A stretch of DNA of 64,000 nucleotides. Source: Ruania zhangjianzhongii. GTDB lineage: Bacteria; Actinomycetota; Actinomycetes; Actinomycetales; Beutenbergiaceae. This document shows, in pieces, positions 1 through 64,000 of the stretch. Location of the stretch: positions 2,346,882 to 2,410,881 of the forward strand of contig NZ_CP042828.1 in the NCBI RefSeq assembly GCF_008000995.1, in the 5' to 3' direction. Both the position numbers and the translations under genes were made by a program. The notes below the pieces were generated by a model, which was given only the letters and a program-made list of their open reading frames with translations, ran no database searches and had not been told where the DNA came from. The first letter of the stretch is position 1; every line of letters starts with the position of its first letter.

Positions 1-127
1 GGCCCGAGCCTTGAGCACGTCGGTCGACAGCGAGCCGGCCCAGCAGCACGCGCCGCACCCCCAGCACAACTGGCGTCTCGCGAGCTCCGGGCGACCGTCG
101 GTGGGAGGCCACGGGCCGTACCGACTC
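1..127. other. Left edge, downstream of the first gene; nothing assignable
   Basis: This short stretch lies downstream of the NodB-fold hydrolase gene. More than one frame is open through to the edge on both strands because of the high G+C content, so the end of another gene may lie here. Nothing recognisable can be read in 127 bases. Confidence 0.3.
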
Positions 128-1009
128 TCACCCGCCGAACGGCACCCGCCTGCGGAAGTCGTCGGCCACCTGCTCGAACGTCATCCACTCGACGCCGTCA
201 TGGCCGCTGATGTAGTCGAAGAGGCGTTCCAGCATCAGCAGCACCTGCGGGCGGCCGGAGACGTCCGGGTGGATGGTGAACGGGAACACCCCGTAGTCCA
301 TCTCCCGATAGACCCAGTCGAACTGGTCCTTCCACAGCTGCTCGATTACCTGCGGGGAGACGAACCCGTGCGAGTTCGCGTTCGCCTTGATGAACAGCAT
401 CGGCGGCAGATCGTCCACGTACCAGTTGGCGGCGATCTCCACCAGGTCCACCTCGTGGCCGCGGACCAGCGGTTTCATCCACTCCTCGGCCCCTTTGCTG
501 TAGTCGACGTTCGTCCAGGTGTCGCCCACGCGGGCGTAGAACGGGCTGAAGTCGTCGTAGGACTGGGAGTTGTCATAGGTGAAGCCGTGCTCGAGCAACA
601 GCTGGGCGGTGCGTTCGCCCATCTCCCACCACGGCGCCACGAACCCACGGGGCGGCGCGCCGGTGAGCTGCTCCACCAGCTGCACGCTCTTCGCCAGCAC
701 ATCGGACTCCTGCTGCGCACTCATCGTCACCGGGTTCTCGTGGCTGTAGCCGTGGCAGCCGATCTCGAATCCGGCCGCGGCGACGGCGCCGATCTGGTCC
801 GGGAAGGTCTCGATCGAGTGCCCGGGGACGAACCAGGTGGCCGGCAGACCCCGCCGCTCGAACAGTCGCTGCAGCCGTGGCACACCCACCTCGCCGGCGA
901 ACATGCCACGCTGGATGTCGTTCGGCGAGTCCTGCCCGCCGTACGAGCCGAGCCATCCGGCCACCGCGTCCACATGGACGCCGATGCAGACCTTGATCTC
1001 CTTGGACAT
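128..1009 (-). CDS. NodB-fold polysaccharide deacetylase-family hydrolase (PgdA/PuuE-like)
   Basis: This 293-residue protein has no signal peptide, so it is cytosolic. It has the single-domain NodB fold of the group that includes Helicobacter PgdA and the cofactor-free allantoinase PuuE. Visible marks are [16 protein letters not shown] at residues 10-25, the metal-binding H-x3-H in GCHGYSHEN near residue 86, the APWWE motif and the late [11 protein letters not shown] motif. Asp14 is kept as a metal ligand, but position 12, Asp in PgdA as I recall it, is His. An AGGAGGAG ribosome site precedes the ATG by about ten bases. The gene lies 33 bases behind an NCS1 nucleobase-type permease, which suggests a small heterocycle or amide substrate brought in by that permease rather than peptidoglycan. 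The substrate is not known. Confidence 0.85.
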
Positions 1010-1042
1010 GTGCGGGTCTCCTCCTCGTGGTGAGTGGGTTCG

Positions 1043-2470
1043 TCAGTCGCGGGCGGGTGCGGGAGTGGCTGGCCTGCGTGAGCCGGCGAGCGTGTGCAGC
1101 AGGACGTGCACCACGAACGCGATCACCAGCGCGGCCAGGCTGGCCGAGAAGTCACCGGGCAGCGGCCACACGTACTGGAAAAGCAGGCCGGAGGCGGCAC
1201 CGACTACGAACGAGGTCACCGCGAACCAGCGCACTGCCGGCTGCTCGCGATAGCTCGTGGGGGTGAACGCGCCCCGCCGGAGCAGGAAGTAGTCGGCGAT
1301 GATGGGGGAGACGAGCGGCACGAAGGCGGCGCCGAGCACAGTGATGAAGTCGTTGAAGAACAGCTGGTAGAACGCCAGCGAGCCAAGGACCGTGCCGACC
1401 ACGCCAACGATGAGCACCAGCTTGGACCGCCTGACCTTCACGCCGAAGCCGTGCAGCACCGGTCCGGTGTAGAGGGAGTTCGAGTACAGCTCGGAGTTCT
1501 CCGTGGTCCACAGCGAGGTGGTCCAGACCACCACCCCGATGATGGTCAGCAGGATGCCCTGGGTGTACATCCAGTTCACGAAGTTGGAGTCGCCGGTGGC
1601 GATCGAGCCGATATAGCCGACGACGTTCAGCAGCGGGTTGGTGAGGATGAACGCCGCGGCCGCTCCGATCACCACAGCGCGGACGTTCTTGGCGAACCTC
1701 ATGATGTCCGCGCCCATCACCGCCCCGGCGATCCAGGCACCCACCACGATCGTGATCCCGGTACCCATCGGCAGGCCGCTGCGGGTGGAAGCCTCGTCCA
1801 CCATGGCGCCCCAGCCGCCGTTGTCGTTCAGCATGCCGACCCCGGCATAGAGCGCGACCACCAGCAGCAACGGTGCGACCGGCAGGGCGACCTTCTCGAT
1901 CATCGAGATGCCGCGGTAGGCGGTCCAGGTGAACAGCGCTCCGAAGGCGACGCAGGTGAGCACCACCTCGAGGGAGACCGGGGCGACGTCGGCGCGGCCG
2001 AAGCTGGCGGGATCGATCACGGTGATCCCGGTCGGGTTGCCGAGCAGCACCCCCCAGATCTCCCCGATCATGCCGAGGATCGAGGCGAACCAGCCGAGGG
2101 TGAGCAGGGCCATGAAGACCATCGGCAGAATGAATCCGCGGTCGCCGTAGGACACCTTGGACAGCAGCGCGAGGTTGAAGCCGGTGCGCATCGCCGGGAT
2201 GCCGAGCAGCACGGTGAGGGTGAACAGGACCAGCTCGCCGATGGAGATCGTGGCGACCGCACCGCCGAGCGTCATGCCCGGTTGGTCACCCTGCCCGGCG
2301 AGCTGCCCGCCGACGATCAGGCCGGTGACCACGAAGCCGAAGCCGACCCAGATCGCGGCGATGCCGATCGTCTTGCGCCGCGCCGACCGGGGGACCGGCT
2401 CAAGCATGTACTCGTCGTGTTCGTAGCCGAGCTGTTCCTCGCTCGGTGTCGGGTTCGTCTTTGAACTCAT
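1043..2470 (-). CDS. NCS1-family nucleobase/cytosine-type permease
   Basis: This 475-residue integral membrane protein has about twelve hydrophobic segments and a hydrophilic N-terminus containing PRSARRKTIG. It fits the nucleobase:cation symporter-1 family (CodB/Fur-like), which takes up cytosine, purines, allantoin or hydantoins with protons or sodium. The GGQLAGQGDQPGMTLGG loop after TM1 and the AGAVMGADIMRFAKN segment are typical. The start is fixed by GGAGGA five bases before the ATG. It is followed 33 bases downstream by the NodB-fold hydrolase and is probably cotranscribed with it, as a transporter-hydrolase pair. The exact substrate cannot be read from the sequence. Confidence 0.85.
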   Translation of the reverse strand: MSSKTNPTPSEEQLGYEHDEYMLEPVPRSARRKTIGIAAIWVGFGFVVTGLIVGGQLAGQGDQPGMTLGGAVATISIGELVLFTLTVLLGIPAMRTGFNLALLSKVSYGDRGFILPMVFMALLTLGWFASILGMIGEIWGVLLGNPTGITVIDPASFGRADVAPVSLEVVLTCVAFGALFTWTAYRGISMIEKVALPVAPLLLVVALYAGVGMLNDNGGWGAMVDEASTRSGLPMGTGITIVVGAWIAGAVMGADIMRFAKNVRAVVIGAAAAFILTNPLLNVVGYIGSIATGDSNFVNWMYTQGILLTIIGVVVWTTSLWTTENSELYSNSLYTGPVLHGFGVKVRRSKLVLIVGVVGTVLGSLAFYQLFFNDFITVLGAAFVPLVSPIIADYFLLRRGAFTPTSYREQPAVRWFAVTSFVVGAASGLLFQYVWPLPGDFSASLAALVIAFVVHVLLHTLAGSRRPATPAPARD

Positions 2471-2774
2471 CGGTCCTCCGTCCCGCTGCAGAAGTCGGGC
2501 GTGTCAGGCAGCGGCTCGATCTAGTGGGGTTGTCGGGACCATAGCGAGTGGGCGAACGTTTTCCGCGGACGCGCGCCGTTCCCGCTGGTCGGTGTCCCGC
2601 TCAGCACGGCGCAGATACTTCGGCCGGCATCAGCCGGGATGCATCGATGATCGGTGACCAGGCCAGGTGCACACAGATGTTGGCGCACGAACCGACCCGG
2701 CTCATCCTGCGGTCCTCCACAGCGCCGGCGCACGAAGGGTCCGCGGGCCGAGGCTGAGCCTGGCGACCCGGGAG
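2471..2774. other. Intergenic region between NCS1 permease and YheO-type regulator genes
   Basis: These 304 bases separate two minus-strand genes and form the leader of the permease gene. Only short overlapping frames without family resemblance are present. I see no clear hairpin with a T-run and no obvious promoter hexamers. The GGAGGA site of the permease lies at its left end. Confidence 0.4.
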
Positions 2775-3467
2775 CTACCGCCCGCTCCGGACGGAGTCCA
2801 GGTCGCTGTATGCGGTGACCTTCGAGATTCCCAGGCGCGCCGAGACCCGTTCGACGGCGCGCTTGATGTGGAAGGCTCCCCGGTCCTCGAGCACACGGAG
2901 CACCTCGATACGGTCGGCCTTGGTCATCAGGTTCACCGGCTTGCCGGTCGCTTTGACCGCCGTGTCGATCATCTGCTCCAGCACCATCTGGATGTCGGGG
3001 CCGACGATCTCCTGGGGCCCCTCGTCGCCGTCGGAGGGGAGGAGGCTCGACAGAATCGCCTGGGCGTTCTGGACCACTGTCAGGTCGATATTGATACAGA
3101 GGGCCGCAATCACGGAGCCGGCCTCGTTCCGGTAGTACACCGACGAACAGTGCAGGTCACGACCGTCCGAGGTCCGGCCGTGATAACCGAAGGCGTTGTG
3201 GTCGATGTCTTCGTGCTGCAGCACCCCCAGACCGAGGTTCGTTGACGGCCCGCCCACCGTCCGGCCGGAGACGTCGCCGTTCTCGATGGCATAGATCGTG
3301 CGCTCCATCGACCGGTCGGAAAGGTCGTGCAGGACCACCTCACAGTGCGCTCCTACTGCTGCAGTGATCGCACGCATCACCGGTTCCAGCATGGAGTAGA
3401 GCTCGGCGACGCTCTCGAAAGTCTGTCGACCGGTAGTAGCGGGAGCCTGCTCCCTGTGCGCCGGCAT
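2775..3467 (-). CDS. YheO/DauR-type transcriptional regulator (PAS_6 + HTH_22)
   Basis: This 230-residue regulator starts at MPAHREQ because an AGGAGG site lies just upstream at about 3473-3478; the open frame extends further upstream but reads as non-coding there. The N-terminal two thirds match the YheO-like PAS domain, with CEVVLHDLSD near residue 43 and NINIDLT-like ALCINIDLTVV near residue 125. The C-terminus ends in the short HTH_22 helix-turn-helix, with the recognition-helix-like GISKVTAYSDLD. DauR of this family represses D-arginine catabolism in Pseudomonas. Here the gene is divergent from an operon with a D-serine-dehydratase-like enzyme, so control of that operon through the 3468-3610 interval is likely. 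It could also control the permease-hydrolase genes behind it. Confidence 0.85.
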   Translation of the reverse strand: MPAHREQAPATTGRQTFESVAELYSMLEPVMRAITAAVGAHCEVVLHDLSDRSMERTIYAIENGDVSGRTVGGPSTNLGLGVLQHEDIDHNAFGYHGRTSDGRDLHCSSVYYRNEAGSVIAALCINIDLTVVQNAQAILSSLLPSDGDEGPQEIVGPDIQMVLEQMIDTAVKATGKPVNLMTKADRIEVLRVLEDRGAFHIKRAVERVSARLGISKVTAYSDLDSVRSGR

Positions 3468-3486
3468 GAGGTCCTCCTCGTGAGTT

Positions 3487-3515
3487 TTGACAGTGCGTTC
3501 ATCGTACTGTAGAAA
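3487..3515 (+). promoter_or_regulatory. Candidate sigma-70 type promoter for the importer-D-amino-acid operon
   Basis: TTGACA at 3487-3492 is followed after 17 bases by TAGAAA at 3510-3515, in a conspicuously AT-rich patch of an otherwise G+C-rich window. It faces the binding-protein gene at 3611. No transcript start can be shown from sequence alone. Confidence 0.5.
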
Positions 3516-3521
3516 TTCCGT

Positions 3522-3538
3522 TAACTTGATAGAAGTTA
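3522..3538. promoter_or_regulatory. Inverted repeat, likely operator of the YheO/DauR-type regulator
   Basis: TAACTT-GATAG-AAGTTA is a perfect 6-bp inverted repeat with a 5-bp spacer. It lies immediately after the candidate -10 box at 3510-3515, in the divergent region between the regulator and the operon it probably controls. This is a repressor-type position. The binding protein is inferred from location only. Confidence 0.5.
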
Positions 3539-3610
3539 CATTAGGTCGGGGTTGAGCTGGGTCCCTCGCTCGTCCGACAACGAAGTCAGACCTTACTGAT
3601 GGAGGAAACG

Positions 3611-4888
3611 ATGAGTGTGCGAAACCGGCGCGTGTGGCTGCTCGGCGCGAGCATCGCCACGGGCGCGATGGTTCTGGCCGGGTGCAGTGGTGGTGGAGAC
3701 GACGACACCATCTACGTTTCTGTGGCAAACCACCCGTGGACCGATGCTGTGCTGGCCAACGTCGACGAGTTCGAAGCCGAGAGCGGGTTGACCGTCGAGG
3801 TCACGTCCTATACCGAGGACCAGCTCTCTCAGCAGCTCAACGTCCGGTTGAACGCCAACGCGGATGACATCGACGTGATGATGGTCCGCCCGTTGCAGGA
3901 GATCCGAACCTTCGACCGGAACGGCTGGCTCGCCGACCTCACCGAGCAGGCCGCCGGTGATCAGGAGTGGGACTGGAGCGACTTCCAGGAGGGTCCACGG
4001 GACTCGGTCACCGTGGACGAGCGTGTGCTCGGCGTGCCGCTGGCCACGGAGCGGGAGGTGCTCTACTACCGCACCGACCTGCTCGAGGAGGCCGGCCTGG
4101 AGGTACCGGAGACCCTCGAGGAGTTGGAAGAGGCGGCGCGCACGATCCAGGAGCAGAACGATGATGTGTTCGGCTTTGTCTCCCGAGGCGCCCGAGCCGC
4201 TGCGGTGACGCAGTTCTCCAGCTTCCTCTATAGCTACGGTGCTGACTGGGAGGCCGAGGACGGCTCTTCCGGTATCGGCACTCCTGAGGCGCGCGAGGCG
4301 TACACGTTCTACACGGACATGCTCCGGAACTACGGCCCGCCCGGAGTGACGAACATGAGCTGGCCGGAGGCGATGGGGATCTTCACCCAGGGCCGAGCCG
4401 CCTTCTACACCGAGGCGGACAGCCTCTACACCAACGCCACCGACCCCTCGAACTCGACGGTGAGCGACACGGTCGGGTTCGCACCATTCCCCGCCGGCCC
4501 GGCGGGATCACACCCCACGAACGTGCCGTCCTGGGCGTTGTCAGTCCCGGAGAGCTCCACCAACCACGAAGGTGCGTGGGAGTTCATCCGGTGGGCCACG
4601 AACCAGGAGAACACCTTGCTGGCCCAGGAGAACGGCGTCATCGGCGCGCGTGCTTCGGCCTGGGAGGCGGAGGTACCCGACATTCCGGAGGATCTCGCCG
4701 AGGCCCAGCGGACGAGCGCCGAGGTCGGTGTGGGCTACAGCCATCCGGTGGTGCTGAACGTCAGCCGCGCTCGGGACATCGTCGGCGAGCCGATCGTGAC
4801 CGGTATCGAGGGCGGCGACATCGAGGCTGCCCTGGACACGGCGGACCAGGCGTTCACCGAGTTCCTCGCGGAGGAGAACGAGGACTGA
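3611..4888 (+). CDS. CUT1-type ABC importer, substrate-binding lipoprotein (cassette 1)
   Basis: This extracytoplasmic binding protein of the SBP_bac_1 family has 425 residues. The ATG at 3611 is chosen over 3599 because GGAGG at 3601-3605 serves it. An N-terminal Arg-rich stretch and hydrophobic segment end in the lipobox LAGC with Cys25. The ERVLGVPLATEREVLYYRTD segment and the following ETLEELEEAA are typical of sugar-binding members. It is the first gene of an operon with two permeases, an M20 hydrolase, a D-serine-dehydratase-like enzyme and RidA. The protein is clearly paralogous to the binding protein at 51940. The neighbours point to a substrate carrying an amide-linked or D-configured amino acid. 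Confidence 0.9.
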   Translation: MSVRNRRVWLLGASIATGAMVLAGCSGGGDDDTIYVSVANHPWTDAVLANVDEFEAESGLTVEVTSYTEDQLSQQLNVRLNANADDIDVMMVRPLQEIRTFDRNGWLADLTEQAAGDQEWDWSDFQEGPRDSVTVDERVLGVPLATEREVLYYRTDLLEEAGLEVPETLEELEEAARTIQEQNDDVFGFVSRGARAAAVTQFSSFLYSYGADWEAEDGSSGIGTPEAREAYTFYTDMLRNYGPPGVTNMSWPEAMGIFTQGRAAFYTEADSLYTNATDPSNSTVSDTVGFAPFPAGPAGSHPTNVPSWALSVPESSTNHEGAWEFIRWATNQENTLLAQENGVIGARASAWEAEVPDIPEDLAEAQRTSAEVGVGYSHPVVLNVSRARDIVGEPIVTGIEGGDIEAALDTADQAFTEFLAEENED

Positions 4889-4961
4889 GCGACGCCATGG
4901 CTCCCGCCAACGCAGGCGGGCGGGAGTTCCACCCGTGAACCGATCTGAAGGAGGTGCGCAG

Positions 4962-5888
4962 ATGAGCACAGCGTTGACCAGCAGGCGCCGGGCGCCCTGG
5001 CAGGGCTTCTCGGACTGGGCGAACAGGCACCGCAAGTGGGTACTCGCCACCCCGGCCATCGTGTTCGTCATCGCGCTGATGGTGCTGCCATTGCTGTACA
5101 CGGTGGTGCTGAGCTTTACGGACGCCGAGGGATCGATCCAGCGAGCCTTCGACTTCGTCTGGTTCGAGAACTACCTCAGCATCCTCAGCGATACCGAACG
5201 GTTCTGGCCGGCCGTGTGGCGCACAGCGATCTTTACCGCCGTGGCCGTCGCGCTGGAGATGACCATCGGTACGGCCGTGGCGCTGCTGCTCCGGCGCCCC
5301 TTCCTGGGACGCGGCGTGATCCGCGTCATCATGCTGCTGCCGTTGGTGGCTACGCCGGTGGCGGTGGCGATGATGTGGCTCCTGATCTTCGAGCCGACGG
5401 TCGGTTTCGCCAACCAGCTGCTCGGTTGGCTCGGCATCCCCGCCCAGGGTTGGATCTCCGACCCGTCGACGGCCCTGCCCACGCTGATGCTGGTGGACGT
5501 CTGGCAGTGGACACCGATGGTGATCCTCATCCTGCTCGCCGGGCTCGTTGGTCTGCCCGAGGAACAGCAGGAGGCCGCTCGGATCGACGGCGCCTCCAGC
5601 TGGCAGCGTTTCTGGCACGTGACGCTGCCGATGCTGAAGACCACGGTGATCGCTGCGCTGCTGTTGCGCAGCATCGATGCGATGAAGACCTTCGATCTGC
5701 TCTACGTGACCAAGGGCACCGGCGGTGGGTCCGCACACGAGGTGGAGACGCTGAACATCTACGCGTACGCGCTCAGCTTCGACTACAACGAGTACGGCAT
5801 GGCGGCAGCCCTAGTGCTGTTGTACTTCCTGCTCATCGTGATCGTGCTCGCAGTGCTCACCGTGCGCCGGAAGGAGGCGCAGCGATGA
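4962..5888 (+). CDS. CUT1-type ABC importer permease, MalF-like (cassette 1)
   Basis: This is a 308-residue inner-membrane permease with about six transmembrane segments. It carries the cytoplasmic EAA loop (EAARIDGASSWQRFWHVTLP) that docks the ATPase. The ATG at 4962 is chosen because AAGGAGG lies at 4948-4954; the GTG at 4935 has no such site. It pairs with the next permease to form the channel. No ATPase gene is in the operon. Confidence 0.9.
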   Translation: MSTALTSRRRAPWQGFSDWANRHRKWVLATPAIVFVIALMVLPLLYTVVLSFTDAEGSIQRAFDFVWFENYLSILSDTERFWPAVWRTAIFTAVAVALEMTIGTAVALLLRRPFLGRGVIRVIMLLPLVATPVAVAMMWLLIFEPTVGFANQLLGWLGIPAQGWISDPSTALPTLMLVDVWQWTPMVILILLAGLVGLPEEQQEAARIDGASSWQRFWHVTLPMLKTTVIAALLLRSIDAMKTFDLLYVTKGTGGGSAHEVETLNIYAYALSFDYNEYGMAAALVLLYFLLIVIVLAVLTVRRKEAQR

Positions 5889-6715
5889 AGACCGCGACCT
5901 CGATCGAGTCCCGAGGGTTCGTCCGGTTCCGGACGGTGTTCCTGATCGTGTTCGGTCTGATCTGCCTGGCGCCGATCGCGTGGATGCTGCTGGCCTCGTT
6001 CAAGACCAACATCGATATCTACGATCCGAGTAGCACGTTCTCCTTCAGTCCGACCTTGAAGAACTACGTCTCAGTGTTCGCGCAGGCGGACTTCCTGCAG
6101 TTCTTCATCAACAGCCTGGTGATCGGCGTGGGATCCACAGCGCTCTCGCTGCTGATCGGCGTACCGGCGGCCTACTCGATGCAGCGGTTCGGGATGGTGA
6201 AGTCTTCCGGCATGATCCTGCTCTCCCGGGTCATCCCGCACGTGACGCTGCTGGTGCCCTGGTACTTCATCTTCGCCTCGATGCGCATGGTGGGCGGGTA
6301 CAGCTCGCTGATCATCTCCCACATGTTCATCGCGGTACCACTGATCGTGTGGGTGATGATCGGCGTATTCGAAGGAGTCCCGGAGGAGCTCGAAGAGGCT
6401 GCGCGGGTGGACGGCCTGACTCATATCGGGGCCTTCCGCCGGATCGTGGTGCCCTTGGTGGTTCCGGGTATCGCCACCTCCTCGATCCTGTCCTTCATCT
6501 TCTCGTGGAACAACTTTGTGTTCGCACTGGTGCTCTCCGGCAACGACACCAGGACCCTGCCGGTGGCGATCTTCAACTTTATCGGCTACGCCAGCATCGA
6601 CTGGGGTGCACTGATGGCAGCGTGTGTGAGCATCACGGCACCGATGATCGTGATGGCGCTGCTCGGACAGAAGTACGTGGTGGCCGGTATGACGGCCGGG
6701 GCGGTGAAGGGCTGA
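5885..6715 (+). CDS. CUT1-type ABC importer permease, MalG-like (cassette 1)
   Basis: This is a 276-residue permease with six predicted membrane spans, the EAA loop (LEEAARVDGLTHIGAFRRIV) and the family-typical C-terminal VVAGMTAGAVKG. Its ATG overlaps the stop of the preceding permease as ATGA (5885-5888), and its own stop overlaps the next start. These overlaps imply translational coupling. It is closely related to the permease at 54179, with shared blocks such as VTLLVPWY and FSWNNF. Confidence 0.9.
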   Translation: MKTATSIESRGFVRFRTVFLIVFGLICLAPIAWMLLASFKTNIDIYDPSSTFSFSPTLKNYVSVFAQADFLQFFINSLVIGVGSTALSLLIGVPAAYSMQRFGMVKSSGMILLSRVIPHVTLLVPWYFIFASMRMVGGYSSLIISHMFIAVPLIVWVMIGVFEGVPEELEEAARVDGLTHIGAFRRIVVPLVVPGIATSSILSFIFSWNNFVFALVLSGNDTRTLPVAIFNFIGYASIDWGALMAACVSITAPMIVMALLGQKYVVAGMTAGAVKG

Positions 6716-7902
6716 TGATGACAGAATCCGGTGACCTGGTGAACAGCGAGGCCACCACCTTGCTCTCCGAGCTGGTGGCGATTCCCAGCGTCAATCCGCG
6801 AGGGGAGGCCCTCCCGGCAGAGACACCTTTGGCGCAGCACATCGCCGACTGGTGTGCTGCGCAGGGGATCGAGGCCGTACTGAGCCCGGTCCTGGACGGA
6901 CGCAGCAACGTGGTGGCCACCGTGCCCGGGCGAGACCCGAGCACCGCGGTCCTGTTCGAATCCCACCTGGACACGGTCGAGACCGAGCACATGAGTACCC
7001 CGCCGTTCACCCCCACAGTGCGGGACGGCCGGCTCTACGCCCGGGGGGCGTGCGATGCGAAAGGGCCGTTGGCGGCGTTTCTGACCGCACTACGGGACGT
7101 CGCGCATGCACCCGAACCGCCGCCGTCCACTGTCATCGTGGCCGCCGTCGTGGACGAGGAGCACGCCTACCGCGGCGTTCTCCAGTTGCTCGAGGACCTG
7201 GGCGGGGGACCTGCGAAGGTGCGCGGCGCCGTCATTGGTGAGCCGACCGACCTGCGTGCCGTGGTGGCGCACAAAGGCGTGATGCGCTGCCGGATCGTTG
7301 CGGAGGGCCCTGGCGGGCACAGCTCGCGTCCCTGGGGGATCGAGAACCCGATCGAGACTGTCGCCCGAGTGATCAGCTATCTGGCGGAGGAGATCACGCC
7401 CGAGCTCGACGGCCACACCCATCCGTTGGTCGGGCCAGCATCATTGGTGCCCTCCCTGATCAGCGGCGGCACCGGCCCGAACACGGTGCCGAACCAGTGT
7501 GCGGTGAGCCTGGACCGGCGCACGCTACCAGGGGAGGACCCGCAGCAGGTGTGGCGTGAGCTCCACGATCGGGTGAAGGCACAGTTCGGCAGCAGCGTCA
7601 CCGTCGAACCACCGTTCCTCACCGACCTGGCACTGGACAACGATCCCCGTGATCCGTTCCTCGCCGGTGTCTGCGCCGAGCTGGGGAGCGCCGGTCACGA
7701 CCCAGCGCCGATCGGGACCGGGTGGGGCAGCGATGCCAGCAAGATCGCGGCTGCCGGGATTCCCGCGCTGGTCATGGGCCCTGGATCAATCACCGATGCC
7801 CACACCCCGGACGAGTCGATCGATCTGACCGAGCTAGCCCGCGCCGTCGATATCGCCCGAGCGGTGATGTTCCGCCCGGTGCAGACGCCCCAGGAGGTCT
7901 GA
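6715..7902 (+). CDS. M20-family metallohydrolase (ArgE/DapE/carboxypeptidase-like)
   Basis: This cytosolic dinuclear zinc amidohydrolase has about 395 residues. The M20 signatures are in order: SHLDTVE near residue 83, the bridging-Asp motif ARGACDAKGPLAA, the VDEEH pair with the catalytic Glu, GEPTDLR, and the late ligand in DAHTPDES. The lid or dimerisation domain lies between GGHSSRPWG and the last quarter. M20 enzymes remove acyl groups from N-acyl amino acids or split dipeptides. The start overlaps the permease stop (TGATG), with ATG codons at 6715 and 6718. Four bases after its stop comes a D-serine-dehydratase-like gene. Release of a D-amino acid from an imported conjugate is the inferred role. 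Confidence 0.88.
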   Translation: MMTESGDLVNSEATTLLSELVAIPSVNPRGEALPAETPLAQHIADWCAAQGIEAVLSPVLDGRSNVVATVPGRDPSTAVLFESHLDTVETEHMSTPPFTPTVRDGRLYARGACDAKGPLAAFLTALRDVAHAPEPPPSTVIVAAVVDEEHAYRGVLQLLEDLGGGPAKVRGAVIGEPTDLRAVVAHKGVMRCRIVAEGPGGHSSRPWGIENPIETVARVISYLAEEITPELDGHTHPLVGPASLVPSLISGGTGPNTVPNQCAVSLDRRTLPGEDPQQVWRELHDRVKAQFGSSVTVEPPFLTDLALDNDPRDPFLAGVCAELGSAGHDPAPIGTGWGSDASKIAAAGIPALVMGPGSITDAHTPDESIDLTELARAVDIARAVMFRPVQTPQEV

Positions 7903-7906
7903 GGAA

Positions 7907-9094
7907 ATGGAATCTGCCGAGACCGGCCCGTTGGTGTTCGCGCCCGACTCCGGAGTGGAGTGGCCTGCCCTTCTCCTCAAAGAGTCCGCGCTGCGCCACA
8001 ACGCCGAAGTCATGGCGCATTACTGCCGCGATCACGAGGTGTCGTTGGCCCCCCACGGTAAGACGCATGTCTCGCCAGAGCTGTGGCACCTGCAGGAGGG
8101 AGCCGGGGCCTGGGGCGTAAGCGTGGCCTCGCCTGGCCAGGCCCGCGTGTTCCACGAAGCCGGAGCTCGCCGCATCCTGCTGGCCAACCAGCTTGTCGAT
8201 GCAGCGTTCGCCCGATGGGCCCAGCGCCAGCTCGCCACTGACGAGGACTTCGAGTTCTGCTGCTATGTGGACTCCGTCGCCGGGGTGCGCCTGCTCGAGG
8301 ATGCGCTCGACTCAGGACCGGCGTTGCCGGTGGTGATCGAGATCGGGCACGACGGCGGTCGTGCCGGGTGCCGAGACTCCGCCACCGTGCGAGCAGTCGC
8401 TGAGGCAGTCGCGGCGTCGGACAGCCTGGCTCTGGTAGGCGTGGCGGGGTACGAGGGCAGCGTGAGCCACGCGCGCGACGCTCAGGCCCTGGACGCCGTG
8501 CGGGAGTATCTGCGGGGCGTGACCGCAGAGTTCCAGAATCTGGGCGCTGCCGGGTTGCTGGATTCCGCGGCCACGGAGTACCTGCTCACCGCTGGTGGCA
8601 GTCTCTACTTCGATGTGGTCGCCGAGGTCTTCGGCCGGGTGCGGTACCTGGACAGGCCGGTCCGGACAGTGCTGCGCAGCGGCGCTTACCTGACCCACGA
8701 TCATGGTTTGTACGGTCGGCTCTCACCGCTCGGGGCCTCTGGTCCGCGTGCGTTCCGACCCGCCGGCGAGGTCTGGGCCCAGGTTCTGTCCGTGCCCGAG
8801 CCGGGGCTGGTCCTCCTCAATGCGGGCCGGCGGGACGTGCCGTACGACCAGGACCTCCCGACCGCACTGGGCTACCGGCGTGACGGTAGCTTCCACCGGC
8901 TCCAGGGGAGCGAGGTATTCGAGCTGAACGACCACCACACTTTCCTGCGCACCCCTGCTGGTCAGGAGCCCGCCGTGGGGGAACTGGTCGCCCTCGGCAC
9001 TTCGCACCCGTGCACCCTGCACGACAAGTGGTCCCGCGCGCTGCTGGTGGATGACCACTACCGCGCCGTCGGCGCGATCCACTCCCACTTCTAG
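7907..9094 (+). CDS. D-serine dehydratase/D-threonine aldolase-like PLP and zinc enzyme (DSD1 family)
   Basis: This 395-residue protein has a fold-type III barrel N-terminus (alanine-racemase-like) and a C-terminal beta domain. The PLP lysine is Lys52 in the motif PHGKTH. A His-x-Cys pair near the C-terminus (SHPCTLHDKW) matches the zinc ligands of eukaryotic-type D-serine dehydratase. Members act on D-3-hydroxy amino acids by dehydration to the keto acid and ammonia, or by retro-aldol cleavage. The gene sits between an M20 deacylase and a RidA gene in one operon. RidA family members hydrolyse the 2-aminoacrylate-type enamines that such dehydratases release, which supports the dehydratase reading. 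Confidence 0.85.
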   Translation: MESAETGPLVFAPDSGVEWPALLLKESALRHNAEVMAHYCRDHEVSLAPHGKTHVSPELWHLQEGAGAWGVSVASPGQARVFHEAGARRILLANQLVDAAFARWAQRQLATDEDFEFCCYVDSVAGVRLLEDALDSGPALPVVIEIGHDGGRAGCRDSATVRAVAEAVAASDSLALVGVAGYEGSVSHARDAQALDAVREYLRGVTAEFQNLGAAGLLDSAATEYLLTAGGSLYFDVVAEVFGRVRYLDRPVRTVLRSGAYLTHDHGLYGRLSPLGASGPRAFRPAGEVWAQVLSVPEPGLVLLNAGRRDVPYDQDLPTALGYRRDGSFHRLQGSEVFELNDHHTFLRTPAGQEPAVGELVALGTSHPCTLHDKWSRALLVDDHYRAVGAIHSHF

Positions 9095-9112
9095 ACCGCC
9101 ATCACCTGACCG

Positions 9113-9136
9113 CTGCCCGGGTCTGCACCCGGGCAG
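9113..9136 (+). terminator. Perfect 10-bp hairpin between the PLP enzyme and RidA genes
   Basis: CTGCCCGGGT and ACCCGGGCAG form a perfect 10-bp stem around the loop CTGC. There is no T-run behind it, so it may be a weak or factor-assisted terminator, or an mRNA-stabilising structure that lowers RidA expression relative to the upstream genes. Confidence 0.5.
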
Positions 9137-9175
9137 ATCGCTGACGCATGACCAACTTGGAGGTTTGTCACCATC

Positions 9176-9577
9176 GTGAAGAAGGCACTGTCCACCACGA
9201 AAGCACCCGCGGCCGCCCACTCGTTCTCCCAGGGGGTCCACGCCGGGCCGATCGTGCAGATCTCCGGTCAGGGTCCGCAGGACCCGGAGACAGGGGAGTA
9301 CGTCTTTCCAGGCGACGTGGGCCGGCAGACCTGGCGGACGCTCGAGAACGTGCGCCACATCGTGGAAGCCTCCGGTGGCACCTTCGACGACGTGATCTCC
9401 CTGCGGGTCTTCCTCACCGACCAGTCGGAGTTCGCGGGTATGAACGAGGCCTACGAGGCATTCGTCCGTGAGCACACCCCGTCGGGGACCCTGCCCGCCC
9501 GCACCACGGTGTTCGTCGGCCTGCCCTGGCCGCAGATGCTCGTAGAGATCGACGGGATGGCCGTCATCGGGCAGTGA
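9176..9577 (+). CDS. RidA-family enamine/imine deaminase
   Basis: This is a 133-residue member of the RidA/YjgF/UK114 family, which hydrolyses reactive 2-aminoacrylate and related enamines. Family marks are ISGQGPQDPETGEYV, the LENVRHIVEASGGTFDDV helix, and LPARTTVFVGLP, which holds the substrate-carboxylate-binding Arg. The start is GTG with TTGGAGG at 9158-9164. It is the last gene of the importer-M20-DSD1 operon, where it would clear the intermediate of the PLP dehydratase. Confidence 0.9.
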   Translation: MKKALSTTKAPAAAHSFSQGVHAGPIVQISGQGPQDPETGEYVFPGDVGRQTWRTLENVRHIVEASGGTFDDVISLRVFLTDQSEFAGMNEAYEAFVREHTPSGTLPARTTVFVGLPWPQMLVEIDGMAVIGQ

Positions 9578-9607
9578 AACTGTGGGGCAGCCCGGGGCGG
9601 TCCGCAA

Positions 9608-10336
9608 TCACTCCGGAAGCCAGCGCGCTCGGAGGTCCGGCCGAAGCCAGGCCGCCGGTGACGCGATCGAGAGGCCGCCGTCCACGGGCAGCACCGCTCC
9701 GGTGATGAACCCCGCTGCTGGTGATGCGAGAAAGTCGACGGCTGCAGCGACATCGGCCGGCTGGCCTGTCCTCATCAAGGGGTAGCCGGCAGTGACGTCC
9801 GGCAGGTCGCCATTCCCGATCATCGCGGGCGCTACTGCGTTCACCCGCACGCCTCGTGGGCCGTACTCCAGTGCTAGTTGACGGACCAGCCCCTCCACGC
9901 CTGCTTTGGCGGCCGCATAGGCAGGGAGACTGGGTGCAGCCAGCGTCGCATTGATCGAGGTCACTGCGACGATCGCACTTCCGCGCCTCAGATGGGGCAA
10001 GACGGCGCGGCTGACGAAGAACGCCGAGTCCAAGGTGGCGCCGAGTGCGGTACGCCACTGGACGTCCGTGGTGCATTCAGCCGAAGCCACCGGCATCGCC
10101 GCGGCCGCCAACACGACCACGTCAAGACCACGGATCTCCTCGAGCGTGCGCTCGACGACGTTGCTTGTCTGCTCGGGCTCGGAGAGATCGGCCACCATGT
10201 GGTGCACGAACGCAGGGTCATCACTGGCGTCCGCGGAGACTCCGACTACCAGTGCGCCACTGTCGGCGAACTGCTGTCCGATGGCCGCACCGATAGGCGA
10301 AGAGGCACCGATGACGAGTACACCGCGCACAGCCAT
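9608..10336 (-). CDS. Short-chain dehydrogenase/reductase (SDR)
   Basis: This is a 242-residue classical SDR. It has the cofactor motif GASSPIGAAIG at residues 10-20, the VVLAAAA-like NAAG equivalent, Ser of VAVTSIN, the catalytic Tyr-x3-Lys in AYAAAKAG, and the C-terminal TGAVLPVDGG. It is the last gene of a minus-strand operon 11 bases behind the DHDPS-family gene. In this setting it probably reduces or oxidises a keto sugar acid or its aldehyde product. The cofactor and substrate are not determined. Confidence 0.88.
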   Translation of the reverse strand: MAVRGVLVIGASSPIGAAIGQQFADSGALVVGVSADASDDPAFVHHMVADLSEPEQTSNVVERTLEEIRGLDVVVLAAAAMPVASAECTTDVQWRTALGATLDSAFFVSRAVLPHLRRGSAIVAVTSINATLAAPSLPAYAAAKAGVEGLVRQLALEYGPRGVRVNAVAPAMIGNGDLPDVTAGYPLMRTGQPADVAAAVDFLASPAAGFITGAVLPVDGGLSIASPAAWLRPDLRARWLPE

Positions 10337-10347
10337 GGGGCGGCCAC

Positions 10348-11271
10348 CTAGCCGTAAGTCGGCAGAGCCAGTGCGGACATGATTGCCGTCAGGGATGCCC
10401 GACCCGGAGCATCGAGGTCCTGGGCGGGGGAGCGCACGGTGCTGTGGTCGATGATCCCGCGCGCGAGCAGGACCTCCTTGTGTACCGCCCAGGCGATGCC
10501 CTGCTGCAAGCCGAACACGATCAGCGGTAGCAGCGCCGCGAACTCACGCCGTGCCTCATCGGCCCGCCCGGCCTGCCACGCGGTCAGAATGGGGCCCAGC
10601 ACATCGACGAACTCGCAGGCCGGCATCGTGCCGACGGCTCCGCGGCTATATTCCTCAAGCACGAACTGCGCGTTCTGCCCGCCGAGGATGGCTGTGCCGC
10701 GGTCAGCGAGAGCAGCACGTACCGCAGCGACCTTCGGCACCGTAGGTGGCGCCTCGACCTTGACCGACGTGACGCCGTCGAGGTCGGCGAGCTCGGCAAC
10801 GAGCGCTGGCGCCATACTCACGCCTGTCGCGCCGGGTGCATCCTGAACCATCACCTGCGTATCGCTCGCTACGGCGACTCCGGCGACGTCACCGTAGAAG
10901 TCCACCAGTTGACCGGCTGTCGGTTTCACCATGAAGGGCGGGAGCACCATCAGCGTGTGCGCAGCACCCCCGATGTCGTGGATCTGCTCGATAGCGGTGA
11001 TGGTGGACGTGCCGTTGATGCCCGCCACGATCGGACACTGACCAGCGACAACGTCGGTCACAGTGGCAAGCACCTGCTGACGGTCGGCCTGGGTCAGCGC
11101 GAAGGCCTCGCTGGCCATGCCGAAGATCGCCACGCCGTCGACCCCGCTCGCAAGCTGAAACTCGATCAAGCGGCGGAGTGAAGGCAGATCGAGTTCACCG
11201 TTCGGCCGGAATGGCGTAGCCACGATGGGGACGAGGCCCTGGACGGTGCCGCGCGATACAGGGGATGACAC
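10348..11271 (-). CDS. DHDPS/N-acetylneuraminate lyase-family aldolase or dehydratase
   Basis: This 307-residue class I (Schiff-base) lyase probably starts at GTG 11271, since the open frame further upstream is the shadow of the neighbouring gene. The barrel begins at GLVPIVATPF. The Schiff-base Lys is expected in the TSVKVEAPP segment. The usual YNVPSRTG block of DHDPS reads VQDAPGATG, so the reactive Tyr is replaced, and GTTGE reads GMASEA. The reaction is therefore not dihydrodipicolinate synthesis. Between an enolase-superfamily dehydratase and an SDR, it likely processes a 2-keto-3-deoxy sugar acid. Confidence 0.83.
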   Translation of the reverse strand: MSSPVSRGTVQGLVPIVATPFRPNGELDLPSLRRLIEFQLASGVDGVAIFGMASEAFALTQADRQQVLATVTDVVAGQCPIVAGINGTSTITAIEQIHDIGGAAHTLMVLPPFMVKPTAGQLVDFYGDVAGVAVASDTQVMVQDAPGATGVSMAPALVAELADLDGVTSVKVEAPPTVPKVAAVRAALADRGTAILGGQNAQFVLEEYSRGAVGTMPACEFVDVLGPILTAWQAGRADEARREFAALLPLIVFGLQQGIAWAVHKEVLLARGIIDHSTVRSPAQDLDAPGRASLTAIMSALALPTYG

Positions 11272-11314
11272 TGGTCTGCTTTCTGTCGGGTGACGAGTAC
11301 GTGATGCGGTGTGG

Positions 11315-12478
11315 TCAGGAGCGTGACGCCAGGGCGGTGACCGCGTCGATGTCGACGTCGATGCCGAGCCCCGGCCCGGCCGGGAGGTCAATGTGGTCCG
11401 CCGCGACCAGAAGCGGAGCGTGCAGGATACGTTGCCCGACCTCCGTGGACGTGGGCTGGTACTCAAATGCCGGCAGGTCCTCGATCGCGGCGCTGACGTG
11501 CAGTCCTGCAGCCATCGCCACCCCCAGGCCGACTGAATGGTGCGGGGCGACGGGGACATGTGCTGCGGAGGCGACCTCGGCGATGGCCATGCCTTCCGTG
11601 ATGCCCGTACGCGCGATATCCGGTTGGGCGATCCGTAGTGCCCGTGAGGTGAGCCAGTCGCTGAATTCGTAGCGGTTGCGCATAGCCTCACCGACAGCGA
11701 TGGGGATCGAGGACCGGGCAACGAGCTCGCCGTGACCGGCTCTGTCCTCCGGAGCCAACGGTGCTTCAAGGAACCAGCACCCCCGTTCGGCCAGGCCGTG
11801 CGCCAGGCGAATCGCGTCGGTGATCGAGTATGCCCAGTGTGCATCGACGGCGATGCTCAGCTCAGGAGCTGCCTCGCGAATCGCGTCGACAGTGGCGAGG
11901 TCCCTCTCGACACCGTGCCCGATGTGCAGCTTCACCCGCCGAGCTCCGCGTGCCACCCAATCGCGGGCAAGCGCCGCTCGCTCGTCATCGCTGGGCTTCG
12001 GCAGCCCGGAGACATAGGTCGGAATCGATGTCCGGAACGCGCCGCCGAGGAGCTCGACGACCGAGCGGCCGCTGATCTTGCCGGCCAGATCCCAGAGTGC
12101 GATGTCTACCGCCGCCAGAGCGTCGGCCTGGTGACCGACCAGGTGCCCGCGTTCCCGCATCAGGTCCCGCAGTCTCGACCAGGTCGGTCGCGGTGAGGTC
12201 GCCGACCCGCCCCGCAATACCGGTGCGAGCAACAGCTCCACGATCGCTGCCGGGACTTCCGGAGCGACCGGAGCGAGCGCCTCGCCCCAGCCGGAGGTTC
12301 CGTCGTCGGCAACTACTTCAACGAGCAAGGTCTCGTAGCGGGCCGAGTACAGGCTGCGCCACGGCTCGCGCACTTGATATCCCGTGGTGGAGGAGTCGGG
12401 CATTGCTCCCAGATAGGGGGCGTCCGCAGCGAGCTTGAGGACGTAAGTACGTACATCCGCGATCTCTGGTCGTCGCAT
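11315..12478 (-). CDS. Enolase-superfamily acid-sugar dehydratase/racemase (MR/MLE type)
   Basis: This is a 387-residue member of the mandelate racemase/muconate lactonizing subgroup. The N-terminal capping domain ends near residue 125. The barrel carries VKLHIG (general-base lysine strand), metal ligands in VDAHWAY, FLEAPL and VGEAM, the Asp of QPDIARTG, and the His of VAPHHSVG. The ATG at 12478 is preceded by an in-frame GTG at 12481; neither has a strong ribosome site. Members dehydrate aldonic or aldaric acids, which fits the DHDPS-family and SDR genes behind it. It is divergent from an IclR regulator. The exact acid sugar is unknown. Confidence 0.85.
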   Translation of the reverse strand: MRRPEIADVRTYVLKLAADAPYLGAMPDSSTTGYQVREPWRSLYSARYETLLVEVVADDGTSGWGEALAPVAPEVPAAIVELLLAPVLRGGSATSPRPTWSRLRDLMRERGHLVGHQADALAAVDIALWDLAGKISGRSVVELLGGAFRTSIPTYVSGLPKPSDDERAALARDWVARGARRVKLHIGHGVERDLATVDAIREAAPELSIAVDAHWAYSITDAIRLAHGLAERGCWFLEAPLAPEDRAGHGELVARSSIPIAVGEAMRNRYEFSDWLTSRALRIAQPDIARTGITEGMAIAEVASAAHVPVAPHHSVGLGVAMAAGLHVSAAIEDLPAFEYQPTSTEVGQRILHAPLLVAADHIDLPAGPGLGIDVDIDAVTALASRS

Positions 12479-12512
12479 CACGTATCCAACTTCGATTGAC
12501 GGAGCATGTGTC

Positions 12513-12531
12513 TATGCATGAGACTTGCATA
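12513..12531. promoter_or_regulatory. Inverted repeat, likely IclR operator
   Basis: TATGCA-TGAGACT-TGCATA is a 6-bp perfect inverted repeat with a 7-bp spacer in the 97-bp region between the divergent dehydratase and IclR genes. It is well placed to repress both directions. The assignment to IclR rests on position. Confidence 0.5.
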
Positions 12532-12575
12532 CAGAGCATGACGGATGCAAGGTGGAGTCGAGGGAGGAGCACACA

Positions 12576-13349
12576 GTGGCGGAGCAGGGTACGAACCAGA
12601 GCGTGGAGAAGACCGCTGCGGTCCTGAGTGCGTTCATCGACGGTCGCGAGCTGCGAGTCGCGGACGTCGTGAAGCACGCACGCCTCGGCCAGTCCTCCGC
12701 CTCCCGGCTGCTCGCCACGTTAGAGAGCCTGGAGTACGTCGAACGGGATCCGGTGAGTTCGCTGTACCGGCTGGGTCCCGCGCTGGTCACTCTCGGCGGC
12801 GTAGCAATCAATCAGCATCCGGTGCATCGCGAGGCGCGCCAACGTGCGCAGAACTTGGCGGCACGGCTCGGTCTTGGCGCGAATGTGGCAGTGCGGCGAG
12901 GCGAGTCGCTGTTCTATCTGTGCAACTTCGAAGGTCGGCTCGCTCCGAAGTCGTTCACACTCATCGGGCAGCGGAATCCGCTTCACGCCACGGGTATGGG
13001 GAAGTGCCTCCTGCTCGAGCTGTCCGCTGAGCAGCGCCGCGAACTGATCCCGGATCTACAGAGATTCACCGCGCGCACGATCACGGACCATGACGAGCTC
13101 GACCGAGACCTGCATGAAGCCAAGGAGCGGGGCTACGCGATCGAGGACCAAGAGCTCGCGCTCAGCCGCGCATGCCTCGCGGCGCCCGTCCTCGGCCCGG
13201 GTGGCCAGGTGGTGGCGGCCATCTCGGTCTCCGGCCCACTGACCGCGGTCAATCTCCCAGATCGGGAGCGCGAGCTGGGTCACGAGGTGATCGAGATCGC
13301 CGATGCGATCAGCGCCGGCCTCGGCTATCTGGGGCCGCACTCCGGCTGA
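12576..13349 (+). CDS. IclR-family transcriptional regulator
   Basis: This 257-residue regulator starts at GTG 12576, chosen because GGGAGGAG lies six bases upstream. The winged helix-turn-helix occupies about residues 6-65, with GQSSASRLLATLE as the recognition helix. The effector domain contains the typical PLHATGMGKCLLLEL and the GYAIEDQELALSRACLAAPV block, where IclR sensors bind a small acid. It is divergent from the sugar-acid dehydratase operon and leads the epimerase-importer genes. It probably senses a sugar-acid intermediate. Confidence 0.9.
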   Translation: MAEQGTNQSVEKTAAVLSAFIDGRELRVADVVKHARLGQSSASRLLATLESLEYVERDPVSSLYRLGPALVTLGGVAINQHPVHREARQRAQNLAARLGLGANVAVRRGESLFYLCNFEGRLAPKSFTLIGQRNPLHATGMGKCLLLELSAEQRRELIPDLQRFTARTITDHDELDRDLHEAKERGYAIEDQELALSRACLAAPVLGPGGQVVAAISVSGPLTAVNLPDRERELGHEVIEIADAISAGLGYLGPHSG

Positions 13350-13419
13350 CACGGCACCCGCGCATGCGCCGCGGCGCAGGCGTCCACCTCTTCATCGACG
13401 GAACACGGGAGATCAGAAC

Positions 13420-14409
13420 ATGCGAGTAGCAGTCACCGGCGCGGCAGGACGAGTGGGTCGACGATTGGTCGAGTGGTTCTGTGAGCGTGGCGATGACGTC
13501 GTGGCGCTCGATCAGGTTGCCGTTCCGATCCACGAGGACGTCAGCTCCGTCGTCGCGGATCTGACAGACGCAGATGGCCTAGTGACAGCCACGGCGGGCT
13601 GCGACGTCATCGTGCACCTTGCCGCCGCCATGTCCTGGGACCCGCGAGAGAGTGGCTTGCTCCATCGGGTCAATGTGGATGGCACCTGGAACGTTGTGAA
13701 CGCGGCGGCGGCGAACCGCGTTCGGCGGTTGGTGTTCGCGAGCAGTGGTGAGGTCTATCCGGAGTCCAAGGCGCAGTTCCTGCCAGTGGATGAGCACCAT
13801 CCGACCGAACCGACGTCGGTCTACGGGATGACCAAGCTTGTTGGCGAGGCGATGGTCCGGAACCTGGGTCGCCGCAGCGACATCGAGACTGTCGTGGTCC
13901 GGCTCCCGCACACGCAGGAGGCGAGCGAGCTCCTGGATCCGGCCAGCCCGTTCAGCGGGCCCCGGTTCTTCCTGCACCGCCGCCTGGAGCAGCAGCGGGA
14001 ACTCGGCAACGCCGGAGCCGTCGCGGCACTGGAAGCGGCGGGACGTGCCGATGAGCTGACCCTTCTCCTCGCCCGTGGCGAGGACGGAACGCCGTACCGG
14101 ATGCCGATCTGCGACGCTCGGGACACAGCAGCAGGTCTGGGACTCGCGGCCACTGTTGCCGGCGCCGCTGACCAGGTGGTCTATATCGGCCCGGACGAGG
14201 CGACGTCGATGGCAGCGCTGATCCCCGAAGCCTCGCGACTGACCGGTCTGCCGCTGGCCGAGGTCCGGCTGCCAGGGCCGGCAGTGAACTACCACACCAG
14301 CATCGCCAAGGCGCGTGAGCTGCTCGGGTTCGCACCCCGATGGCCGATGCCGACGATGCTCGCCGAGGCCGCCGAGGCCCGGCAGCGAAGCAGCAGTACC
14401 CAGGCCTGA
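13420..14409 (+). CDS. NAD-dependent epimerase/dehydratase-family protein (extended SDR)
   Basis: This 329-residue extended SDR starts at ATG 13420. The Rossmann motif GAAGRVGRRL is at residues 7-16, the active-site Ser is in FASSGEVYPE, and the Tyr-x3-Lys is in VYGMTKL. Uronate dehydrogenases belong to the same superfamily. Oxidation of a uronate to an aldarolactone would feed the acid-sugar dehydratase encoded across the divergent region. A plain sugar 4-epimerase is the alternative. It lies 70 bases after iclR and 24 bases before the importer. Confidence 0.82.
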   Translation: MRVAVTGAAGRVGRRLVEWFCERGDDVVALDQVAVPIHEDVSSVVADLTDADGLVTATAGCDVIVHLAAAMSWDPRESGLLHRVNVDGTWNVVNAAAANRVRRLVFASSGEVYPESKAQFLPVDEHHPTEPTSVYGMTKLVGEAMVRNLGRRSDIETVVVRLPHTQEASELLDPASPFSGPRFFLHRRLEQQRELGNAGAVAALEAAGRADELTLLLARGEDGTPYRMPICDARDTAAGLGLAATVAGAADQVVYIGPDEATSMAALIPEASRLTGLPLAEVRLPGPAVNYHTSIAKARELLGFAPRWPMPTMLAEAAEARQRSSSTQA

Positions 14410-14433
14410 AAGAAATCGACGAAGGAGTCAGTG

Positions 14434-15675
14434 ATGAAGAAGTACATGGTTGCGGGTTCGGTGCTCGTTGCGGGTGCGCTCACGCTGAGCGCTTGCAGCG
14501 GTGGCGACGGCGGCAGTGACGGTGAGGTGACGCTGGACTTTCCCACCTGGCAGGCGACGGAGCCTGGCTATCAGGAGTTCTGGGAGGCCGCCGTCGAAGA
14601 GTTCGAGGCCAGCCACTCCGGCGTGACGATCAACCTGGAGCAGATCTCGTTCGACGACTACCAGCAGTCGTTGGTGACCCGGTTCGCGGCGAACGACTCA
14701 CCGGCGATCGTCCACCTTCCGACCCGGTTCTTCCCGAGCTTCGCTGACCAGGGGTTTCTTGCCGGTCTTGATGACCGTCTCGCAGAGACCGACATTCTCG
14801 AGACGTGGCCGGCGTCTCAGGACCAGCTGATGTGGGAAGGGGAGTACCAGGGCGTGCTCCTGCTGAACTATGGCTATGTCCTTTACTACAACAGCGAGAT
14901 GTTGGCTGAGGCGGACGTAGAAGTACCGACCAGCTATGAGGAGCTCATCGAGGCTGCGGAGCAGCTGACGGACGACGGCGTGTACGGAATCGCGATGGAC
15001 ACAGCGCAGAATCCGAACCTGCTGACCGAGCTGGCGTGGCCTGTGGTCGGTTCGGGCAACACGGTCGTCGGTGACTCGGGGTACACGTTCACTGATCCCG
15101 CCGTCGTCGAGATCGCTGAACAGGTTCGGGAACTGTCCCAGTACGCACCGCAGGGCCTGGCGAGCGAACAGAAGCGGCAGTACTTCGCTGATGGAAACGC
15201 AGCGATGATGATCGATGGGCCGTTCGTCGGCCAACTCATCGAGGACTCGCCGAACGCCGAGGTGATCGAGGTCGCTCCGCCTCCCTTCGAGGTGGTTCCG
15301 GGCGCGCAGAGCAACTCTTTGCACGTGGCACGCAACGTCAGCGACGAGGAAGCGGACCTCGCCTGGGAGTTCATCGACATGGTGGCCAGCTCGCAGTGGC
15401 AGGACCGCTACGTCGAGGAGGTCGGTGTGCCGGCGCCCCGGGAGGGCAGTGGTGCGGAGACGATCGCGGATGACCCGGCACTGCAGGTGTTCGCCGATGT
15501 GCTGACTGACGCCGTGGACGTCGTTCCGGCGAATGACCAGGTGCGGCTCGAGTACCCGGCCTACGCGGAGGCGGTGAGCTTTGCGGTGTCCCGGCTGATC
15601 AGTACCGATGATCCGGTGGAGGACGTGATGTCCGAGCTGCAGACCCGGCTCGACGAAGAAGTGCCGCTGAGCTGA
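14434..15675 (+). CDS. CUT1-type ABC importer, substrate-binding lipoprotein (cassette 2)
   Basis: This is a 413-residue SBP_bac_1 lipoprotein. ATG 14434 is favoured by GAAGGAG at 14421-14427. The signal peptide ends in LSAC with Cys21, followed by a Gly/Asp-rich linker. The VLYYNSEMLAEADVEVP segment is the family-typical hinge region. It precedes two permease genes and follows the epimerase gene. Given the sugar-acid enzymes nearby, hexuronates, aldonates or oligosaccharides containing them are possible ligands. Confidence 0.9.
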   Translation: MKKYMVAGSVLVAGALTLSACSGGDGGSDGEVTLDFPTWQATEPGYQEFWEAAVEEFEASHSGVTINLEQISFDDYQQSLVTRFAANDSPAIVHLPTRFFPSFADQGFLAGLDDRLAETDILETWPASQDQLMWEGEYQGVLLLNYGYVLYYNSEMLAEADVEVPTSYEELIEAAEQLTDDGVYGIAMDTAQNPNLLTELAWPVVGSGNTVVGDSGYTFTDPAVVEIAEQVRELSQYAPQGLASEQKRQYFADGNAAMMIDGPFVGQLIEDSPNAEVIEVAPPPFEVVPGAQSNSLHVARNVSDEEADLAWEFIDMVASSQWQDRYVEEVGVPAPREGSGAETIADDPALQVFADVLTDAVDVVPANDQVRLEYPAYAEAVSFAVSRLISTDDPVEDVMSELQTRLDEEVPLS

Positions 15676-15709
15676 TGGCACAACGCACGACGACCATGGG
15701 CGCGAAGGT

Positions 15710-16642
15710 ATGACCGAACAGATGACCGCAGCGCCACGCAGAGGCGCGCGCCGGGTGAGCCTGGCTCGGAGGCAGTCGCGGCTGTACTGGGCCATGCTCG
15801 CTCCGGCGCTGGTCCTGGGCGGATCGCTGATTCTGTATCCGATGTATCTCGCTATCGATCTGTCGTTCACCGATGTCGGCATGGTGACGCTGGATGCCCT
15901 GGGAGACGCTGAGCGGACGCTGGAGAACTACACCAAGCTCTGGCACGACGAACGAGTACGGGAAAGTCTTCTGCTGGCGCTGGTCTATACGCTCGGTGCC
16001 ACCATTCCCGCGTTCGTGCTGGGCCTGATCACAGCGCTCCTGCTGAACAAGCGATTCCCGGGCAGGCGTATCCTGCGCACCTTGGTCCTGTTGCCGTGGG
16101 CAGTCCCCACGGTGCTCGCCGCTATCGCCTTCCTGTGGATCCTTGATGCTTCCTACGGCGTGTTCAACTACGTGCTCCGGTCGCTCGGGCTGATCGAGGA
16201 GAACATCGCCTGGCTGGCGACGACGGACACGGCGATGATCGCCGTCATCATCCCGACGGTCTGGAAGATCTACCCGTTCTTCACGCTGATCATCCTGGCG
16301 GCGCTCCAGGCGGTGCCCGGGGATCTGTACGAGGCGGCTGCGGTCGATGGGGCCGGGCCGGTGCGCCAGTTCACGGCCATCACCTGGCCGGTGATCCGAC
16401 CGGCGTGCTGGCTGTCGCTGATCCTGCAGGGGCTCTGGACGTTCCGAGAGTTCGACATCATCTACCCGATGACCGGGGGTGGGCCGGCCGATTCGACCAA
16501 CACCCTCGCGATCAAGGTCTTTAACGAAGCGTTCAACCAGTTCAACATGGGCTTCGCCTCCGCCCTGGGCATCTTGACGATGGCGGTTGGCGCCCTGGCC
16601 ATCGCCGTCTTCTACCGCAAGCTACGCCAGCAGGCGTTCTAG
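15710..16642 (+). CDS. CUT1-type ABC importer permease, MalF-like (cassette 2)
   Basis: This 310-residue permease has about six membrane spans and the EAA loop (LYEAAAVDGAGPVRQFTAIT). The N-terminus is basic (RRGARRVSLARRQSR), as expected for a cytosolic start. It sits between the binding protein and the second permease. No linked ATPase gene is present. Confidence 0.9.
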   Translation: MTEQMTAAPRRGARRVSLARRQSRLYWAMLAPALVLGGSLILYPMYLAIDLSFTDVGMVTLDALGDAERTLENYTKLWHDERVRESLLLALVYTLGATIPAFVLGLITALLLNKRFPGRRILRTLVLLPWAVPTVLAAIAFLWILDASYGVFNYVLRSLGLIEENIAWLATTDTAMIAVIIPTVWKIYPFFTLIILAALQAVPGDLYEAAAVDGAGPVRQFTAITWPVIRPACWLSLILQGLWTFREFDIIYPMTGGGPADSTNTLAIKVFNEAFNQFNMGFASALGILTMAVGALAIAVFYRKLRQQAF

Positions 16643-16651
16643 GAGTACCCC

Positions 16652-17494
16652 ATGCGGACCAGAAACAGCACTACACGCCGGATCGTGATCGCAGGAGTCG
16701 TCGTCCTGTTCGCGGTGGTCGGCCTCTTCCCGATCTACTGGATGGTGGTGTCAGCCCTCCTGCCCACCTCAGAGACGCTCTCCACGAGTCCGCCACTGAT
16801 TCCGAGTCCGGCCAGTCTGGACTTTGGCTATTTCGCTGATGTGGTCAGCAACAGTGAGTTGCCGACGTGGTTCCTCAACTCGACTCTCACCACGCTCGGC
16901 TCGGTTCTCGTGAGCATGGTCGTCGCCACCCTTGCCGGGTACAGCCTGTCGCGGATGCGGGGGCGGCTGCAGGACGCGGCCTCGGCGAGCATGCTGCTGA
17001 CCCGGGTATTACCGGGCACGCTGCTGGTGATCCCGTTGTTCGTGGTGTTCTCCAGCCTCCACCTGCTCAACACGCTCTGGGCGATCATTCTGGCGAACTG
17101 CACCGTGATCATCCCGTTCGCGGTGTGGTTGATGAAGGGCTTCTTCGACTCCATCCCCAAGGAGCTCGAAGAGGCCGCAGTCATCGATGGCTGCGGAGTC
17201 TTCGGGGCGTTCGCGCGCATCGTGCTCCCGCTGACCCGTCCCGGTCTGGCTGCCACGACGGCGTATGCATTCGTGCTGGCGTGGAGCGACTACCTGTTTG
17301 CCAAGACCTTCCTCCAGGACCGCGACCTCTGGACCCTCACCCTGGGGTCCGCCTCGTTCGTCGGTGAGCACGCAGTGAACTGGAACAGTCTGATGGCAGT
17401 GGGCATCATTGCCATCATCCCGGTCGCGATCCTCTTCCTCTTCCTGGAGCCGTTGCTGGTCAAGGGCCTGGCCTCCGGTTCGGTGAAGGGCTGA
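16652..17494 (+). CDS. CUT1-type ABC importer permease, MalG-like (cassette 2)
   Basis: This 280-residue permease has six predicted spans, the EAA loop (LEEAAVIDGCGVFGAFARIV) and the usual KGLASGSVKG tail. It lies nine bases after its partner. It ends 15 bases before the convergent lysR gene. Confidence 0.9.
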   Translation: MRTRNSTTRRIVIAGVVVLFAVVGLFPIYWMVVSALLPTSETLSTSPPLIPSPASLDFGYFADVVSNSELPTWFLNSTLTTLGSVLVSMVVATLAGYSLSRMRGRLQDAASASMLLTRVLPGTLLVIPLFVVFSSLHLLNTLWAIILANCTVIIPFAVWLMKGFFDSIPKELEEAAVIDGCGVFGAFARIVLPLTRPGLAATTAYAFVLAWSDYLFAKTFLQDRDLWTLTLGSASFVGEHAVNWNSLMAVGIIAIIPVAILFLFLEPLLVKGLASGSVKG

Positions 17495-17509
17495 GGTGGC
17501 GACCCGCGG

Positions 17510-18412
17510 CTACCGCCCCTGGTGCCCGTGTTCGACCACCCGCTCCTCCCGCAGCCGCTCCCGCAGCCACCGGACCGCCTCACCCTGCGGCACTGCGCGC
17601 GGCCAGAGCAGGTCGACGCCTACCCAGTAGTCGGTATGCGGGTAGGCAGTGAGGAGGAGGTCGACGAACTCTCCGCTGGACAACTCCTCCAGGACGAGCT
17701 GGCGCGGCACCGTCGCCCAGCCGAACCGTGAGCGGACCATCGTGATCAGTGCGGAGTAGTCGTCGGCGTGCCACGTCTGTACCGACTGCAGGTACTCGGT
17801 GGTCGGTAGCACGGCCGCGTGCTTGGAGTGCGCCAGGTGCCGGTAGGACTGCAGGGCCGCGAACGAGACCTCCGGCTCGGCGGCTAGCGGATGGTCGCGG
17901 TGCGCCACGTGGCACAGCACCAGCTCTCCGAGACGGCGGAACTCCAGTCCGTGGTCGTACTCCGGTTGGGCGAAGGACACTCCGAGCGCGACCTGTCCGT
18001 CCTGGACCAGCTGGGGCAGATCACCATGGCTGGGGTGGCGCACCACCAGGTCCACGTGCGGGTAGCGGGCCGCGAAGTCCCGCAGGGGCGCGATCATCAG
18101 GTGGTAGGGCACGTCGATCGCCACCGTGATCTGGCTCGGGTTGCCCTGGGCGAGGCTGTCCGCGTGGCTCTCCAGGGTGAGCGCCCGGTCCAGCAGATCG
18201 CGCGATTCGGTCAGCAACGTCCCGCCGGCGTCGGTCAGCGTCGGCATCTTCGTGGACCGGTCGAACAGCGCGGTGCCGAAACCGGCCTCGAGGTTCGCGA
18301 TCGTCTCGCTCACCGTGGACTGGGATCGGCGCAACCGCCGGGCGGCGGCCGAGAACGATCCGGCGTCCACACAGGTGACGAAGACATCGATCTGGTCGAG
18401 GGTGAAGCGCAT
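17510..18412 (-). CDS. LysR-family transcriptional regulator
   Basis: This 300-residue regulator probably starts at the second of two close ATGs (18412). AGGAGG directly abuts the first ATG at 18418 and is six bases from the second. The N-terminal helix-turn-helix (AARRLRRSQSTVSETIANLE) is followed by the periplasmic-binding-like LysR substrate domain. It is divergent from an amidohydrolase-NCS2 permease pair. LysR proteins usually activate the divergent gene in response to its substrate, here probably a purine or pyrimidine. Confidence 0.9.
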   Translation of the reverse strand: MRFTLDQIDVFVTCVDAGSFSAAARRLRRSQSTVSETIANLEAGFGTALFDRSTKMPTLTDAGGTLLTESRDLLDRALTLESHADSLAQGNPSQITVAIDVPYHLMIAPLRDFAARYPHVDLVVRHPSHGDLPQLVQDGQVALGVSFAQPEYDHGLEFRRLGELVLCHVAHRDHPLAAEPEVSFAALQSYRHLAHSKHAAVLPTTEYLQSVQTWHADDYSALITMVRSRFGWATVPRQLVLEELSSGEFVDLLLTAYPHTDYWVGVDLLWPRAVPQGEAVRWLRERLREERVVEHGHQGR

Positions 18413-18424
18413 CGCCATCCTCCT

Positions 18425-18439
18425 ATCGGCTCGCCCGAT
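18425..18439. promoter_or_regulatory. LysR-box-like inverted repeat (T-N11-A)
   Basis: ATCGG-CTCGC-CCGAT is an interrupted palindrome containing a T-N11-A core. It lies just upstream of the lysR ribosome site, between lysR and the amidohydrolase. This fits an autoregulatory LysR site. Confidence 0.4.
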
Positions 18440-18535
18440 GGAACCTCACTTAACTTACCGGCCCTTGCCCCTTAGTGTCCCCGCAACGACAGCGACGTAC
18501 TCAGGATCGCCGACCACGCCCATCGGAGGACGTGC

Positions 18536-19855
18536 ATGACCGCAGATCTGGCCATCATCAACGCCACCATCGTGCCGATGACCGGCGGAGCGCCCATCGA
18601 GAACGGGGTGCTGACCGTCCGCGACGGCAGGATCGAAGAAGTTGGCACGGCCACGACAAGACCAGAGGCGACCCGCACGATCGACGCCGCTGGCTGCGCG
18701 GTCATCCCCGGGCTGGTCAACTCCCACACCCACAACGCCTCGAACATGCTGCTGCGCAGCCTGGACGAGGACGTGGAGCTCTGGCAGTGGCTGCGCTCGA
18801 TGTGGGCGATGAAGCGCAACTTCGACCCGGAGACCCTGTACTGGGCCAGCCTGTGCGGCCTGATCGAGATGGCCCGTGGCGGGATCACCTGCTTCAACGA
18901 GCACTTCGACGCCTACGCCGTGGAACCGGAGGTGCGGGCCCTCGAAGAGGTGCCCCTGCGTGCCACCCTCGGTTACGGGTTCGCCGACCGCGGCGTGTAC
19001 GAGTCGATCACGGACTGGTCCTGGCGCACCCTGGACAGCTTCGGCGAGAAGGTGGCCCGCCATCATGGCCGGGCCGAGGGCCGGATCCAGGTGGCGCTCT
19101 CCCCGCATGCGCCCTACTCGGTGGGCGCCCAGATGTGGCAGCTGGCCGCCACAGTGGCCGAGCAGCACGATCTGACCACGCACACGCACGTCGCCGAGGG
19201 GATGAACGAGGTGCGGTACATGGCCGAGGAGTACGGCACCACCACGGTGCAGTGGCTCGACTCGCTCGGGGTGCTCTCCTCGCGCGTCACTGCGGCACAC
19301 TGCACCCGCCTGAACGCCCGGGACATCGAGATCCTCGCCGACCGGGACGTGAAGATCGCGCACTGCCCGATCTCGAACGCCAAGCTCGTGTCCGGAACGA
19401 TGGACCTGGGCGCGGTCACCGAGGCGGGGATCACCGTCGGGCTGGCCACAGATGGTCCGGCCAGCCACAACACGATGGACATGTTCGAAGAGATGAAGTT
19501 CGCCGGGCTGATCCACAAGGACCGGACCCAGGAGCCCACCTTCCTGCCCGCCGGGCAGATCCTCGAACTGGCCACCGCCGGCTCAGCTGCTGCCATGCAC
19601 CGCCCCGAGCTCGGCCGGCTGGTGCCCGGCGCGCCGGCGGACATCACCGTCGTCGACCTGGACCGCCCGCACACCCTGCCCGCCTATAACGCCGTCTCCA
19701 CACTGGTCTACTCCAGCCGTGCTGATGACGTCCGATACACGATCGTGGCCGGCCGGGTGGTGCTGGACGACGGCGCAGTGGCGGGTCTCGATGAACGTCA
19801 CGTCCGCAAGACCTTCCGTGAGCATGCCCTGGCGCTACGCGCCAGGAGCCTGTGA
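18536..19855 (+). CDS. Amidohydrolase-superfamily deaminase (ATZ/TRZ/guanine deaminase-like)
   Basis: This 439-residue metal-dependent hydrolase shows the metal His pair in VNSHTHNAS near residue 63, the barrel His of LSPHAPYSVG, the metal His in THTHVAEG, HCTRLNARD, the catalytic region AHCPISNAKL, and the metal Asp in ATDGPASHNT. These marks fit the ATZ/TRZ-type group, whose members deaminate guanine, 8-oxoguanine, adenosine derivatives or s-triazines. It is coupled to an NCS2 purine/pyrimidine permease 29 bases downstream and is divergent from lysR. This points to a nucleobase deaminase. The exact base is not determined. Confidence 0.87.
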   Translation: MTADLAIINATIVPMTGGAPIENGVLTVRDGRIEEVGTATTRPEATRTIDAAGCAVIPGLVNSHTHNASNMLLRSLDEDVELWQWLRSMWAMKRNFDPETLYWASLCGLIEMARGGITCFNEHFDAYAVEPEVRALEEVPLRATLGYGFADRGVYESITDWSWRTLDSFGEKVARHHGRAEGRIQVALSPHAPYSVGAQMWQLAATVAEQHDLTTHTHVAEGMNEVRYMAEEYGTTTVQWLDSLGVLSSRVTAAHCTRLNARDIEILADRDVKIAHCPISNAKLVSGTMDLGAVTEAGITVGLATDGPASHNTMDMFEEMKFAGLIHKDRTQEPTFLPAGQILELATAGSAAAMHRPELGRLVPGAPADITVVDLDRPHTLPAYNAVSTLVYSSRADDVRYTIVAGRVVLDDGAVAGLDERHVRKTFREHALALRARSL

Positions 19856-19884
19856 CCTGACCCTCTGACCACAATGGAGTGAGC

Positions 19885-21336
19885 ATGTCCGAGACCACAA
19901 CCACGACCCCGGTCAAGTCGGAGGTCGACAGCCGCCCGACGATGGTGCGCACGGTGCTGCTGGGCGCCCAGCACCTGCTGGCGATGTACGCCTCGATCGC
20001 TGCTACGCCGCTTGCTCTGGCCGTTGCCCTGGATGTGCCCCAGGACCAGCTGATCTACCTGCTCACGGTGACCGCGCTGATGAGCGGTGTGGCCACGCTG
20101 ATCCAGTCCATCGGGTTCTGGAAGATCGGGGCCAGGCTGCCGCTGGTGCAGGGCACCACGTTCACGGCAGTGGCGCCGATGATCCTCATCGGCAGCGAGT
20201 GGGGCTGGCCGGCGATCTTCGGCTCGACGATCGCCGCGGGGCTGATCGCCCTGATCATCGCCCCGTTCTTCTCCCGACTGTTGTTCCTGTTTCCACCAGT
20301 GGTGACCGGCACGACGATCGCGGCGGTGGGGATCTCGCTGCTGCCGATCTCGTTGATGTGGATCAACGGGGGCGACCCGACCCGAGAGACGCTCTCCCTG
20401 CCGGATCTCGGCCTGGCCGGGATCACCATCCTCACCATCCTGCTGGTGACCAAGCTGTCGAAGGGCTTCCTCGGCCGGGTGGCGGTGATGGTCGGGCTCG
20501 TGGTGGGCACGATCGTGGCCGCGATCCTCGGCCGGCTGGACCTGTCTCCGGTGGGCTCGGCGCCCTGGGTGGAGATCGTGCAGCCGTTCGAGTTCGGCTT
20601 GCCGACGTTCCCTCTCTCCGCGGTGTTCGCGATGACGCTGGTGATGATCATCTCGATGGTGGAGACCACCTCCGATGTGCTGGCGATCGGAGAGATCACC
20701 GAGACCAAGGTGGACCGGAAGCGGATCGCCGCTGCGATCCGCGCCGACGGTCTCGCCACCGCGTTGGGTGGGGTCTTCAATGCGTTCCCGTTTACTGCGT
20801 ACGCCCAGAACGTCAGCCTGGTGCAGCTCACCCGGATCAAGAGCCGGTGGGTGATCGCCGCCGCTGGTGGGTTGCTGGTGGTGATCGGGCTGTTGCCGAA
20901 GGTCAGTGCCGTGGTGGCCTCCATCCCGATGGCGGTGCTCGGCGGGGGAGCGCTGGTGCTCTTCGGTGGTGTGGCCGCAGTCGGGATCAAGATCCTCGGC
21001 AAGGCCGACCTGGAGGACGCCGGCAACCTGATCATCGTCGCCGTAAGCATGGGGCTGGCGATGATGCCGGTGGCGATGCCGACCGTGTTCGCCGACCTAC
21101 CCTCCGGCGTGCGCATCGTGGCGGAGAACAGCATCGTGCTCGCCTGTGTCAGTGCCATCGTGCTGAACGTGCTGTTCAACGTGATCGGCCGAGGTAGAGG
21201 TGCCGGAAAGGTGCCCGCCGAGGGCGCCGATCCCAGTACCGACGATCCCAGTACCGACGGGCCCCGTGCAGACGAGCCCCGTGCAGATGGGCCCCGTACC
21301 GACGGGCCCAGCGACGAGGTCCACTCCCGCGCCTGA
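19885..21336 (+). CDS. NCS2-family (NAT) uracil/xanthine-type permease
   Basis: This 483-residue nucleobase permease has about fourteen hydrophobic segments. The ATG at 19885 is preferred over GTG 19879 because GGAG at 19876-19879 fits it. Visible marks are the QHLLAMYA start of TM1, the QGTTFTAVAPMI segment, and the transport-domain stretch NAFPFTAYAQNVSLVQLT, where NAT proteins hold their signature region. The last 40 residues are a hydrophilic Asp/Pro/Arg repeat tail. It works with the deaminase upstream in nucleobase uptake and breakdown. Confidence 0.9.
   Translation: MSETTTTTPVKSEVDSRPTMVRTVLLGAQHLLAMYASIAATPLALAVALDVPQDQLIYLLTVTALMSGVATLIQSIGFWKIGARLPLVQGTTFTAVAPMILIGSEWGWPAIFGSTIAAGLIALIIAPFFSRLLFLFPPVVTGTTIAAVGISLLPISLMWINGGDPTRETLSLPDLGLAGITILTILLVTKLSKGFLGRVAVMVGLVVGTIVAAILGRLDLSPVGSAPWVEIVQPFEFGLPTFPLSAVFAMTLVMIISMVETTSDVLAIGEITETKVDRKRIAAAIRADGLATALGGVFNAFPFTAYAQNVSLVQLTRIKSRWVIAAAGGLLVVIGLLPKVSAVVASIPMAVLGGGALVLFGGVAAVGIKILGKADLEDAGNLIIVAVSMGLAMMPVAMPTVFADLPSGVRIVAENSIVLACVSAIVLNVLFNVIGRGRGAGKVPAEGADPSTDDPSTDGPRADEPRADGPRTDGPSDEVHSRA
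21229..21303 (+). repeat. Five tandem 15-bp units encoding the permease C-terminal tail
   Basis: Units begin at 21229, 21244, 21259, 21274 and 21289. The first two are identical (GATCCCAGTACCGAC) and the later ones are diverged forms starting GGGCCCC or GAGCCCC. Each encodes a pentapeptide of the type D/G-P-S/R-T/A-D. The frame is kept, so unit number can change without disrupting the permease. Confidence 0.85.
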
Positions 21337-21400
21337 CGGGCCCGCGGGCGTGACGGCTGGGCTGCATCCGCGCCGTCGCCACGGAAGCCGCGGGTGCCCC

Positions 21401-22384
21401 TCAGCCGAGCGCCGCGGCGACCCTGCGCAGCCCGTCCGGGGCGGTGATGTCCTCACCGAGCAGCGGCACCTCGGCCAGGGGCAGGTCCGGGAGGCGGTCA
21501 GTGACGTAGCGGATGTGCTCGCTCTCCTGAGCGCGGCGCTGCACGAGCAGCGCACCGGCGTCGGCAGGGGAGCGCCGGTTCACCACCAGGGCGCTCACCG
21601 CGAGACCGGACTCCCGGAGCTGTGCGGCTAGCTCGACGGTCTCCAACGCAGGCAGGCGCTCGCCCAGGAGCACGGCGACGAACGCCGTCTGCTCGTGGTC
21701 TCGCAGCAGGTCACGCAGCCGGGTGAAGCGTTCCTGGCGGGCCAGCAACACGCTGCGGATCTCGGCGTCCCGTGCGCCTCGCGAGCCCTCGTCTCCGGAG
21801 ATGGTCCGGTAGGCCGGGTCCTCCTCGTCCAGGCTGCGGATGGCGTCGGTGAACCGCTGCGCGCGGCTGTGCCGGTCCAGCATCCCCTGGGTCCAGGCGG
21901 ACATCGTCTCCGGCAGGGACACCAGTCGGGCGGTGTGCCCGGAGGGTGCGGTGTCGAAGACGATCAGGTCGAAGTGGTCCAGCTGTTCGGTCACCGTGAC
22001 GGCGATGCGTTCCAGGATCGCTGCCTCGAACGCGCCCGGGGCGTTCTTGGCCAGTCGGAGGTGCTTGCTGACCTCGGCGTGCAGATGGTCGGGCACCAAC
22101 CGCTCCAGCCGCTCACCCACCTGCGCCAGATGCTCAGCCGTGGCGCGCTCCGGGTCGATCTCCAGCCCGCAGAGCCGGTCCGGGCCGAGCGCCGTGATCT
22201 CATCGCCGACCCGGCGGTCCCACAGGTGCCCGAGATTGTGCGCCGGGTCCGTGGAGACCACCAGCACCCGCTGCCCGGCCTTGGCTCGGGCGAGTGCGAT
22301 CGTGGAGGCGATCACGGTTTTGCCCACTCCGCCCTTGCCGCCGACGAACAGCAGCCGCCGCTGACCGGCCAGGCTCAGCAGCAC
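21401..22384 (-). CDS. ArsA/Get3-family ATPase
   Basis: This 327-residue soluble P-loop ATPase has the deviant Walker A GGKGGVGKT at residues 15-23, the switch motif STDPAH, and the FDTAPSGHT motif of ArsA/Get3. It is a single-domain form, unlike the doubled ArsA of arsenite pumps. It starts at a GTG that lies inside the last codons of the upstream small gene, an overlap of ten bases. No arsenic genes are nearby. Its partners are a small Cys-Cys-ended protein and CstA, so a role in assembling or regulating that membrane system is inferred. Confidence 0.87.
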   Translation of the reverse strand: MLLSLAGQRRLLFVGGKGGVGKTVIASTIALARAKAGQRVLVVSTDPAHNLGHLWDRRVGDEITALGPDRLCGLEIDPERATAEHLAQVGERLERLVPDHLHAEVSKHLRLAKNAPGAFEAAILERIAVTVTEQLDHFDLIVFDTAPSGHTARLVSLPETMSAWTQGMLDRHSRAQRFTDAIRSLDEEDPAYRTISGDEGSRGARDAEIRSVLLARQERFTRLRDLLRDHEQTAFVAVLLGERLPALETVELAAQLRESGLAVSALVVNRRSPADAGALLVQRRAQESEHIRYVTDRLPDLPLAEVPLLGEDITAPDGLRRVAAALG

Positions 22385-22653
22385 GCCACGGTCTCCAGCG
22401 GGGAGGTCTGCATCCCCATCCTGCGGTGCCAGTCGTGGAAGCGTTCGTAGACCACCGGCAGCAGCTCGATCGTGTAGTAGCTCACCGGGTTCGGCACGCC
22501 CAGCGACTCAGCGAGCACCACGATCATGAAGAGATCCTCCTCGTCCCGCCGGGCCCGGGCGAACGTGCGCCGGTACGGGGCGACGTAGAACTCCCGCAGC
22601 CCCCGGGCCAGCCGCTGCAGCGGTCCGTCGGGATCGCGGACCTCCTCAGTCAC
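22375..22653 (-). CDS. Small conserved protein ending in Cys-Cys (cory-CC-star type)
   Basis: This is a 92-residue soluble protein with a GTG start that overlaps the cstA stop by eight bases. It has the blocks FYVAPYRRTFARARRDEEDLF, ESLGVPNPVSYYTIELLP and FHDWHRRMGM, and ends exactly in ETVACC. I recall a corynebacterial family named cory-CC-star for this ending; the match is from memory. It replaces YbdD, the small partner usually found next to cstA in enteric bacteria. The C-terminal cysteine pair could bind metal or form a disulfide. Its function is unknown. Confidence 0.78.
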   Translation of the reverse strand: MTEEVRDPDGPLQRLARGLREFYVAPYRRTFARARRDEEDLFMIVVLAESLGVPNPVSYYTIELLPVVYERFHDWHRRMGMQTSPLETVACC

Positions 22654-24352
22654 GGTGCTCGCCCACCTCCGCGGGATCGGACGAGGCGTCCTCGGGTTCC
22701 GGCGGAGACTTGCGCGCCCGCCCGATCGCCCGGCCGGCCGCCACGATCACCCACAGCGAGGCGATCAGGATGACCAGATCCATCACGAACAGCAGCCAGT
22801 TCTGTTCCTCGTAGAACTGGCCCAGCTGGACGACCAGGGCGTAGAGGGTCATCACGGTGACGAACACCATCGGCACCACCACCGGCGTGACCCGGCGCCG
22901 CTTGCGTATCAGCATCACCGCGAGGATGGACAGCGTCAGCGCGGCGAGGAGCTGGTTCGTGGTGCCGAACAGTGGCCAGATCACCATGCCGCCGGAACCG
23001 TCGGCACCGGCGCCGAAGCACAGCCCGATACCGAGCACCAGCACCACGAGCGTGGCCACGAACTTGCCGATCTTCAGCCCGGCCAGCTCACCGGCTTCCT
23101 GAACCACGAACCGCTGCAGCCGAACCCCGGTGTCCATCGTGGTGGCGGCGAACAGCACGGCCATCGTGGCCAGGATGGTGGCACTGAGCGAGGTGGGAAG
23201 CCCCAGCCCGCTGTTCACGATGTTTCCGCCTCCTTCGACGAACGCCGCTACGCCGCCCTCGTTGAACGCGGAGTAGACCGCCTCCCAGTCGGCCAGTGTC
23301 CGGAAGCCGGCGGTGGTCGCGATGATCGCACCCAGGGCGAGCAGGCCTTCACCCACGGCACCGAAGTAGCCGACGAACCTGGCGTCGGTCTCCTTGTCCA
23401 GCTGCTTGGAGCTGGTGCCGGAGGAAACCATGCCGTGGAACCCGGAGATCGCACCACAGGCGATGGTGACGAACAGCAGCGGGACGATGCTGGGTGTCCC
23501 CGCGGGCACCGCCTCGTTCCAGGCGGGGGCGACCATGGTCGGGGTGGCGATCAGGACGCTGCCGTAGAGGATCGCCAACCCGACGAACAGCTGCAGACCG
23601 TTGATGTAGTCCCGGGGCTGGAGCAGTACCCACACCGGCAGCATCGACGCCACCCCGGCGTAGAGGAACAGCACGACCACCCAGAACGCGTTGGCGGACA
23701 GGCCGAGCACGGTCTCCGGCAGCTCCACCGGAACCTGGTTACCGAGCACGATCAGCGCGTACAGCGCCGCCACCCCCACGATCGAGACCGCGATCAGGTT
23801 CCACTTGAACCGGTAGATCGCCTGACCCACGCCCAGTGCCACGACGAGGGCGCCCCAGGTGGGGATGACCGCCGTCGGCGTGGTGACCAGCAGATCGGAG
23901 ATGACCACGGCGAACGCGGCGTTCACCATCAGCAGCAGCAGGAAGATCACCACGAGGAACAGGTTCCGGCCCTGTTTGCCGATGTAACGCCCGGATAGGG
24001 TGCCGATCGACTGTCCCTTGTGCCGCACCGAGGCCCAGAGCGCGCCGAGATCATGCATCCCGGCGAAGAACACCGTGCCGAGGGTGACCCAGAGGAACGC
24101 CGGCAGCCAGCCCCAGATCACCGCGACCGCGGGGCCGACGATCGGCGCCGCACCGGCCACCGAGGTGAAGTGGTGCCCCCAGAGGATGAACTTATTCGTC
24201 GGAACGAAGTCCACCCCGTCGCGCTGGGTGTGCGCCGGGGTCTTGAACGTGGCGTCCAGACGGTAGAGACGTGTGGCCAGGAATTTCGAGTACAGGGCGT
24301 ACCCGAGGGCCATCATGGCGATTCCGATCACGGCCAGAATGAGCGAGTTCAC
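22646..24352 (-). CDS. cstA: CstA-family pyruvate/peptide transporter
   Basis: This is a large membrane protein of about 568 residues with many hydrophobic segments. The CstA signature blocks are VPTNKFILWGHHFTSVAGA near the N-terminus, PRDYINGLQLF, and GFHGMVSSGTSSKQL. GTG 24352 is preferred because GGGAG lies five bases ahead; an ATG at 24370 without such a site is the alternative. E. coli CstA and its relative BtsT import pyruvate, and CstA was first linked to peptide use in starvation. It is shorter at the N-terminus than the E. coli protein. It heads an overlapping three-gene unit with the CC-ended protein and the ArsA-type ATPase. Confidence 0.87.
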   Translation of the reverse strand: MNSLILAVIGIAMMALGYALYSKFLATRLYRLDATFKTPAHTQRDGVDFVPTNKFILWGHHFTSVAGAAPIVGPAVAVIWGWLPAFLWVTLGTVFFAGMHDLGALWASVRHKGQSIGTLSGRYIGKQGRNLFLVVIFLLLLMVNAAFAVVISDLLVTTPTAVIPTWGALVVALGVGQAIYRFKWNLIAVSIVGVAALYALIVLGNQVPVELPETVLGLSANAFWVVVLFLYAGVASMLPVWVLLQPRDYINGLQLFVGLAILYGSVLIATPTMVAPAWNEAVPAGTPSIVPLLFVTIACGAISGFHGMVSSGTSSKQLDKETDARFVGYFGAVGEGLLALGAIIATTAGFRTLADWEAVYSAFNEGGVAAFVEGGGNIVNSGLGLPTSLSATILATMAVLFAATTMDTGVRLQRFVVQEAGELAGLKIGKFVATLVVLVLGIGLCFGAGADGSGGMVIWPLFGTTNQLLAALTLSILAVMLIRKRRRVTPVVVPMVFVTVMTLYALVVQLGQFYEEQNWLLFVMDLVILIASLWVIVAAGRAIGRARKSPPEPEDASSDPAEVGEHRD

Positions 24353-24515
24353 GGCGGCTCCCATCCGCATGATGTGCGGCAGTGCCCCGGAGCCGTCAGG
24401 CCCCCCTGCGTGCGCCGGCCGCGCTGCCGAATCTCGTTGCCGGTGACGCTAGCAGAGCGCCGGGGGAGCGGCACGTCGGATCGCCGCACGACCTCCTGTT
24501 GGGTTCGGATGAATC

Positions 24516-24569
24516 TGCTTATGCGTATTGACACCGTTCGAATCGCACGTATGCTTATGGGCATAAGCA
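24516..24569 (+). promoter_or_regulatory. LacI-type operator region with 18-bp palindrome and upstream half site
   Basis: TGCTTATG-GG-CATAAGCA at 24552-24569 is a palindrome apart from its two central bases. TGCTTATG recurs at 24516-24523, 36 bases upstream. Both lie just before the lacI gene at 24603, in an AT-richer patch with TTGACA at 24529-24534. Negative autoregulation with two sites is the likely arrangement. Confidence 0.6.
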
Positions 24570-24602
24570 GCAAGGATGATGCCGAGATCTGGAAGGGCAG
24601 CA

Positions 24603-25664
24603 ATGGCGCAGAGCAAGAGTCAGCCGGGCGCGTCTCGCACGCGTCAGGCAGACGTCGCCAAAGCTGCGGGCGTCTCCCAGGCGACCGTCTCCATGGTGCT
24701 GTCCGGCCGGAAGTCCACGCGGATCTCCGAGGAAACCCGGCAGCGCATTCTCGGCCTCAGCGGATCGCTGGGTTACAGCGCGAACCCCGCTGCACGCAGC
24801 CTCGCGGGCGGGAAGAACCGCATCCTCGGCGTCTTCACCTACGAGCCGACCTTCCCGATCGCCGGGCTGGACCAGTACTACCCGTTCCTGCTCGGTATCG
24901 AGTCCGAGGCGGAACGGCTGCAGCAGAACCTGCTGCTTTTCACCAGTGCGAGCTCCGGCGGCGCCGGCAGCCCGCGGAGCATCTACGCAGGCAGCGTCAA
25001 CCAGCTCGGTATCGCTGACGGCAGCATCCTGCTCGGTCGTGGTGAGGACCGCGATGAGGTCGCGCGGCTGTCGAAGGAGGGCTACCCCTTCGTCTACATC
25101 GGTCGCCGTGAGATCAAGAATGCGAGGATCTCCTGGGTCACCGCGGACTACGAGAGCGCCACCTACGAGGTGATGACCCGGTTGGCCGAGCTCGGGCACC
25201 GGAAGCTCTTCTACGTCGGCGTGCCCGTTCCGGAAGAGCCCAACCTCGATCGATTCGCCGGCTGGCAACGCGCCCTCGACGATCACGGCATGACTGGCTC
25301 GGTGGATCGCTCCGCCGACGGCGCTGATCTGGAGGCGGAGCTCGGCGCGCAGATCAACGCCGGTGCCACCGCGATCATCGTGGAGACGCCGGAGAACGGT
25401 GCGCGGGTGTTCCGCGTGATCAAGAAGCTCGGACTGGACGTGCCGGGCGAGGTTTCCGTGGCCGTGCTGGGTGACATGGCAATACCCCGCGGCCGGAAGC
25501 AGTCCTGGTCCGGTTTCGACATGCCGTTCGGTGACATCGGTGCTGAAGCGGTCCGACTGCTGGTGGAGCTGATCTCCGACCGCACGGCAGGTCCGCGCAC
25601 CTTGAAGCTGCCCTGCACCGCGCGCCCCGGCCGCACGATCGGCCGTCCGCCTGCCCGGCGCTGA
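24603..25664 (+). CDS. LacI-family transcriptional regulator
   Basis: This 353-residue regulator starts at ATG 24603 after GGAAGGG. The helix-turn-helix (QADVAKAAGVSQATVSMVLSG) and hinge (AARSLAGG) precede a periplasmic-binding-like ligand domain. It leads the FAD-oxidoreductase and peptide-type importer genes, with 80 bases in between, and has palindromic sites directly upstream. Its inducer is probably the sugar or glycoside imported by that transporter. Confidence 0.88.
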   Translation: MAQSKSQPGASRTRQADVAKAAGVSQATVSMVLSGRKSTRISEETRQRILGLSGSLGYSANPAARSLAGGKNRILGVFTYEPTFPIAGLDQYYPFLLGIESEAERLQQNLLLFTSASSGGAGSPRSIYAGSVNQLGIADGSILLGRGEDRDEVARLSKEGYPFVYIGRREIKNARISWVTADYESATYEVMTRLAELGHRKLFYVGVPVPEEPNLDRFAGWQRALDDHGMTGSVDRSADGADLEAELGAQINAGATAIIVETPENGARVFRVIKKLGLDVPGEVSVAVLGDMAIPRGRKQSWSGFDMPFGDIGAEAVRLLVELISDRTAGPRTLKLPCTARPGRTIGRPPARR

Positions 25665-25744
25665 TGCTGCGGCGCCCGCATACCTACACAGAAGTGCTTC
25701 ATCCGTCCGGGAGGGACCGCCCCTTCCGACCCGAAAGGAGACCC

Positions 25745-27133
25745 GTGAGTCAAGCAGTATCGCTCCATGTCGAGGCCCCGGTCCGCACCAGTGTGGACGT
25801 CGTGGTGGTGGGCAGTGGCCCGTCTGGACTGTCCGCAGCGATCAGTGCCGCCCGGCGCGGTGCTCGTACGCTCCTGGTCGAACGTTTCGGCTACGTCGGC
25901 GGAAACCTCACCGCTGGTCTGGTCGGACCGTGCATGACCTCCTACAGCCTGGATGGGTCCACCCAGCTGATCAAGGGCGTCTTCGAAGAGCTCGTGCTGC
26001 GGATGGAGGCCGACGGCCAGGCGATCCACCCCTCGAAGGTGCCGGCGAACAGCCCATACTGCGGCTACATCACCTACGGGCACGACAAGGTGACGCCGTT
26101 CGAACCGGAGGCCGTCAAAGCCACCGGGCTGGAGATGCTCCAGGAAGCGGGGGTGGAGATTCTGTTCCACACCACGGTGATCGCCCCGCGTACCGACGGC
26201 GATCAGGTCACCGGGCTCTTCATCTCCAGCAAGTCCGGGATCGAGGCGATCGATGCCAAGGTGGTGGTGGACTGTTCCGCTGACGCGGACGTCGTCGCCG
26301 GTGCGGGCGGAGAGACCATCTACGGTCGCGAGGAGGACGGTCTCGCCCAGCCGATGACGCTGTTCTGCCGGGTGACCGGAGTCGATGATGCTGCGGTCGA
26401 TGAGTACGTCACCCAGGCCCAGGAGTTCCGCCCGTTCAAGTCGATCGTGGATGAGGGACGACGCGCCGGCGAGTACTCGATCCCGCGCATGGGCATCGGC
26501 CTGTACAAGACGTTGCGGCCCGGGGTGTGGCGCTTGAACACCACCCGCGTCCTCGGTGTCAGTGGTGTGGACGTGGCCGATCTGACGGCCGCGGAGATCG
26601 AGGGCCGCAAGCAGGTCCACGAGCTGATTGCCTTCCTTCGTCGGCGCGCCCCCGGTTTCAGCCAGGCCACCCTGCTCGACACGGCAGCGATGATCGGGGT
26701 GCGAGAGACGCGGCGGATCGTCGGGGACTACACCCTCACCTTGGCCGACCTGGAAACCGGCAGGCACTTCGAGGACGTCATCGGCACCTGTGGGTACCCG
26801 GTGGACATCCACAGCCCGGTGGACGCCGGCGGCCGCCTGGAGGACGACCCCACAGCGAACATCTACGAGATGCCGTTCCGGATGCTCGTCCCGCAGACCC
26901 TGGACGGTGTCCTGGTGGCCGGCCGAAGCGTCTCGGCCACGCACGAGGCGCTGGCGGCGATCCGGGTGATGCCCCCCTCGTTCGCGATGGGCCAGGCTGC
27001 CGGGACCGCAGCCGCACTGGCGGTCGCCACCGGTGTGCAACCGCGCGCTGTCGACGTCCAGGCACTGCAGGACCAGCTGCTCGAAGACAACGCCTACCTC
27101 GGGGCCGAGCGCGTCCCGCAGACGATCGGCTGA
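25745..27133 (+). CDS. FAD-dependent oxidoreductase (FAD_oxidored family)
   Basis: This 462-residue protein starts at GTG 25745 with AAAGGAG just ahead. The N-terminal dinucleotide motif is VVVVGSGPSGLSAA, followed by the GGNLTAGLVGPCM loop typical of the FAD_oxidored family. The substrate domain contains YGREEDGLAQPMTLFCRV, and the C-terminal FAD-binding block reads VLVAGRSVSATHEALAAIR. It has no signal peptide or membrane segment, so it is cytosolic. Its place between LacI and a complete importer implies that it acts on the imported compound. The substrate is not known. Confidence 0.82.
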   Translation: MSQAVSLHVEAPVRTSVDVVVVGSGPSGLSAAISAARRGARTLLVERFGYVGGNLTAGLVGPCMTSYSLDGSTQLIKGVFEELVLRMEADGQAIHPSKVPANSPYCGYITYGHDKVTPFEPEAVKATGLEMLQEAGVEILFHTTVIAPRTDGDQVTGLFISSKSGIEAIDAKVVVDCSADADVVAGAGGETIYGREEDGLAQPMTLFCRVTGVDDAAVDEYVTQAQEFRPFKSIVDEGRRAGEYSIPRMGIGLYKTLRPGVWRLNTTRVLGVSGVDVADLTAAEIEGRKQVHELIAFLRRRAPGFSQATLLDTAAMIGVRETRRIVGDYTLTLADLETGRHFEDVIGTCGYPVDIHSPVDAGGRLEDDPTANIYEMPFRMLVPQTLDGVLVAGRSVSATHEALAAIRVMPPSFAMGQAAGTAAALAVATGVQPRAVDVQALQDQLLEDNAYLGAERVPQTIG

Positions 27134-27135
27134 TC

Positions 27136-28062
27136 GTGGGGGTGCTCGTTGCCCGGCGAGTCGGCCAGGCCGTGCTGGTGCTCTGGGGCGCCCTGACGAT
27201 CGTGTTCGTGGTGGTCAGGATGGTCCCGGGGGAGCCGGCGGCACTGCTGCTCGGCCCCACGGCCACACCGGAGCAGATCGCCGCGCTCACCACTGAGCTC
27301 GGCTACGACGATGCGCTCGGCGTGCAGTACGTCCACTACCTGATCGACGCCGTTCGTCTGGACTTCGGCGACTCGCACCGGCTGCACGTGCCAGCAATGG
27401 CAGCAGCGCTCGGGCGGCTGCCGGCCACGATGACCTTGGCGATCAGCGCGATGGTCGTGACGATCGCCGTGGGCTTCCCGCTCGGGGTGGTGGCCGCCCG
27501 CCGGCCGAAGAGCATGGTCGGGCGGGCAGTCTCCACGATGTCGCTGGCCTTCCAAGGCATGCCGCAGTTCTGGGTGGGCATCATGCTGGTGATCATCTTC
27601 TCGGCCACGCTGAGCGTGCTGCCGTCGTCGGGTTTCACCACACCGTTGAGCCTGGTGATGCCGGCCGTGGCGCTGTCCTTGCCGTATGTCGGCTGGCTCA
27701 CTCGGTCCGTGCGCAACTCCGTGATGGAGGAGCTCGACCAGCACTATGTGCGCACCGCACGCGCCAACGGCCTCCCGCGACAGCGGATCTTCTACGGCCA
27801 TGTCGTGCGAAACACGCTCATTCCGGTGATCACCGTGGTGGGTCTGCTGCTCGGAGTGTTCATCGGCAGCGCCGTGATCGTGGAGCAGGTGTTCGCCTGG
27901 CCCGGGGTCGGACGTTTGCTCGTGGACGCGATCACCTACCGGGACTACTCGGTGGTGCAGGCCGCCGTGCTGGTGATCACTGCGTTGTACGTGGTGATGA
28001 ACCTGGCGGTGGACCTGCTCTACAGCTTCTTGGACCCGCGCGTGCGGTTCGGAACTTCGTAA
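27136..28062 (+). CDS. Peptide/nickel-type ABC importer permease, DppB-like
   Basis: This is a roughly 308-residue permease with six predicted spans. The first is VLVLWGALTIVFVVVRMVPG with the typical GEPAALLLG after it. The cytoplasmic loop YVRTARANGLPRQRIFYGH is the EAA-type ATPase contact. GTG codons at 27136 and 27142 are both possible starts and neither has a strong ribosome site. It begins two bases after the oxidoreductase stop, so it is probably translationally coupled. Confidence 0.87.
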   Translation: MGVLVARRVGQAVLVLWGALTIVFVVVRMVPGEPAALLLGPTATPEQIAALTTELGYDDALGVQYVHYLIDAVRLDFGDSHRLHVPAMAAALGRLPATMTLAISAMVVTIAVGFPLGVVAARRPKSMVGRAVSTMSLAFQGMPQFWVGIMLVIIFSATLSVLPSSGFTTPLSLVMPAVALSLPYVGWLTRSVRNSVMEELDQHYVRTARANGLPRQRIFYGHVVRNTLIPVITVVGLLLGVFIGSAVIVEQVFAWPGVGRLLVDAITYRDYSVVQAAVLVITALYVVMNLAVDLLYSFLDPRVRFGTS

Positions 28063-28072
28063 GGCGGTAGTC

Positions 28073-28933
28073 ATGACAGCTCTCACAGCCACCAAGCCCA
28101 GAACACGCCGGGTCCGCCTGTCGTGGAATATGCGGACCATGGCCCAGGCGGTGATCGCGCTCTACGTCCTGGTCGCGGTCTTCGGGCCGCTGCTCATCCC
28201 CTACGACGCCAATGTGACCAGCACCATCGACCGTCTGCAACCACCCGGCGCCAGTCTGGACGACGGGACCACCAGTTGGCTCGGCACCGACCAGGTGGGC
28301 CGGTCCATCATCGCCCAGGTCATCTCGGGCTCCCGAGTGTCCATGCTGATCGCGGCCGCGACAGTGGGTATCGCAGGCGTCCTCGGGCTCGTTCTGGGAT
28401 TGATCTCCGGTTATTTCGGCCGCTGGGGCGACTCGCTCATCATGCGGCTCGGTGACATCCAGCTCGCCTTTCCGAGCATCTTGCTCGCCATCCTGATCGC
28501 CGGTGTGCTCGGCCCGAGCGTCACCAACGTGATCTTCACCCTGGCGATCACCCGATGGGTGATCTTCGCCCGCGTCGTCCGCGCCTCCGCGCTGGTGGCG
28601 AGCAAGAGCGAGGCAGTCGAAGGAGCCAAGACCCTCGGCGTGACCAACTTCTGGATCATCGTTCGCTACATCCTGCCGCGCGTGCTCGGCCCGCTCGCCG
28701 TGGCGGCGACGGTCCAGGTGGGCCTGATGGTGATCGCCGAGGCGTCATTGAGCTTCCTCGGCCTCGGCGTACCGCTGGACCAAGCCTCCTGGGGCTCGAT
28801 CATCGCCAATGGGCGCGACTACCTCTCGTCGGCCTGGTGGATCGCCGCCTTCCCGGGCCTAGCACTCGTGATCCTCGTGGTTGCCACGGGGATGGCCACC
28901 GACGGCAAACGTGCCGCCAACCAGACCATGTAA
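28073..28933 (+). CDS. Peptide/nickel-type ABC importer permease, DppC-like
   Basis: This is a 286-residue permease with six spans. It has the family marks WLGTDQVGRSIIAQVISGSRVS near residue 65 and SLSFLGLGVPLDQASWGSII near the C-terminus. The basic N-terminus is cytosolic. It forms the channel with the preceding protein. Confidence 0.9.
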   Translation: MTALTATKPRTRRVRLSWNMRTMAQAVIALYVLVAVFGPLLIPYDANVTSTIDRLQPPGASLDDGTTSWLGTDQVGRSIIAQVISGSRVSMLIAAATVGIAGVLGLVLGLISGYFGRWGDSLIMRLGDIQLAFPSILLAILIAGVLGPSVTNVIFTLAITRWVIFARVVRASALVASKSEAVEGAKTLGVTNFWIIVRYILPRVLGPLAVAATVQVGLMVIAEASLSFLGLGVPLDQASWGSIIANGRDYLSSAWWIAAFPGLALVILVVATGMATDGKRAANQTM

Positions 28934-29033
28934 GGCGCCCAGAACCGCCGACCGCCTCTTCCCCCGGTTCACCAGTCACTCTGTTCCCTTGTTCCCCGTA
29001 TCCCTGTTCAACACTCACTCGAAGGAGAGATGA

Positions 29034-30581
29034 ATGTCCCGTCACACCCCCCTCTGGAACACCCCCATCGACCGCCGCACGTTCTTCGGCCTCACCGGTG
29101 CCGGCGCCGGTGCGCTCGTGCTCAGCTCCTGCGGTATGCAGACCGATAGTGAAGGTGCAGGCGGTGAAGAGTCCTCGGTGATCCGCGCCGCATTCGACCG
29201 CCCGATCCTCGACCTGAACCCCTTCGGCTCTGCGAACGTGGAGCAATCCACCCTCCTCGCTGCAGCGCTCATCTTCGACTCACTGGTGACCCGCACCGAC
29301 GACGGCTTCGCACCACGGCTCGCCGCCGAGTGGGACCAGCCGGACGAGAACACCTGGGTCTTCACCCTCGCCGACGTGACCTACCACGACGGTCAGGCAA
29401 TCACAGCCGAGGACGTCAAGGCCTGTGTCGAGAACATCGCGTCCGGCTCCACCCCGCAGGCGGCCCTCTGGGGTGCCCTGGACGCGGTGGAGGCAACGGA
29501 CGAGACGACGGTAACGATCACCACGAGTTCGCCGGTGGGCACGATGTTGTCCAACCTCTCCCTCATCTCGATCGTCCCGGCCGACAAGATCGAGGACCAG
29601 AGCTTCTTTGCCACGTCGCCAGTCGGAAGCGGGCCGTTCGAAGTGGACAGCTTCACCGCCTCCGACCACCTCAACCTCACAGCAGTTGAGGACTACTGGA
29701 ACGGGGCCGCGGCCTCCACGCGGTTGGAACTTCCGTACATCCCGGAGAACTCCACCCGGCTGACTGCGCTGAAGACCGGTGAGGTGGACGTCACCTGGTC
29801 GATCCCGCCGGACCAGCTCGCAGAGCTGGAAGAGCCAGGGGTGGAGGTGGTGACCGGACCAAGCTTCGTGAACTATTTCAACTGGTTCAACTCCAGCCGC
29901 GAGCCATTCACCGACGTCCGCGTGCGGCAGGCGATGTGGATGGCGATCGACGTGGCGCAGGTTGTCACCGACCTGTTCGGTGACTCAGCCGAGCTGGCGA
30001 CCGCTCCGATCCCGTCACCGGTGTTCGGATACAGCGCGCAGGAGCCCTACCCCTACGACCCCGAGCAGGCGCGCTCGTTGCTCGCCGAGGCAGGTTTCGC
30101 GGACGGCTTCTCCACCCACGTGATGTGGGCTCAAGGAGTGGCGCCGCAAGCTCGACCGCTGGCGGAGTCGTTCGCCTCCTACTGGCAGGAGATCGGAGTG
30201 ACGGTGGAGCTGCAGGAACTCGAGCAGGCCCAGTGGCTGGACCGCCTCCTGGCTCTGGACTGGGACATGGACCTGCAGAACGCGGGCAATGCCACCGGGG
30301 ATGCCGACTACACCCTCGGTCGCCTCTACAGCACCGATGCGAACCGGATGGGCTACTCCAACCCCGAGCTCGACGAGATCCTCAGCGGCGCCCGGAGCAC
30401 CACCGATCAGGACCAGCGAGCCGAGCTGTACGCCCAAGCGTGCAAGATCATCTGGGATGACGCCGTCGGCATCTTCCCGCTCGCCCCGCTGGCTACCTAC
30501 GGGGTGCGCGACGGCGTTGAGGGCCTGGCGCCGGCGCCGAACAACCAGCCGGACTTCGTGCCGGTGCATCATTCGGCATGA
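29034..30581 (+). CDS. Peptide/nickel-type ABC importer, substrate-binding lipoprotein (SBP_bac_5, Tat-type)
   Basis: This 515-residue binding protein has a twin-arginine signal (DRRTFFGLTGAGAG, Arg14-Arg15) followed by a lipobox ending at Cys33 (LSSC). It is therefore probably exported folded through Tat and lipid-anchored. The LTALKTGEVDVTW and VRQAMWMAIDVAQVVTDL segments are typical of the DppA/OppA family. The family includes peptide, nickel, opine and oligosaccharide binders. GAAGGAGA precedes the ATG. The next gene starts inside its stop codon. Confidence 0.9.
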   Translation: MSRHTPLWNTPIDRRTFFGLTGAGAGALVLSSCGMQTDSEGAGGEESSVIRAAFDRPILDLNPFGSANVEQSTLLAAALIFDSLVTRTDDGFAPRLAAEWDQPDENTWVFTLADVTYHDGQAITAEDVKACVENIASGSTPQAALWGALDAVEATDETTVTITTSSPVGTMLSNLSLISIVPADKIEDQSFFATSPVGSGPFEVDSFTASDHLNLTAVEDYWNGAAASTRLELPYIPENSTRLTALKTGEVDVTWSIPPDQLAELEEPGVEVVTGPSFVNYFNWFNSSREPFTDVRVRQAMWMAIDVAQVVTDLFGDSAELATAPIPSPVFGYSAQEPYPYDPEQARSLLAEAGFADGFSTHVMWAQGVAPQARPLAESFASYWQEIGVTVELQELEQAQWLDRLLALDWDMDLQNAGNATGDADYTLGRLYSTDANRMGYSNPELDEILSGARSTTDQDQRAELYAQACKIIWDDAVGIFPLAPLATYGVRDGVEGLAPAPNNQPDFVPVHHSA

Positions 30582-31642
30582 GCGCGGGCACGATGACGGC
30601 ACCAGGCGAGGCAGCCCCTACCGAAGAGGCGGCCGCGGCACTCGAAGTCGATCACCTGCACGTGGCGTACCGCCGAGGCGACGAGGTGCTCGAGGCGGTG
30701 CGGGATGTCTCCTTCCGGGTGGAGCGAGGTGAGACAGTAGCGCTCGTCGGTGAGTCCGGAAGTGGCAAGAGCACGATCGGGTTCGCGCTCATGGGCCTGC
30801 TCCCGGCCGGTGTCGGTGAGGTGACCAGCGGCACGGTGCAGTTCCTCGGATCCGCGCTGGACGTGACCTCCGAGGCCGACCTTTCCCAGGTACGCGGCCG
30901 GAAGATGTCGATGGTGTTCCAGGACCCGCTGACGTCGCTCAACCCGGTGCTGACCGTGGGTAAGCAGCTGTCGGAACTGTTCACCGTCCACCAGAAGCTG
31001 GGCCGACGCGAGGCCTGGCGGCGGGCAGTGGACCTGCTCCGAACCGTCCGCATTCCGGATCCGCAGCGGCGTGCCAGGCAGTATCCGCAACAGCTCTCCG
31101 GCGGCATGCGCCAGCGGGTGGTGATGGCGATGGCATTGGCACAGCATCCGCAGATGGTGATCGCGGACGAACCCACCACCGCGCTGGACGTGACCGTGCA
31201 GGCGCACGTGATGGAGCTGCTCGAGGACCTCGCGAAGCAGACCGGGGCCGGCACGCTACTGATCACCCATGACCTCGGCGTGGTCGCCTCGTATGCTCGG
31301 CGCGTCTACATCCTCTACGCCGGCAGCGTGATGGAGCGCGGCCCGATCCGGGAGATCTACGAACGGCCCGCCCACCCGTACACGGAGGGGCTGCTGCAGT
31401 CCGTCCCACGGGTGACGGGAGAGCAGCAGGACCTGCGCCCCATCCCGGGCAGCCCACCCAACATCGCGGAGCCGGTCGCCGGCTGCCCGTTCAACACGCG
31501 CTGCCCCCTGGCTACCGACCGGTGCCGGGACGAGGTTCCGCAGATGGTGCCCGTGGCTGACGGCCGGGACTCGGCCTGCCACTATGCGAAGGAGGTGTAC
31601 GCCGGTGAGCACGACGCCACGCTCCGTGCTGAGCGCGACTGA
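30578..31642 (+). CDS. Peptide/nickel-type ABC importer ATPase, DppD-like
   Basis: This is a 354-residue ATPase with Walker A GESGSGKST at residues 58-66, signature LSGGMRQR, Walker B VIADEPT, and the C-terminal oligopeptide-type Cys-containing extension (GCPFNTRCPLATDRC). The ATG overlaps the binding-protein stop (ATGA at 30578-30581). It forms the ATPase dimer with the next protein. Confidence 0.92.
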   Translation: MSAGTMTAPGEAAPTEEAAAALEVDHLHVAYRRGDEVLEAVRDVSFRVERGETVALVGESGSGKSTIGFALMGLLPAGVGEVTSGTVQFLGSALDVTSEADLSQVRGRKMSMVFQDPLTSLNPVLTVGKQLSELFTVHQKLGRREAWRRAVDLLRTVRIPDPQRRARQYPQQLSGGMRQRVVMAMALAQHPQMVIADEPTTALDVTVQAHVMELLEDLAKQTGAGTLLITHDLGVVASYARRVYILYAGSVMERGPIREIYERPAHPYTEGLLQSVPRVTGEQQDLRPIPGSPPNIAEPVAGCPFNTRCPLATDRCRDEVPQMVPVADGRDSACHYAKEVYAGEHDATLRAERD

Positions 31643-32636
31643 CCTGACCAGCACGTACCGACTCAAGGGAAGCCTGCTCCGGCGCGGTCCCAGCGAGGTG
31701 CAGGCAGTGGCGGGCATCGACCTCGAGCTGGCCGAGGGTGAAGCGCTCGGCCTCGTCGGGGAGTCCGGCTGCGGTAAATCGACAGTGGCCCGCGCGATCG
31801 TCGGACTGCAGCCGGTGGCGAGCGGATCAGTGCAGGTGTGCGGACAGGACCTGATGGCCCTGCGCTCGCGCGAACGCCGCGCCGCACGCCGCCAGGTCCA
31901 GATGATCTTCCAGGACCCGTACTCCTCGCTGAATGCAGACATGACGGTCCACGACCTGCTCACCGAAGGGTGGCGGGCGCACCGTGGCATCCTCGAACCG
32001 GACCGGTGGGACCGGCGGGTGGACGAGTTGCTGGAGATGGTCGGGCTGAGCTCTCACCACGCCGACCGCAAGCCCCGCGAGTTCTCCGGCGGCCAGCTGC
32101 AGCGAATCGCTATCGCCCGCGCGCTGAGCGTGGAGCCGCGACTCCTGGTGGCCGACGAGGCGGTCTCGGCCCTGGACGTGTCGGTGCAGGCGCAGGTGCT
32201 GAACCTGTTGGACGATCTGCGCAAGCGGCTCGGCCTCGGCATCCTGTTCATCTCCCACGATCTCGCCGTGGTGCGGCACCTGTGCGATCGAGTTGCCGTG
32301 ATGTACCTCGGCAAGATCGTCGAGACCGGTGCCACCGCGGAGGTGTTCGCCGGGCCCACCCACCCCTACACCCAGTTGTTGCTGGACTCGGTGCCGGACC
32401 TGTACCCGTGGGAGTCCGAAGTGCAGGACCGGCTGCCGGAGTCGGGGGAGCTGCCCTCACCGATCGATCCGCCGTCTGGGTGCCGGTTCCGCACCCGGTG
32501 CCCGCTCGCCAGCGCGGTCTGCGCGAGCGACCTCCCGGTGCTCGAGTCGGCCGGCGGGGCGGCCCCAGGGCACACAGCGGCGTGTCACTTCAAGGAGGAG
32601 GCGCTTCAGGGTGCCTGGCGGGACGCGGTGGCGTAG
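31605..32636 (+). CDS. Peptide/nickel-type ABC importer ATPase, DppF-like
   Basis: This is a 343-residue ATPase starting at GTG 31605, supported by GGAGG at 31591-31595, so it overlaps the previous gene by 38 bases. It has Walker A GESGCGKST, signature FSGGQLQR and Walker B LLVADEAVSALD, and the C-terminal Cys-rich extension (GCRFRTRCPLASAVC). It closes the LacI-oxidoreductase-importer unit. Confidence 0.92.
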   Translation: MSTTPRSVLSATDLTSTYRLKGSLLRRGPSEVQAVAGIDLELAEGEALGLVGESGCGKSTVARAIVGLQPVASGSVQVCGQDLMALRSRERRAARRQVQMIFQDPYSSLNADMTVHDLLTEGWRAHRGILEPDRWDRRVDELLEMVGLSSHHADRKPREFSGGQLQRIAIARALSVEPRLLVADEAVSALDVSVQAQVLNLLDDLRKRLGLGILFISHDLAVVRHLCDRVAVMYLGKIVETGATAEVFAGPTHPYTQLLLDSVPDLYPWESEVQDRLPESGELPSPIDPPSGCRFRTRCPLASAVCASDLPVLESAGGAAPGHTAACHFKEEALQGAWRDAVA

Positions 32637-32684
32637 AAGACCCTCGGCGATCCGTCAGCATGCCGCGCGGCGGCCCTCGGCCCC

Positions 32685-32714
32685 TTGCTCCGAGACAACG
32701 TTGTCGTCTAACGT
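32685..32714 (+). promoter_or_regulatory. Promoter with 12-bp palindromic operator in front of the CUT2 operon
   Basis: The perfect palindrome GACAACGTTGTC lies at 32694-32705, between a possible -35 (TTGCTC, 32685-32690) and -10 (TAACGT, 32709-32714). The same 12 bases occur at 38540-38551 upstream of a lacI gene. This position between the hexamers is classical for LacI-type repression. Confidence 0.65.
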
Positions 32715-32842
32715 GATGCGGAACACAAAGTGGTGGTCAGCCAGGAGGCGACACCGACGTCGTCGAGAGGTGTCGCCACCGGACCGGCCGTGAGCACACA
32801 GCCCCAGCCCGCGGGTACGCCTTTCAATCATTGGAGAGAGAT

Positions 32843-33808
32843 ATGGCTGCGAAGCGCTTGAAGTACCTGTCCCTCGGAGCCAGCGTTGCAGTGATCGCGG
32901 GCCTTGCCGCATGCAGTGAGGGCGACCCCGGCCAGGAGGAGCCCGGGGGTGAAGAAGGTGGCGAGATCCAGACCGTCGGGCTGATGGTCCAGGACCTGTC
33001 CAACCCGTTCTTCGGTGCGATGGAGGACGCCCTGGTGGCGGCGGCCGAACCGCAGGGGATCGAGGTCAACGTCCAGGACGGACAGCAGGACCTGAACACC
33101 CAGAACAACCAGATCGACACCTTCATCCAGCAGCAGGTGGACGCGATCCTGATCAACGCCGTCGACTCCGAGGGCATCGGCCCGGCCGTCCAGCGCGCCA
33201 CCGACGCGGGAATCATCGTGGTGGCCGTGGATGTGGCGGCCGAAGGCGCCCAGGCCACGGTCACGTTGGACAACACCGCAGCGGGCGAGGTGGCGTGCAC
33301 CTACCTGTTCGAGCAGATGGGTGGCTCCGGCGACATCCTGGTGGTGGACGGCACGCCGATCACCTCGGTGCAGGACCGGATGACCGGCTGCGAAGCGGTG
33401 ATGGAGGAGAACCCGGACATCAACGTCGTCGGGCACCAGAACGGTGACAACGGCCGGCAGGAGGCGCTGAGCCTCACCCAGGACATGCTCACCGCCAACT
33501 CGGAGATCGACGGCATCTTCGCCATCAACGACCCGAGCGCTCTCGGCGCGACCCTGGCAGCCGAGCAGGCCGGCTACAGCGACCTGACGATCGTCGGCGT
33601 GGACGGCTCCCCGGAAGCGGTCGAAGCGCTCGAGGACCCGGACTCGATGTTCTCCGGAACCGCGAAGCAGGATCCGGGCGCTCAGGTGGAGATGGGCCTG
33701 GAGATGGCCCAGCAGCTCATCGCCGGTGAGGAGCTGGAGGAGGACTACGTGGAGATCCGCACCGAGATGCTCACCCGGGACAACCTGGAGGAGTACGAGG
33801 GCTGGTGA
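32843..33808 (+). CDS. CUT2-type ABC importer, ribose-type sugar-binding lipoprotein
   Basis: This 321-residue RbsB-like binding protein starts at ATG 32843 after GGAGAGAG. The lipoprotein signal ends at Cys24 (LAAC) and is followed by a Glu/Gly-rich linker. The mature fold opens with IQTVGLMVQDLSNPFFGAM, the standard pentose/hexose-binding start, and contains the FAINDPSALGATLA segment. It is the first gene of a complete importer with its own double ATPase. The nearby manA and lacI genes under the same operator suggest a hexose ligand, possibly mannose-related. Confidence 0.92.
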   Translation: MAAKRLKYLSLGASVAVIAGLAACSEGDPGQEEPGGEEGGEIQTVGLMVQDLSNPFFGAMEDALVAAAEPQGIEVNVQDGQQDLNTQNNQIDTFIQQQVDAILINAVDSEGIGPAVQRATDAGIIVVAVDVAAEGAQATVTLDNTAAGEVACTYLFEQMGGSGDILVVDGTPITSVQDRMTGCEAVMEENPDINVVGHQNGDNGRQEALSLTQDMLTANSEIDGIFAINDPSALGATLAAEQAGYSDLTIVGVDGSPEAVEALEDPDSMFSGTAKQDPGAQVEMGLEMAQQLIAGEELEEDYVEIRTEMLTRDNLEEYEGW

Positions 33809-33841
33809 GCCCGGGCCTTTCCACTGATGACCGGGGCTGCC

Positions 33842-35374
33842 ATGACTGACCGACCCGTACCGCACACGAGCGTGCTCTGGCTGGAGAACATCTCCAAGAA
33901 GTTCGCCGGGACGACAGTGCTGCACGGTGTCGACCTCGAGGTGCGAGCCGGCGAGGTGCACGCCCTGATGGGTGAAAACGGCGCCGGCAAGTCCACCCTG
34001 ATGAAGGTGGTCGGGGGAGTCCATCAGCCCGACACCGGCCAGGTACGGGTGAACGGGCAGGAACTGGTCCTGGCCAGCCCGAAGGATGCCATCGCCGCGG
34101 GGATCGCGATGATCCACCAAGAGCTGAGCACCGTGCCGTACATGACCGTGGCCGACAACCTGGCCCTGGGGAGGGAACCTACCCGCGCACGCTACGTCGT
34201 CGACCGGGAAGCCCTGATAGCCGAGGCACAGCGCAAGCTGGACCGGATCGGGGTACGGGTGAACCCGAAGGCCAAGATGGTGGACCTCTCGGTCGGCCAG
34301 CAGCAGATGGTCGAGATCGCCCGAGCCGTGGACCAGCAGGCGAAGATCCTGGTGCTCGACGAGCCCACCGCGGCCCTCTCGGATGCCGAGTCGGAGCGGC
34401 TGTTCACCCTGGTGGACTCGATGCGCGAGCGCGGGATGGGCCTGATCTACATCTCCCACCGACTGGACGAGGTCTGGCGACTGGCCGACCGGGTCACCGT
34501 GCTCCGCGACGGGCATCTGGTCGGTACCTCCGAGCGTGGCGCCGTGGACCAGGACGAGATCGTGCGGCAGATGGTCGGCCGGCGGATCGAGTCGCTGTAC
34601 GTGCGCGAGAACCGGTCAGCCGGCGAGGTGGTGCTGGAGGTCAGCGACATCATCTCCGCCGAACGGGGTATCGGGCCGGTATCGCTCTCGGTCCGGGCCG
34701 GTGAGGTGGTCACCCTCGTCGGCCTGATCGGCGCCGGGCGCACCGAGACCGTGCGGATGATCTACGGCGCGGATCTCCCGGACTCCGGCTCGGTCCGCCT
34801 GCACGGGAAGAACGTCTCCATCCAGTCGGCCACGGACGCGCTGAAGGTGGGCATCGGGCTGCTGCCGGAGAGCCGCAAGGAACAGGCGCTGTTCCCGAGC
34901 CGGGACGTGGTGGACAACATCACCATCACGTCCCTGAAAACCACCTCGCGGTTCGGTGTGCTGGCGCGAGCACGGCTGCTGCAGACGGCCAAGGAATACA
35001 TCGACATGCTGCGGATCCGCGCCCAGTCCGCCCGGCAGCTGGTCAGCACCCTGTCCGGCGGGAACCAGCAGAAAGTGGTGCTCTCCCGCCTGCTGGCCAG
35101 CTCCACCGAGGTGCTGATCCTGGACGAACCGACCCGTGGGGTGGACGTCGGCGCCAAGCACGAGATCTACGAGATCATCAACGGTCTCGCCGCCGAGGGG
35201 AAGGCGGTGCTGATCGTGTCCTCGGACCTTCCGGAGGCGATGGGGATCAGCGACCGGCTGCTGGTCTACCGGGACGGGCAGATCGTCACCGAGCTCACCG
35301 CGGCCGACACCTCGGAAGAAGAAGTGATGATGTTTGCCACCGGTCTGGCAGGGAGTGAAGAGCGCGATGACTGA
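33842..35374 (+). CDS. CUT2-type ABC importer double ATPase, RbsA/MglA-like
   Basis: This protein of about 510 residues has two nucleotide-binding domains. The first has intact Walker A GENGAGKST and the RbsA-type signature LSVGQQQM. The second has the family-typical degenerate Walker A (GLIGAGRTE) and a good signature LSGGNQQK. The ATG at 33842 gives the usual N-terminus; an in-frame ATG at 33827 is the alternative. The next gene starts within its last codons. Confidence 0.92.
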   Translation: MTDRPVPHTSVLWLENISKKFAGTTVLHGVDLEVRAGEVHALMGENGAGKSTLMKVVGGVHQPDTGQVRVNGQELVLASPKDAIAAGIAMIHQELSTVPYMTVADNLALGREPTRARYVVDREALIAEAQRKLDRIGVRVNPKAKMVDLSVGQQQMVEIARAVDQQAKILVLDEPTAALSDAESERLFTLVDSMRERGMGLIYISHRLDEVWRLADRVTVLRDGHLVGTSERGAVDQDEIVRQMVGRRIESLYVRENRSAGEVVLEVSDIISAERGIGPVSLSVRAGEVVTLVGLIGAGRTETVRMIYGADLPDSGSVRLHGKNVSIQSATDALKVGIGLLPESRKEQALFPSRDVVDNITITSLKTTSRFGVLARARLLQTAKEYIDMLRIRAQSARQLVSTLSGGNQQKVVLSRLLASSTEVLILDEPTRGVDVGAKHEIYEIINGLAAEGKAVLIVSSDLPEAMGISDRLLVYRDGQIVTELTAADTSEEEVMMFATGLAGSEERDD

Positions 35375-36380
35375 CGGAACTGTGCACAGCGGGCCCGGGC
35401 CGGAGGCGCCGCCGGAGACCTCGAGGATCGCGTGGCTGCTCAAGCAGGGCCTGCGGATCTGGGAGACCTGGGGCATCGGTGTGGTGCTGGTGCTGCTGGT
35501 GGCGCTGATGTCCTTCATCGCCCCGCACTTCTTCAGCCTGTCCAACCTGTTCAACATCGCTCGGTCCACCTCGATCATCGCGGTGCTTGCCGCCGGGATG
35601 ACCGTGGTGATCCTGATCGCCGGGATCGATCTCTCGGTGGGGTCGGTGCTGGCCGTCTCCGGGGTGATCTCAGTGATCGGCTGGAACGCCGGCCTGCCCG
35701 CGGTGGTGGCGGTTCTCCTCGGCGTGATCGTCGGGGCACTGGCCGGGATGCTGAACGGGATGCTGGTCGCCTACCTCTCCTTGGCCGGCTTCATCGTCAC
35801 GCTCGCCGGGCTGACGGCGTATCGCGGGGTGGCCTACGCCCTCACCGATGGTCGTCCGCTCACCGCCGAGGGCACGCTCGGGTTCCACCTGCTCGGCGAC
35901 GGCAACTTCATCGGCGTGCCGATCCCGGTCTGGATCATGATCGCCACTTACGCGATCCTCTGGTTCCTGCTCGAGCGCACCACCTTCGGCAAGCACGTCT
36001 ACGCAGCCGGCGGCAATGCCGAGGCCGCACGGATGGCCGGTCTGCGCACCAATCTGATCTTCGCCTCCGCCTATGCGATCTCCGGGGTCACCGCGGGTAT
36101 CGCCGGGGTGATGTTCATGGCCCGGGTGCAGTCCGGCCAGCCCACCGCCGGGGAGGGGTATGAGCTGCAGGCGATCGCGGCCGTGGTGCTCGGCGGCACG
36201 AGCCTGATGGGCGGGCGCGGGCGCGTGCTCTCCACGCTGGTCGGAGCGTTGATCATCGGGGTGCTGACCAATGGGATGGTGCTGATGAACACCCCGTTCT
36301 TCACCCAGCTGATCGTGCAGGGCGTGGTGATCGTGCTCGCCGTCTCGATCGACCGGCTGCGGGTCCGGTATGTGAAGTAG
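35367..36380 (+). CDS. CUT2-type ABC importer permease, RbsC-like
   Basis: This 337-residue permease starts at ATG 35367, inside the stop region of the ATPase gene. It has eight to ten hydrophobic segments and the RbsC blocks AAGMTVVILIAGIDLSVGSVLA and FGKHVYAAGGNAEAARMAGL, followed by VLGGTSLMGGRGR. It completes the importer and ends 32 bases before the convergent manA. Confidence 0.92.
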   Translation: MTDGTVHSGPGPEAPPETSRIAWLLKQGLRIWETWGIGVVLVLLVALMSFIAPHFFSLSNLFNIARSTSIIAVLAAGMTVVILIAGIDLSVGSVLAVSGVISVIGWNAGLPAVVAVLLGVIVGALAGMLNGMLVAYLSLAGFIVTLAGLTAYRGVAYALTDGRPLTAEGTLGFHLLGDGNFIGVPIPVWIMIATYAILWFLLERTTFGKHVYAAGGNAEAARMAGLRTNLIFASAYAISGVTAGIAGVMFMARVQSGQPTAGEGYELQAIAAVVLGGTSLMGGRGRVLSTLVGALIIGVLTNGMVLMNTPFFTQLIVQGVVIVLAVSIDRLRVRYVK

Positions 36381-36393
36381 TTTTCCGCTGTCG

Positions 36394-36410
36394 ACGGCGG
36401 AGCTCGCCGT
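36394..36410. terminator. Hairpin between convergent permease and manA genes
   Basis: ACGGCG-GAGCT-CGCCGT forms a perfect 6-bp stem with a 5-base loop in the 32-bp gap between convergent stops. On the plus strand TTTT lies before it rather than after it. It could act as a weak bidirectional terminator. Confidence 0.35.
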
Positions 36411-36412
36411 GA

Positions 36413-37417
36413 CTAGGCGTTGTTCCGTTCCGGATCGGGTGGGCGGCAGACGATCGCGTGCACGGTCCCGGTCAGGGTGAGCGCGCCGGCGGCGTGGGGC
36501 AGAAGCAGCACCGTCCCCGGGATCAGTGGCGTGGCGCCGGCCGGACCGATCAGCTCACCGGCGCCGCCGAGCACCACCAGCACGGCCAGGCCCGGTGCTA
36601 CTTCGGACCGGGCGCCGGGCAGGAGGCGCTCGACCCGGAAGTAGGCGTCGGCCGCCGGGACGAGGGCCGATCGTGCGCTGGACTCGGGGGCGATCAGGGC
36701 GTCCACGTCGGCGCTGGTGAGCGCATGGGTGTGGACGGCATCCAGGGCCCGGTCGAAGCCGAGGCCGAGGTGGCCGTCCGCCGTGCCATCGATCTCGAAG
36801 TCCTGCCACTCCAGCAGGATGGACAGGTCCTCCGGCTGCTGCACCTCGACGAGGAAGACACTTTCGCCGATCGCGTGCGGTAGTCCGGCAGGGATGAACA
36901 CGGTGTCCCCGGGAGCGACCTCGCGGCGGTGACACAGGGCGAGCAGCTCCGCGGTGCGCTGCTGCGTGACCAGGTCCTCGAGCTCGTGCCGGGTGACGGT
37001 GCGGGTGAAGCCGAGGAAGACCTCGCCCCCGTCGACGATGTACCAGGCCTCGGCCTTGCCGTGGGCCAGGCCGAGGTGATCGGCGGCGAAGTCGTCGTCG
37101 GGATGTACATGCACCGGGAGGCGTTGACCGGCTTCGAGCAGCTTGACCAGGAGCTGGGTGTCCGTGCCGAAGGCGGTGCGGTGATCGGCGCCGAGCCAGT
37201 GCTCGGGGTCCGCCTCGATCAGGTCCCGCAGTGGGCGGCCGGCGATCGTGGTCAGGCCCAGGCTGGGCTCGCCGAACAGGGTGGTGGCCGAGCCCAGCCA
37301 GTCTTCGGGGGTGCGCGGCTGGCTGGTAGGCAGGCCCCGGAAACGGGCGATGCGTTCGCCGCCGAGGTAGAAGCGCTCCGGGGGCTGGTTCGGCGGCAGC
37401 GGGATCGGGGTGGTCAT
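36413..37417 (-). CDS. manA: Class I mannose-6-phosphate isomerase-like protein
   Basis: This 334-residue type I phosphomannose isomerase-family cupin would interconvert mannose-6-phosphate and fructose-6-phosphate in the cytosol. The zinc-site motifs are visible: VHVHPDDDFAA near residue 100, GKAEAWYIVDGG, and FIPAGLPHAIG. It is shorter than the E. coli enzyme, like other single-module bacterial forms. Its ATG overlaps the lacI stop, so the two genes form one unit under the 38540 operator. It matches the imported hexose suggested for the CUT2 transporter. Confidence 0.87.
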   Translation of the reverse strand: MTTPIPLPPNQPPERFYLGGERIARFRGLPTSQPRTPEDWLGSATTLFGEPSLGLTTIAGRPLRDLIEADPEHWLGADHRTAFGTDTQLLVKLLEAGQRLPVHVHPDDDFAADHLGLAHGKAEAWYIVDGGEVFLGFTRTVTRHELEDLVTQQRTAELLALCHRREVAPGDTVFIPAGLPHAIGESVFLVEVQQPEDLSILLEWQDFEIDGTADGHLGLGFDRALDAVHTHALTSADVDALIAPESSARSALVPAADAYFRVERLLPGARSEVAPGLAVLVVLGGAGELIGPAGATPLIPGTVLLLPHAAGALTLTGTVHAIVCRPPDPERNNA

Positions 37418-38454
37418 CGTTCCTCCTGGCTGGGCGGGAGCGGGCGGATACCGGATTGGCGCAGGGTGACCGGCAGCACGAGGTCTCGTGGCGGCCCGGT
37501 GTCCCCGTCGATCCGGGCGAAGAGCAGGCGGGCGGCCTCACGGCCGAGCGCGGTGGCGTCGTAGCTGACCAGGGTCAGCGGCAGCGGCATCAGGTGCGCG
37601 AGCCGGAAGTCGTCGAACCCGGCGATCGCGACGTCGGCGCCCCGGTTCCAGATCTCTTCGACGGCGCCGATCGTGGCGCGGTTGTTGCCGCAGAAGATCG
37701 CTGACGGCGGATCGGGCCGATCGAGCAGCTCGGCGACTGCGCGCGCGGAGGCTTCCGGTCCGTGCACACCGGTGCGGCACAGGCCGTGCTCGGTGGTCAG
37801 CGAGAGCTGCCGGAGCTGCTGCCGGGCGCCGTCCAGACGTTGCTGCATCGCGGTGATAGCGAGCGAGTCGAACACCATCCCGATGCGCTCGTGCCCCTGG
37901 TCGGCGAGGTGGTGGATCGCGAGGGCTGCCCCACGGGCATTGTCGAGCACCACCGAGTCCGCAGCCAGGCCCCGGGGCGCACGGTCGACGAAGACCATCG
38001 GGGTGCCCATCGCCACCTCCCGGGCCAGGCTGGACTGGTCCGGGCTGTGCGGGACGACGATCAGCCCGTCCGCCCGCCGGCGGCACAGCTCGAAGATCGT
38101 GGCCAGCTCAGCGTCTTCGCTGACCTCCTCCTCCGGGCTGCATGCGGTGATGAGCTGCACACCGCGCTCGGTCGCGACCTCGGAGGTGCCCTGCGTGATG
38201 GCGGCATAGAACTCGTTGGAGACGTCCTTGATCACCAGGCCGATCATCGCTGTGGTGGATCCGGACTTCAGCGCGGCGGCCATCTGGTTCGGCCGGTATC
38301 CGATCTCGGCGGCGGCTTCCCGCACCCGGTCGGCGAGCACCGGGTCCACCGTGGCCACGCCGTTGACCACCCGGGAGACGGTCTTGAAGCTGACGCCGGC
38401 GATCTTCGCGACGTCCACCATCGTCGGGCGCGGGTGCGGTCGCCTCGTGTCCAT
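37414..38454 (-). CDS. LacI-family transcriptional regulator of the CUT2/manA genes
   Basis: This 346-residue regulator starts at ATG 38454; the open frame extends further upstream but is non-coding in character. The helix-turn-helix reads MVDVAKIAGVSFKTVSRVVNG and the hinge MAAALKSG, followed by a ligand domain beginning MIGLVIKDVSNEFYAAI. A GGGGAGG lies about 12 bases ahead of the start. The palindrome GACAACGTTGTC lies 86 bases upstream and again before the CUT2 operon, which points to control of both units. Confidence 0.88.
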   Translation of the reverse strand: MDTRRPHPRPTMVDVAKIAGVSFKTVSRVVNGVATVDPVLADRVREAAAEIGYRPNQMAAALKSGSTTAMIGLVIKDVSNEFYAAITQGTSEVATERGVQLITACSPEEEVSEDAELATIFELCRRRADGLIVVPHSPDQSSLAREVAMGTPMVFVDRAPRGLAADSVVLDNARGAALAIHHLADQGHERIGMVFDSLAITAMQQRLDGARQQLRQLSLTTEHGLCRTGVHGPEASARAVAELLDRPDPPSAIFCGNNRATIGAVEEIWNRGADVAIAGFDDFRLAHLMPLPLTLVSYDATALGREAARLLFARIDGDTGPPRDLVLPVTLRQSGIRPLPPSQEER

Positions 38455-38539
38455 GGCGCCCGTTCGCCTCCCCTGAGTCAACGTCGACGTGCCGTCGTGG
38501 CTACCGGCCGTGGCCCAGACCGCCACACCAAGCAGACTG

Positions 38540-38551
38540 GACAACGTTGTC
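38540..38551. promoter_or_regulatory. 12-bp palindromic operator upstream of lacI-manA
   Basis: GACAACGTTGTC is a perfect palindrome, identical to the one at 32694-32705. It lies between the toxin-like gene and lacI. It is assigned to the LacI protein encoded directly downstream. Confidence 0.65.
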
Positions 38552-38617
38552 TCAGGATACCCGGCTTGGGGAGGCTCCGCTCGGAGTTCGGGTGGAGTTC
38601 GCGGCGGGTTGCGGGAG

Positions 38618-38956
38618 TCAGTCGCCGAGGGTGAGTCGGATGCGCTGTCGGATGTTGGCGAGCTGTTGGTCCGTGACGCGCGAATCGGTAGGTGTGACGC
38701 GTCGGAGCGACACGCTGGTGACGTGGTGAGCGAGCGCCCAACAGGTGCCTTCTGCACTGTTCTGTGCCGTCGGCTCGATTCGTTCCGCGAACGATTCGTG
38801 TGCGAGGCCTTCGTCACGAGTCATCGGGACAACGAGGATATTCGGGTAGTCATCCGGGAAGAGCTCGCCGTCCTCAACAACAATGCCTGAGCGCAACTTG
38901 CTGGGCTCGCGGGGGAGGGCGCCACCTCGCCAGTCCACCACTCGTCTTACGCACAC
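38618..38956 (-). CDS. PemK/MazF-type toxin-like protein, no antitoxin seen
   Basis: The likely product has 112 residues from GTG 38956; GTGs at 38941 and 38938 are alternatives and no ribosome site decides. It contains WRGGALPREPSKLRSGIVVED, then NILVVPMTRDEGLAHESF and HHVTSVSLRRVTPTDSRV. This is the order of the PemK/MazF endoribonuclease fold: an RP-like strand, the VVPMT strand, and the SVSLRRV strand with LSR/K-type C-terminus. The N-terminal strand (usually GDIWW) is not well formed. I could not read a ribbon-helix-helix or AbrB-like antitoxin in the 296 bases upstream. It may be an orphan or truncated toxin. Confidence 0.6.
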   Translation of the reverse strand: MCVRRVVDWRGGALPREPSKLRSGIVVEDGELFPDDYPNILVVPMTRDEGLAHESFAERIEPTAQNSAEGTCWALAHHVTSVSLRRVTPTDSRVTDQQLANIRQRIRLTLGD

Positions 38957-39252
38957 TGTGAAGCGATCGAGCCCCGATCGGGTACCCCCAGATGGGCAGT
39001 GTCCGGCGATCCCACTGCGCATCCCGGGCAAGTCGATGGTGGGGAGGGCCGCCGACCGGTCAGAATCCGTTGTCCGATAGCGATCTGGGCAACGGATTCG
39101 GTCCAGTCGCGGAGGTGGTGGTTGGGGGAGTGCGGCGCCGGGGCACACACGTCCCCATCCACCTGGCGCAACCAGTGCACCCGGCGCCCGCACCTCCCCA
39201 CTCGCCCGGCCCACTGGCCCGCCGCACCCACCCGGCCCACTGGCCCCCGCAC
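38957..39252. other. C-rich intergenic region with a short direct repeat
   Basis: No convincing gene is visible on either strand. The plus strand from about 39180 to 39250 is very C-rich, and CCCGGCCCACTGGCCC occurs at 39205-39220 and again at 39231-39246. It separates the toxin-like gene from the Lrp-type gene, both on the minus strand. Confidence 0.45.
39205..39246 (+). repeat. Two copies of a 16-bp direct repeat, 26 bases apart
   Basis: CCCGGCCCACTGGCCC at 39205-39220 recurs exactly at 39231-39246. The intervening bases are also C-rich. It looks like slippage in low-complexity DNA just beyond the end of the Lrp-type gene. Confidence 0.7.
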
Positions 39253-40278
39253 CTACCCCGCCCGGACCTCGTCCCCGATCCGCTCCGGGTTGTCCGCGTC
39301 ATAGATCAGCGACGCGCGCTTGATCACCTGCAGCCCGTCGGAGACGTCCACCGCCGCCACCCCCGGCAGCCGGCCGACCTCCTCGGTGAGGAAGGAGTAG
39401 AGCGCGTCGTCGTCGGCCACGGCGATCTCGCCGGACAGGTTCGTCAGGCCGGTGGTGGCGGCGATGTTCAGCACGTTCGGGTGGGCGGCCAGCGTCCGGC
39501 CCACGGCCTCCAGCCGCGCCGGCGTCACCCGCAGCCACAGCGACGCCACCACCGGCTGGCCGATCACCGCCGGCTGCACCACCGTGCGCAGCCGCAACAG
39601 GCCCGCGGTCATCAGCGCCTCCACCCGGCGCCGCGCGGTGGCCGGCTGGATCGCCAGCGCCGCACCGAGGTCGCGCCAGGTGCGCCGGCCGTCATCGGTG
39701 AGCAGGTCCACCAGGGACTGGTCCAGCTCATCGAGCTCGCGCGTCTGCCGGGAGGAGTCCTCGCTCCAGTGGTCCAGCCGCTCCGAGCGCAACGCCGCCA
39801 GCGCCCGCTCCGGCACCAGCCCGCCGCACCAGCCATGCGGGGTGGAGAACCGCCGAATGATCTTGGCGGTCGAGCTCCCGGTGACCCCGCGCACCTTCGT
39901 CAGCCGGGCGTTGAGCAGCTCCATCAGGTGCTGGGTCGAGTCCACGTGCAGCTGGGCCGTGCAGTCCAGATCGCCACCCACCACGGACACGTACCCGCAC
40001 TCCGGCCACTGCGCCACGGCCCGCGCCACGTCCTGACTCGCGCCGGGCACACAGCGCAGCCGGAGGAACACCGCGAATCCGTACCCGGCCCGCTGCTGGT
40101 CCACCACGCTGATCACCCGGATCAGCTGCCGGTCGAACAGCCAGGCGAGCCGGCGGGACACGGTCGGCGCACTGGTTCCCGCCGCCGCAGCAAGCGCGCT
40201 CATCCGGCAGCGCGGATGCGCGAGCAGTGCAGCCACAACTTTCCTGTCCAGCGGCTGCAGAGTGTCTGTTTCCACCAT
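39253..40278 (-). CDS. Lrp/AsnC-family regulator with two tandem modules
   Basis: This 341-residue protein contains two Lrp-type units. The first helix-turn-helix is at about residues 8-60 (AGTSAPTVSRRLAWL) with its ligand domain to about 150. The second helix-turn-helix is near residue 190 (LAIQPATARRRVEALMTAG), followed by a second ligand domain. Single Lrp proteins are about half this size. It is divergent from the Gfo/Idh-GH89 pair, 117 bases apart, and is the natural candidate regulator for them. Confidence 0.87.
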   Translation of the reverse strand: MVETDTLQPLDRKVVAALLAHPRCRMSALAAAAGTSAPTVSRRLAWLFDRQLIRVISVVDQQRAGYGFAVFLRLRCVPGASQDVARAVAQWPECGYVSVVGGDLDCTAQLHVDSTQHLMELLNARLTKVRGVTGSSTAKIIRRFSTPHGWCGGLVPERALAALRSERLDHWSEDSSRQTRELDELDQSLVDLLTDDGRRTWRDLGAALAIQPATARRRVEALMTAGLLRLRTVVQPAVIGQPVVASLWLRVTPARLEAVGRTLAAHPNVLNIAATTGLTNLSGEIAVADDDALYSFLTEEVGRLPGVAAVDVSDGLQVIKRASLIYDADNPERIGDEVRAG

Positions 40279-40395
40279 GGTGGGCTAAAACGCTATCACT
40301 ATCGTTCATCCAGCCCGCCTTCCTTGCACCGGCGCTACTGGCCGATCAACGATGCAGCAGAACGAGCAGAACCATGGACCGCGAAGGTGGGCTGA

Positions 40396-41763
40396 ATGAG
40401 TGCAGTGACGTTGAGCGTGGTCGGCGCCGGGCACCGTGGAGCGGAGGCCTACGGCGACTACTGCCTGCGCTACCCCGAGCGGGCCCAGGTGGTCGCCGTC
40501 GCCGAACCCGATCCCGTCCGGCTCGCCGAGTTCGCCGCGGCCCACCAGATCCCACCGGAGCGGCAGTTCACCTCCTGGGACGACCTGCTGGCTCAGCCGA
40601 AGCTCTCCGACGGTCTCGTGGTCGCCACCCCGGACCTGGTCCGCGCCGGCCCGGTGGTCACCGGCGCCCGCCAGGGGTACGCCCTCCTGGTGGAGAAGCC
40701 GTTCGCCCCCACCGAGGAACAGCTCGATGCGATGTCCGCCGCGATCACCGAGAGCGGCTCCTTCGTCGGGGTGGCGCACGTGCTCCGGTACACGAACTTC
40801 TACCGCACGGTGAAGCAGCTCATCGATGACGGCACCATCGGTCGGCTGATCCACATCGACCAGACCGAGGACATCGGCTACTGGCACTTCGCGCACAGCT
40901 ATGTCCGCGGCAACTGGGCCCGCGCCGAGGAATCCAGCCCGATGCTGCTGGCCAAGTCCTGCCACGACCTGGACCTGCTCACCTGGCTGATCGACGAACC
41001 GGCCACGTCGGTCTCCTCGGCCGGCACGCTCACCCACTTCACGCCCGCGAACGCCCCCGAGGGGGCACCCGAACGATGCACCGACGGTTGCCCGGCCGCG
41101 GACACCTGCCCGTTCTACGCCCCCCGCCTCTACCTCGACCGACTCGCCGGCCACCACACCTGGCCGGTCACCGCCGTCACCCGAGACACCAGCCCCGAGG
41201 CCCGGCTGCAGGCACTGCACGAGGGCCCGTACGGCAGGTGCGTCTACCGCGCGGGCAGCAACCAACCCGACCACCAGGTGGTCACCATCTCCTTCGGCGC
41301 CGGTGTGCTCGCCACGCTGCGGATCGGTGCCTTCACCGGCTCGAACACCCGCACCATCCGCGTGCTCGGCTCCCACGGCGAGATCAGCGGCCGCCTGGAC
41401 ACCGGCGAGATCGAGGTCCGCCGATTCCTGCCCGCACCCGGCACCGAGATCCACGAGTGGCCCCGCTGGGACCGGGACGCCCAGGGCCGCTCCGGCATGC
41501 CCGATGACGAGACCTGGACCATCGCTGCCGGCCCCACGTCCGACCCGGACCTGGCCGATACCCCCGGCCGCCGGGAGAGCGATGGGCACGCCGGTGGCGA
41601 CGACGGGTTGATGCACGAGTTCGTCGAACAGCTGAGCCTGTGGAAGTCCGGGAAGGGCGCGGCGCTACCCACCGAGCTGCGGGACGCCGAACGCAGTCAC
41701 CGGATCGCTTTCGCCGCCGAACGCTCCCGGCACGCCGGCCAGACGATCGAGCTCGCGGGATGA
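40396..41763 (+). CDS. Gfo/Idh/MocA-family oxidoreductase with a Cys cluster
   Basis: This is a 455-residue NAD(P)-dependent sugar oxidoreductase-family protein. The Rossmann motif is VVGAGHRGAEAYG at residues 7-19 and the family motif is EKPFAPT near residue 102. A cysteine cluster C-x3-C-x5-C (RCTDGCPAADTCPFYA) near residue 230 lies in the C-terminal substrate domain and may bind a metal. The start is ATG 40396 after GAAGGTGG. Its stop overlaps the start of the GH89 gene (ATGA), so the two proteins are coupled. It probably oxidises or reduces the sugar that GH89 releases. Confidence 0.87.
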   Translation: MSAVTLSVVGAGHRGAEAYGDYCLRYPERAQVVAVAEPDPVRLAEFAAAHQIPPERQFTSWDDLLAQPKLSDGLVVATPDLVRAGPVVTGARQGYALLVEKPFAPTEEQLDAMSAAITESGSFVGVAHVLRYTNFYRTVKQLIDDGTIGRLIHIDQTEDIGYWHFAHSYVRGNWARAEESSPMLLAKSCHDLDLLTWLIDEPATSVSSAGTLTHFTPANAPEGAPERCTDGCPAADTCPFYAPRLYLDRLAGHHTWPVTAVTRDTSPEARLQALHEGPYGRCVYRAGSNQPDHQVVTISFGAGVLATLRIGAFTGSNTRTIRVLGSHGEISGRLDTGEIEVRRFLPAPGTEIHEWPRWDRDAQGRSGMPDDETWTIAAGPTSDPDLADTPGRRESDGHAGGDDGLMHEFVEQLSLWKSGKGAALPTELRDAERSHRIAFAAERSRHAGQTIELAG

Positions 41764-43982
41764 GCCAGCGGCTCTACGTCCGTGCCGTCACCCAGCTCGC
41801 CGAGCGCGTGCTCGGTCACGCGCAGGGTATTCAGTTCGCCCTGCTCGACGGCGGGGACTTACCTGCCTCGTCCAGCCTGCCCGCGTACGAGTACAGCGCA
41901 GCGGGCGGAGTGGTGCAGATCCGCGCCACCGACACCCCGGCCGCCAGTGCCGGGCTGTACGCCTACCTCAAAGACGCACTGGGTGTGCAGGTCACCTGGG
42001 ACACGCCGCTGCCGCTCCAGCTGGAAGGACCGTGGCCGGACGCCGGCCCCACCCGCCGACACACCCCGGCGCAGCACCGGTACTACCTGAACGTCGTCAC
42101 AACCGGCTACTCCGCGCCGTACTGGGACTGGGACCGGTGGCAGCGCGAGATCGACTGGATGGCGCTGCACGGCATCACCACCCCGCTGATGATGGTCGGC
42201 CACGAAGCCATCCTCGCCCGCGCGTTCACCGCGCAGGGCGCCGACCCTCAGGACGTGCGCACCTGGCTCGGCTCCACTGCCCACCTGCCCTGGACGCTGA
42301 TGGGGTGCACGAACGCCTTCGGCGGACCGCTGCCGGCCACCTGGTTCGAGGACCGCCTCGAGCTCGCGGCGCAGATCCTCAGCCGTCAGCGGGAACTCGG
42401 CATGCGGGCGGTGCTGCCCTCGTTCGGCGGCCACGTGCCAGACTCGCTGGCCGCTGCAGACACCCCCCGCACCAGCTGGCAGGGCTTCTCCACCGCACTC
42501 TTGGCGCCCGGCGAGCCGGCGTTCGCCGAGATCGCTGAGGCGGTCACCCGCGCCCAGGCCGAGCTGCTCGGCACCGACCACCTCTACAGCGCCGACCCGT
42601 TCATCGAGTCCATCCCGCCGGCCGGCGAGCCGGAGCAGCTGACCGCGCACACCCGCGCCGTCTACCGCGGGATGAGTGCCGCCGACCCGGACGCGGTCTG
42701 GGTGATGCAGGCCTGGCCGTTCCACTACCACCGGCAGTTCTGGACCACCGAGCGGATCGCGGCGGTCACCAGGGCTGTCCCCGACGAGCGCCTGCTGCTG
42801 CTCGACCTGTGGGCCGAGCACGCCCCGGTCTGGGACGACGGCCGCGGGATCAAGGACACCCCCTGGCTGTGGTCCGCGGTGCACAACTTCGGCGGCCGGT
42901 TCTCCGTGCACGGCGACCTGTTCGGGATCACGGAGAACCTTGGCGGCGTGCTCGATGCCGCCCGCGCGGGTGAGGCGAACGTCGGCCGCCTGGTCGGCAC
43001 CGGGCTGGCGATGGAGGCGATCGAGAACAACCCGGTGTTCTACGAGCTGGCCACCGACCTGGTCTGGCGCACGCCGGACGTCGCCGCCTGGGTGACCGAC
43101 TACGCACGCCAGCGTTACCAGCTCCAAGAGGCTCCGCCGTCGGCAACCGGCGCTGCATCCCGGGCCTGGGACGTGCTGCTGACCACGCTCTACCGGCGAG
43201 GAGCCAGCCGGTCCACCCCGTCACCGCTGATCGCGCGCCCCTGGGACCTCGACCCGCCGTTCGCCCGGCAGCGCAGCGCGGGGGAGTTCCTCGACCCGGA
43301 CGCGCCCGTGCTGATCTCGGCGAACATCGATGCCGAGTCCGACCCACACGTCGAGGGCGACCTGCCCGCGATCGCCGACGCCGCTGCGCACCTCCTCGAG
43401 GTCGCTCACGCGGGGAGCTCGCCGGAGGTAGCCAGCGATCTGGCCGATCTGCTCACGCACCTGCTGGCGCAACGCAGCCGGGCCGTGATCCGCGCCCTGT
43501 CCGCGGCTGCTCAGGCGGGAGAGGTCGACGGCGTGACTCGCCACGGCGCAGCGCTCACCCAGGCGTTGGCGGACCTGGACCGGCTGGCCGGCACCCAGCG
43601 GAACAGGCTGCTCGGCACCTGGCTCGCCGATGCCGCTCGCTGCGGCGCGGACCAGGCCGAGCGGGACACGCTGGTCCGCGATGCCCGGCGGCTGCTTACC
43701 GTGTGGGCGTGGCAGAGCTCCGGGCTGCACGACTACTCCGGGCGGCACTGGGCGGGACTGCTGGCCGGTTTCTACCTACCGCGCTGGCAGCTGTGGACCG
43801 ACTGGCTGACCACCGTGGCCACCCAGGGAACGGACACCGACCTGAGCCAGTTCCGCTCCGCCGTCGTGAATTTCGAAGAAGCCTGGGCGGACCGGACGAC
43901 GATCGGGGAGACCGAGCCCAGCGGTGACCTGCTCGCGATCGCGGCCGAGTTGCTGGAGCGCTACCGCGGCCCGATCGGCTGA
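41760..43982 (+). CDS. GH89 alpha-N-acetylglucosaminidase (NAGLU-like), cytosolic
   Basis: This 740-residue protein matches the NAGLU order: an N-terminal alpha/beta domain to about residue 105, the barrel (YYLNVVTTGYSAPYWDWDRW), and a helical C-terminal domain. Diagnostic blocks are WMALHGITTPLMMVGHEAI, FGGPLPATWFEDRLELA, VLPSFGGHVPDS, DPFIESIPP with Glu283 as expected acid/base, SAVHNFGGRFSVHG, and GLAMEAIENNPVFY with Glu419 as expected nucleophile. GH89 enzymes release terminal alpha-linked GlcNAc from heparan-type or mucin glycans. There is no signal peptide, so the substrate must be imported. The ATG overlaps the stop of the Gfo/Idh gene. The later sequence diverges more. Confidence 0.9.
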   Translation: MSQRLYVRAVTQLAERVLGHAQGIQFALLDGGDLPASSSLPAYEYSAAGGVVQIRATDTPAASAGLYAYLKDALGVQVTWDTPLPLQLEGPWPDAGPTRRHTPAQHRYYLNVVTTGYSAPYWDWDRWQREIDWMALHGITTPLMMVGHEAILARAFTAQGADPQDVRTWLGSTAHLPWTLMGCTNAFGGPLPATWFEDRLELAAQILSRQRELGMRAVLPSFGGHVPDSLAAADTPRTSWQGFSTALLAPGEPAFAEIAEAVTRAQAELLGTDHLYSADPFIESIPPAGEPEQLTAHTRAVYRGMSAADPDAVWVMQAWPFHYHRQFWTTERIAAVTRAVPDERLLLLDLWAEHAPVWDDGRGIKDTPWLWSAVHNFGGRFSVHGDLFGITENLGGVLDAARAGEANVGRLVGTGLAMEAIENNPVFYELATDLVWRTPDVAAWVTDYARQRYQLQEAPPSATGAASRAWDVLLTTLYRRGASRSTPSPLIARPWDLDPPFARQRSAGEFLDPDAPVLISANIDAESDPHVEGDLPAIADAAAHLLEVAHAGSSPEVASDLADLLTHLLAQRSRAVIRALSAAAQAGEVDGVTRHGAALTQALADLDRLAGTQRNRLLGTWLADAARCGADQAERDTLVRDARRLLTVWAWQSSGLHDYSGRHWAGLLAGFYLPRWQLWTDWLTTVATQGTDTDLSQFRSAVVNFEEAWADRTTIGETEPSGDLLAIAAELLERYRGPIG

Positions 43983-44247
43983 GTCGGCAGGAGCGGGGCA
44001 CTGCTGAGCGGTGCCGGTTCACTGCCGGGCCCTTCAACCTCCCTGTGCTCGTAGCCGGGAACGGCTTGGCCGTGCACCAAGCACCCGGTGCGGCTTGGGC
44101 TGCTGCAGGGAGCAGCTTGCTCGTGCGCGGCAAGCAGCCGGTACTGCTGCGCCCGGCTTGGCGCGGATCGGGGGAGCGATGGCGCTGCAGTGACCGATCG
44201 AGCGCGAGCGCCATACGGTCGAGCGGCCAAGGACCGCACATACATAC
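43983..44247. other. Intergenic region downstream of GH89
   Basis: This stretch holds several GC-rich self-complementary segments around CAGGGAGCAGCTTGCTC and CGGCAAGCAGCCGG, which may form transcript-end structures. No gene is readable. The base composition drops sharply at its right end, where the promoter of the next operon begins. Confidence 0.4.
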
Positions 44248-44276
44248 TTGACAATCCATTATGCATAATTAGGCTT
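44248..44276 (+). promoter_or_regulatory. Promoter with ATTATGCATAAT palindrome before the creatininase operon
   Basis: TTGACA at 44248-44253 is followed by the perfect 12-bp palindrome ATTATGCATAAT at 44258-44269, in the most AT-rich patch nearby. A -10 box could be TAGGCT at 44270-44275. The palindrome resembles GntR/FCD-type operators. A GntR gene ends the same operon, and GGCATAATG stands directly before it. Confidence 0.5.
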
Positions 44277-44282
44277 TGGGTC

Positions 44283-45059
44283 ATGCCAAATGAAACGAGC
44301 TTCGGGGAGCTCACCCGCGAGACCCTCAGCGAGCTGTCCGCCGATGCGATCGCCGTGGTGCCCCTCGGTGCCACCGAACAGCACGGCCGGCAGCTGCCGA
44401 CGGCCACGGACACGATGATCGCCACGCATCTCGCCGAGCGCTCGGTGCGTCTGGTCGCCGACGAGGTGAAGGTGGTCCTCTGCCCGACGGTGCCGTACGG
44501 GTTCTCCGAACATCACGTGCCGTTCGGCGGCACCATCAGCCTGGATAACGACACCTACATCCGTGTGCTCACCTCGATCGGCCGGTCGCTGTCCAGGAGC
44601 GGGTTCAAGCGGCTGATCTTCCTCAACGGGCACGGCGGCAACGTGGCACCGGGTTCTGCTGCCGCCGACCGGTTGGTCACCGAGCTGGGGCTCGATCTGG
44701 CCGTGGGCCTGCTGAGCTACTGGGAGTGCATCGACGAGCGCACGCGGGCGGCCTTCACGATGCCTGCACCCGGACACGCCGGGGGGTTCGAGGCCGCGCT
44801 GATCAGCGCGCTGGCCGCCGATCTGGTCCTGCCGTTGCCGCAGGACCAGGGCAGCTCCGCACGGGACGATGCCGCACGGCCGCTGAACGTCTCCGACGAG
44901 ATGAAGGGCACCACTCGGTTCCCGAACATGTGGCAGGCCTCGGACGGTGTCACCGACATCCCCGCCCACCCTGATCCGGTACTCGGTGCCGAACTGCTGG
45001 AGAACGTCAGCATCGCCATTGCCGAGTACGTCAAGCAGTTCGACGCCGCTACTCGCTGA
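44283..45059 (+). CDS. Creatininase-family metal-dependent amidohydrolase
   Basis: This is a 258-residue member of the creatininase superfamily, which opens cyclic amides or acts on small cyclic compounds. Metal-ligand motifs are Glu32-x-His34 in LGATEQHG, Asp43 in ATDT, His117 in LNGHGGN, and Glu170 in HAGGFEA. The start ATG 44283 lies only a few bases after the putative promoter, so the message may be nearly leaderless. It heads an operon with an importer, a protein of unknown function, RidA and GntR. The substrate is probably the imported compound. Creatinine itself is not implied. Confidence 0.87.
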   Translation: MPNETSFGELTRETLSELSADAIAVVPLGATEQHGRQLPTATDTMIATHLAERSVRLVADEVKVVLCPTVPYGFSEHHVPFGGTISLDNDTYIRVLTSIGRSLSRSGFKRLIFLNGHGGNVAPGSAAADRLVTELGLDLAVGLLSYWECIDERTRAAFTMPAPGHAGGFEAALISALAADLVLPLPQDQGSSARDDAARPLNVSDEMKGTTRFPNMWQASDGVTDIPAHPDPVLGAELLENVSIAIAEYVKQFDAATR

Positions 45060-45095
45060 TTCCTCCGCTCACCCGGAAGCCAATGGAGGTTCTCT

Positions 45096-46046
45096 ATGGA
45101 AAATGTCGATACGGCACAGGCCGTACCCACGAAGATGCGTAGGCGCTCTCGGCGCACTGTCTATCGGTCCATCTGGGGCACGGTCATGTCCCTGCCGGTC
45201 CTCGTTCCTTTCATCGTCTTCGGCGTCGTGCCGCTCGTCTGGCTCATGGTCATCAGCGTGACCGACTACGACGGGTTCCTCCGGATGGACTTCGTCGGCA
45301 TTGAGAACTATGTGGAGCTGATGGGGGACAGCTACTGGTGGCGTTCGGTGGCCAATACCCTGATCATCGCCGTCTGCGCGGTCGCGATCCAACTACCCAT
45401 CGGATTCGGGCTCGCCGTCGTCCTCAACGCGGCCAGCAAGCGGATCGCCACCACGTTCCGCACGGTGTTCTTCCTGCCCTACATCATTCCCGCGATGATC
45501 TGCGGTGTGCTGTTCGGGTTCCTCGTCGGCCCCACCCGGCTCGGGATCGTCAACGACCTGCTGATGAACCTCGGCCTGGTGGAGAGCCCGATCACCTTCC
45601 TCGGCACTCGGGTCGGCGCGCTGGCGGTCATCATCATTGCGACAGCCTGGATGGAGTTCGGGTTCACCCTGTTGCTGTTCCACGCCGGTCTGCAGTCGGT
45701 ACCCGAGGAGCTGTACGAAGCGGCACAGCTGGACGGCGCGAGCCGCTGGCGCAGCCTGACCAACATCACCCTGCCGTTGCTGCGCCCGATCATCAACGTG
45801 ATCTTGTTGCTGGCGATGGTCTCGGTGATGAAGTCCTTCGATGTGGTGAAGTCGTTGACGAATGGCGGCCCGGCCGGTGCCAGTGACGTCATGTTCACCC
45901 ACATCTACGACTTGTTCTTCAGTCAACAGATCTACTCGCGAATCGGTTATGCCTCCGCGGTGTCGGTGGTCGCCAGCGTGATCATCGCCGTGTCCGTGGG
46001 CGTGGTGTTCATCATGATCGGTCGCGGACGAAAGAAGGGTGCGTGA
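45096..46046 (+). CDS. CUT1-type ABC importer permease, MalF-like (cassette 3)
   Basis: This 316-residue permease has six predicted spans and the EAA loop (LYEAAQLDGASRWRSLTNIT). GGAGG at 45085-45089 supports the ATG. Its stop overlaps the start of the second permease. In this cassette the permeases precede the binding-protein gene, unlike in the other plus-strand cassettes. Confidence 0.9.
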   Translation: MENVDTAQAVPTKMRRRSRRTVYRSIWGTVMSLPVLVPFIVFGVVPLVWLMVISVTDYDGFLRMDFVGIENYVELMGDSYWWRSVANTLIIAVCAVAIQLPIGFGLAVVLNAASKRIATTFRTVFFLPYIIPAMICGVLFGFLVGPTRLGIVNDLLMNLGLVESPITFLGTRVGALAVIIIATAWMEFGFTLLLFHAGLQSVPEELYEAAQLDGASRWRSLTNITLPLLRPIINVILLLAMVSVMKSFDVVKSLTNGGPAGASDVMFTHIYDLFFSQQIYSRIGYASAVSVVASVIIAVSVGVVFIMIGRGRKKGA

Positions 46047-46894
46047 TGAAGGGCTACCGGTACCGGCGAACGCGAATCACCGTATTCGCCGCCCTGGTCG
46101 TGTGTGCGGTCACGACGCTCTTTCCGATCCTGTACGCCATCTCCGGATCGTTCAAGACGCTGCCCGAGCTCTCCAACTCCGGGTCACGACTCATTCCGCA
46201 GAACCCGACGGTCCAGAACTACCTCGACGCGCTGACCGAGGCCAATTTCTTCCAGGCCTTCACCAACAGCGTGATGGTCACCGTATCGGCGACCGTCATC
46301 GGGACGATCGCGGCCGCGATGTGCGGGTACGCCTTCGCCCGGAAGATGGTGCCCGGATCGAAGCTGTTCCTCGGTCTGATGGGTGCCGGCATCTTCCTCA
46401 GTGCCGGTACCGCGACCATCTATCCCCGCTATGTCATGGCCCAGGCCCTGGGAATCGACAACTTGGTCGGGGTGGTCGTGCTGCAGCTGGCGGAGATCAC
46501 GCTGCTGACGACCTTCCTGGTCCGGGCCTACTGCCTGGACATGGGTGAAGAGGTCGAGCACGCTGCCATGATCGACGGCTGCGGTACCTTCGGTGCCTTC
46601 TGGCACGTGGGGATCCCGGCCATGCGCCCCATCCTGACTACGGCAGCGGTACTGACCTTCCAATGGTCCTGGAACAGCTTCCAGGTTCCGCTGGTGTTCA
46701 CGTTGCCTCGGCCGGATCTGCAGACCCTCACCGTGAGCGTCTTCGCTATCAAATCGGCCGGTGGAGACGGTTTCGGGGAATACACGATTCTGCTCGCGGG
46801 CGCGGTGATGGCAGTGCTGCCCATCATCGTCGTCTACATCATTGCGCAGCGCTATTTCATGGATGGTCTGACAGCAGGAGCTTTGAAAGGATGA
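46046..46894 (+). CDS. CUT1-type ABC importer permease, MalG-like (cassette 3)
   Basis: This is a 282-residue permease with six spans, the EAA loop (VEHAAMIDGCGTFGAFWHVG, slightly degenerate at the second residue) and the tail MDGLTAGALKG. The ATG at 46046 overlaps the preceding stop (TGATG), and AGAAGG lies upstream. Its stop in turn overlaps a start-like ATG of the binding-protein gene. Confidence 0.9.
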   Translation: MKGYRYRRTRITVFAALVVCAVTTLFPILYAISGSFKTLPELSNSGSRLIPQNPTVQNYLDALTEANFFQAFTNSVMVTVSATVIGTIAAAMCGYAFARKMVPGSKLFLGLMGAGIFLSAGTATIYPRYVMAQALGIDNLVGVVVLQLAEITLLTTFLVRAYCLDMGEEVEHAAMIDGCGTFGAFWHVGIPAMRPILTTAAVLTFQWSWNSFQVPLVFTLPRPDLQTLTVSVFAIKSAGGDGFGEYTILLAGAVMAVLPIIVVYIIAQRYFMDGLTAGALKG

Positions 46895-46899
46895 TGACA

Positions 46900-48225
46900 A
46901 TGCACAAGCGCAAGCTTGGGGTGATCAGTGTGCTGGCCGGCACAGCTTTGGTGGCGGCCGGATGCTCAGGTGGCGATGACGATGGCGGTGTGCCGACCAT
47001 CAGCATCTGGGTGCAGTCAAGCAGCGAGACCGCGGTCGACGAACGATGGGTCGAAGACTTCAACGCAGCGAATGACGACGTGCAGGTCGAGTACCGGAGC
47101 ATGCCGTCCGACCGCTTCGCCAACGACCTCATGCTCGCCATGCGAACGGACGAGGGTCCGGACATCTTCCACGGCCCGTCTCCGGCGGAAGTGGTCAACC
47201 CGGGATTCGCCCTGCCGCTGGAGGACTACCTCTCCGAGGAGACCCGCGCCGAGTTCGAGGGCTATCTGGAAGGGTCCTTCGACTACATCATCCAGGACAG
47301 CATCTACGCGCTGCCGTACAAGTTCAACGGCACCCGGCTGCTGATCAACCGGGACCTGTTTGAGGAAGCCGGCCTCGACCCGGACTCACCACCGCAAACC
47401 TTCAGTGAGGTGCGTGAGGCTGCGGCGGCCATCACCGAGTCCTCAGGCGGTAACGCCTACGGATTCGCTGTGCCGCTGGCCTGGAACGGGGTCTACCAGA
47501 ACCACATCGAACCGCTGGCGATGGCGGTGAACCCGAACCTCACCCGCGTGGGGCTGTTCGACCGTGAGCGGCAGGAGTTCGCGATGGAGGAGTTCGAACC
47601 GATCCTCCAGCTCTACCGCGACGTGCAGGACGACGGCGCGATGTTCCCCAGCATCGGCACGCTCGACCGGGACAGTCTGCGCAGCGAGTTCGCGAACGGA
47701 CAGGTCGGCATGTACGTGGGCAGCTCCCTCGAGGTCGGCGTGATGAACGATGCGTTGGACACCGATGTGGACTGGGATGCGGTCCGTATCCCGATCCCGG
47801 ACGGTATGGAGTACCAGCGTTCCAGCGGGACGGTCGTGGCCGGTGGCTTCGTCAGCTCCCAGACCGAGGACCCCGAGCTCGCGGTGCGCGTCTACGAGGA
47901 GTGGCTGAGCGCAGACCGCACCTGTGAGCTCACCGAGGAGGGGCACATCATCCCGGTCCTGGGGAGCCTGAACGAGTGCGTACCCAGCGATATCACCGGG
48001 TACGAGGAGTTCGTCCCGTCCGACGAGATGCTGGACACCCCGGACCCGATCGCGCCCGGGAACGCCCTGCGCATCACCGGCACTCCGTACGAGGACATCA
48101 TTGCCGAGCTGGCGGTGACCGATGCCGAGATGGCCCCCGCCCTCGAGGAGCTCTCCACTCGCTACACCGAGGCGTACCAGGAGGGGGTGGACTCAGGTGA
48201 GCTCGACGCCGGTGACTACAGCTGA
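46900..48225 (+). CDS. CUT1-type ABC importer, substrate-binding lipoprotein (cassette 3)
   Basis: This is a 441-residue SBP_bac_1 lipoprotein. Three close ATGs (46891, 46894, 46900) precede the signal peptide; 46900 has the best spacing from AAAGG. The lipobox ends at Cys22 (VAAGC). The DSIYALPYKFNGTRLLINRDLFEEAG segment is typical. The next gene starts within its last codons. The ligand is unknown and probably the substrate of the creatininase-family enzyme or the 48197 protein. Confidence 0.9.
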   Translation: MHKRKLGVISVLAGTALVAAGCSGGDDDGGVPTISIWVQSSSETAVDERWVEDFNAANDDVQVEYRSMPSDRFANDLMLAMRTDEGPDIFHGPSPAEVVNPGFALPLEDYLSEETRAEFEGYLEGSFDYIIQDSIYALPYKFNGTRLLINRDLFEEAGLDPDSPPQTFSEVREAAAAITESSGGNAYGFAVPLAWNGVYQNHIEPLAMAVNPNLTRVGLFDRERQEFAMEEFEPILQLYRDVQDDGAMFPSIGTLDRDSLRSEFANGQVGMYVGSSLEVGVMNDALDTDVDWDAVRIPIPDGMEYQRSSGTVVAGGFVSSQTEDPELAVRVYEEWLSADRTCELTEEGHIIPVLGSLNECVPSDITGYEEFVPSDEMLDTPDPIAPGNALRITGTPYEDIIAELAVTDAEMAPALEELSTRYTEAYQEGVDSGELDAGDYS

Positions 48226-49441
48226 TCCGCACGCCGGCCAGGCTGCCGCGAAGCCGCGGGTCGCCGTCATCCTCACCACCTATTTCCGCGGATCGCACTC
48301 CGATGTGGTGGTGGGCCGGCTGCTGGACGGGTACCTCCTCGAAGGGGAGAACCGGCAGCCGGACGTCGAGGTGGTCTCGGCGTACCTGGAGCTGCTCGGC
48401 GACCCCTACGGCGGCGACGATCCACGCGATGACATCGGCGTCGAGATGTTCGAGCAGTTCGGCATCCCGATGTTCGACTCGGTGGCCGAGGCCATCGGAC
48501 TGGGCGAGCCCGGCGTGGCCGTCGACGCAGTGCTGGTGATCGGCGAGCACGGCGGGTACGAGGAGAACATGTACGACCAACGCCTCTATCCGCGCAAGCG
48601 GCTCGTGGACGCAGCGATCTCGACCATGTGGGGCGCCGGAACGTTCGTGCCGGTGTTCACCGACAAGCAGCTGGCCTGGCGCACGCGGGACGCGTTCCGG
48701 ATGGTCGAGGACTGCCGGCGCTTCGGGGTGCCGCTGATGGCGGGGTCGAGCATTCCGCTGGCCTGGCGCAGCGGTGATCAGACCTGGCCTGCTGGCGAAC
48801 CGATGGACGCCGCCGTGGTGGTCGGCTTCGGTGGTGCGGACATCTATGGCACGCACCTGCTGGAGCTGTGCCAGTCGTTCACCGAACGCCGAGCAGGCGG
48901 TGAGACCGGGGTCGAGCAGGTGCTCGGGCTCACCGGAGATCAAGCCCGAGCCGCTCTGACCGACGGCCGCATCGACCGCGAGCTGTACGAACGAGCTCTC
49001 GCGACGGTCGACCTCGAGCCAGAGGGCCAGGCGCGGATAGCCGAGTCCGGCATCGACGTGTTCGAGGTGATCCACCGCGACGGGTTGCGCAGCTGGATCG
49101 TGATCCACGAGGGGCTGTACCGGTTCGGGGTGGCGGCCCGCGGCCCGAACCTCAGCACCGCTACGCGCGTCTGGGCCCAGCGGGGCCCGGAGTTCGGGCA
49201 CTTCTCCTACCTGGTACGCAACATCGAGCAGTTCTTCAGCACCGGCAAGCCGGGCTGGCCTACCGAACGGGTCCTCCTCGTGACTGGTGTGCTTGACGCC
49301 GCGATGCGATCGCGGCACGCGAGTCGCGGGCAGGGTGTGCCGGTTCCGGTAGTCACTCCGGAGTTGGACTTTGGCTACCAGCACGACGACAGTGCGGTGA
49401 TCCACGCGCACGGTCTCCCTGTGATCGACGATTCTGAGTAA
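48197..49441 (+). CDS. Unrecognised conserved-looking protein in the creatininase operon
   Basis: I do not recognise this 414-residue protein. GTG 48197 overlaps the binding-protein gene by 29 bases, and GGGGGTGG lies upstream. It has no signal peptide or membrane segment. It opens with a beta strand and glycine-poor turn (RVAVILTTYFRGSHSDVVV), followed by an acidic GGDDPRDDIGVEMFEQFG segment, VIGEHGGYEENMYDQRLYPRKR, FTDKQLAWR, and a C-terminal half rich in WIVIHEGLYRF-type strands. The HGGYE and LYPRKR blocks look like active-site loops. Codon usage matches its neighbours. An enzyme acting on the imported compound is the natural guess. Confidence 0.75.
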   Translation: MSSTPVTTADPHAGQAAAKPRVAVILTTYFRGSHSDVVVGRLLDGYLLEGENRQPDVEVVSAYLELLGDPYGGDDPRDDIGVEMFEQFGIPMFDSVAEAIGLGEPGVAVDAVLVIGEHGGYEENMYDQRLYPRKRLVDAAISTMWGAGTFVPVFTDKQLAWRTRDAFRMVEDCRRFGVPLMAGSSIPLAWRSGDQTWPAGEPMDAAVVVGFGGADIYGTHLLELCQSFTERRAGGETGVEQVLGLTGDQARAALTDGRIDRELYERALATVDLEPEGQARIAESGIDVFEVIHRDGLRSWIVIHEGLYRFGVAARGPNLSTATRVWAQRGPEFGHFSYLVRNIEQFFSTGKPGWPTERVLLVTGVLDAAMRSRHASRGQGVPVPVVTPELDFGYQHDDSAVIHAHGLPVIDDSE

Positions 49442-49451
49442 GAGGAAACAG

Positions 49452-49841
49452 ATGCAATTCGCAACATCGCCAGACGCGCCCCGCCCGGCCGGACCGTACA
49501 GCCATGCCGTGCGGGTGGGCGGTTTCGTCTACACCGCCGGCTTCGGGCCGCAGCATCCGGATACGGGGGAGGTGCCCGAGGGAGTGGTCGCCCAGACCCG
49601 ACAGGTGCTGGAGAACCTGCGGGTCGCGCTGCGCGCCGTGGGTGCGGAGCTGGACCAGGTGGTCAAGACCACCTGCCATCTACGGCATCCCGAAGCCGAT
49701 TTCGCCGGGTTCAACGAGGTGTACCGGGAGTTCTTCGACGAGCCCTACCCGGTGCGCACCACGGTCGGCTCGGAACTTCCGGGAATCCTGGTGGAGATCG
49801 ACGCCGTCGCCGTGTCGGGCGACACAGCCGAGACGGCGTAG
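49452..49841 (+). CDS. RidA-family enamine/imine deaminase
   Basis: This 129-residue RidA-family protein has the marks GGFVYTAGFGPQHPDTGEV, the LENLRVALRAVGAELDQVVK helix, and PVRTTVGSELPGILVEIDAVA with the conserved substrate-binding Arg. It is the second RidA in the window and only moderately similar to the one at 9176. Its place in the operon suggests that an enamine or imine arises in breakdown of the imported compound, which would then contain nitrogen. Confidence 0.9.
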   Translation: MQFATSPDAPRPAGPYSHAVRVGGFVYTAGFGPQHPDTGEVPEGVVAQTRQVLENLRVALRAVGAELDQVVKTTCHLRHPEADFAGFNEVYREFFDEPYPVRTTVGSELPGILVEIDAVAVSGDTAETA

Positions 49842-49854
49842 GCATAATGTGGCG

Positions 49855-50574
49855 ATGAGCGATCCGATCTTCGGCCTCACCCTGGGAGCGTCCGGTCAGT
49901 CGATGGTCGACCGGATCGAGGGCACCCTCTCGGACGCCATCCGCAACGGTGACCTCCCCGGCGGACACCGGCTTCGCGAGATCCCCATCGCTCAGCAGTT
50001 CGACTGTTCCACCACGCCGGTGCGAGAGGCGATTCGACGTCTCGCTTCTGCCGGGTTGGTGACGCTAGCTCCCCGCCGCGGGGCGATCGTCAGCGCCATC
50101 TCGATGGACGAGATCGAAGATCTCTACGAGCTGCGGATGCTTGTGGAGCCGGCGATGGCGCGCCGAGCAGCCGCAGCAGCGGCCGAGCGGCCGGAGGCGC
50201 TGGAGCGACTGGGAGAGCTGGTGCGCAGACAGACCGAGCAGCTCGAGTCGGGTGAGGTGGGCGATGGCCTGTTGGACGCCTCGGTGCACGCAGCCATCGC
50301 TGAGCTGGCCGGAAACGTGGTCATCGCCGGGCACGTCTCGAACGCCACCCAACAGGTCGAAGCGGTGCAGGCCCGGGCACGGAAGTGGGCGCCACGTGGG
50401 CTGGAGTCAGCTCTGCACTTCCACACCCGCTTGCTCGCTGCGATCGATGCCGGGGACGCCGACCGGGCAGAGTCTGTGATGCGCGAGCATCTCGTCGAAG
50501 CGCAGGAGGGTGTCGTCGCTGGTCTGCAACGGCAGGCGGACGACGCAGTGCAGCGGCCCGAAGGGACACTCTGA
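49855..50574 (+). CDS. GntR-family regulator, FCD subgroup
   Basis: This 239-residue regulator starts at ATG 49855 without a clear ribosome site, 13 bases after the ridA stop. The N-terminal winged helix has IPIAQQFDCSTTPVREAIRRL. The helical FCD ligand domain contains the metal-type residues in ELRMLVEPAMA, SVHAAIAELAGN and FHTRLLAAIDAGD. It ends the creatininase operon and probably controls it through the palindrome at 44258. GGCATAATG just before its start is a possible half site. Confidence 0.88.
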   Translation: MSDPIFGLTLGASGQSMVDRIEGTLSDAIRNGDLPGGHRLREIPIAQQFDCSTTPVREAIRRLASAGLVTLAPRRGAIVSAISMDEIEDLYELRMLVEPAMARRAAAAAAERPEALERLGELVRRQTEQLESGEVGDGLLDASVHAAIAELAGNVVIAGHVSNATQQVEAVQARARKWAPRGLESALHFHTRLLAAIDAGDADRAESVMREHLVEAQEGVVAGLQRQADDAVQRPEGTL

Positions 50575-50779
50575 GCTCGCCACCCAGGTCTGGACTCCGT
50601 TGCGTACCGAACGGTAGACGGTGACCTGCACGGTCAGGAGCGCGGTCCACGGTGCCAGCAACGGCAGCTGGGAGCCCATCAGGTTCGCCGAGATCCCGGG
50701 AGCAGGCTCGCAGCGCCGCGCCGTCCGGTGGCGGCCCAGGCTGGAGCGGGCGACGACGTCGCTCACCAAGGCGCGCCCC

Positions 50780-51568
50780 TCACCCTGACCGTGCGCGACC
50801 GGGCCCGGCTGGCTGGTCCGCAGCCTGACCGGCTGCGCTCCGGATGTCGCGGGAGATGAGCCGAGCAGCCCGCACCAACAAAGGAACGCGCAGTTGCAGC
50901 TCGTCCAATCCGGCGACCGCCTTCGGCACACTGAACGATATCGCGCCAAGGATCTCGGGACCGTGGATGATCGGCACGGCCACGCAGTTGATGAAATCTT
51001 CGAACTCTCCGTCATCGCGTGCCCAACCGAGCCTGGAAATATCCCTCAGCTGTGCGTCAAGACCCTCCTCGTCGCGCAGGGTCATCGGGGTGTATTTCTG
51101 CCAGGGATGATCGACCAGGATCGCTGAACGCCGTTCGGTAGGGCAGTGGGCGAGGATCGCCTTGCCTACGGCAGTGCAGTAGGGGATGACCGGCGCGCCG
51201 AGACGGGAATAGGTAGGTATCGCCGTCTCGTCAGCCACCTTGTGCACATAAGCGATCTGATCGTCGAGCAGTGCTGCGACATGGATCGTATGACCGACCG
51301 CCCGTTGGAGCGCCCGGGCGTGCAGCTCAGCGGGCCGATGGAGACTGACGTCGCCTATGGCTACCTGTCCGAGCTCGACGAGCCTCAACCCGAGTACGTA
51401 CGTTCCATCTCTTCGGCGACGCACGTACCGCTCGCCTTCGAGGGTCTTGAGATCACGAAACATCGTTGTCCGATGCACGTCGAATTCCCTGGCCAAATCC
51501 GCAACGGTGCGCCCTCGTTCAGTGAGTGCCTGCACGATACGAACACCTCTCGTGATCGTAGTGCCCAT
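50780..51568 (-). CDS. IclR-family transcriptional regulator
   Basis: This 262-residue regulator starts at ATG 51568, fixed by GGGAGG about four bases upstream. The winged helix has DLAREFDVHRTTMFRDLKTLE. The effector domain has VIPYCTAVGKAILAHCP and the GWARDDGEFEDFINCVAVPI block. It is divergent from importer cassette 4 with 371 bases between, which hold three similar TGCA-type repeats. It most likely represses that operon. Confidence 0.9.
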   Translation of the reverse strand: MGTTITRGVRIVQALTERGRTVADLAREFDVHRTTMFRDLKTLEGERYVRRRRDGTYVLGLRLVELGQVAIGDVSLHRPAELHARALQRAVGHTIHVAALLDDQIAYVHKVADETAIPTYSRLGAPVIPYCTAVGKAILAHCPTERRSAILVDHPWQKYTPMTLRDEEGLDAQLRDISRLGWARDDGEFEDFINCVAVPIIHGPEILGAISFSVPKAVAGLDELQLRVPLLVRAARLISRDIRSAAGQAADQPAGPGRARSG

Positions 51569-51939
51569 CGATCCTCCCAGATCCAACACCCTCCGACGGG
51601 TGTGCAACTATTGCAACATCGGACGTCGACGGGCTCTCGCGATGCCAATCTACCTGCATCTGCGCTGGTCAAGTCAACTTGAGGCACCGGATTTGTGCGG
51701 GGTGTGCAGATAGTGCAACATCGCTTGCCGCTCCGGCCCCACGATGCAAATATTGAGAAATGCACGGAGTCCTAGTAGCCAGAGCTGCGCATCGTATGGA
51801 TTGAGCAGTCGCCATCGCCTTTGCTGTGCAAAACACCGTAACGACTAGTGGACTCGGATCAAGGCGGACCGAGTCTTTGTCGCTACTGCCCTAGGTTCCA
51901 CGTGTCAAGTCGCCCGCTATCCGCTATGCCAAAGGAGTC
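51569..51939. other. Long divergent regulatory region between iclR and cassette 4
   Basis: No gene is visible in these 371 bases. They hold three TGCA-flanked repeats (51600-51765), an AT-richer composition than the coding DNA, and an AAAGGAGT ribosome site for the binding protein at the right end. Short frames across it have no family resemblance. Confidence 0.6.
51600..51765. promoter_or_regulatory. Three spaced TGCA-type repeats, likely IclR operators
   Basis: A 22-base motif at 51600-51621 (core TGCAACTATTGCAACAT) recurs at 51702-51723 (core TGCAGATAGTGCAACAT) with 19 of 22 bases identical, 102 bases apart. A looser copy at 51741-51765 reads TGCAAATATTGAGAAATGCA. Each core is itself an inverted repeat bounded by TGCA. 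This fits cooperative binding by the adjacent IclR protein. Confidence 0.6.
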
Positions 51940-53244
51940 ATGACCACTATGCGCCCAAACCTACGTTCCGGCACTAGGCGCCGAACGCTGGCGGCATCAG
52001 CCATTGCGCTTTCCATGCTCGGCCTTACCGCGTGCGGGAGCGGAAGCGCCGGAGGGTCGAGCCTGCAGATCATTCTGACCACGAATCCCTGGTCCACGGA
52101 GATCGTGGAAAGGCTGAGCGACTTTGAGGAGGAGAGTGGTATCGACGTTGAGGTCACGCAGTTGACCCGCGAGCAAGCCCAGTCCACTCTCACCGTGAAA
52201 CTCAAGGCCGGCGCATCCGATTTGGACGTCTATATGTATGCCCCGCCGCAGCTGGGCCTCCAGTACGCACAGAACGGGTGGATGCTCGACCTGACGGACA
52301 GAGTCGCCGAGGACAGCGTATTCGACTGGGACGATTTCATGCCCGCCACCCGGGACGCCGTCACCTTCGAGGAACGCGTGTATGGAATTCCCACGGTGAC
52401 TGAACGTGAGGTTCTCTTCTACCGGAAGGATCTGTTCGCCGCAGCCGGGCTGGAGCCGCCCACCACCTTCGCGGAGCTCGAGGCGGCCGCGGCCGAGCTG
52501 AACCAGGATGATGTCACCGGCTACATCGCGCGGGCCGAGCCCAGTGCGGCCATCACCCAGTTCTCCGGTTTCCTGTACGGGCATGGCGGCGACTTCATCA
52601 CCGACGGCGAAGCGTCGATCAACAGCGACGAAGCAGTCGCTGCGTATCAGACCTATGGCGATCTGTATCGCGAGCACGGACCGGTCGGCCTGGTGGGTAC
52701 CACCCAGGAGCTGGTCGCCATGTTCCAGCAGGGGAGTGCGGCGATGATGATCGACGCCGAGGTTTGGTGGGGGCAGCTGGTTGACCCAGAGGCGTCCACC
52801 ATTCCCGCCGAGGACGTTGGTGTGGCCCCGTTACCGGGCGGGTCAGCAGGATCTCGGCCCTACAACATTCCGTCGCAGGCCCTGGGCATCAACCCCGATA
52901 CGTCGATGGAGGACGAGGCGTGGGAGTTCGTCCAGTGGGCCACCAGCCCGGAGATGGTCTTCGACATCCAACAGTCTGGAGTGTTCGGCGCACGGCAGAG
53001 CGTCTGGGACGACCCGGACGCGCTCACCGGGATCCCTGAGGACTACCGGGAGACGCTGCTGGCATCGATCGAGAGTGGCATCGGACATGACCGGCCGCAG
53101 GTGATGCAGGTCGGACGGGCCCGGGATATCGCCGGTGCGCCGATCCTGGTCGCGATCGAGGGCGGCGATGTTGCCAGCGCCGCGGATCAGGCACAGGCAC
53201 AGCTGGAGGCGCTGCTTGCCGAAGAGCGAGAGGCGAGCGAGTAG
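51940..53244 (+). CDS. CUT1-type ABC importer, substrate-binding lipoprotein (cassette 4)
   Basis: This is a 434-residue SBP_bac_1 lipoprotein starting at ATG 51940 after AAAGGAG. The Arg-rich N-terminus and hydrophobic core end in LTAC with Cys32. It is a close paralogue of the 3611 protein: for example ERVYGIPTVTEREVLFYRKD here against ERVLGVPLATEREVLYYRTD there. It is followed by two permeases and two catabolic genes. Confidence 0.9.
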   Translation: MTTMRPNLRSGTRRRTLAASAIALSMLGLTACGSGSAGGSSLQIILTTNPWSTEIVERLSDFEEESGIDVEVTQLTREQAQSTLTVKLKAGASDLDVYMYAPPQLGLQYAQNGWMLDLTDRVAEDSVFDWDDFMPATRDAVTFEERVYGIPTVTEREVLFYRKDLFAAAGLEPPTTFAELEAAAAELNQDDVTGYIARAEPSAAITQFSGFLYGHGGDFITDGEASINSDEAVAAYQTYGDLYREHGPVGLVGTTQELVAMFQQGSAAMMIDAEVWWGQLVDPEASTIPAEDVGVAPLPGGSAGSRPYNIPSQALGINPDTSMEDEAWEFVQWATSPEMVFDIQQSGVFGARQSVWDDPDALTGIPEDYRETLLASIESGIGHDRPQVMQVGRARDIAGAPILVAIEGGDVASAADQAQAQLEALLAEEREASE

Positions 53245-53315
53245 GTGGGGCCAGGAACGAAGCTGGCCGGACTTTGTGCCGATCCACCCACTCGAGCGCT
53301 GAGGAGCCCGCACAG

Positions 53316-54182
53316 ATGATTCGAGCTCTCCGGATGAACCGGACCAAACTGATCATGATCACGCCGGCAGTTCTCGTGATCGTGGCGTTGATCGCCTTCC
53401 CCATCATCTACACGGTGCAGCTCAGTTTCACCGAGGGCCTCGGCTCCGGTCAGGCATTCAGCCTCGACAACTACCGTGCGGTGCTCTCCGACACCGGAAG
53501 GTTCTGGCCGGCCGTCCTGCGCACCGTCATCTTCACCGTCGGGGCGCTGGTTCTTCAGCTGGTCCTTGGTATCGGTACCGCGCTCTTGCTCCGCAGACCA
53601 TTTCGTGGGCACAACGCGGTCAAGACGATCCTCATCCTCCCGCTGGTGACGAGCCCGGTGGCTGTTGCTTCCATCTGGCTTCTCATGCTGGAGCCGAACC
53701 TGGGTATTGTGAACGAGGTCCTTGGCTGGTTCCAGATCGCACCACAGGGATGGCTCAAAGATCCGGGCCAGGCGTTTCCGACGCTCATCCTGCTGGACAT
53801 CTGGCAGTTCACCCCTCTCATTGTGTTGATTACCCTCGCCGGTTTGAGTGGCCTGCCCGAAGAGGTCGAAGAGGCGGCTGTCGTGGACGGAGCCAACTAT
53901 CTGCAGAGAACCCGTCACGTCACTCTGCCGCTTCTGCGCAACACCATCGTTGTGGCTGCTGTGCTCCGCGGTGTCGATGCCATGAAGACCTTCGACATTA
54001 TCTATGCGACCGTCGGGCCAGGTGGTGGGGGCGGACACACCGCGGAAACGTTGAACGTGTACGTGTATGGCCTCAGCTTTGACTATATTGAGATCGGGAA
54101 GGCTGCGGTTGCTCTCATCGCGTTCTTCATTATGGTGCTGGCCGTCGCACTCCTTATTATCAGAAGGGCGGCACGAGAATGA
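53316..54182 (+). CDS. CUT1-type ABC importer permease, MalF-like (cassette 4)
   Basis: This 288-residue permease starts at ATG 53316 after GAGGAG at 53301-53306. It has six spans and the EAA loop (VEEAAVVDGANYLQRTRHVT). It is paralogous to the permease at 4962. Its stop overlaps the next start. Confidence 0.9.
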   Translation: MIRALRMNRTKLIMITPAVLVIVALIAFPIIYTVQLSFTEGLGSGQAFSLDNYRAVLSDTGRFWPAVLRTVIFTVGALVLQLVLGIGTALLLRRPFRGHNAVKTILILPLVTSPVAVASIWLLMLEPNLGIVNEVLGWFQIAPQGWLKDPGQAFPTLILLDIWQFTPLIVLITLAGLSGLPEEVEEAAVVDGANYLQRTRHVTLPLLRNTIVVAAVLRGVDAMKTFDIIYATVGPGGGGGHTAETLNVYVYGLSFDYIEIGKAAVALIAFFIMVLAVALLIIRRAARE

Positions 54183-55006
54183 GTATCGCAGTCAAGACTG
54201 GTCGCATCACCAAATCCATGCGCGCCCTCGCGATCGTGAGCGTGACCCTGGTAGCAGCGTTCCCCTTTGTGTGGATGTTGTTGGCGTCATTCAAGCACAA
54301 TGTTCAGATCTCCGACGTGAGCCAGTCCTTCGTCTTCTCGCCGACTCTGGACAACTACGTGTCGGTGCTGGAGACCAACAACTACTTCCAGTATTTCGTC
54401 AACAGCCTCACGGTATCGCTCGGCGCCACGATCGCATCGCTGGTGCTCGGTGTGCCGGCGGCGTGGGCGATAGCCAAGTTCAGTATGGCGCGGTTGAATA
54501 CGATGGTTCTACTGGCGCGGATCATCCCTGCTGTAACGCTTCTGGTGCCGTGGTACCTGCTATTCTCCAAACTAGAGATGGTCGGCGGATACCCAGCGCT
54601 GATCTTGAGCCATGTGTTCATCTGCATGCCCCTGATCATGTGGATCATGACAGGATTCTTTGCATCGCTGCCAGCGGAGTTGGACGAGGCAGGCCGGATT
54701 GATGGGTTGAGCGAGTTCGGAACATTTCTCCACATCTCCCTTCCGCTGTCCGTTCCTGGTATCGCGACCGGCAGTATTCTGGCTATCATCTTCAGTTGGA
54801 ACAACTTCCTGTTCTCGCTGGTGCTCGCCGATACGAGTACCTTGACCCTGCCGGTTGCCATCTACCAGTTCATGTCTTATGCCGGCATCGATTGGGGTGG
54901 TCTGATGGCGGCCGCTTCGGTCATGACGTTGCCCATCATCGTGTTCGGACTGTTCGCGCAGCGCTACGTTGTCGCCGGACTCACCGCCGGCGCGACGAAG
55001 GGCTAG
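54179..55006 (+). CDS. CUT1-type ABC importer permease, MalG-like (cassette 4)
   Basis: This 275-residue permease has six spans, a recognisable EAA loop with Asp in place of the usual second residue (LDEAGRIDGLSEFG), and the tail VVAGLTAGATKG. The start overlaps the preceding stop as ATGA (54179-54182). It is closely similar to the permease at 5885. Confidence 0.9.
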   Translation: MSIAVKTGRITKSMRALAIVSVTLVAAFPFVWMLLASFKHNVQISDVSQSFVFSPTLDNYVSVLETNNYFQYFVNSLTVSLGATIASLVLGVPAAWAIAKFSMARLNTMVLLARIIPAVTLLVPWYLLFSKLEMVGGYPALILSHVFICMPLIMWIMTGFFASLPAELDEAGRIDGLSEFGTFLHISLPLSVPGIATGSILAIIFSWNNFLFSLVLADTSTLTLPVAIYQFMSYAGIDWGGLMAAASVMTLPIIVFGLFAQRYVVAGLTAGATKG

Positions 55007-55110
55007 ATGAAGGATCGTCCACGTGTGGGCTGCTCGATCAACGGGCCGCCCGGGTGTGGTGGACGTTGAGTGCCCCTGTGATGTGTGTCCGTTGAGATGA
55101 GAGGTCTCTT

Positions 55111-56328
55111 GTGGTTGTACTCGATAGCACGTTGATGGCTCCTTGGGATGATGGGACGTCGTCGCCCCGGATTGAGGACGTGCAGACGTTCGTGACGGCT
55201 CCCGAAGGCCTGAACCTGGTGGTGGTTCGCGTCGAGACGGACGTTCCGGGCCTGTACGGGCTGGGCTGCGGAACTCATGCCTTCCGCGCCAAGGCCGTGA
55301 AGGACATTGTGGACGACTACCTCACGCCCCGGGTGATCGGCCGCAGCGCTCGGGATGTCACCGACATCTTCCAGACGTTGAAGCTGGCGCCGTACTGGCG
55401 CGGGGGGCCGGTAGACAACAGTGCGTTGTCGGGCATCGACATGGCGCTCTGGGACATCAAGGCCAAACTGGCCAACCAGCCGGTGTGGAGCCTGACGGGC
55501 GGTCTGGTGCGCTCCTACCTGCCCACCTACATCTCGGTGTTCGCCACATCGCTCGAGGAGCTCGTGGTGGGAGTTCGGAAGCGTTGGGACGAGGGATATC
55601 GAAGCTTTCGGCCGATGATCGCCGGGCACGACTACGGGTCCCAGCGGTGCACCGGGCGTGCCTACATCGCTGACTGGGTCGCTACCTTGACCCGGCTGGT
55701 GGAGGAGTTCGGTACCGAGGCAGAGTACGTGGTCGACGTCCATGGGCGTCTGCAGCCGCAAGAAGTGTTCGAGCTCGCACGAGCCATGGATGAGTTCCCA
55801 CTGGTGTATCTGGAGGACCCGTTCCCGCACGAGCTGACCCGGTGGCTGCCGCAGCTCCGTGGCTTCAGTTCGCTGCGCATCGCGATCGGTGAGACGTTCG
55901 CCAGCATCGAGGAGTTTCTCCCGCTGATCGTCGCATCGAGCATCGACGTGGTCCGGAGTCATATCTCGATGATCGGCGGGTTCAGTGCAGCGCACCGGCT
56001 GGCGACGTTGGCCGAGCAGTTCGGGGTGCAAACCGCCTGGCATGGCCCGCTGGACCTGAGTCCGCTCGGCCACGCGGCGAACGCGGCCCTGGGCCTGGCC
56101 AGCCCGAACTTCGGAATTCACGAGCATCACGAGCCCAGCGAAGCAGCCATCGAGGTGTTCCCCGGGGCGCACACAGCCGAGGCGGGCCGGATCGTGCCGT
56201 GGCACACGCCGGGCTGGGGCGTGGAATTCGACGAGGCCGCGGCACGCAGGCACCCCCCGATGTCCCCCTTCACCATCTCCCGTTTGGAGGCGAATCGTGC
56301 GCTGGATGGCAGCCTGCTGAAACCCTAG
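55111..56328 (+). CDS. Enolase-superfamily dehydratase, mannonate dehydratase (RspA/ManD)-like
   Basis: This 405-residue protein starts at GTG 55111 with GAGAGG six bases upstream. It follows the RspA/ManD subgroup order: YWRGGPVDNSALSGIDMALWDIKAK near residue 90, the metal strand VVDVHGRLQPQEV, VYLEDPFPHEL, IAIGETFAS, then the HGPLDLSPLGHAANAALGL block with the catalytic His and the NFGIHE ending. These enzymes dehydrate D-mannonate or D-gluconate to 2-keto-3-deoxygluconate, and some members have little activity. Behind an importer, an acid-sugar or glycoside substrate is likely. Confidence 0.86.
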   Translation: MVVLDSTLMAPWDDGTSSPRIEDVQTFVTAPEGLNLVVVRVETDVPGLYGLGCGTHAFRAKAVKDIVDDYLTPRVIGRSARDVTDIFQTLKLAPYWRGGPVDNSALSGIDMALWDIKAKLANQPVWSLTGGLVRSYLPTYISVFATSLEELVVGVRKRWDEGYRSFRPMIAGHDYGSQRCTGRAYIADWVATLTRLVEEFGTEAEYVVDVHGRLQPQEVFELARAMDEFPLVYLEDPFPHELTRWLPQLRGFSSLRIAIGETFASIEEFLPLIVASSIDVVRSHISMIGGFSAAHRLATLAEQFGVQTAWHGPLDLSPLGHAANAALGLASPNFGIHEHHEPSEAAIEVFPGAHTAEAGRIVPWHTPGWGVEFDEAAARRHPPMSPFTISRLEANRALDGSLLKP

Positions 56329-56342
56329 AAGGTGCTGCTGGT

Positions 56343-56359
56343 CGGCACGGAGCGTGCCG
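56343..56359 (+). terminator. Hairpin after the mannonate-dehydratase-like gene
   Basis: CGGCAC-GGAGC-GTGCCG is a perfect 6-bp stem with a 5-base loop, located 15 bases after the stop. There is no T-run. It may partly separate expression of the PanE-like gene. Confidence 0.35.
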
Positions 56360-56384
56360 CGACTGACGATGGGAGCGTTGTGCC

Positions 56385-57392
56385 GTGAGGAAAAGTCGAT
56401 ACGTAGTGGTGGGCGCGGGCGGGGTAGGCGGGGTGGTGGCAGGCTTCCTCGCGGCGGCCGGTGAGGACGTGCTGCTGATCGCGCGTGGCGAACACGGCGA
56501 CCGGATCCGTGCCCAGGGTCTGTTGATCGGCACGCCCCGGGGCAGCTTCGTGGCCCACCCGGCCGTGGTCGATTCGGTGGACGAGTGGCGTCCGCTGGCC
56601 CGCGACGTGCTCCTGGTGGCGGTCAAGTCGCAGGACGCGGTCGGGCTGTTCGCCGACCTGGCCGCCAAACCGGTGCAGGATTCGTTCGTGGGCCACCACG
56701 TTCCGCTGTTCTGCTTCCAGAACGGAGTCTCGAACGAGCGGAGTGCACTGCGCTACTTCTCGAGGGTGCATGGCGTCTGCGTCGGCGTCCCGGGCGTCTA
56801 CCTGCAGCCCGGCAGGGTTGATGATCACGGCAGTCCGGTCCCCGGCGTGCTGGAGATCGGTCGCTTCCCACACGGCTCCGACGAGGGCGACGCTCGCCTG
56901 GTGGATGCACTCGCCCGTGCCGGCTTTCGCGCCTACGTGACCGAAGAGATCGGGCCGTGGAAGGCAGACAAGCTGATCGGTAACCTCCGCAACGCGATCG
57001 ATGCGCTGTTCCCAGCCGATCGCGGAAGCAGCGCCGCCCAGCTGCTCACCGATGCTGCACGCAGCGAAGCACGCGCGTGCTTCCAGGCAGCATCGATGAG
57101 CGTGATCGATCCCACCGAGCTGGAGGAGCATCGGACGGGATTCTCCGAGGTACCGGTCGACGGCACGGCCCGGGCTGGTGGATCGACCTGGCAGAGCGTG
57201 GCGCGGGGGTTGTCCTCGGTGGAGACTGACTACCTGAACGGCGAGATAGCGCTGCTCGGGCGGCTGCATGGAGTTCCGACACCAGTGAACGACGCGTTGC
57301 AAGAGCAGATGTGGGCACTAGTGGTGGAGGAGCGACGCGACCGCGCGAGCACCGCCGCCGAGCTGCTCGACTCGCTCCGCATCGTGGCCTGA
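56385..57392 (+). CDS. Ketopantoate reductase (PanE/ApbA)-family protein
   Basis: This is a 335-residue NADPH-dependent 2-keto acid reductase-family protein with a GTG start. The Rossmann motif is VVGAGGVGGVVAGFL at residues 6-20. The family Lys/Asn pair is seen in VAVKSQDAV and FQNGVSNE. The catalytic Lys is in WKADKLIGNL and the C-terminal Glu in VETDYLNGEI. It may be a true pantothenate enzyme, but its position behind a sugar-acid dehydratase in a catabolic operon suggests reduction of another 2-keto acid. Confidence 0.84.
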   Translation: MRKSRYVVVGAGGVGGVVAGFLAAAGEDVLLIARGEHGDRIRAQGLLIGTPRGSFVAHPAVVDSVDEWRPLARDVLLVAVKSQDAVGLFADLAAKPVQDSFVGHHVPLFCFQNGVSNERSALRYFSRVHGVCVGVPGVYLQPGRVDDHGSPVPGVLEIGRFPHGSDEGDARLVDALARAGFRAYVTEEIGPWKADKLIGNLRNAIDALFPADRGSSAAQLLTDAARSEARACFQAASMSVIDPTELEEHRTGFSEVPVDGTARAGGSTWQSVARGLSSVETDYLNGEIALLGRLHGVPTPVNDALQEQMWALVVEERRDRASTAAELLDSLRIVA

Positions 57393-57452
57393 GCGGCAAC
57401 TCCGCGTGGCAGGCCGCACTCGGCGTCTGCGGTCACGGTGCCACCGGGGCAG

Positions 57453-58370
57453 TCAGCCGAGCCTGCGCACCGCCGACCGCACCCCACCGCCGGCGGCCAA
57501 CGCCTCCCGCGCCGCGGCCGGCGAGGCACCGGAGAGCATGGACGTCAGCGCGGCCGGCAGGTCACCGTCGCCGGCAGCCAGCGCCGCCCGGCACTCTGCC
57601 TCCGGCGCCTCGGTGGACATCACCAGGATCCGCACCGCTCGCTCGTCCAGCTTGGTGTTGGTGGCCAGCATGTGCGTCATCAGGTTGGACCAGGTGCGCC
57701 CGGCGCGGATCATCAGCGCCGTGGAGAAGGCGTTGATCAGCACCTTGGTGGCGGTGCCGGCCTTGAGCCGGGTGGACCCGGTCAGGGCCTCCGGCCCGGT
57801 GGCCGCCTCGATCGCCAGGTCCACACCGCGGGAGAGCACGGCACCGGACTGGTTGGTGATCAGCGCCGTGTACGCCCCACGCTCGTGCGCCGCGGCCAGC
57901 GCGCCGCGGACGTACCCGGTGCTGCCCGAGGCGGTCACTCCGATCACCACGTCCGCACTGGTGACCGAACCTGCCTCGGCAGCCCCGGCAGCCTCGGCGT
58001 CCTCCTCATCGATCGCCGAGTCCAGCAGCGCCGGCGCGCCACCGGGGAAGTGCCAGACGAAGGTGTCCTCCAGCCCGAAGGTGGGGCGGGACTCGGTCAC
58101 GTCGATGAACGCCAGCCGCCCGGACGCCCCGGCACCGAAGTAGTGCACCCGCCCACCCGCCTGTAGGCGTTCGTGCGCGGCCTCCACCAGCACGGCCAGC
58201 TGCCCGGCCACGCCCAGCGCCGCCTGCACACCCACCAGGTCCTCGGTCAGGATCGCCTCGATCGCAGCCTGCGGATCGAGCGTGTCGATGTCCATCATGG
58301 CCGGGTTCCGGTCCTCGGTGGACAGCCCCAGAGGGCTGGCCTGCGGCCAGGTGGGGGTCTGGTCGGTCAT
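57453..58370 (-). CDS. murQ: N-acetylmuramic acid 6-phosphate etherase
   Basis: This 305-residue SIS-domain enzyme would cleave the D-lactyl ether of MurNAc-6-phosphate, giving GlcNAc-6-phosphate and D-lactate. MurQ marks are LSTEDRNPAMMDIDTLD near residue 16, GRVHYFGAGASGRLAFIDVTE (SIS phosphosugar loop), VIGVTASGSTGYVRGAL, and TGPEALTGSTRLKAGTATK. The gene follows the importer genes by seven bases in a minus-strand operon led by a sulfatase. No MurNAc kinase or GlcNAc-6-phosphate deacetylase is linked here. This implies recycling of MurNAc-like or lactyl-sugar compounds. Confidence 0.9.
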   Translation of the reverse strand: MTDQTPTWPQASPLGLSTEDRNPAMMDIDTLDPQAAIEAILTEDLVGVQAALGVAGQLAVLVEAAHERLQAGGRVHYFGAGASGRLAFIDVTESRPTFGLEDTFVWHFPGGAPALLDSAIDEEDAEAAGAAEAGSVTSADVVIGVTASGSTGYVRGALAAAHERGAYTALITNQSGAVLSRGVDLAIEAATGPEALTGSTRLKAGTATKVLINAFSTALMIRAGRTWSNLMTHMLATNTKLDERAVRILVMSTEAPEAECRAALAAGDGDLPAALTSMLSGASPAAAREALAAGGGVRSAVRRLG

Positions 58371-58377
58371 CGCGTCC

Positions 58378-59241
58378 TCACTTCTCGGCGCCGGAGGCGA
58401 GGCCGCTGATCAGTAGCCGCTGGGCGAAGATGAACAGCACCACCACCGGGATGGTCACCACGATCGAGCCCGCGAGCAGGATCGTCACCGGGGTGTCGAA
58501 CTCGGTGAGCTGGGCGATCCCCAGTGGTGCGGTCCACAGCTCGCGGGACTGCACCAGGAACAGTAGCGCGTACAGGTACTCGTTCCAGGCGATCATGAAC
58601 ATGTACATCGCCGTGGCGGCGATCCCGGGCAGGGCGATCGGCAGCACGATCCGCCAGATCACCCCCATCAGGGAGCAGCCATCGATCAGTGCCGCATCCT
58701 CGATCGAGGACGGCAGCGCGATGAAGTAGTTCCGCAGCATGTACAGCGAGACCGGCACGGTCAGCGCCACGTACACCACCACTAGCCCCACCAAGGTGCC
58801 GGTCAGCCCCGCCCGGGAGAGCAGCACGAACAGCGGTACGGCCAGCACCACCCCGGGGAACATGTACACGGCCACGATGATCGCGTTGCCCACGCTGCGT
58901 CCGGAGAACCGGATCCGTGCAGTGGCATAGGCGCCCAGGATGCTCACCAAGATCGAGGCGAGCACCGTGCCCACGGCCAGGATCAGCGAGTTGACCAGGA
59001 ACCCGCCCAGGCCGTAGCCGCCGTCGGCCGTGGACCTCAGGGCATCGGCGTAGGCGCTGAAATCGAGTTCGCTCGGCGCGGGGAACAGGTTCAGCGGGTC
59101 GTTCAGCACCGCGGCGAACGGCCGCACCGAGAGCACGATCCCGTACAGCACCGGCCCGATGGACAGCACCAGGGTGATGATGATGATCGAGGCGCGCAGC
59201 GCCTTCACGCCGCCCGACTCTCTGCGAACCGAGGTACTCAC
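58378..59241 (-). CDS. CUT1-type ABC importer permease, MalG-like (cassette 5)
   Basis: This 287-residue permease starts at GTG 59241, which overlaps the stop of the partner permease and follows GGAGG. It has six spans and an EAA-like loop (IEDAALIDGCSLMGVIWRIV). The tail ISGLASGAEK is slightly unusual in ending with Glu-Lys rather than Val-Lys-Gly. Confidence 0.9.
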   Translation of the reverse strand: MSTSVRRESGGVKALRASIIIITLVLSIGPVLYGIVLSVRPFAAVLNDPLNLFPAPSELDFSAYADALRSTADGGYGLGGFLVNSLILAVGTVLASILVSILGAYATARIRFSGRSVGNAIIVAVYMFPGVVLAVPLFVLLSRAGLTGTLVGLVVVYVALTVPVSLYMLRNYFIALPSSIEDAALIDGCSLMGVIWRIVLPIALPGIAATAMYMFMIAWNEYLYALLFLVQSRELWTAPLGIAQLTEFDTPVTILLAGSIVVTIPVVVLFIFAQRLLISGLASGAEK

Positions 59242-60197
59242 ATCGCCTCCTTCCGCCGGTTGGCCAACGCCCAGAGGATCCCGAACACGATCAGGATCGC
59301 CGTCATGCACAGCCCGTAGGCGGCAGCGCTACCGACATCGGCGCGCACGGTCAGCTCCTTGAACACCTTCACCGCCATCACCTCGGTGCCACCGGCGCCC
59401 TGGGTGAGCAGGTAGATGTCGTTGAAGTTCTGGAAGGACCAGATGAACCGCAGCAGCAGCAGCACCATCACCACGGTCCGCAGCTGCGGCAGCACGATGT
59501 GAGTGAGCCGCTGGCGGGCGTTCGCACCGTCGATCGCGGCCGCGTCCTCGAGCTCGGCCGGCACGTTCTGCAGCCGGGCGGTCACGAACAGGAACGTGAA
59601 CGGCGCCGACTTCCAGATCTCGAACAGGATCACCACGATCAGCGCCAGCGGGATGCCCACCCCGGCCACGTCGAAGGACTTGGTGGTCAGGAACGCGATC
59701 GGCGCTTCCCAGCCGAGCACCTGCATCCCGAAGGCGTTGATGATCCCGTACTGCGGGTTGAGCATCGTGCGCCAGATGGTCGCCCCGGCGATCACCGGCA
59801 GCACGTACGGCACCAGGAACAGCGCCCGCACCACGTTCTGCCCGCGGAACCGTTTGCGCATCGCCAGCGCCACGATCACCCCGCCGCCGATCACCCCGAT
59901 CGTGGTGAAAACGGCGTAGGCCACCGTGGTGCCCAGCGCGCCCCAGAACGCACCCGAGCCGAGCGCGTCCCGCATGTTCCCCAGCGACCACTCGATGTTG
60001 CCCAGGTTCAGCTGGGGGATGTCGATCAGCCGGAAGTCGGCGAAGGCGAACACCACCACCGCGCAGAACGGGATGAGGATCACCAGCGTGATCGCCAGGT
60101 AGGACGGTGCGGAGAGCAGGTACCCGTGCAGGTTGGCGCGCTGGGCCCGGCTCAGCCGGGACCCGCGCGCCACCTTCGTCGTGCGTGCGTCAGCCAT
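59238..60197 (-). CDS. CUT1-type ABC importer permease, MalF-like (cassette 5)
   Basis: This is a 319-residue permease with six spans, a basic N-terminus (KVARGSRLSRAQRANLHG) and the EAA-like loop (LEDAAAIDGANARQRLTHIV). It lies three bases after the binding-protein gene and is coupled to the second permease. Confidence 0.9.
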   Translation of the reverse strand: MADARTTKVARGSRLSRAQRANLHGYLLSAPSYLAITLVILIPFCAVVVFAFADFRLIDIPQLNLGNIEWSLGNMRDALGSGAFWGALGTTVAYAVFTTIGVIGGGVIVALAMRKRFRGQNVVRALFLVPYVLPVIAGATIWRTMLNPQYGIINAFGMQVLGWEAPIAFLTTKSFDVAGVGIPLALIVVILFEIWKSAPFTFLFVTARLQNVPAELEDAAAIDGANARQRLTHIVLPQLRTVVMVLLLLRFIWSFQNFNDIYLLTQGAGGTEVMAVKVFKELTVRADVGSAAAYGLCMTAILIVFGILWALANRRKEAM

Positions 60198-60200
60198 CTA

Positions 60201-61577
60201 CTAGCCGAGGTCGTCCTGCAGGGCCTGCACGTCCGCCGCCATATCGGTCACGACCTGCTGCGGGTCGGTGCCGGAGTAGAGCGCGTCCAGGTGCTCGGCC
60301 AGGGTGTTCTGCGCGAACGCTTCACCGGCGAGCACGGCGTCGTCGGTGCCCAGGCCCCACGCGGAGACGGCGTCCATCCCCTCTCCGAGTCCGGTCACCA
60401 TCTCCTCGCCGTAGATGTCCGCCACGGTCTGCTCCGAGCCGGCCATCGGCAGGGTGCCCCACTCGTCCAGGTACTGGGTCGGGTTCTCGGCGTTGCCCGG
60501 GCGCAGCGGGATGCGGCCCTCCGGAGCGGTAGCGAGCATGTCCGCGTACCCGGTGGAGAGGATGTACTCCACGAACGCACTTGCCCCCTCGGCGTTGGCG
60601 CCTTCGGGGATCACGTAGTTCAGCGTGGTGCCGTACTGGGCGGGGAACTCCTCGTCCAGCACGGTGATGAAGTCGGAGTTCTCCACGAAGAAGTTCTCGT
60701 TGTCGGAGCACTCGGCGCAGGTCAGCGGGTTGTCCGAGTCCAGCCCGGCGAGCTCGTCCAGGATGTGCGTGGAGAACAGCAGGAACGCTGCCTCCCCGTT
60801 CAGGTAGGTGGACCGAGCGCTGGTCACGTCGAACTGCCCGGCGGCGCTGGACTCGGCCAGGGTGGCGAAGTGTCCGGCGGCCTCGGCGCACTCCGGGGCG
60901 TCGATGGTCACCGTGCCCTCGCTCACCAGCTGGCAGCCGGTCTGCTGGAAGGTGGACTGAATCCCCTCGGTGGCCGACGGCGTGCCCACCTGGGTACCGA
61001 ACGCCATCCCGGTGATGCCCTGGTCCTGCCGGATCGTCTCGGCCGCGGAGGCGAGCTCTTCCAGCGAGGTGGGTACCTCCAACCCGGCCTCCTCGAGCAG
61101 GTCGGTGCGGTAGACGATCACGTGCGTCCACCCGTCGGAGGGGACCGCCTGGTAGGCGCCGTCGATGTTGATGAAGTCCAGCGCGCGCTGGTTGAACGTG
61201 TCCGCGCCGAGGTTCTCGATCACCGCGGTGGCGGCGTCGGAGTCGACCAGTCCCTGGGACTGCCAGGCGGACAGGTCCGGGGCGTGCAGGGCCACGTCCG
61301 GCACATCACCGGAGGCGGCACCGGTGACCAGCGCCTGGTCCTGGTCGGCGCCGGCCATCGCGACGATCTCCACCTCGATGCCGGTCTCCTCGGTGAACGC
61401 GGCGGCCACCTCCTCCTGGGCGGCCATCCGGTCCGGCTGCACGTGCGGGGTCCAGAAGGTGATCGGCCCGGAGTCGTCACCGCCGTCCCCGTCGCCGCCA
61501 CCCGAACAGGCGGCCAGCGCCAGGGCAGAGGCCAGGGTCACAGCGACACCGCCGATGATCCGTCGGTCTACTTTCAT
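60201..61577 (-). CDS. CUT1-type ABC importer, substrate-binding lipoprotein (cassette 5)
   Basis: This is a 458-residue SBP_bac_1 lipoprotein starting at ATG 61577 after AGGAGCAGG. The lipobox ends at Cys24 (LAAC) with a Gly/Asp-rich linker. The VIVYRTDLLEEAGLEVPTSLEEL segment is typical. A Cys pair (TCAECSD) in the mature part is unusual for this family and may form a disulfide. It is followed by its two permeases and murQ, and preceded by the sulfatase gene. Confidence 0.9.
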   Translation of the reverse strand: MKVDRRIIGGVAVTLASALALAACSGGGDGDGGDDSGPITFWTPHVQPDRMAAQEEVAAAFTEETGIEVEIVAMAGADQDQALVTGAASGDVPDVALHAPDLSAWQSQGLVDSDAATAVIENLGADTFNQRALDFINIDGAYQAVPSDGWTHVIVYRTDLLEEAGLEVPTSLEELASAAETIRQDQGITGMAFGTQVGTPSATEGIQSTFQQTGCQLVSEGTVTIDAPECAEAAGHFATLAESSAAGQFDVTSARSTYLNGEAAFLLFSTHILDELAGLDSDNPLTCAECSDNENFFVENSDFITVLDEEFPAQYGTTLNYVIPEGANAEGASAFVEYILSTGYADMLATAPEGRIPLRPGNAENPTQYLDEWGTLPMAGSEQTVADIYGEEMVTGLGEGMDAVSAWGLGTDDAVLAGEAFAQNTLAEHLDALYSGTDPQQVVTDMAADVQALQDDLG

Positions 61578-61620
61578 TGTCCTGCTCCTTTGCATCGAGG
61601 TTCCGGGAACGGTGAACGGC

Positions 61621-63033
61621 TTACGAAACGAGCGAGGCCAGGCTCGGGGGAGGAACGTCGTCGGCCTCGTGAATGGACTGCAGCAGCAGCGCGGTGAGCT
61701 CTTCGCGCACCTGCGCATAGGCGGGATCGCCATAGACCGACTGCAGCTCCGCCGGGTCGGTCTCGGTGTCGAAGAGCTCCCACTCCGGCTCGCGCGGGTC
61801 ATCGATGGCGCCGGTGATACCCAGCGCCTCCCCGTAGTAGTGGATCAGCTTGTACCGATCGGTGCGCACCCCGACGTGGGCGCCGACCCCGGCCTTGAGG
61901 TGCTCCCAGTACCGGTAGTAGATGTGCTCGCGCCAGTCCTGCGGCTGCTCACCACGGGCGATCGACCGCAGCGAGGCGCCCTGCATCCGGTCCGGCGCTT
62001 CGATGCCGGCGTAGTCCAGGAACGTCTGCGCCAGGTCCAGGTTCAGCGCCAGATCGTCAGAGACGGTGCCGGCCGGGATCTCCGCCGGGTAGCGCATCAC
62101 CAGCGGGATCCGCAGCGAGTCGGCGTACATGAACCGTTTGTCGAAGTAGCCGTGGTCGCCGAGGAAGAAGCCCTGGTCGCTGGCGTAAGTGACCAGCGTG
62201 CTGTCGTTCTGACCGGTGGCATCGAGGTGGTCCAGCAGCCGGCCGGTGGTGCGGTCCACGCCGGCCACACAGCGCAGGTAGTCGCCGATGTAGCGCTGAT
62301 AGAACCAGGAGGTGCGCTCGGCCTGGGAGTCGAACTCGGGGATGGTGGTCTTCGCGTCCAGCTCGTCCAGGTCCCGGCCCACCCGGATGATCGCTTCTTC
62401 GGCGGCGCGGGCGCGCCCGGAGTAGTCGTCGAACAGGGTCTCCGGCTCCGGGAACGTCACGCCCTGGTACAGGTGCTGCTCCTGTGGTCCGGGGAACCAG
62501 CGCCGGTGCGGGGCCTTGTGCCAGAGCAGCAGCAACCAGGGCTGATCGCCGTCCTGCTGCTCGAGCCAGTCCAGGGCGAGGTCAGTGAGGATGTCGGTGA
62601 CGTAGCCGGTGTGCTGGGTGCGGCCATCCGGGCCGATCAGCTCGGGATCGTCGTAGTCGCCCTGACCATCCAGCACCTGCCACTCGTCGAAGCCGACCGG
62701 ATCGTGCCCCGAACCGTGGCCGAGGTGCCACTTGCCGAACAGGGCGGTGCGGTAACCGGCGGCCTGCATCAGTGCCGGGAAGGTGGGCTGGGCCGAGTCG
62801 AAGCTCGTGGTCAGCGTCATCATTCCGTTGCGGTGACTGTGCGCACCGGTGAGGATTGCTGCCCGGGAGGGGGCGCAGAGGGCGTTGGTGCAGTCAGCCT
62901 GGTCGAACCGGATGCCCTCAGCGGCGATCCGGTCCAGGTGCGGAGTCTGGTTGAGCTGGCTGCCGTAGGCGCTCATCGCGTGCGCGGCGTGGTCATCGGT
63001 GAGGACGAACAGGATATTCGGGCGATCGGGCAC
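61621..63033 (-). CDS. Type I (formylglycine) sulfatase, apparently cytosolic
   Basis: This is a 470-residue sulfatase starting at GTG 63033 after GGAGGGAGG. The metal site starts with PNILFVLTDDHAAHAMS. The formylglycine motif is CAPSRAAILTG with Cys53 as the residue to be oxidised. FGKWHLGH, SDQGFFLGDHGYFDKRFMY and the YKLIHYY region follow the family order. There is no signal peptide, unlike many carbohydrate sulfatases, so it would desulfate imported compounds. It leads the importer-murQ operon. A formylglycine-generating enzyme must be encoded elsewhere. Confidence 0.88.
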   Translation of the reverse strand: MPDRPNILFVLTDDHAAHAMSAYGSQLNQTPHLDRIAAEGIRFDQADCTNALCAPSRAAILTGAHSHRNGMMTLTTSFDSAQPTFPALMQAAGYRTALFGKWHLGHGSGHDPVGFDEWQVLDGQGDYDDPELIGPDGRTQHTGYVTDILTDLALDWLEQQDGDQPWLLLLWHKAPHRRWFPGPQEQHLYQGVTFPEPETLFDDYSGRARAAEEAIIRVGRDLDELDAKTTIPEFDSQAERTSWFYQRYIGDYLRCVAGVDRTTGRLLDHLDATGQNDSTLVTYASDQGFFLGDHGYFDKRFMYADSLRIPLVMRYPAEIPAGTVSDDLALNLDLAQTFLDYAGIEAPDRMQGASLRSIARGEQPQDWREHIYYRYWEHLKAGVGAHVGVRTDRYKLIHYYGEALGITGAIDDPREPEWELFDTETDPAELQSVYGDPAYAQVREELTALLLQSIHEADDVPPPSLASLVS

Positions 63034-63372
63034 GGCTGCACCTCCCTCCAGGCGTTGCGCCGAGGGTAGGCATAGGAGGCCGGCCGAGTCGCGCACCAGC
63101 GGCCAGATGAAAGCGACGGCGGGTCTGGCCGGGCGTGGTGACGGAAAGTGATGCTCCGAGTGGGTGGGGCAGGTGTTCCCGGCAGGGCGCGGTGGCCGGC
63201 GGGGCCAAGCTGGAGCGCTTCCGCGGAAGCGCCTCAGTGCAGAATCTGACCCTCCGGAGCGTCGCGGGGTCTCGCCTGAGCCCGAGGGAAGCGCTCCGGT
63301 GCCCGCTCGACCTCAGGACGCTTCATGACAGCACGACACCGTGCATGGTATTAAATGCCCCGGCTGGAGTGT
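63034..63372. other. Regulatory region upstream of the sulfatase operon, downstream of GH13
   Basis: No gene is convincing in these 339 bases. They contain the 18-bp palindrome at 63215-63232, a further AGCGCT-centred site at 63287-63297, and GCACG-ACAC-CGTGC (63331-63344), which could be part of the end of the GH13 transcript. The only AT-rich patch is TTAAAT near 63350-63356. Confidence 0.5.
63215..63232. promoter_or_regulatory. 18-bp perfect palindrome, candidate LacI-type operator
   Basis: GCGCTTCCGCGGAAGCGC is a perfect palindrome. GGAGCGCTTCC at 63212-63222 recurs in inverted form (GGAAGCGCTCC) at 63287-63297. Actinobacterial LacI regulators of alpha-glucosides often bind GAAGCGCTTC-like sites. 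It lies about 180 bases upstream of the sulfatase start. Confidence 0.5.
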
Positions 63373-64000
63373 CTACTGCTCACCTGGGCGGTACAGCCAG
63401 ACGGCTTCCGCTGCGCGCAACGTGGCTGGATCACCGCCTGGTTGGGAGCGCCAGAGGGCCTCGGCGCCGGCGGGGCGCTTCAGCGGAAGCGCTTCAGTGC
63501 CGAAATTGATCTGAACCGCGAGGGCACCCCGGGTCAGAGTGAGCAGATCGTCGTGATGGTCGACGGCGGTGCTCACCGGGAGCGTGTCGCGCAGCCGGGC
63601 CCAGGTGGTCAGCAGGGAACGCCACCGGTTCAGGTGGCTGGTGTCGTTGCCGCGCTGCGTGGCGGCGGAGCCGTGTTCGGGCAGCGGGCCGTGGGCGAGC
63701 CAAGGTTCGGCACTCGAGAACCCGCGCCCGGGTTCGTCGGTCCACGGGATGGGGGAGCGGGCCCGGTCCCGACTGGCGTCCAGCTCACCGGCGCGGAGTG
63801 CGATCGGGTCCCGGGCGGTGCTCGGGTCGATCTCCAGATCGATCATGCCGAGCTCCTCGCCCTGGTAGAGCAGGTAGGGGCCGGGCATGGCGAGCACGGC
63901 GGCGGACAGGGCGAGGGCGCGGTCGGCACTGCCCAGGCGGGAGGCCGGGCGGGCGCGGTCATGGTTGGACAGGAACCAGCCGAATCTTCCGGCGGTGTCC
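63373..64000 (-). CDS. GH13 alpha-glucosidase/oligo-1,6-glucosidase, C-terminal part (cut by window edge)
   Basis: The last 209 residues are present and the frame stays open to the right edge. At the edge it reads FGWFLSNHDRARPASRLG, the fourth conserved GH13 region with the transition-state Asp. It is followed by AMPGPYLLYQGEELGM, which marks the oligo-1,6-glucosidase/alpha-glucosidase group. The C-terminal beta domain ends at residues VWLYRPGEQ. The enzyme releases glucose from alpha-glucosides. A GTG at 63897 is internal and not the start. The gene carries an operator-like palindrome near its 3' end. Confidence 0.9.
   Translation of the reverse strand, partial: DTAGRFGWFLSNHDRARPASRLGSADRALALSAAVLAMPGPYLLYQGEELGMIDLEIDPSTARDPIALRAGELDASRDRARSPIPWTDEPGRGFSSAEPWLAHGPLPEHGSAATQRGNDTSHLNRWRSLLTTWARLRDTLPVSTAVDHHDDLLTLTRGALAVQINFGTEALPLKRPAGAEALWRSQPGGDPATLRAAEAVWLYRPGEQ
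63475..63511. repeat. Diverged copy of the 63215-63251 operator-like segment inside the GH13 gene
   Basis: The 37 bases here match 63215-63251 at 31 positions, including GCGCTTC-GCGGAAGCGC and the following TCAGTGC. This copy lies in the 3' coding part of the GH13 gene, the other just beyond its end. It may be an intragenic operator or the remnant of a short duplication. Confidence 0.55.

Follow-up and report, generated by a model that had tools for sequence, protein, structure and literature searches.

In E. coli, the CstA-family transporters CstA and BtsT are each followed by a small protein, YbdD and YjiX, respectively, and both small proteins end in a pair of cysteines (CC). At the btsT locus, the gene for a P-loop NTPase, YjiA, comes next. 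According to the available part of one report, CstA belongs to a secondary-transporter (LeuT-fold) family (PMC10862720). Genetic data in the accessible portion of another study indicate that losing either ybdD or cstA lowers pyruvate uptake to a similar degree, and that uptake in the cstA ybdD double mutant is no worse than in the single mutants (PMC5847655). YbdD and YjiX represent DUF466 (PF04328), which NCBI names KCU-star and whose NCBI model the two E. coli proteins match below the cut-off. One plasmid-encoded YbdD-type member is labelled by NCBI as a 'CstA-like transporter-associated (seleno)protein', and thus the association between DUF466 and CstA has already been recognised there.

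The CstA-YbdD layout, in a version that has a different small protein and a Get3-like ATPase in addition, is present in the DNA that we analysed, a 64,000-nucleotide stretch of the Ruania zhangjianzhongii genome (NZ_CP042828.1, positions 2,346,882 to 2,410,881; hereafter the window). Its relevant features are as follows, with the small protein referred to as Cory after its family name, cory-CC-star.

22646..24352, minus strand: cstA, encoding a short-type CstA-family transporter (PF02554, 448 bits against a cut-off of 27; member of the Cory-linked short CstA clade)
22375..22653, minus strand: the small cory-CC-star gene, 92 residues with a C-terminal Cys-Cys (NF041419; two-helix model)
21401..22384, minus strand: the gene for a Get3/ArsA-family ATPase, single domain, 327 residues (TIGR00345; model compared with 3zq6)
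22646..22653, minus strand: overlap of cstA and the small gene, 8 bases (from ORF coordinates)
22375..22384, minus strand: overlap of the small gene and the ATPase gene, 10 bases, with the CC codons inside the ATPase start
22426..22437, minus strand: HDWH, residues 73-76 of the small protein (H73, W75 and H76 near-invariant in the alignment)
22378..22383, minus strand: Cys91-Cys92 at the C-terminus of the small protein (CC in 73 of 73 loci)
22316..22342, minus strand: Walker A motif of the ATPase, GGKGGVGKT, residues 15-23 (G16, K17, G18, G19, G21 and K22 invariant)

Both overlaps had been claimed in an original prediction made from the sequence, and the minus-strand ORF coordinates confirm them. 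The longest cstA ORF starts with an ATG at 24370; however, the GTG at 24352, chosen as the start in that earlier reading, is preceded by GGGAG, and the alignment to relatives begins there (offset 6), making it a plausible start. The genes typed near the ATPase gene encode a xanthine permease, an amidohydrolase, LysR and LacI regulators, an FAD oxidoreductase and a peptide/nickel-type ABC binding protein. There is no arsB, arsR or arsD among them, in agreement with the claim that arsenic genes are absent. The small protein ends in ACC. The prediction had taken this CC end for a departure from YbdD, which was wrong: since YbdD and YjiX of E. coli have the same ending, the tail is a likeness rather than a contrast. 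E. coli CstA belongs to another clade and is only 30% identical to the CstA of the window over 582 columns, and the NTPase of the window is a Get3-like ATPase, not a YjiA-type GTPase. The window CstA also scores 214.7 bits with the pyruvate symporter equivalog PRK15015, far below its cut-off of 1188. Given this score and the low identity, pyruvate, the substrate assumed in the prediction, is not supported. The btsT-yjiX-yjiA order prompted the idea that a SIMIBI NTPase accompanies each of the small proteins. We dropped it as a general rule, as YjiA-like genes were seen at the E. coli and Rahnella loci only, with a count of one in ten for plasmid loci, in flanks that were mostly 1.5 kb long.

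To what extent is the three-gene arrangement conserved? A scan of the genomes of 84,980 species with the small protein of the window, limited to close relatives, yielded 73 loci. The ATPase gene adjoins the Cory gene on the downstream side in 72 of them, and in the sole exception (L038) the contig ends there. Directly upstream, cstA is present in 59 loci, in support of the proposal that the small protein stands in the place of YbdD. The remaining 14 comprise one locus that starts at a contig end (L056) and 13 gammaproteobacterial loci of the Pseudohongiella type. Upstream of the Cory gene, 12 of these 13 have a sodium:neurotransmitter-symporter-like gene and then small ratA- and rnfH-type genes (checked with Pfam for L011 and L012), and at the thirteenth (L048) the contig end is too near for the symporter-like gene to be visible. 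A short CstA is nevertheless encoded elsewhere in all seven Pseudohongiella-type genomes examined, and no co-oriented CC-ended gene adjoins any of these seven unlinked genes. A 55-codon CC-ended ORF near an unlinked short CstA (L087) was taken as chance.

CstA and the ATPase both flank Cory at all 19 loci of Campylobacterota, at both loci of a gammaproteobacterial sample and at the three plasmid loci examined (six plasmid records matched). Within the window's phylum, the ATPase is downstream of Cory in 16 of 16 loci and CstA is present in 11, the flanks being short or cut by a contig end in the other five. The gene order thus recurs across many genera of four phyla, and in 43 of 72 loci exactly 33 nt separate the small gene's stop from the P-loop of the ATPase; together, these observations argue that the arrangement is not due to chance. 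Whether the three genes are rarely adjacent in other genomes was the question on which the prediction itself hinged; the neighbourhood survey clearly shows that they are not, and the idea of a tight, widely conserved unit holds.

Cory and YbdD turned out to be partitioned according to the class of CstA. Among 149 genomes of the window's phylum, CstA is found in 36, Cory in 14 (11 over the cut-off) and PF04328/YbdD in 13. The 36 include every genome with Cory, in each case with a "short" CstA, and every genome with YbdD, in each case with a "long" CstA; none of the 149 has both small proteins. The corresponding hypergeometric chances are 2e-10 (Cory-CstA), 1e-9 (YbdD-CstA) and 2e-4 (no co-occurrence), with genomes treated as independent and their kinship ignored. 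In 143 genomes of Gammaproteobacteria, CstA was detected in 20, YbdD in 12 and Cory in two, again never the two small proteins together. Strict exclusion at the level of genomes is, however, contradicted by three Pseudohongiella-type genomes in which a long CstA paired with YbdD coexists with a short CstA paired with Cory. It is therefore the class of CstA, not the genome, that sets the pairing. The CstA tree, built from 167 rows reduced to 141 by dropping partial and duplicate ones and then to 69 at 78% identity, agrees with this. Of the 22 YbdD-linked rows, 21 form one well-supported group, with a contig fragment as the exception. Another group, of 41 rows, holds 38 of Cory type. The grouping did not change in a second tree without six long-branch rows. 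Long branches carry the two loci with CC-less Cory-type genes, which belong to neither group. The other three rows of the short CstA group (L168, L169 and L170) have no small partner, and neither Cory nor YbdD accompanies several further CstAs, so that CstA proteins do not always need one. A tie of the CC tail to Cys305, an invariant residue of CstA, was also considered and dropped, because most CstAs that lack a small partner have this cysteine too. Overall, the linkage of the three genes is well supported.

The same data bear on the simplest alternative, that the three genes share nothing but regulation and are co-expressed under carbon starvation, with no physical interaction between their products. 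Overlapping genes of one transcription unit need not encode interacting proteins, and Cory and the ATPase are found apart from cstA in 13 of the 73 loci. Yet the pairing tracks the clade of the transporter, not the organism, and it persists both across phyla and when the genes are unlinked. On balance, we find common regulation alone quite improbable.

The small protein of the window is a full member of the cory-CC-star family (NF041419, 129.9 bits against a cut-off of 80) and matches neither a Pfam family nor KCU-star. Its AlphaFold2 model (mean pLDDT 86.9) consists of two helices, residues 11-47 and 58-78, and a flexible tail bearing the CC. No stretch of it resembles a transmembrane segment (best 19-residue mean hydropathy 1.35). 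A PDB fold search with the model returned no match, which does not point to a new fold because hairpins of two helices perform poorly as queries. A PDB sequence search gave only weak, chance-like matches. CC ends 96 of 100 distinct family sequences, and all 96 have an HxxH motif near the end of helix 2, whereas the four CC-less homologs lack both histidines as well; these four are close kin, and may therefore reflect a single loss event. Cys91 is near-invariant in the alignment, as are the His and Trp residues of HDWH. Cory-type genes without CC and HxWH (G046 and G049) still keep their CstA and ATPase neighbours (CstA at L204 and L205), implying that the His/Cys site is not needed in every version. 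Could the CC, whose codons often overlap the ATPase start, be a mere by-product of that start, given that TGC TGC TGA contains CTG CTG? We rejected this explanation, because CC is kept in all 22 homologs with a wider, non-overlapping gap to the ATPase start and the terminal Cys codons are a mixture of TGT and TGC, which indicates selection on the protein sequence.

A very similar signature characterises the YbdD family. In 40 distinct sequences, a Cys occurs within the last three residues without exception, 33 end in CC, and two His are nearly invariant. KCU-star/DUF466 proteins thus resemble Cory in adjoining CstA, in the C-terminal Cys pair and in the two conserved His; they differ in that no Sec form of Cory was seen, and no sequence relation between the families was found. 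The hhalign probability for Cory and YbdD is about 1%, compared with 99-100% for halves of the Cory family and 93-97% for a CC-less pair used as controls. Common ancestry is undetected at the sequence level, though proteins this short may share an ancestor all the same. As far as the sequences can tell, then, the tail and the cstA neighbour make Cory similar to YbdD/YjiX in role, not by descent.

The Cys pair raises the possibility of a redox switch, in which the tail would gate or report on the transporter and the ATPase would merely chaperone Cory. The available part of one study reports Cys-Sec ends for DUF466 proteins of Campylobacterales, for which its authors proposed redox activity (PMC4607533), and this is the family that bears the KCU-star name and includes YbdD and YjiX as matches below the cut-off. 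In Cory, however, two His co-vary with the CC, and the CxCC or CxCCC ends of many Campylobacterota members resemble metal binding more. Neither is there a clear Sec codon in the Cory genes examined. Among 298 Campylobacterota genomes, 19 have Cory, and the C-termini examined, a part of them, revealed no clear Sec form. These tails end in CC, CxCC or CxCCC before an ordinary stop, and the TGA that follows the tail in L222 and L227 was interpreted as a stop; a selenoprotein form of Cory is thus unsupported. A pure redox switch deserves serious attention but seems to us unlikely.

The ATPase proved to be Get3-like, as predicted. It passes the cut-offs of TIGR00345 (198 bits against 135) and PF02374 but reaches only 134.9 bits with the ArsA equivalog, for which the cut-off is 650. 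The structural model (pLDDT 92.9) has its best solved match in archaeal TRC40 (3zq6; Z 32.6, rmsd 2.2, 279 aligned), followed by eukaryotic Get3 and ArsA halves. The P-loop-filtered family alignment of 119 sequences shows that the Walker A and switch motifs are kept, and these, along with the fold, are common to Get3/TRC40 (3zq6, yeast Get3). The family differs from Get3/TRC40 in lacking the CxxC zinc motif, which most Get3 proteins have at the dimer interface but just one of the 119 sequences shows, in having no clearly hydrophobic insert, and in the genes that accompany it, which encode a transporter and a soluble small protein. The insert region, residues 184-200, is short and hydrophilic in the client-free model (mean hydropathy -1.14). 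There is no conserved Cys column among the 119 sequences, the commonest Cys occurring in 29. A weak match to the defence-system profile mad8 (19.7 bits) was disregarded. The window genome has one Get3-family gene, and in five of six other genomes examined the only one over the cut-off is the Cory-linked copy. Get3-family genes over the cut-off are common in the phylum at large (64 of 149 genomes), and we counted this against the proposed link between Cory and the ATPase.

An ArsA-family ATPase adjoining a membrane transporter might bring to mind arsenite-type efflux, with the ATPase energising CstA as a pump. The other evidence speaks against it. The ATPase is a single domain of 327 residues as opposed to the fused pair of 540-594 residues in ArsA, and its score is far from the ArsA equivalog cut-off. 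In the profile alignment to E. coli ArsA, the Cys-containing GACTTE stretch reads PGTEEA-like in the Cory-linked ATPases, and the positions that we take to be the metalloid-binding Cys of ArsA are not conserved across the 119 sequences. CstA, for its part, is placed among secondary transporters (PMC10862720, in the part available). We regard such a pump as scarcely credible.

Get3 delivers tail-anchored proteins to the membrane. By analogy, the ATPase might bring CstA or the small protein there, and both the Get3/TRC40 fold across its whole length and the polytopic membrane protein encoded by the first gene of the unit would fit. The candidate clients do not: Cory has no transmembrane segment and CstA is not tail-anchored. 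The hydrophilic insert also argues against this role, as does the absence of CxxC in 118 of 119 sequences, even though, according to the accessible part of one paper, that motif is not essential in every Get3 (PMC10248533). Membrane insertion of this type therefore strikes us as improbable.

The reading that we favour, with a probability of roughly 45%, is that the three proteins constitute a single transporter module in which Cory serves the short CstA as an accessory subunit, carries a thiol/metal (or redox) site and is loaded or installed by the ATPase. The short-type CstA would be the membrane transporter, and Cory a soluble two-helix subunit acting on it as YbdD may act on long-type CstA, a role suggested by the genetics of ybdD in E. 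coli. The two His of HxWH and the C-terminal Cys pair would make up the site; their co-variation points to thiol/metal chemistry as the most likely, and possibly to redox chemistry. The constant presence of the ATPase suggests a dedicated factor that would bind the small protein and use ATP either to load its site or to place Cory on the transporter. CstAs that have no small partner and CC-less variants that retain the ATPase count against this reading. The idea of assembly or redox/metal control put forward in the original prediction thus appears to be the best so far. That prediction also considered the module undescribed, which needs qualification: the family has an NCBI name (NF041419), although the name states no function. 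Our literature search, which covered mostly non-subscription papers, found none that names cory-CC-star, none combining CstA with 'ArsA family ATPase' and none joining Get3, ArsA and carbon starvation.

More tentatively, we propose that two small-protein families with no detectable kinship separately serve two CstA clades through the same signature of two His and a Cys tail, so that CstA would need an additional thiol/metal (or Cys/Sec) site for transport. The Get3 relative would be the dedicated ATP-driven loader of that site, engaged in neither tail-anchored insertion nor arsenite export. The role of YbdD, which E. coli requires for CstA-mediated pyruvate uptake, has been in question since 2018. 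The recurrence of the His/Cys signature in another partner, unrelated in sequence, indicates which residues to mutate first and marks the tail as the functional part. The linkage of CstA, Cory and the ATPase suggests an undescribed, energy-driven way to switch on or assemble a transporter. If true, this would provide a client and a pathway for one class of bacterial Get3-like ATPases and would bring metal or redox chemistry into the biology of a transporter family.

In the window, the module is flanked by the following features, listed with their coordinates, strand where assigned, and description:

18536-21336, plus strand: deaminase-type amidohydrolase and xanthine permease genes, adjoining the ATPase gene on the opposite strand
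24515-24524 and 24552-24569, between the LacI-type gene and cstA: perfect palindrome TGCTTATG-CATAAGCA (24552-24569) with a third arm (24515-24524)
24576-25664, plus strand: LacI-type regulator gene, divergent to cstA

The palindrome, together with its third arm, is a possible operator controlling cstA. Beyond the ATPase gene, the amidohydrolase and the permease probably form a pair for purine use.

Elsewhere, the surroundings and composition of the module vary. In gammaproteobacterial loci of the Pseudohongiella type (L011, L012, L014, L015, L019, L021, L023, L027, L038, L039, L042 and L045), the Cory and ATPase genes are preceded by a gene of the sodium:neurotransmitter symporter family and by ratA-like and rnfH-like genes, a short cstA being located elsewhere in all seven genomes of this type that were tested. 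On a Cytobacillus plasmid, an additional gene separates cstA from the Cory gene:

L219:4675-4962: 95-codon gene, for which the family search returned no match

Genes of the YbdD family are separate from cstA in two genomes, lying on a different contig in G188 and a long way off in G296 (L211, L212).

The Cory tail itself also varies. Campylobacterota Cory proteins (L225-L238) often have additional tail cysteines, arranged as CxCC or CxCCC. Two genomes from the same phylum as the window, G046 and G049 (loci L204 and L205, also L104-L108), have a pair of Cory-like genes after CstA, neither of them with CC or HxWH. Genes for the Get3-like ATPase are likewise paired in these genomes, with one pair at L205 and that of G046 on a separate contig (L106). 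With both partners doubled, the module in G046 and G049 looks as if it had turned hetero-oligomeric.

Follow-up and report, generated by a model that had tools for sequence, protein, structure and literature searches.

Amid genes for a creatininase-family hydrolase, a CUT1 importer, a RidA protein and a GntR regulator, Ruania zhangjianzhongii encodes a 414-aa protein that a first, sequence-only reading could not place in any family, which raises the question of what this protein is and what the operon around it does. The window analysed here is a stretch of 64,000 nucleotides (contig NZ_CP042828.1, positions 2,346,882 to 2,410,881, forward strand), and all coordinates count from its first letter. 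The operon comprises seven genes with intergenic gaps of -29 to +36 bp (Table 1), among them every one that the sequence-only reading had named. An SBP_bac_1/8 lipoprotein (444 aa also in the sister species, G015) together with two BPD permeases in Pfam characterizes the importer as CUT1. The operon encodes no ATPase for it, a frequent situation among CUT1 systems of actinobacteria.

Table 1. Features of the operon and its upstream flank, in window coordinates.
Feature	Coordinates	Strand	Evidence or detail
Gfo/Idh/MocA dehydrogenase, upstream of operon	40396-41763	+	Pfam
NAGLU-type alpha-N-acetylglucosaminidase, upstream of operon	41760-43982	+	Pfam
Promoter with putative operator	44248-44275	+	TTGACA 44248-44253; palindrome 44258-44269; TANNNT-type -10 TAGGCT 44270-44275
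Creatininase-family metallohydrolase, 258 aa	44283-45059	+	PF02633, 177.5 bits
CUT1 ABC permease 1	45096-46046	+	PF00528; top NCBIfam match UgpA-like
CUT1 ABC permease 2	46043-46894	+	PF00528; top NCBIfam match GlcU-like; 4-bp overlap on each side
CUT1 solute-binding lipoprotein, 444 aa	46891-48225	+	PF01547/PF13416; signal and lipobox VAAGC read from sequence
414-aa protein, divergent Gfo/Idh/MocA fold without GxGxxG loop	48197-49441	+	Structure, profile and family alignment
RidA-family imine/enamine deaminase, family arginine kept	49452-49841	+	PF01042, 102.7 bits; alignment to YjgF 1xrg
GntR-family regulator with FCD domain	49855-50574	+	PF00392 and PF07729

A perfect palindrome, ATTATGCATAAT, sits between the TTGACA and -10 elements of the promoter, and it occurs only once in the 5.1-Mb genome even when one mismatch is allowed. 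Promoter and palindrome are kept in the sister species although the rest of the intergenic region has diverged. Because the ATG of the creatininase-family gene begins only 8 nt beyond the -10 element, the operon transcript is probably leaderless. The palindrome is a plausible operator of the operon's own GntR/FCD protein, through which the operon would be self-regulated. Altogether, the locus looks like a regulated uptake and catabolic unit.

The gene for the 414-aa protein starts at a GTG codon preceded by the Shine-Dalgarno sequence AGGAGGGG (48179-48186), which falls within the 3'-terminal part of the gene for the binding protein. The sister species keeps the identical frame and start, with 86% amino acid identity between the two proteins, a dN of 0.083 and a dS of 0.837 (dN/dS about 0.1), and the GC3 of the gene (0.86) resembles that of its neighbours. 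The gene is therefore under purifying selection; that it is real had already been argued from its overlap with the neighbouring gene and its matching codon use. An orphan gene or artefact is ruled out by the kept frame and start, by the dN/dS and by relatives in six phyla.

What, then, is the protein? It has no match in Pfam or NCBIfam even at E = 1, a PDB search with the single sequence returned chance matches only, and it is not described in the papers found. Nevertheless, its AlphaFold model (pLDDT 90.1, pTM 0.89) matches Gfo/Idh/MocA proteins across residues 16-393 in both Foldseek and VIA searches. The closest folds in VIA, within an overall range of Z 22-27, are the aminoglycoside dehydrogenases GenD2 (Z 26.7) and KanD2 (24.8), followed by inositol dehydrogenases (about 23-24), and the match of Z 26.7, to 6nor_C, covers 281 residues at 3.0 Å. 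Comparison of profiles agrees: hhalign aligns the family profile with Gfo/Idh proteins from these loci over 295 columns (E 1.3e-5, probability 80.6), and the top PDB match of the family profile, although weak when taken alone, hits a Gfo/Idh/MocA protein precisely at the EKP motif. By the predicted structure and these alignments, the protein has the two-domain Gfo/Idh/MocA fold, in a superfamily whose characterized members have sugars, cyclitols and aminosugars as substrates. Thus, Pfam and NCBIfam do not cover this protein, in keeping with the sequence-only reading, but the profile and structure searches proposed in that reading do place it.

The placement is accompanied by a pattern of kept and lost motifs, which we counted in an alignment of 26 family members; the P-loop equivalence (positions 26, 28 and 31) was set by hand and anchored on H34. 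Ten residues are invariant in all members: H34, E117, R133, D156, K157, H220, E230, R232, D295 and R358. Like GenD2, KanD2, IolG, RgNanOx/YjhC and GFOR, the family retains the whole two-domain fold together with the superfamily lysine and histidine, namely K157, which aligns with the EKP lysine, and H220, the counterpart of the G-x-H histidine. Unlike these oxidoreductases, it has DK-H in place of EKP, with the flanking E and P lost, and at the place of the D-x-x-x-H motif the acidic D/E215 stands one position further from the histidine. All three GxGxxG glycines are missing (Gly in none of the 26), a conserved T-x-[YW]-x3-S-H motif stands in for the loop, and none of the members carries the Pfam GFO_IDH_MocA domain.

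These motifs bear on whether we are dealing with a conventional dehydrogenase of sugars, aminosugars or cyclitols that depends on NAD(P) and holds it by way of the non-canonical T-x-[YW]-x3-S-H loop. We regard this as a real, if somewhat unlikely, possibility. Besides the nearest folds and the kept catalytic-type lysine and histidine, an acidic residue (D/E at position 65) stands near the end of beta-2 in 24 of 26 members and could still serve an NAD site as the acid that binds the ribose. Against it, in addition to the lost glycines, the model joins strand 21-26 to helix 34-44 by a loop of seven residues, and a conserved 15-residue insert (EHG...YPR) after strand 111-115 fills the next cofactor-contact loop. 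Loss of the canonical cofactor motif might also be expected of a dehydrogenase-derived partner, sensor or scaffold with no catalytic role, but this is very improbable, given the many polar residues, the superfamily lysine and histidine included, that are invariant across six phyla and the export-type N-termini encoded in several phyla. These N-termini are twin-arginine-like and found on many relatives outside Actinomycetota. GFOR binds NADP tightly and has a twin-arginine N-terminus; by analogy, such N-termini would also fit a bound cofactor in the relatives of the 414-aa protein.

The family is not specific to this lineage. Scanning genome and viral contigs with the single sequence gave no matches, whereas an alignment-based scan of genome contigs found relatives in at least six bacterial phyla; the same scan of viral contigs found none. 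The neighbourhood analysis bore out the expected association with creatininase-family genes: besides the sister species, Occultella (L007), G594 (L039, where the two genes overlap) and G694 (L040) have a creatininase gene clustered with the homologue, and gene order is rearranged in these last three actinobacterial genomes. The linked genomes have one to five creatininases each, and the linked ones cluster near each other in the tree. In G686, G663 and G671, which belong to one genus, the creatininase gene is about 11 kb off on the opposite strand, and for the two of these genomes included in the tree the gene sits on a different creatininase branch; none of the three was counted as linked. 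In Arthrobacter and Propionibacteriaceae loci, no creatininase gene was found within reach of the homologue. RidA is also part of the Occultella cluster, and some clusters add RidA, class III aminotransferase, lactonase or M81 genes.

The creatininase-family protein itself has the motifs EQHG...TD...NGHGGN...GGFE. The family includes creatininase, MftE, IolN and the ArfB/BrbF formamidase (PMC9478397), and our protein has PF02633 and most metal-ligand motifs in common with them, but creatininase has NGHYEN where it has NGHGGN. Its scores lie below every equivalog cut-off (MftE, TIGR03964: 102.5 bits against 172; creatininase, TIGR04448: 89.7 against 235; the 3-dehydro-scyllo-inosose hydrolase IolN, NF041098: 57.6 against 245), so it is not creatininase, MftE or IolN proper. 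The operon's RidA shares PF01042 with the RidA/YjgF/UK114 imine deaminases, and the arginine of its R-T-T-V motif aligns with the Rid arginine, although it falls slightly under the TIGR00004 cut-off (102.9 against 106.25).

The sequence-only reading had suggested catabolism of a nitrogen-containing cyclic sugar or inositol-type compound. The uptake and catabolic unit stands, and a nitrogen-containing substrate would fit the neighbours that recur (RidA, aminotransferase and amidohydrolase-type genes), but the link to inositol weakens. Breakdown of an inositol-type compound or inosamine by the operon, with the creatininase-family protein hydrolysing a diketo-cyclitol as IolN does, appears quite improbable. 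In its favour are the family-level resemblance to IolN, the Gfo/Idh fold shared with inositol dehydrogenases and the iol-like genes (KduI/IolB, PfkB, a TPP enzyme and Gfo/Idh) that lie about 3 kb from a single distant relative (L037). Against it, the creatininase-family protein scores far below the IolN cut-off and is nearer to the MftE and creatininase models, and no iol-like genes were recognized next to the homologues in Occultella, G594 or G694. Moreover, the conserved upstream neighbour in the genus of the window is an alpha-N-acetylglucosaminidase.

This neighbour might instead free an aminosugar (an N-acetylhexosamine glycoside or derivative) that the operon serves, which we consider unlikely. 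The NAGLU gene and its Gfo/Idh/MocA partner adjoin the operon in both species, a related cluster has a DUF4838 protein, and CUT1 importers carry oligosaccharides. However, the pair lies about 300 bp upstream and is probably transcribed separately, and no NAGLU relative was found in Occultella or the other linked loci examined.

Building on the operon's anatomy and conservation, the fold, the lost and kept motifs and the recurring creatininase linkage, all shown by the analysis, we infer a chemistry, a substrate and an order of steps. Our preferred reading, to which we give a probability of roughly 60%, is that the operon imports and degrades a nitrogen-containing carbohydrate or sugar derivative under its own GntR protein, with the 414-aa protein, an enzyme of Gfo/Idh/MocA fold, carrying out a non-redox or atypical-cofactor step. 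The CUT1 importer would take up the substrate, whose identity is a guess from generic neighbours; the creatininase-family metallohydrolase would open an amide, lactam or beta-dicarbonyl-type bond; and RidA would remove the resulting imine or enamine. The 414-aa protein, having kept the superfamily lysine and histidine and given up the canonical NAD(P) loop, would most likely catalyse a non-redox elimination, hydration or isomerization on a keto- or imino-sugar intermediate; alternatively, it may hold a cofactor in an atypical way. A possible parallel is the levoglucosan operon lgdA-B1-B2-C, which, in the parts of its description consulted, likewise combines an importer with Gfo/Idh-type enzymes and splits keto-sugar elimination and hydration over several proteins (PMC7676230). 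In contrast to the operon here, these two steps fall to proteins annotated as sugar phosphate isomerases, and those parts mention neither a creatininase nor a RidA protein nor a Gfo/Idh protein lacking the loop.

Few sugar-modifying enzymes are as common as Gfo/Idh/MocA proteins, and annotation relies in large part on their glycine loop to recognize them. An unnamed branch in at least six phyla, with fold and catalytic residues kept and the loop dropped, is missed by Pfam and NCBIfam. It is conceivable, though we hold this tentatively, that this widespread family has given up NAD(P) for good and has turned the former active-site lysine and histidine to non-redox chemistry on carbohydrate derivatives, in actinobacteria within one pathway with RidA and a creatininase-family hydrolase of uncharacterized kind. 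If truly cofactor-free, it would exemplify a dehydrogenase scaffold turned to other chemistry, and the dedicated operon, with its unique putative operator and importer, offers a direct route to the substrate.

Beyond Actinomycetota, the genes around the homologues encode amidohydrolases, PQQ dehydrogenase, oxidases or DUF1501 or M81 proteins, which rules out creatininase and RidA as a universal partner set; thus, the context seen in actinobacteria may not be what sets the role of the family. The M81 linkage is striking in single-copy genomes (Occultella and the genome of L009) and weak where there are 5-10 copies. Conversely, close creatininase relatives without the 414-aa gene lie beside aminotransferase III, an Azf-like dehydrogenase and Gfo/Idh genes, and at one such locus (L061) lactonase and RidA genes also adjoin.

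The 414-residue protein, which the sequence-only reading could not place in any family, can now be assigned at the superfamily level, since both its predicted fold and profile comparison point to Gfo/Idh/MocA. Its AlphaFold model (pLDDT 90.1, pTM 0.89) has Gfo/Idh/MocA proteins as leading PDB structure matches, aligned over residues 16-393; the aminoglycoside dehydrogenases GenD2 (Z 26.7) and KanD2 (24.8) rank first, followed by inositol dehydrogenases and NAD-dependent glycosidases. A PDB profile search from sequence alone ranks a weakly scoring Gfo/Idh/MocA protein first, with the match falling precisely on the EKP motif. An hhalign comparison with eight canonical Gfo/Idh proteins, taken from these loci, yields E 1.3e-5 across 295 columns. 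The protein itself has no Pfam or NCBIfam match, and the 26 relatives examined lack any meaningful match except to export-signal models.

The interesting part of this finding is the loss of the cofactor loop. The GxGxxG loop of Gfo/Idh/MocA is replaced by T-x-[YW]-x3-S-H-A-D; in 26 of 26 family members all three of the loop glycines are missing, and H34 is invariant. In addition, the EKP motif becomes VPVF-x-DK-H-L, in which K157 is invariant (hhalign frame), and D-x-G-x-H becomes (D/E)-x-Y-G-x-H with an invariant H220. Unlike canonical Gfo/Idh proteins, the family also carries a 15-residue insert (EHG...YPR, with E117 and R133 invariant) after strand 111-115, a position that in canonical members is a contact site for the nicotinamide side. 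Both NAD(P)-holding places of the parent family have thus been rewritten and then conserved, a pattern that, as judged from these alignments, is not that of decay.

Relatives are scattered sporadically through Actinomycetota, including two species of the window's genus, Occultella gossypii, 5 out of 22 genomes from a different actinobacterial family and an Arthrobacter plasmid. An alignment-based genome scan extended the range to Verrucomicrobiota, Acidobacteriota, Planctomycetota, Bacteroidota and Gemmatimonadota, and many non-actinobacterial members bear an RR-type export signal, read from their sequences, at the N terminus. The window protein belongs, with strong support (100/99), to an eight-member clade that also contains those of the second Ruania species (G015), Occultella and two other actinobacterial genomes (G594 and G694), as well as three paralogues from a single Propionibacteriaceae MAG. 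Individual loci with relatives are listed in the table; the split homologue in L041 is explained either by gene breakage or by a sequencing error.

The operon is real, and its interval had been delimited exactly. Intergenic gaps across its seven genes range from -29 to +36 bp, and the binding lipoprotein, with its best start at 46891, has an ATGA overlap with the preceding permease. All seven genes occur in identical order in the second Ruania species, there too with a NAGLU gene upstream, and dN is well below dS in each of the seven. The 414-residue gene had likewise been rightly called genuine, with dN 0.083 against dS 0.837 and GC3 equal to that of its neighbours. Upstream of the first gene, CATACTTGACAATnnATTATGCATAATTAGGC is common to both species while the remaining intergenic region has diverged. 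It comprises TTGACA, a perfect 12-bp palindrome within the spacer and a TAGGCT -10 element, and the ATG begins 8 nt downstream. The window contains a single copy of the palindrome, and so does the whole genome when up to one mismatch is allowed; we infer that it serves the operon-encoded GntR protein as operator.

Lack of co-occurrence elsewhere had been named beforehand as grounds for rejection; when tested, the 414-residue gene and a creatininase gene were found together in several genomes. The creatininase lies within the cluster in the second Ruania species, two genes downstream in Occultella, overlapping and immediately downstream in G594, and adjacent in G694. These genomes of 4.8-7.3 Mb have 1-5 creatininases each, so that the chance of proximity within a few kb is, by our own estimate, roughly 0.3-0.7% per genome. 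Order and distance vary between lineages, and the linkage is thus not simple shared synteny. In the creatininase tree, where several deep forks are weak, the linked enzymes lie near each other, and those of L048 and L055 (loci without the 414-residue gene) fall among these; most of the remaining creatininases in the genomes with linked genes are placed elsewhere. The association is real and recurring.

Gene content in related clusters points to a shared chemistry. In Occultella the homologue is accompanied by creatininase, M81, aminotransferase, lactonase, Gfo/Idh and RidA genes, and the L048 and L055 clusters encode a class III aminotransferase, an Azf-like dehydrogenase and a Gfo/Idh protein; that of L055 (L061) adds lactonases, a RidA-family protein and an incomplete M81 gene. 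As read from these genes, the common theme is that a sugar-like molecule would be oxidised, a lactone or amide hydrolysed and an amine removed. L061 and L062, where creatininase stands with the class III aminotransferase, Azf-like dehydrogenase and Gfo/Idh genes but the 414-residue gene is absent, may represent a separate, as yet undescribed type of actinobacterial catabolic cluster.

For the operon, the scheme is probably as follows: the CUT1 importer would take up the substrate, the creatininase-family enzyme would hydrolyse an amide, lactam or dicarbonyl-type bond, RidA would clear an imine, and the 414-residue protein would act on a keto- or imino-sugar through K157 and H220. Known creatininase-family activities include those on cyclic amides and formamides (PMC9478397). 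Levoglucosan breakdown offers a precedent in that oxidation, elimination, hydration and reduction are shared out over several proteins, but the lyase steps are done by other proteins, unlike the role proposed here (PMC7676230). As to the substrate, the NAGLU neighbour hints at an aminosugar, and a link to the inositol-type compound suggested earlier has just two weak points in its favour, namely 57.6 bits for the operon creatininase against the IolN model (cut-off 245) and the presence of iol-like genes close to a single distant relative.

Elsewhere in the window, the second RidA gene belongs to a separate imine-handling cluster within the same 64 kb. With at least four CUT1-type importer genes or sets besides the operon's and two enolase-superfamily genes, the window looks like a sugar-acid catabolism island.

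Features of the window and of loci with relatives of the 414-residue protein
Feature	Position	Strand
Creatininase-family hydrolase, two CUT1 permeases, binding lipoprotein, 414-residue protein, RidA, GntR/FCD regulator	44283-50574	+
Gfo/Idh/MocA dehydrogenase overlapping NAGLU-type alpha-N-acetylglucosaminidase; pair kept beside operon in G015	40396-43982	
M20 amidase-like and D-serine-dehydratase-like genes, then second RidA (from ~9152)	6715-9574	
Other CUT1-type importer genes or sets	4800-5885, 14410-17494, 51940-55006, 59238-61802	
Enolase-superfamily genes	11315-12481, 55111-56328	
Propionibacteriaceae MAG: three full paralogues within 6 kb, around Mur-ligase-like gene	L008:6693-12377	
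Same locus: fourth copy, truncated	L008:9431-9832	
L041: homologue in two adjacent pieces (profile positions 12-238 and 241-389)	G671:C9:140428-141575	
Verrucomicrobiales MAG: the genome's sole M81 (MlrC-like) gene ~0.6 kb upstream of homologue	L009:7734-11131
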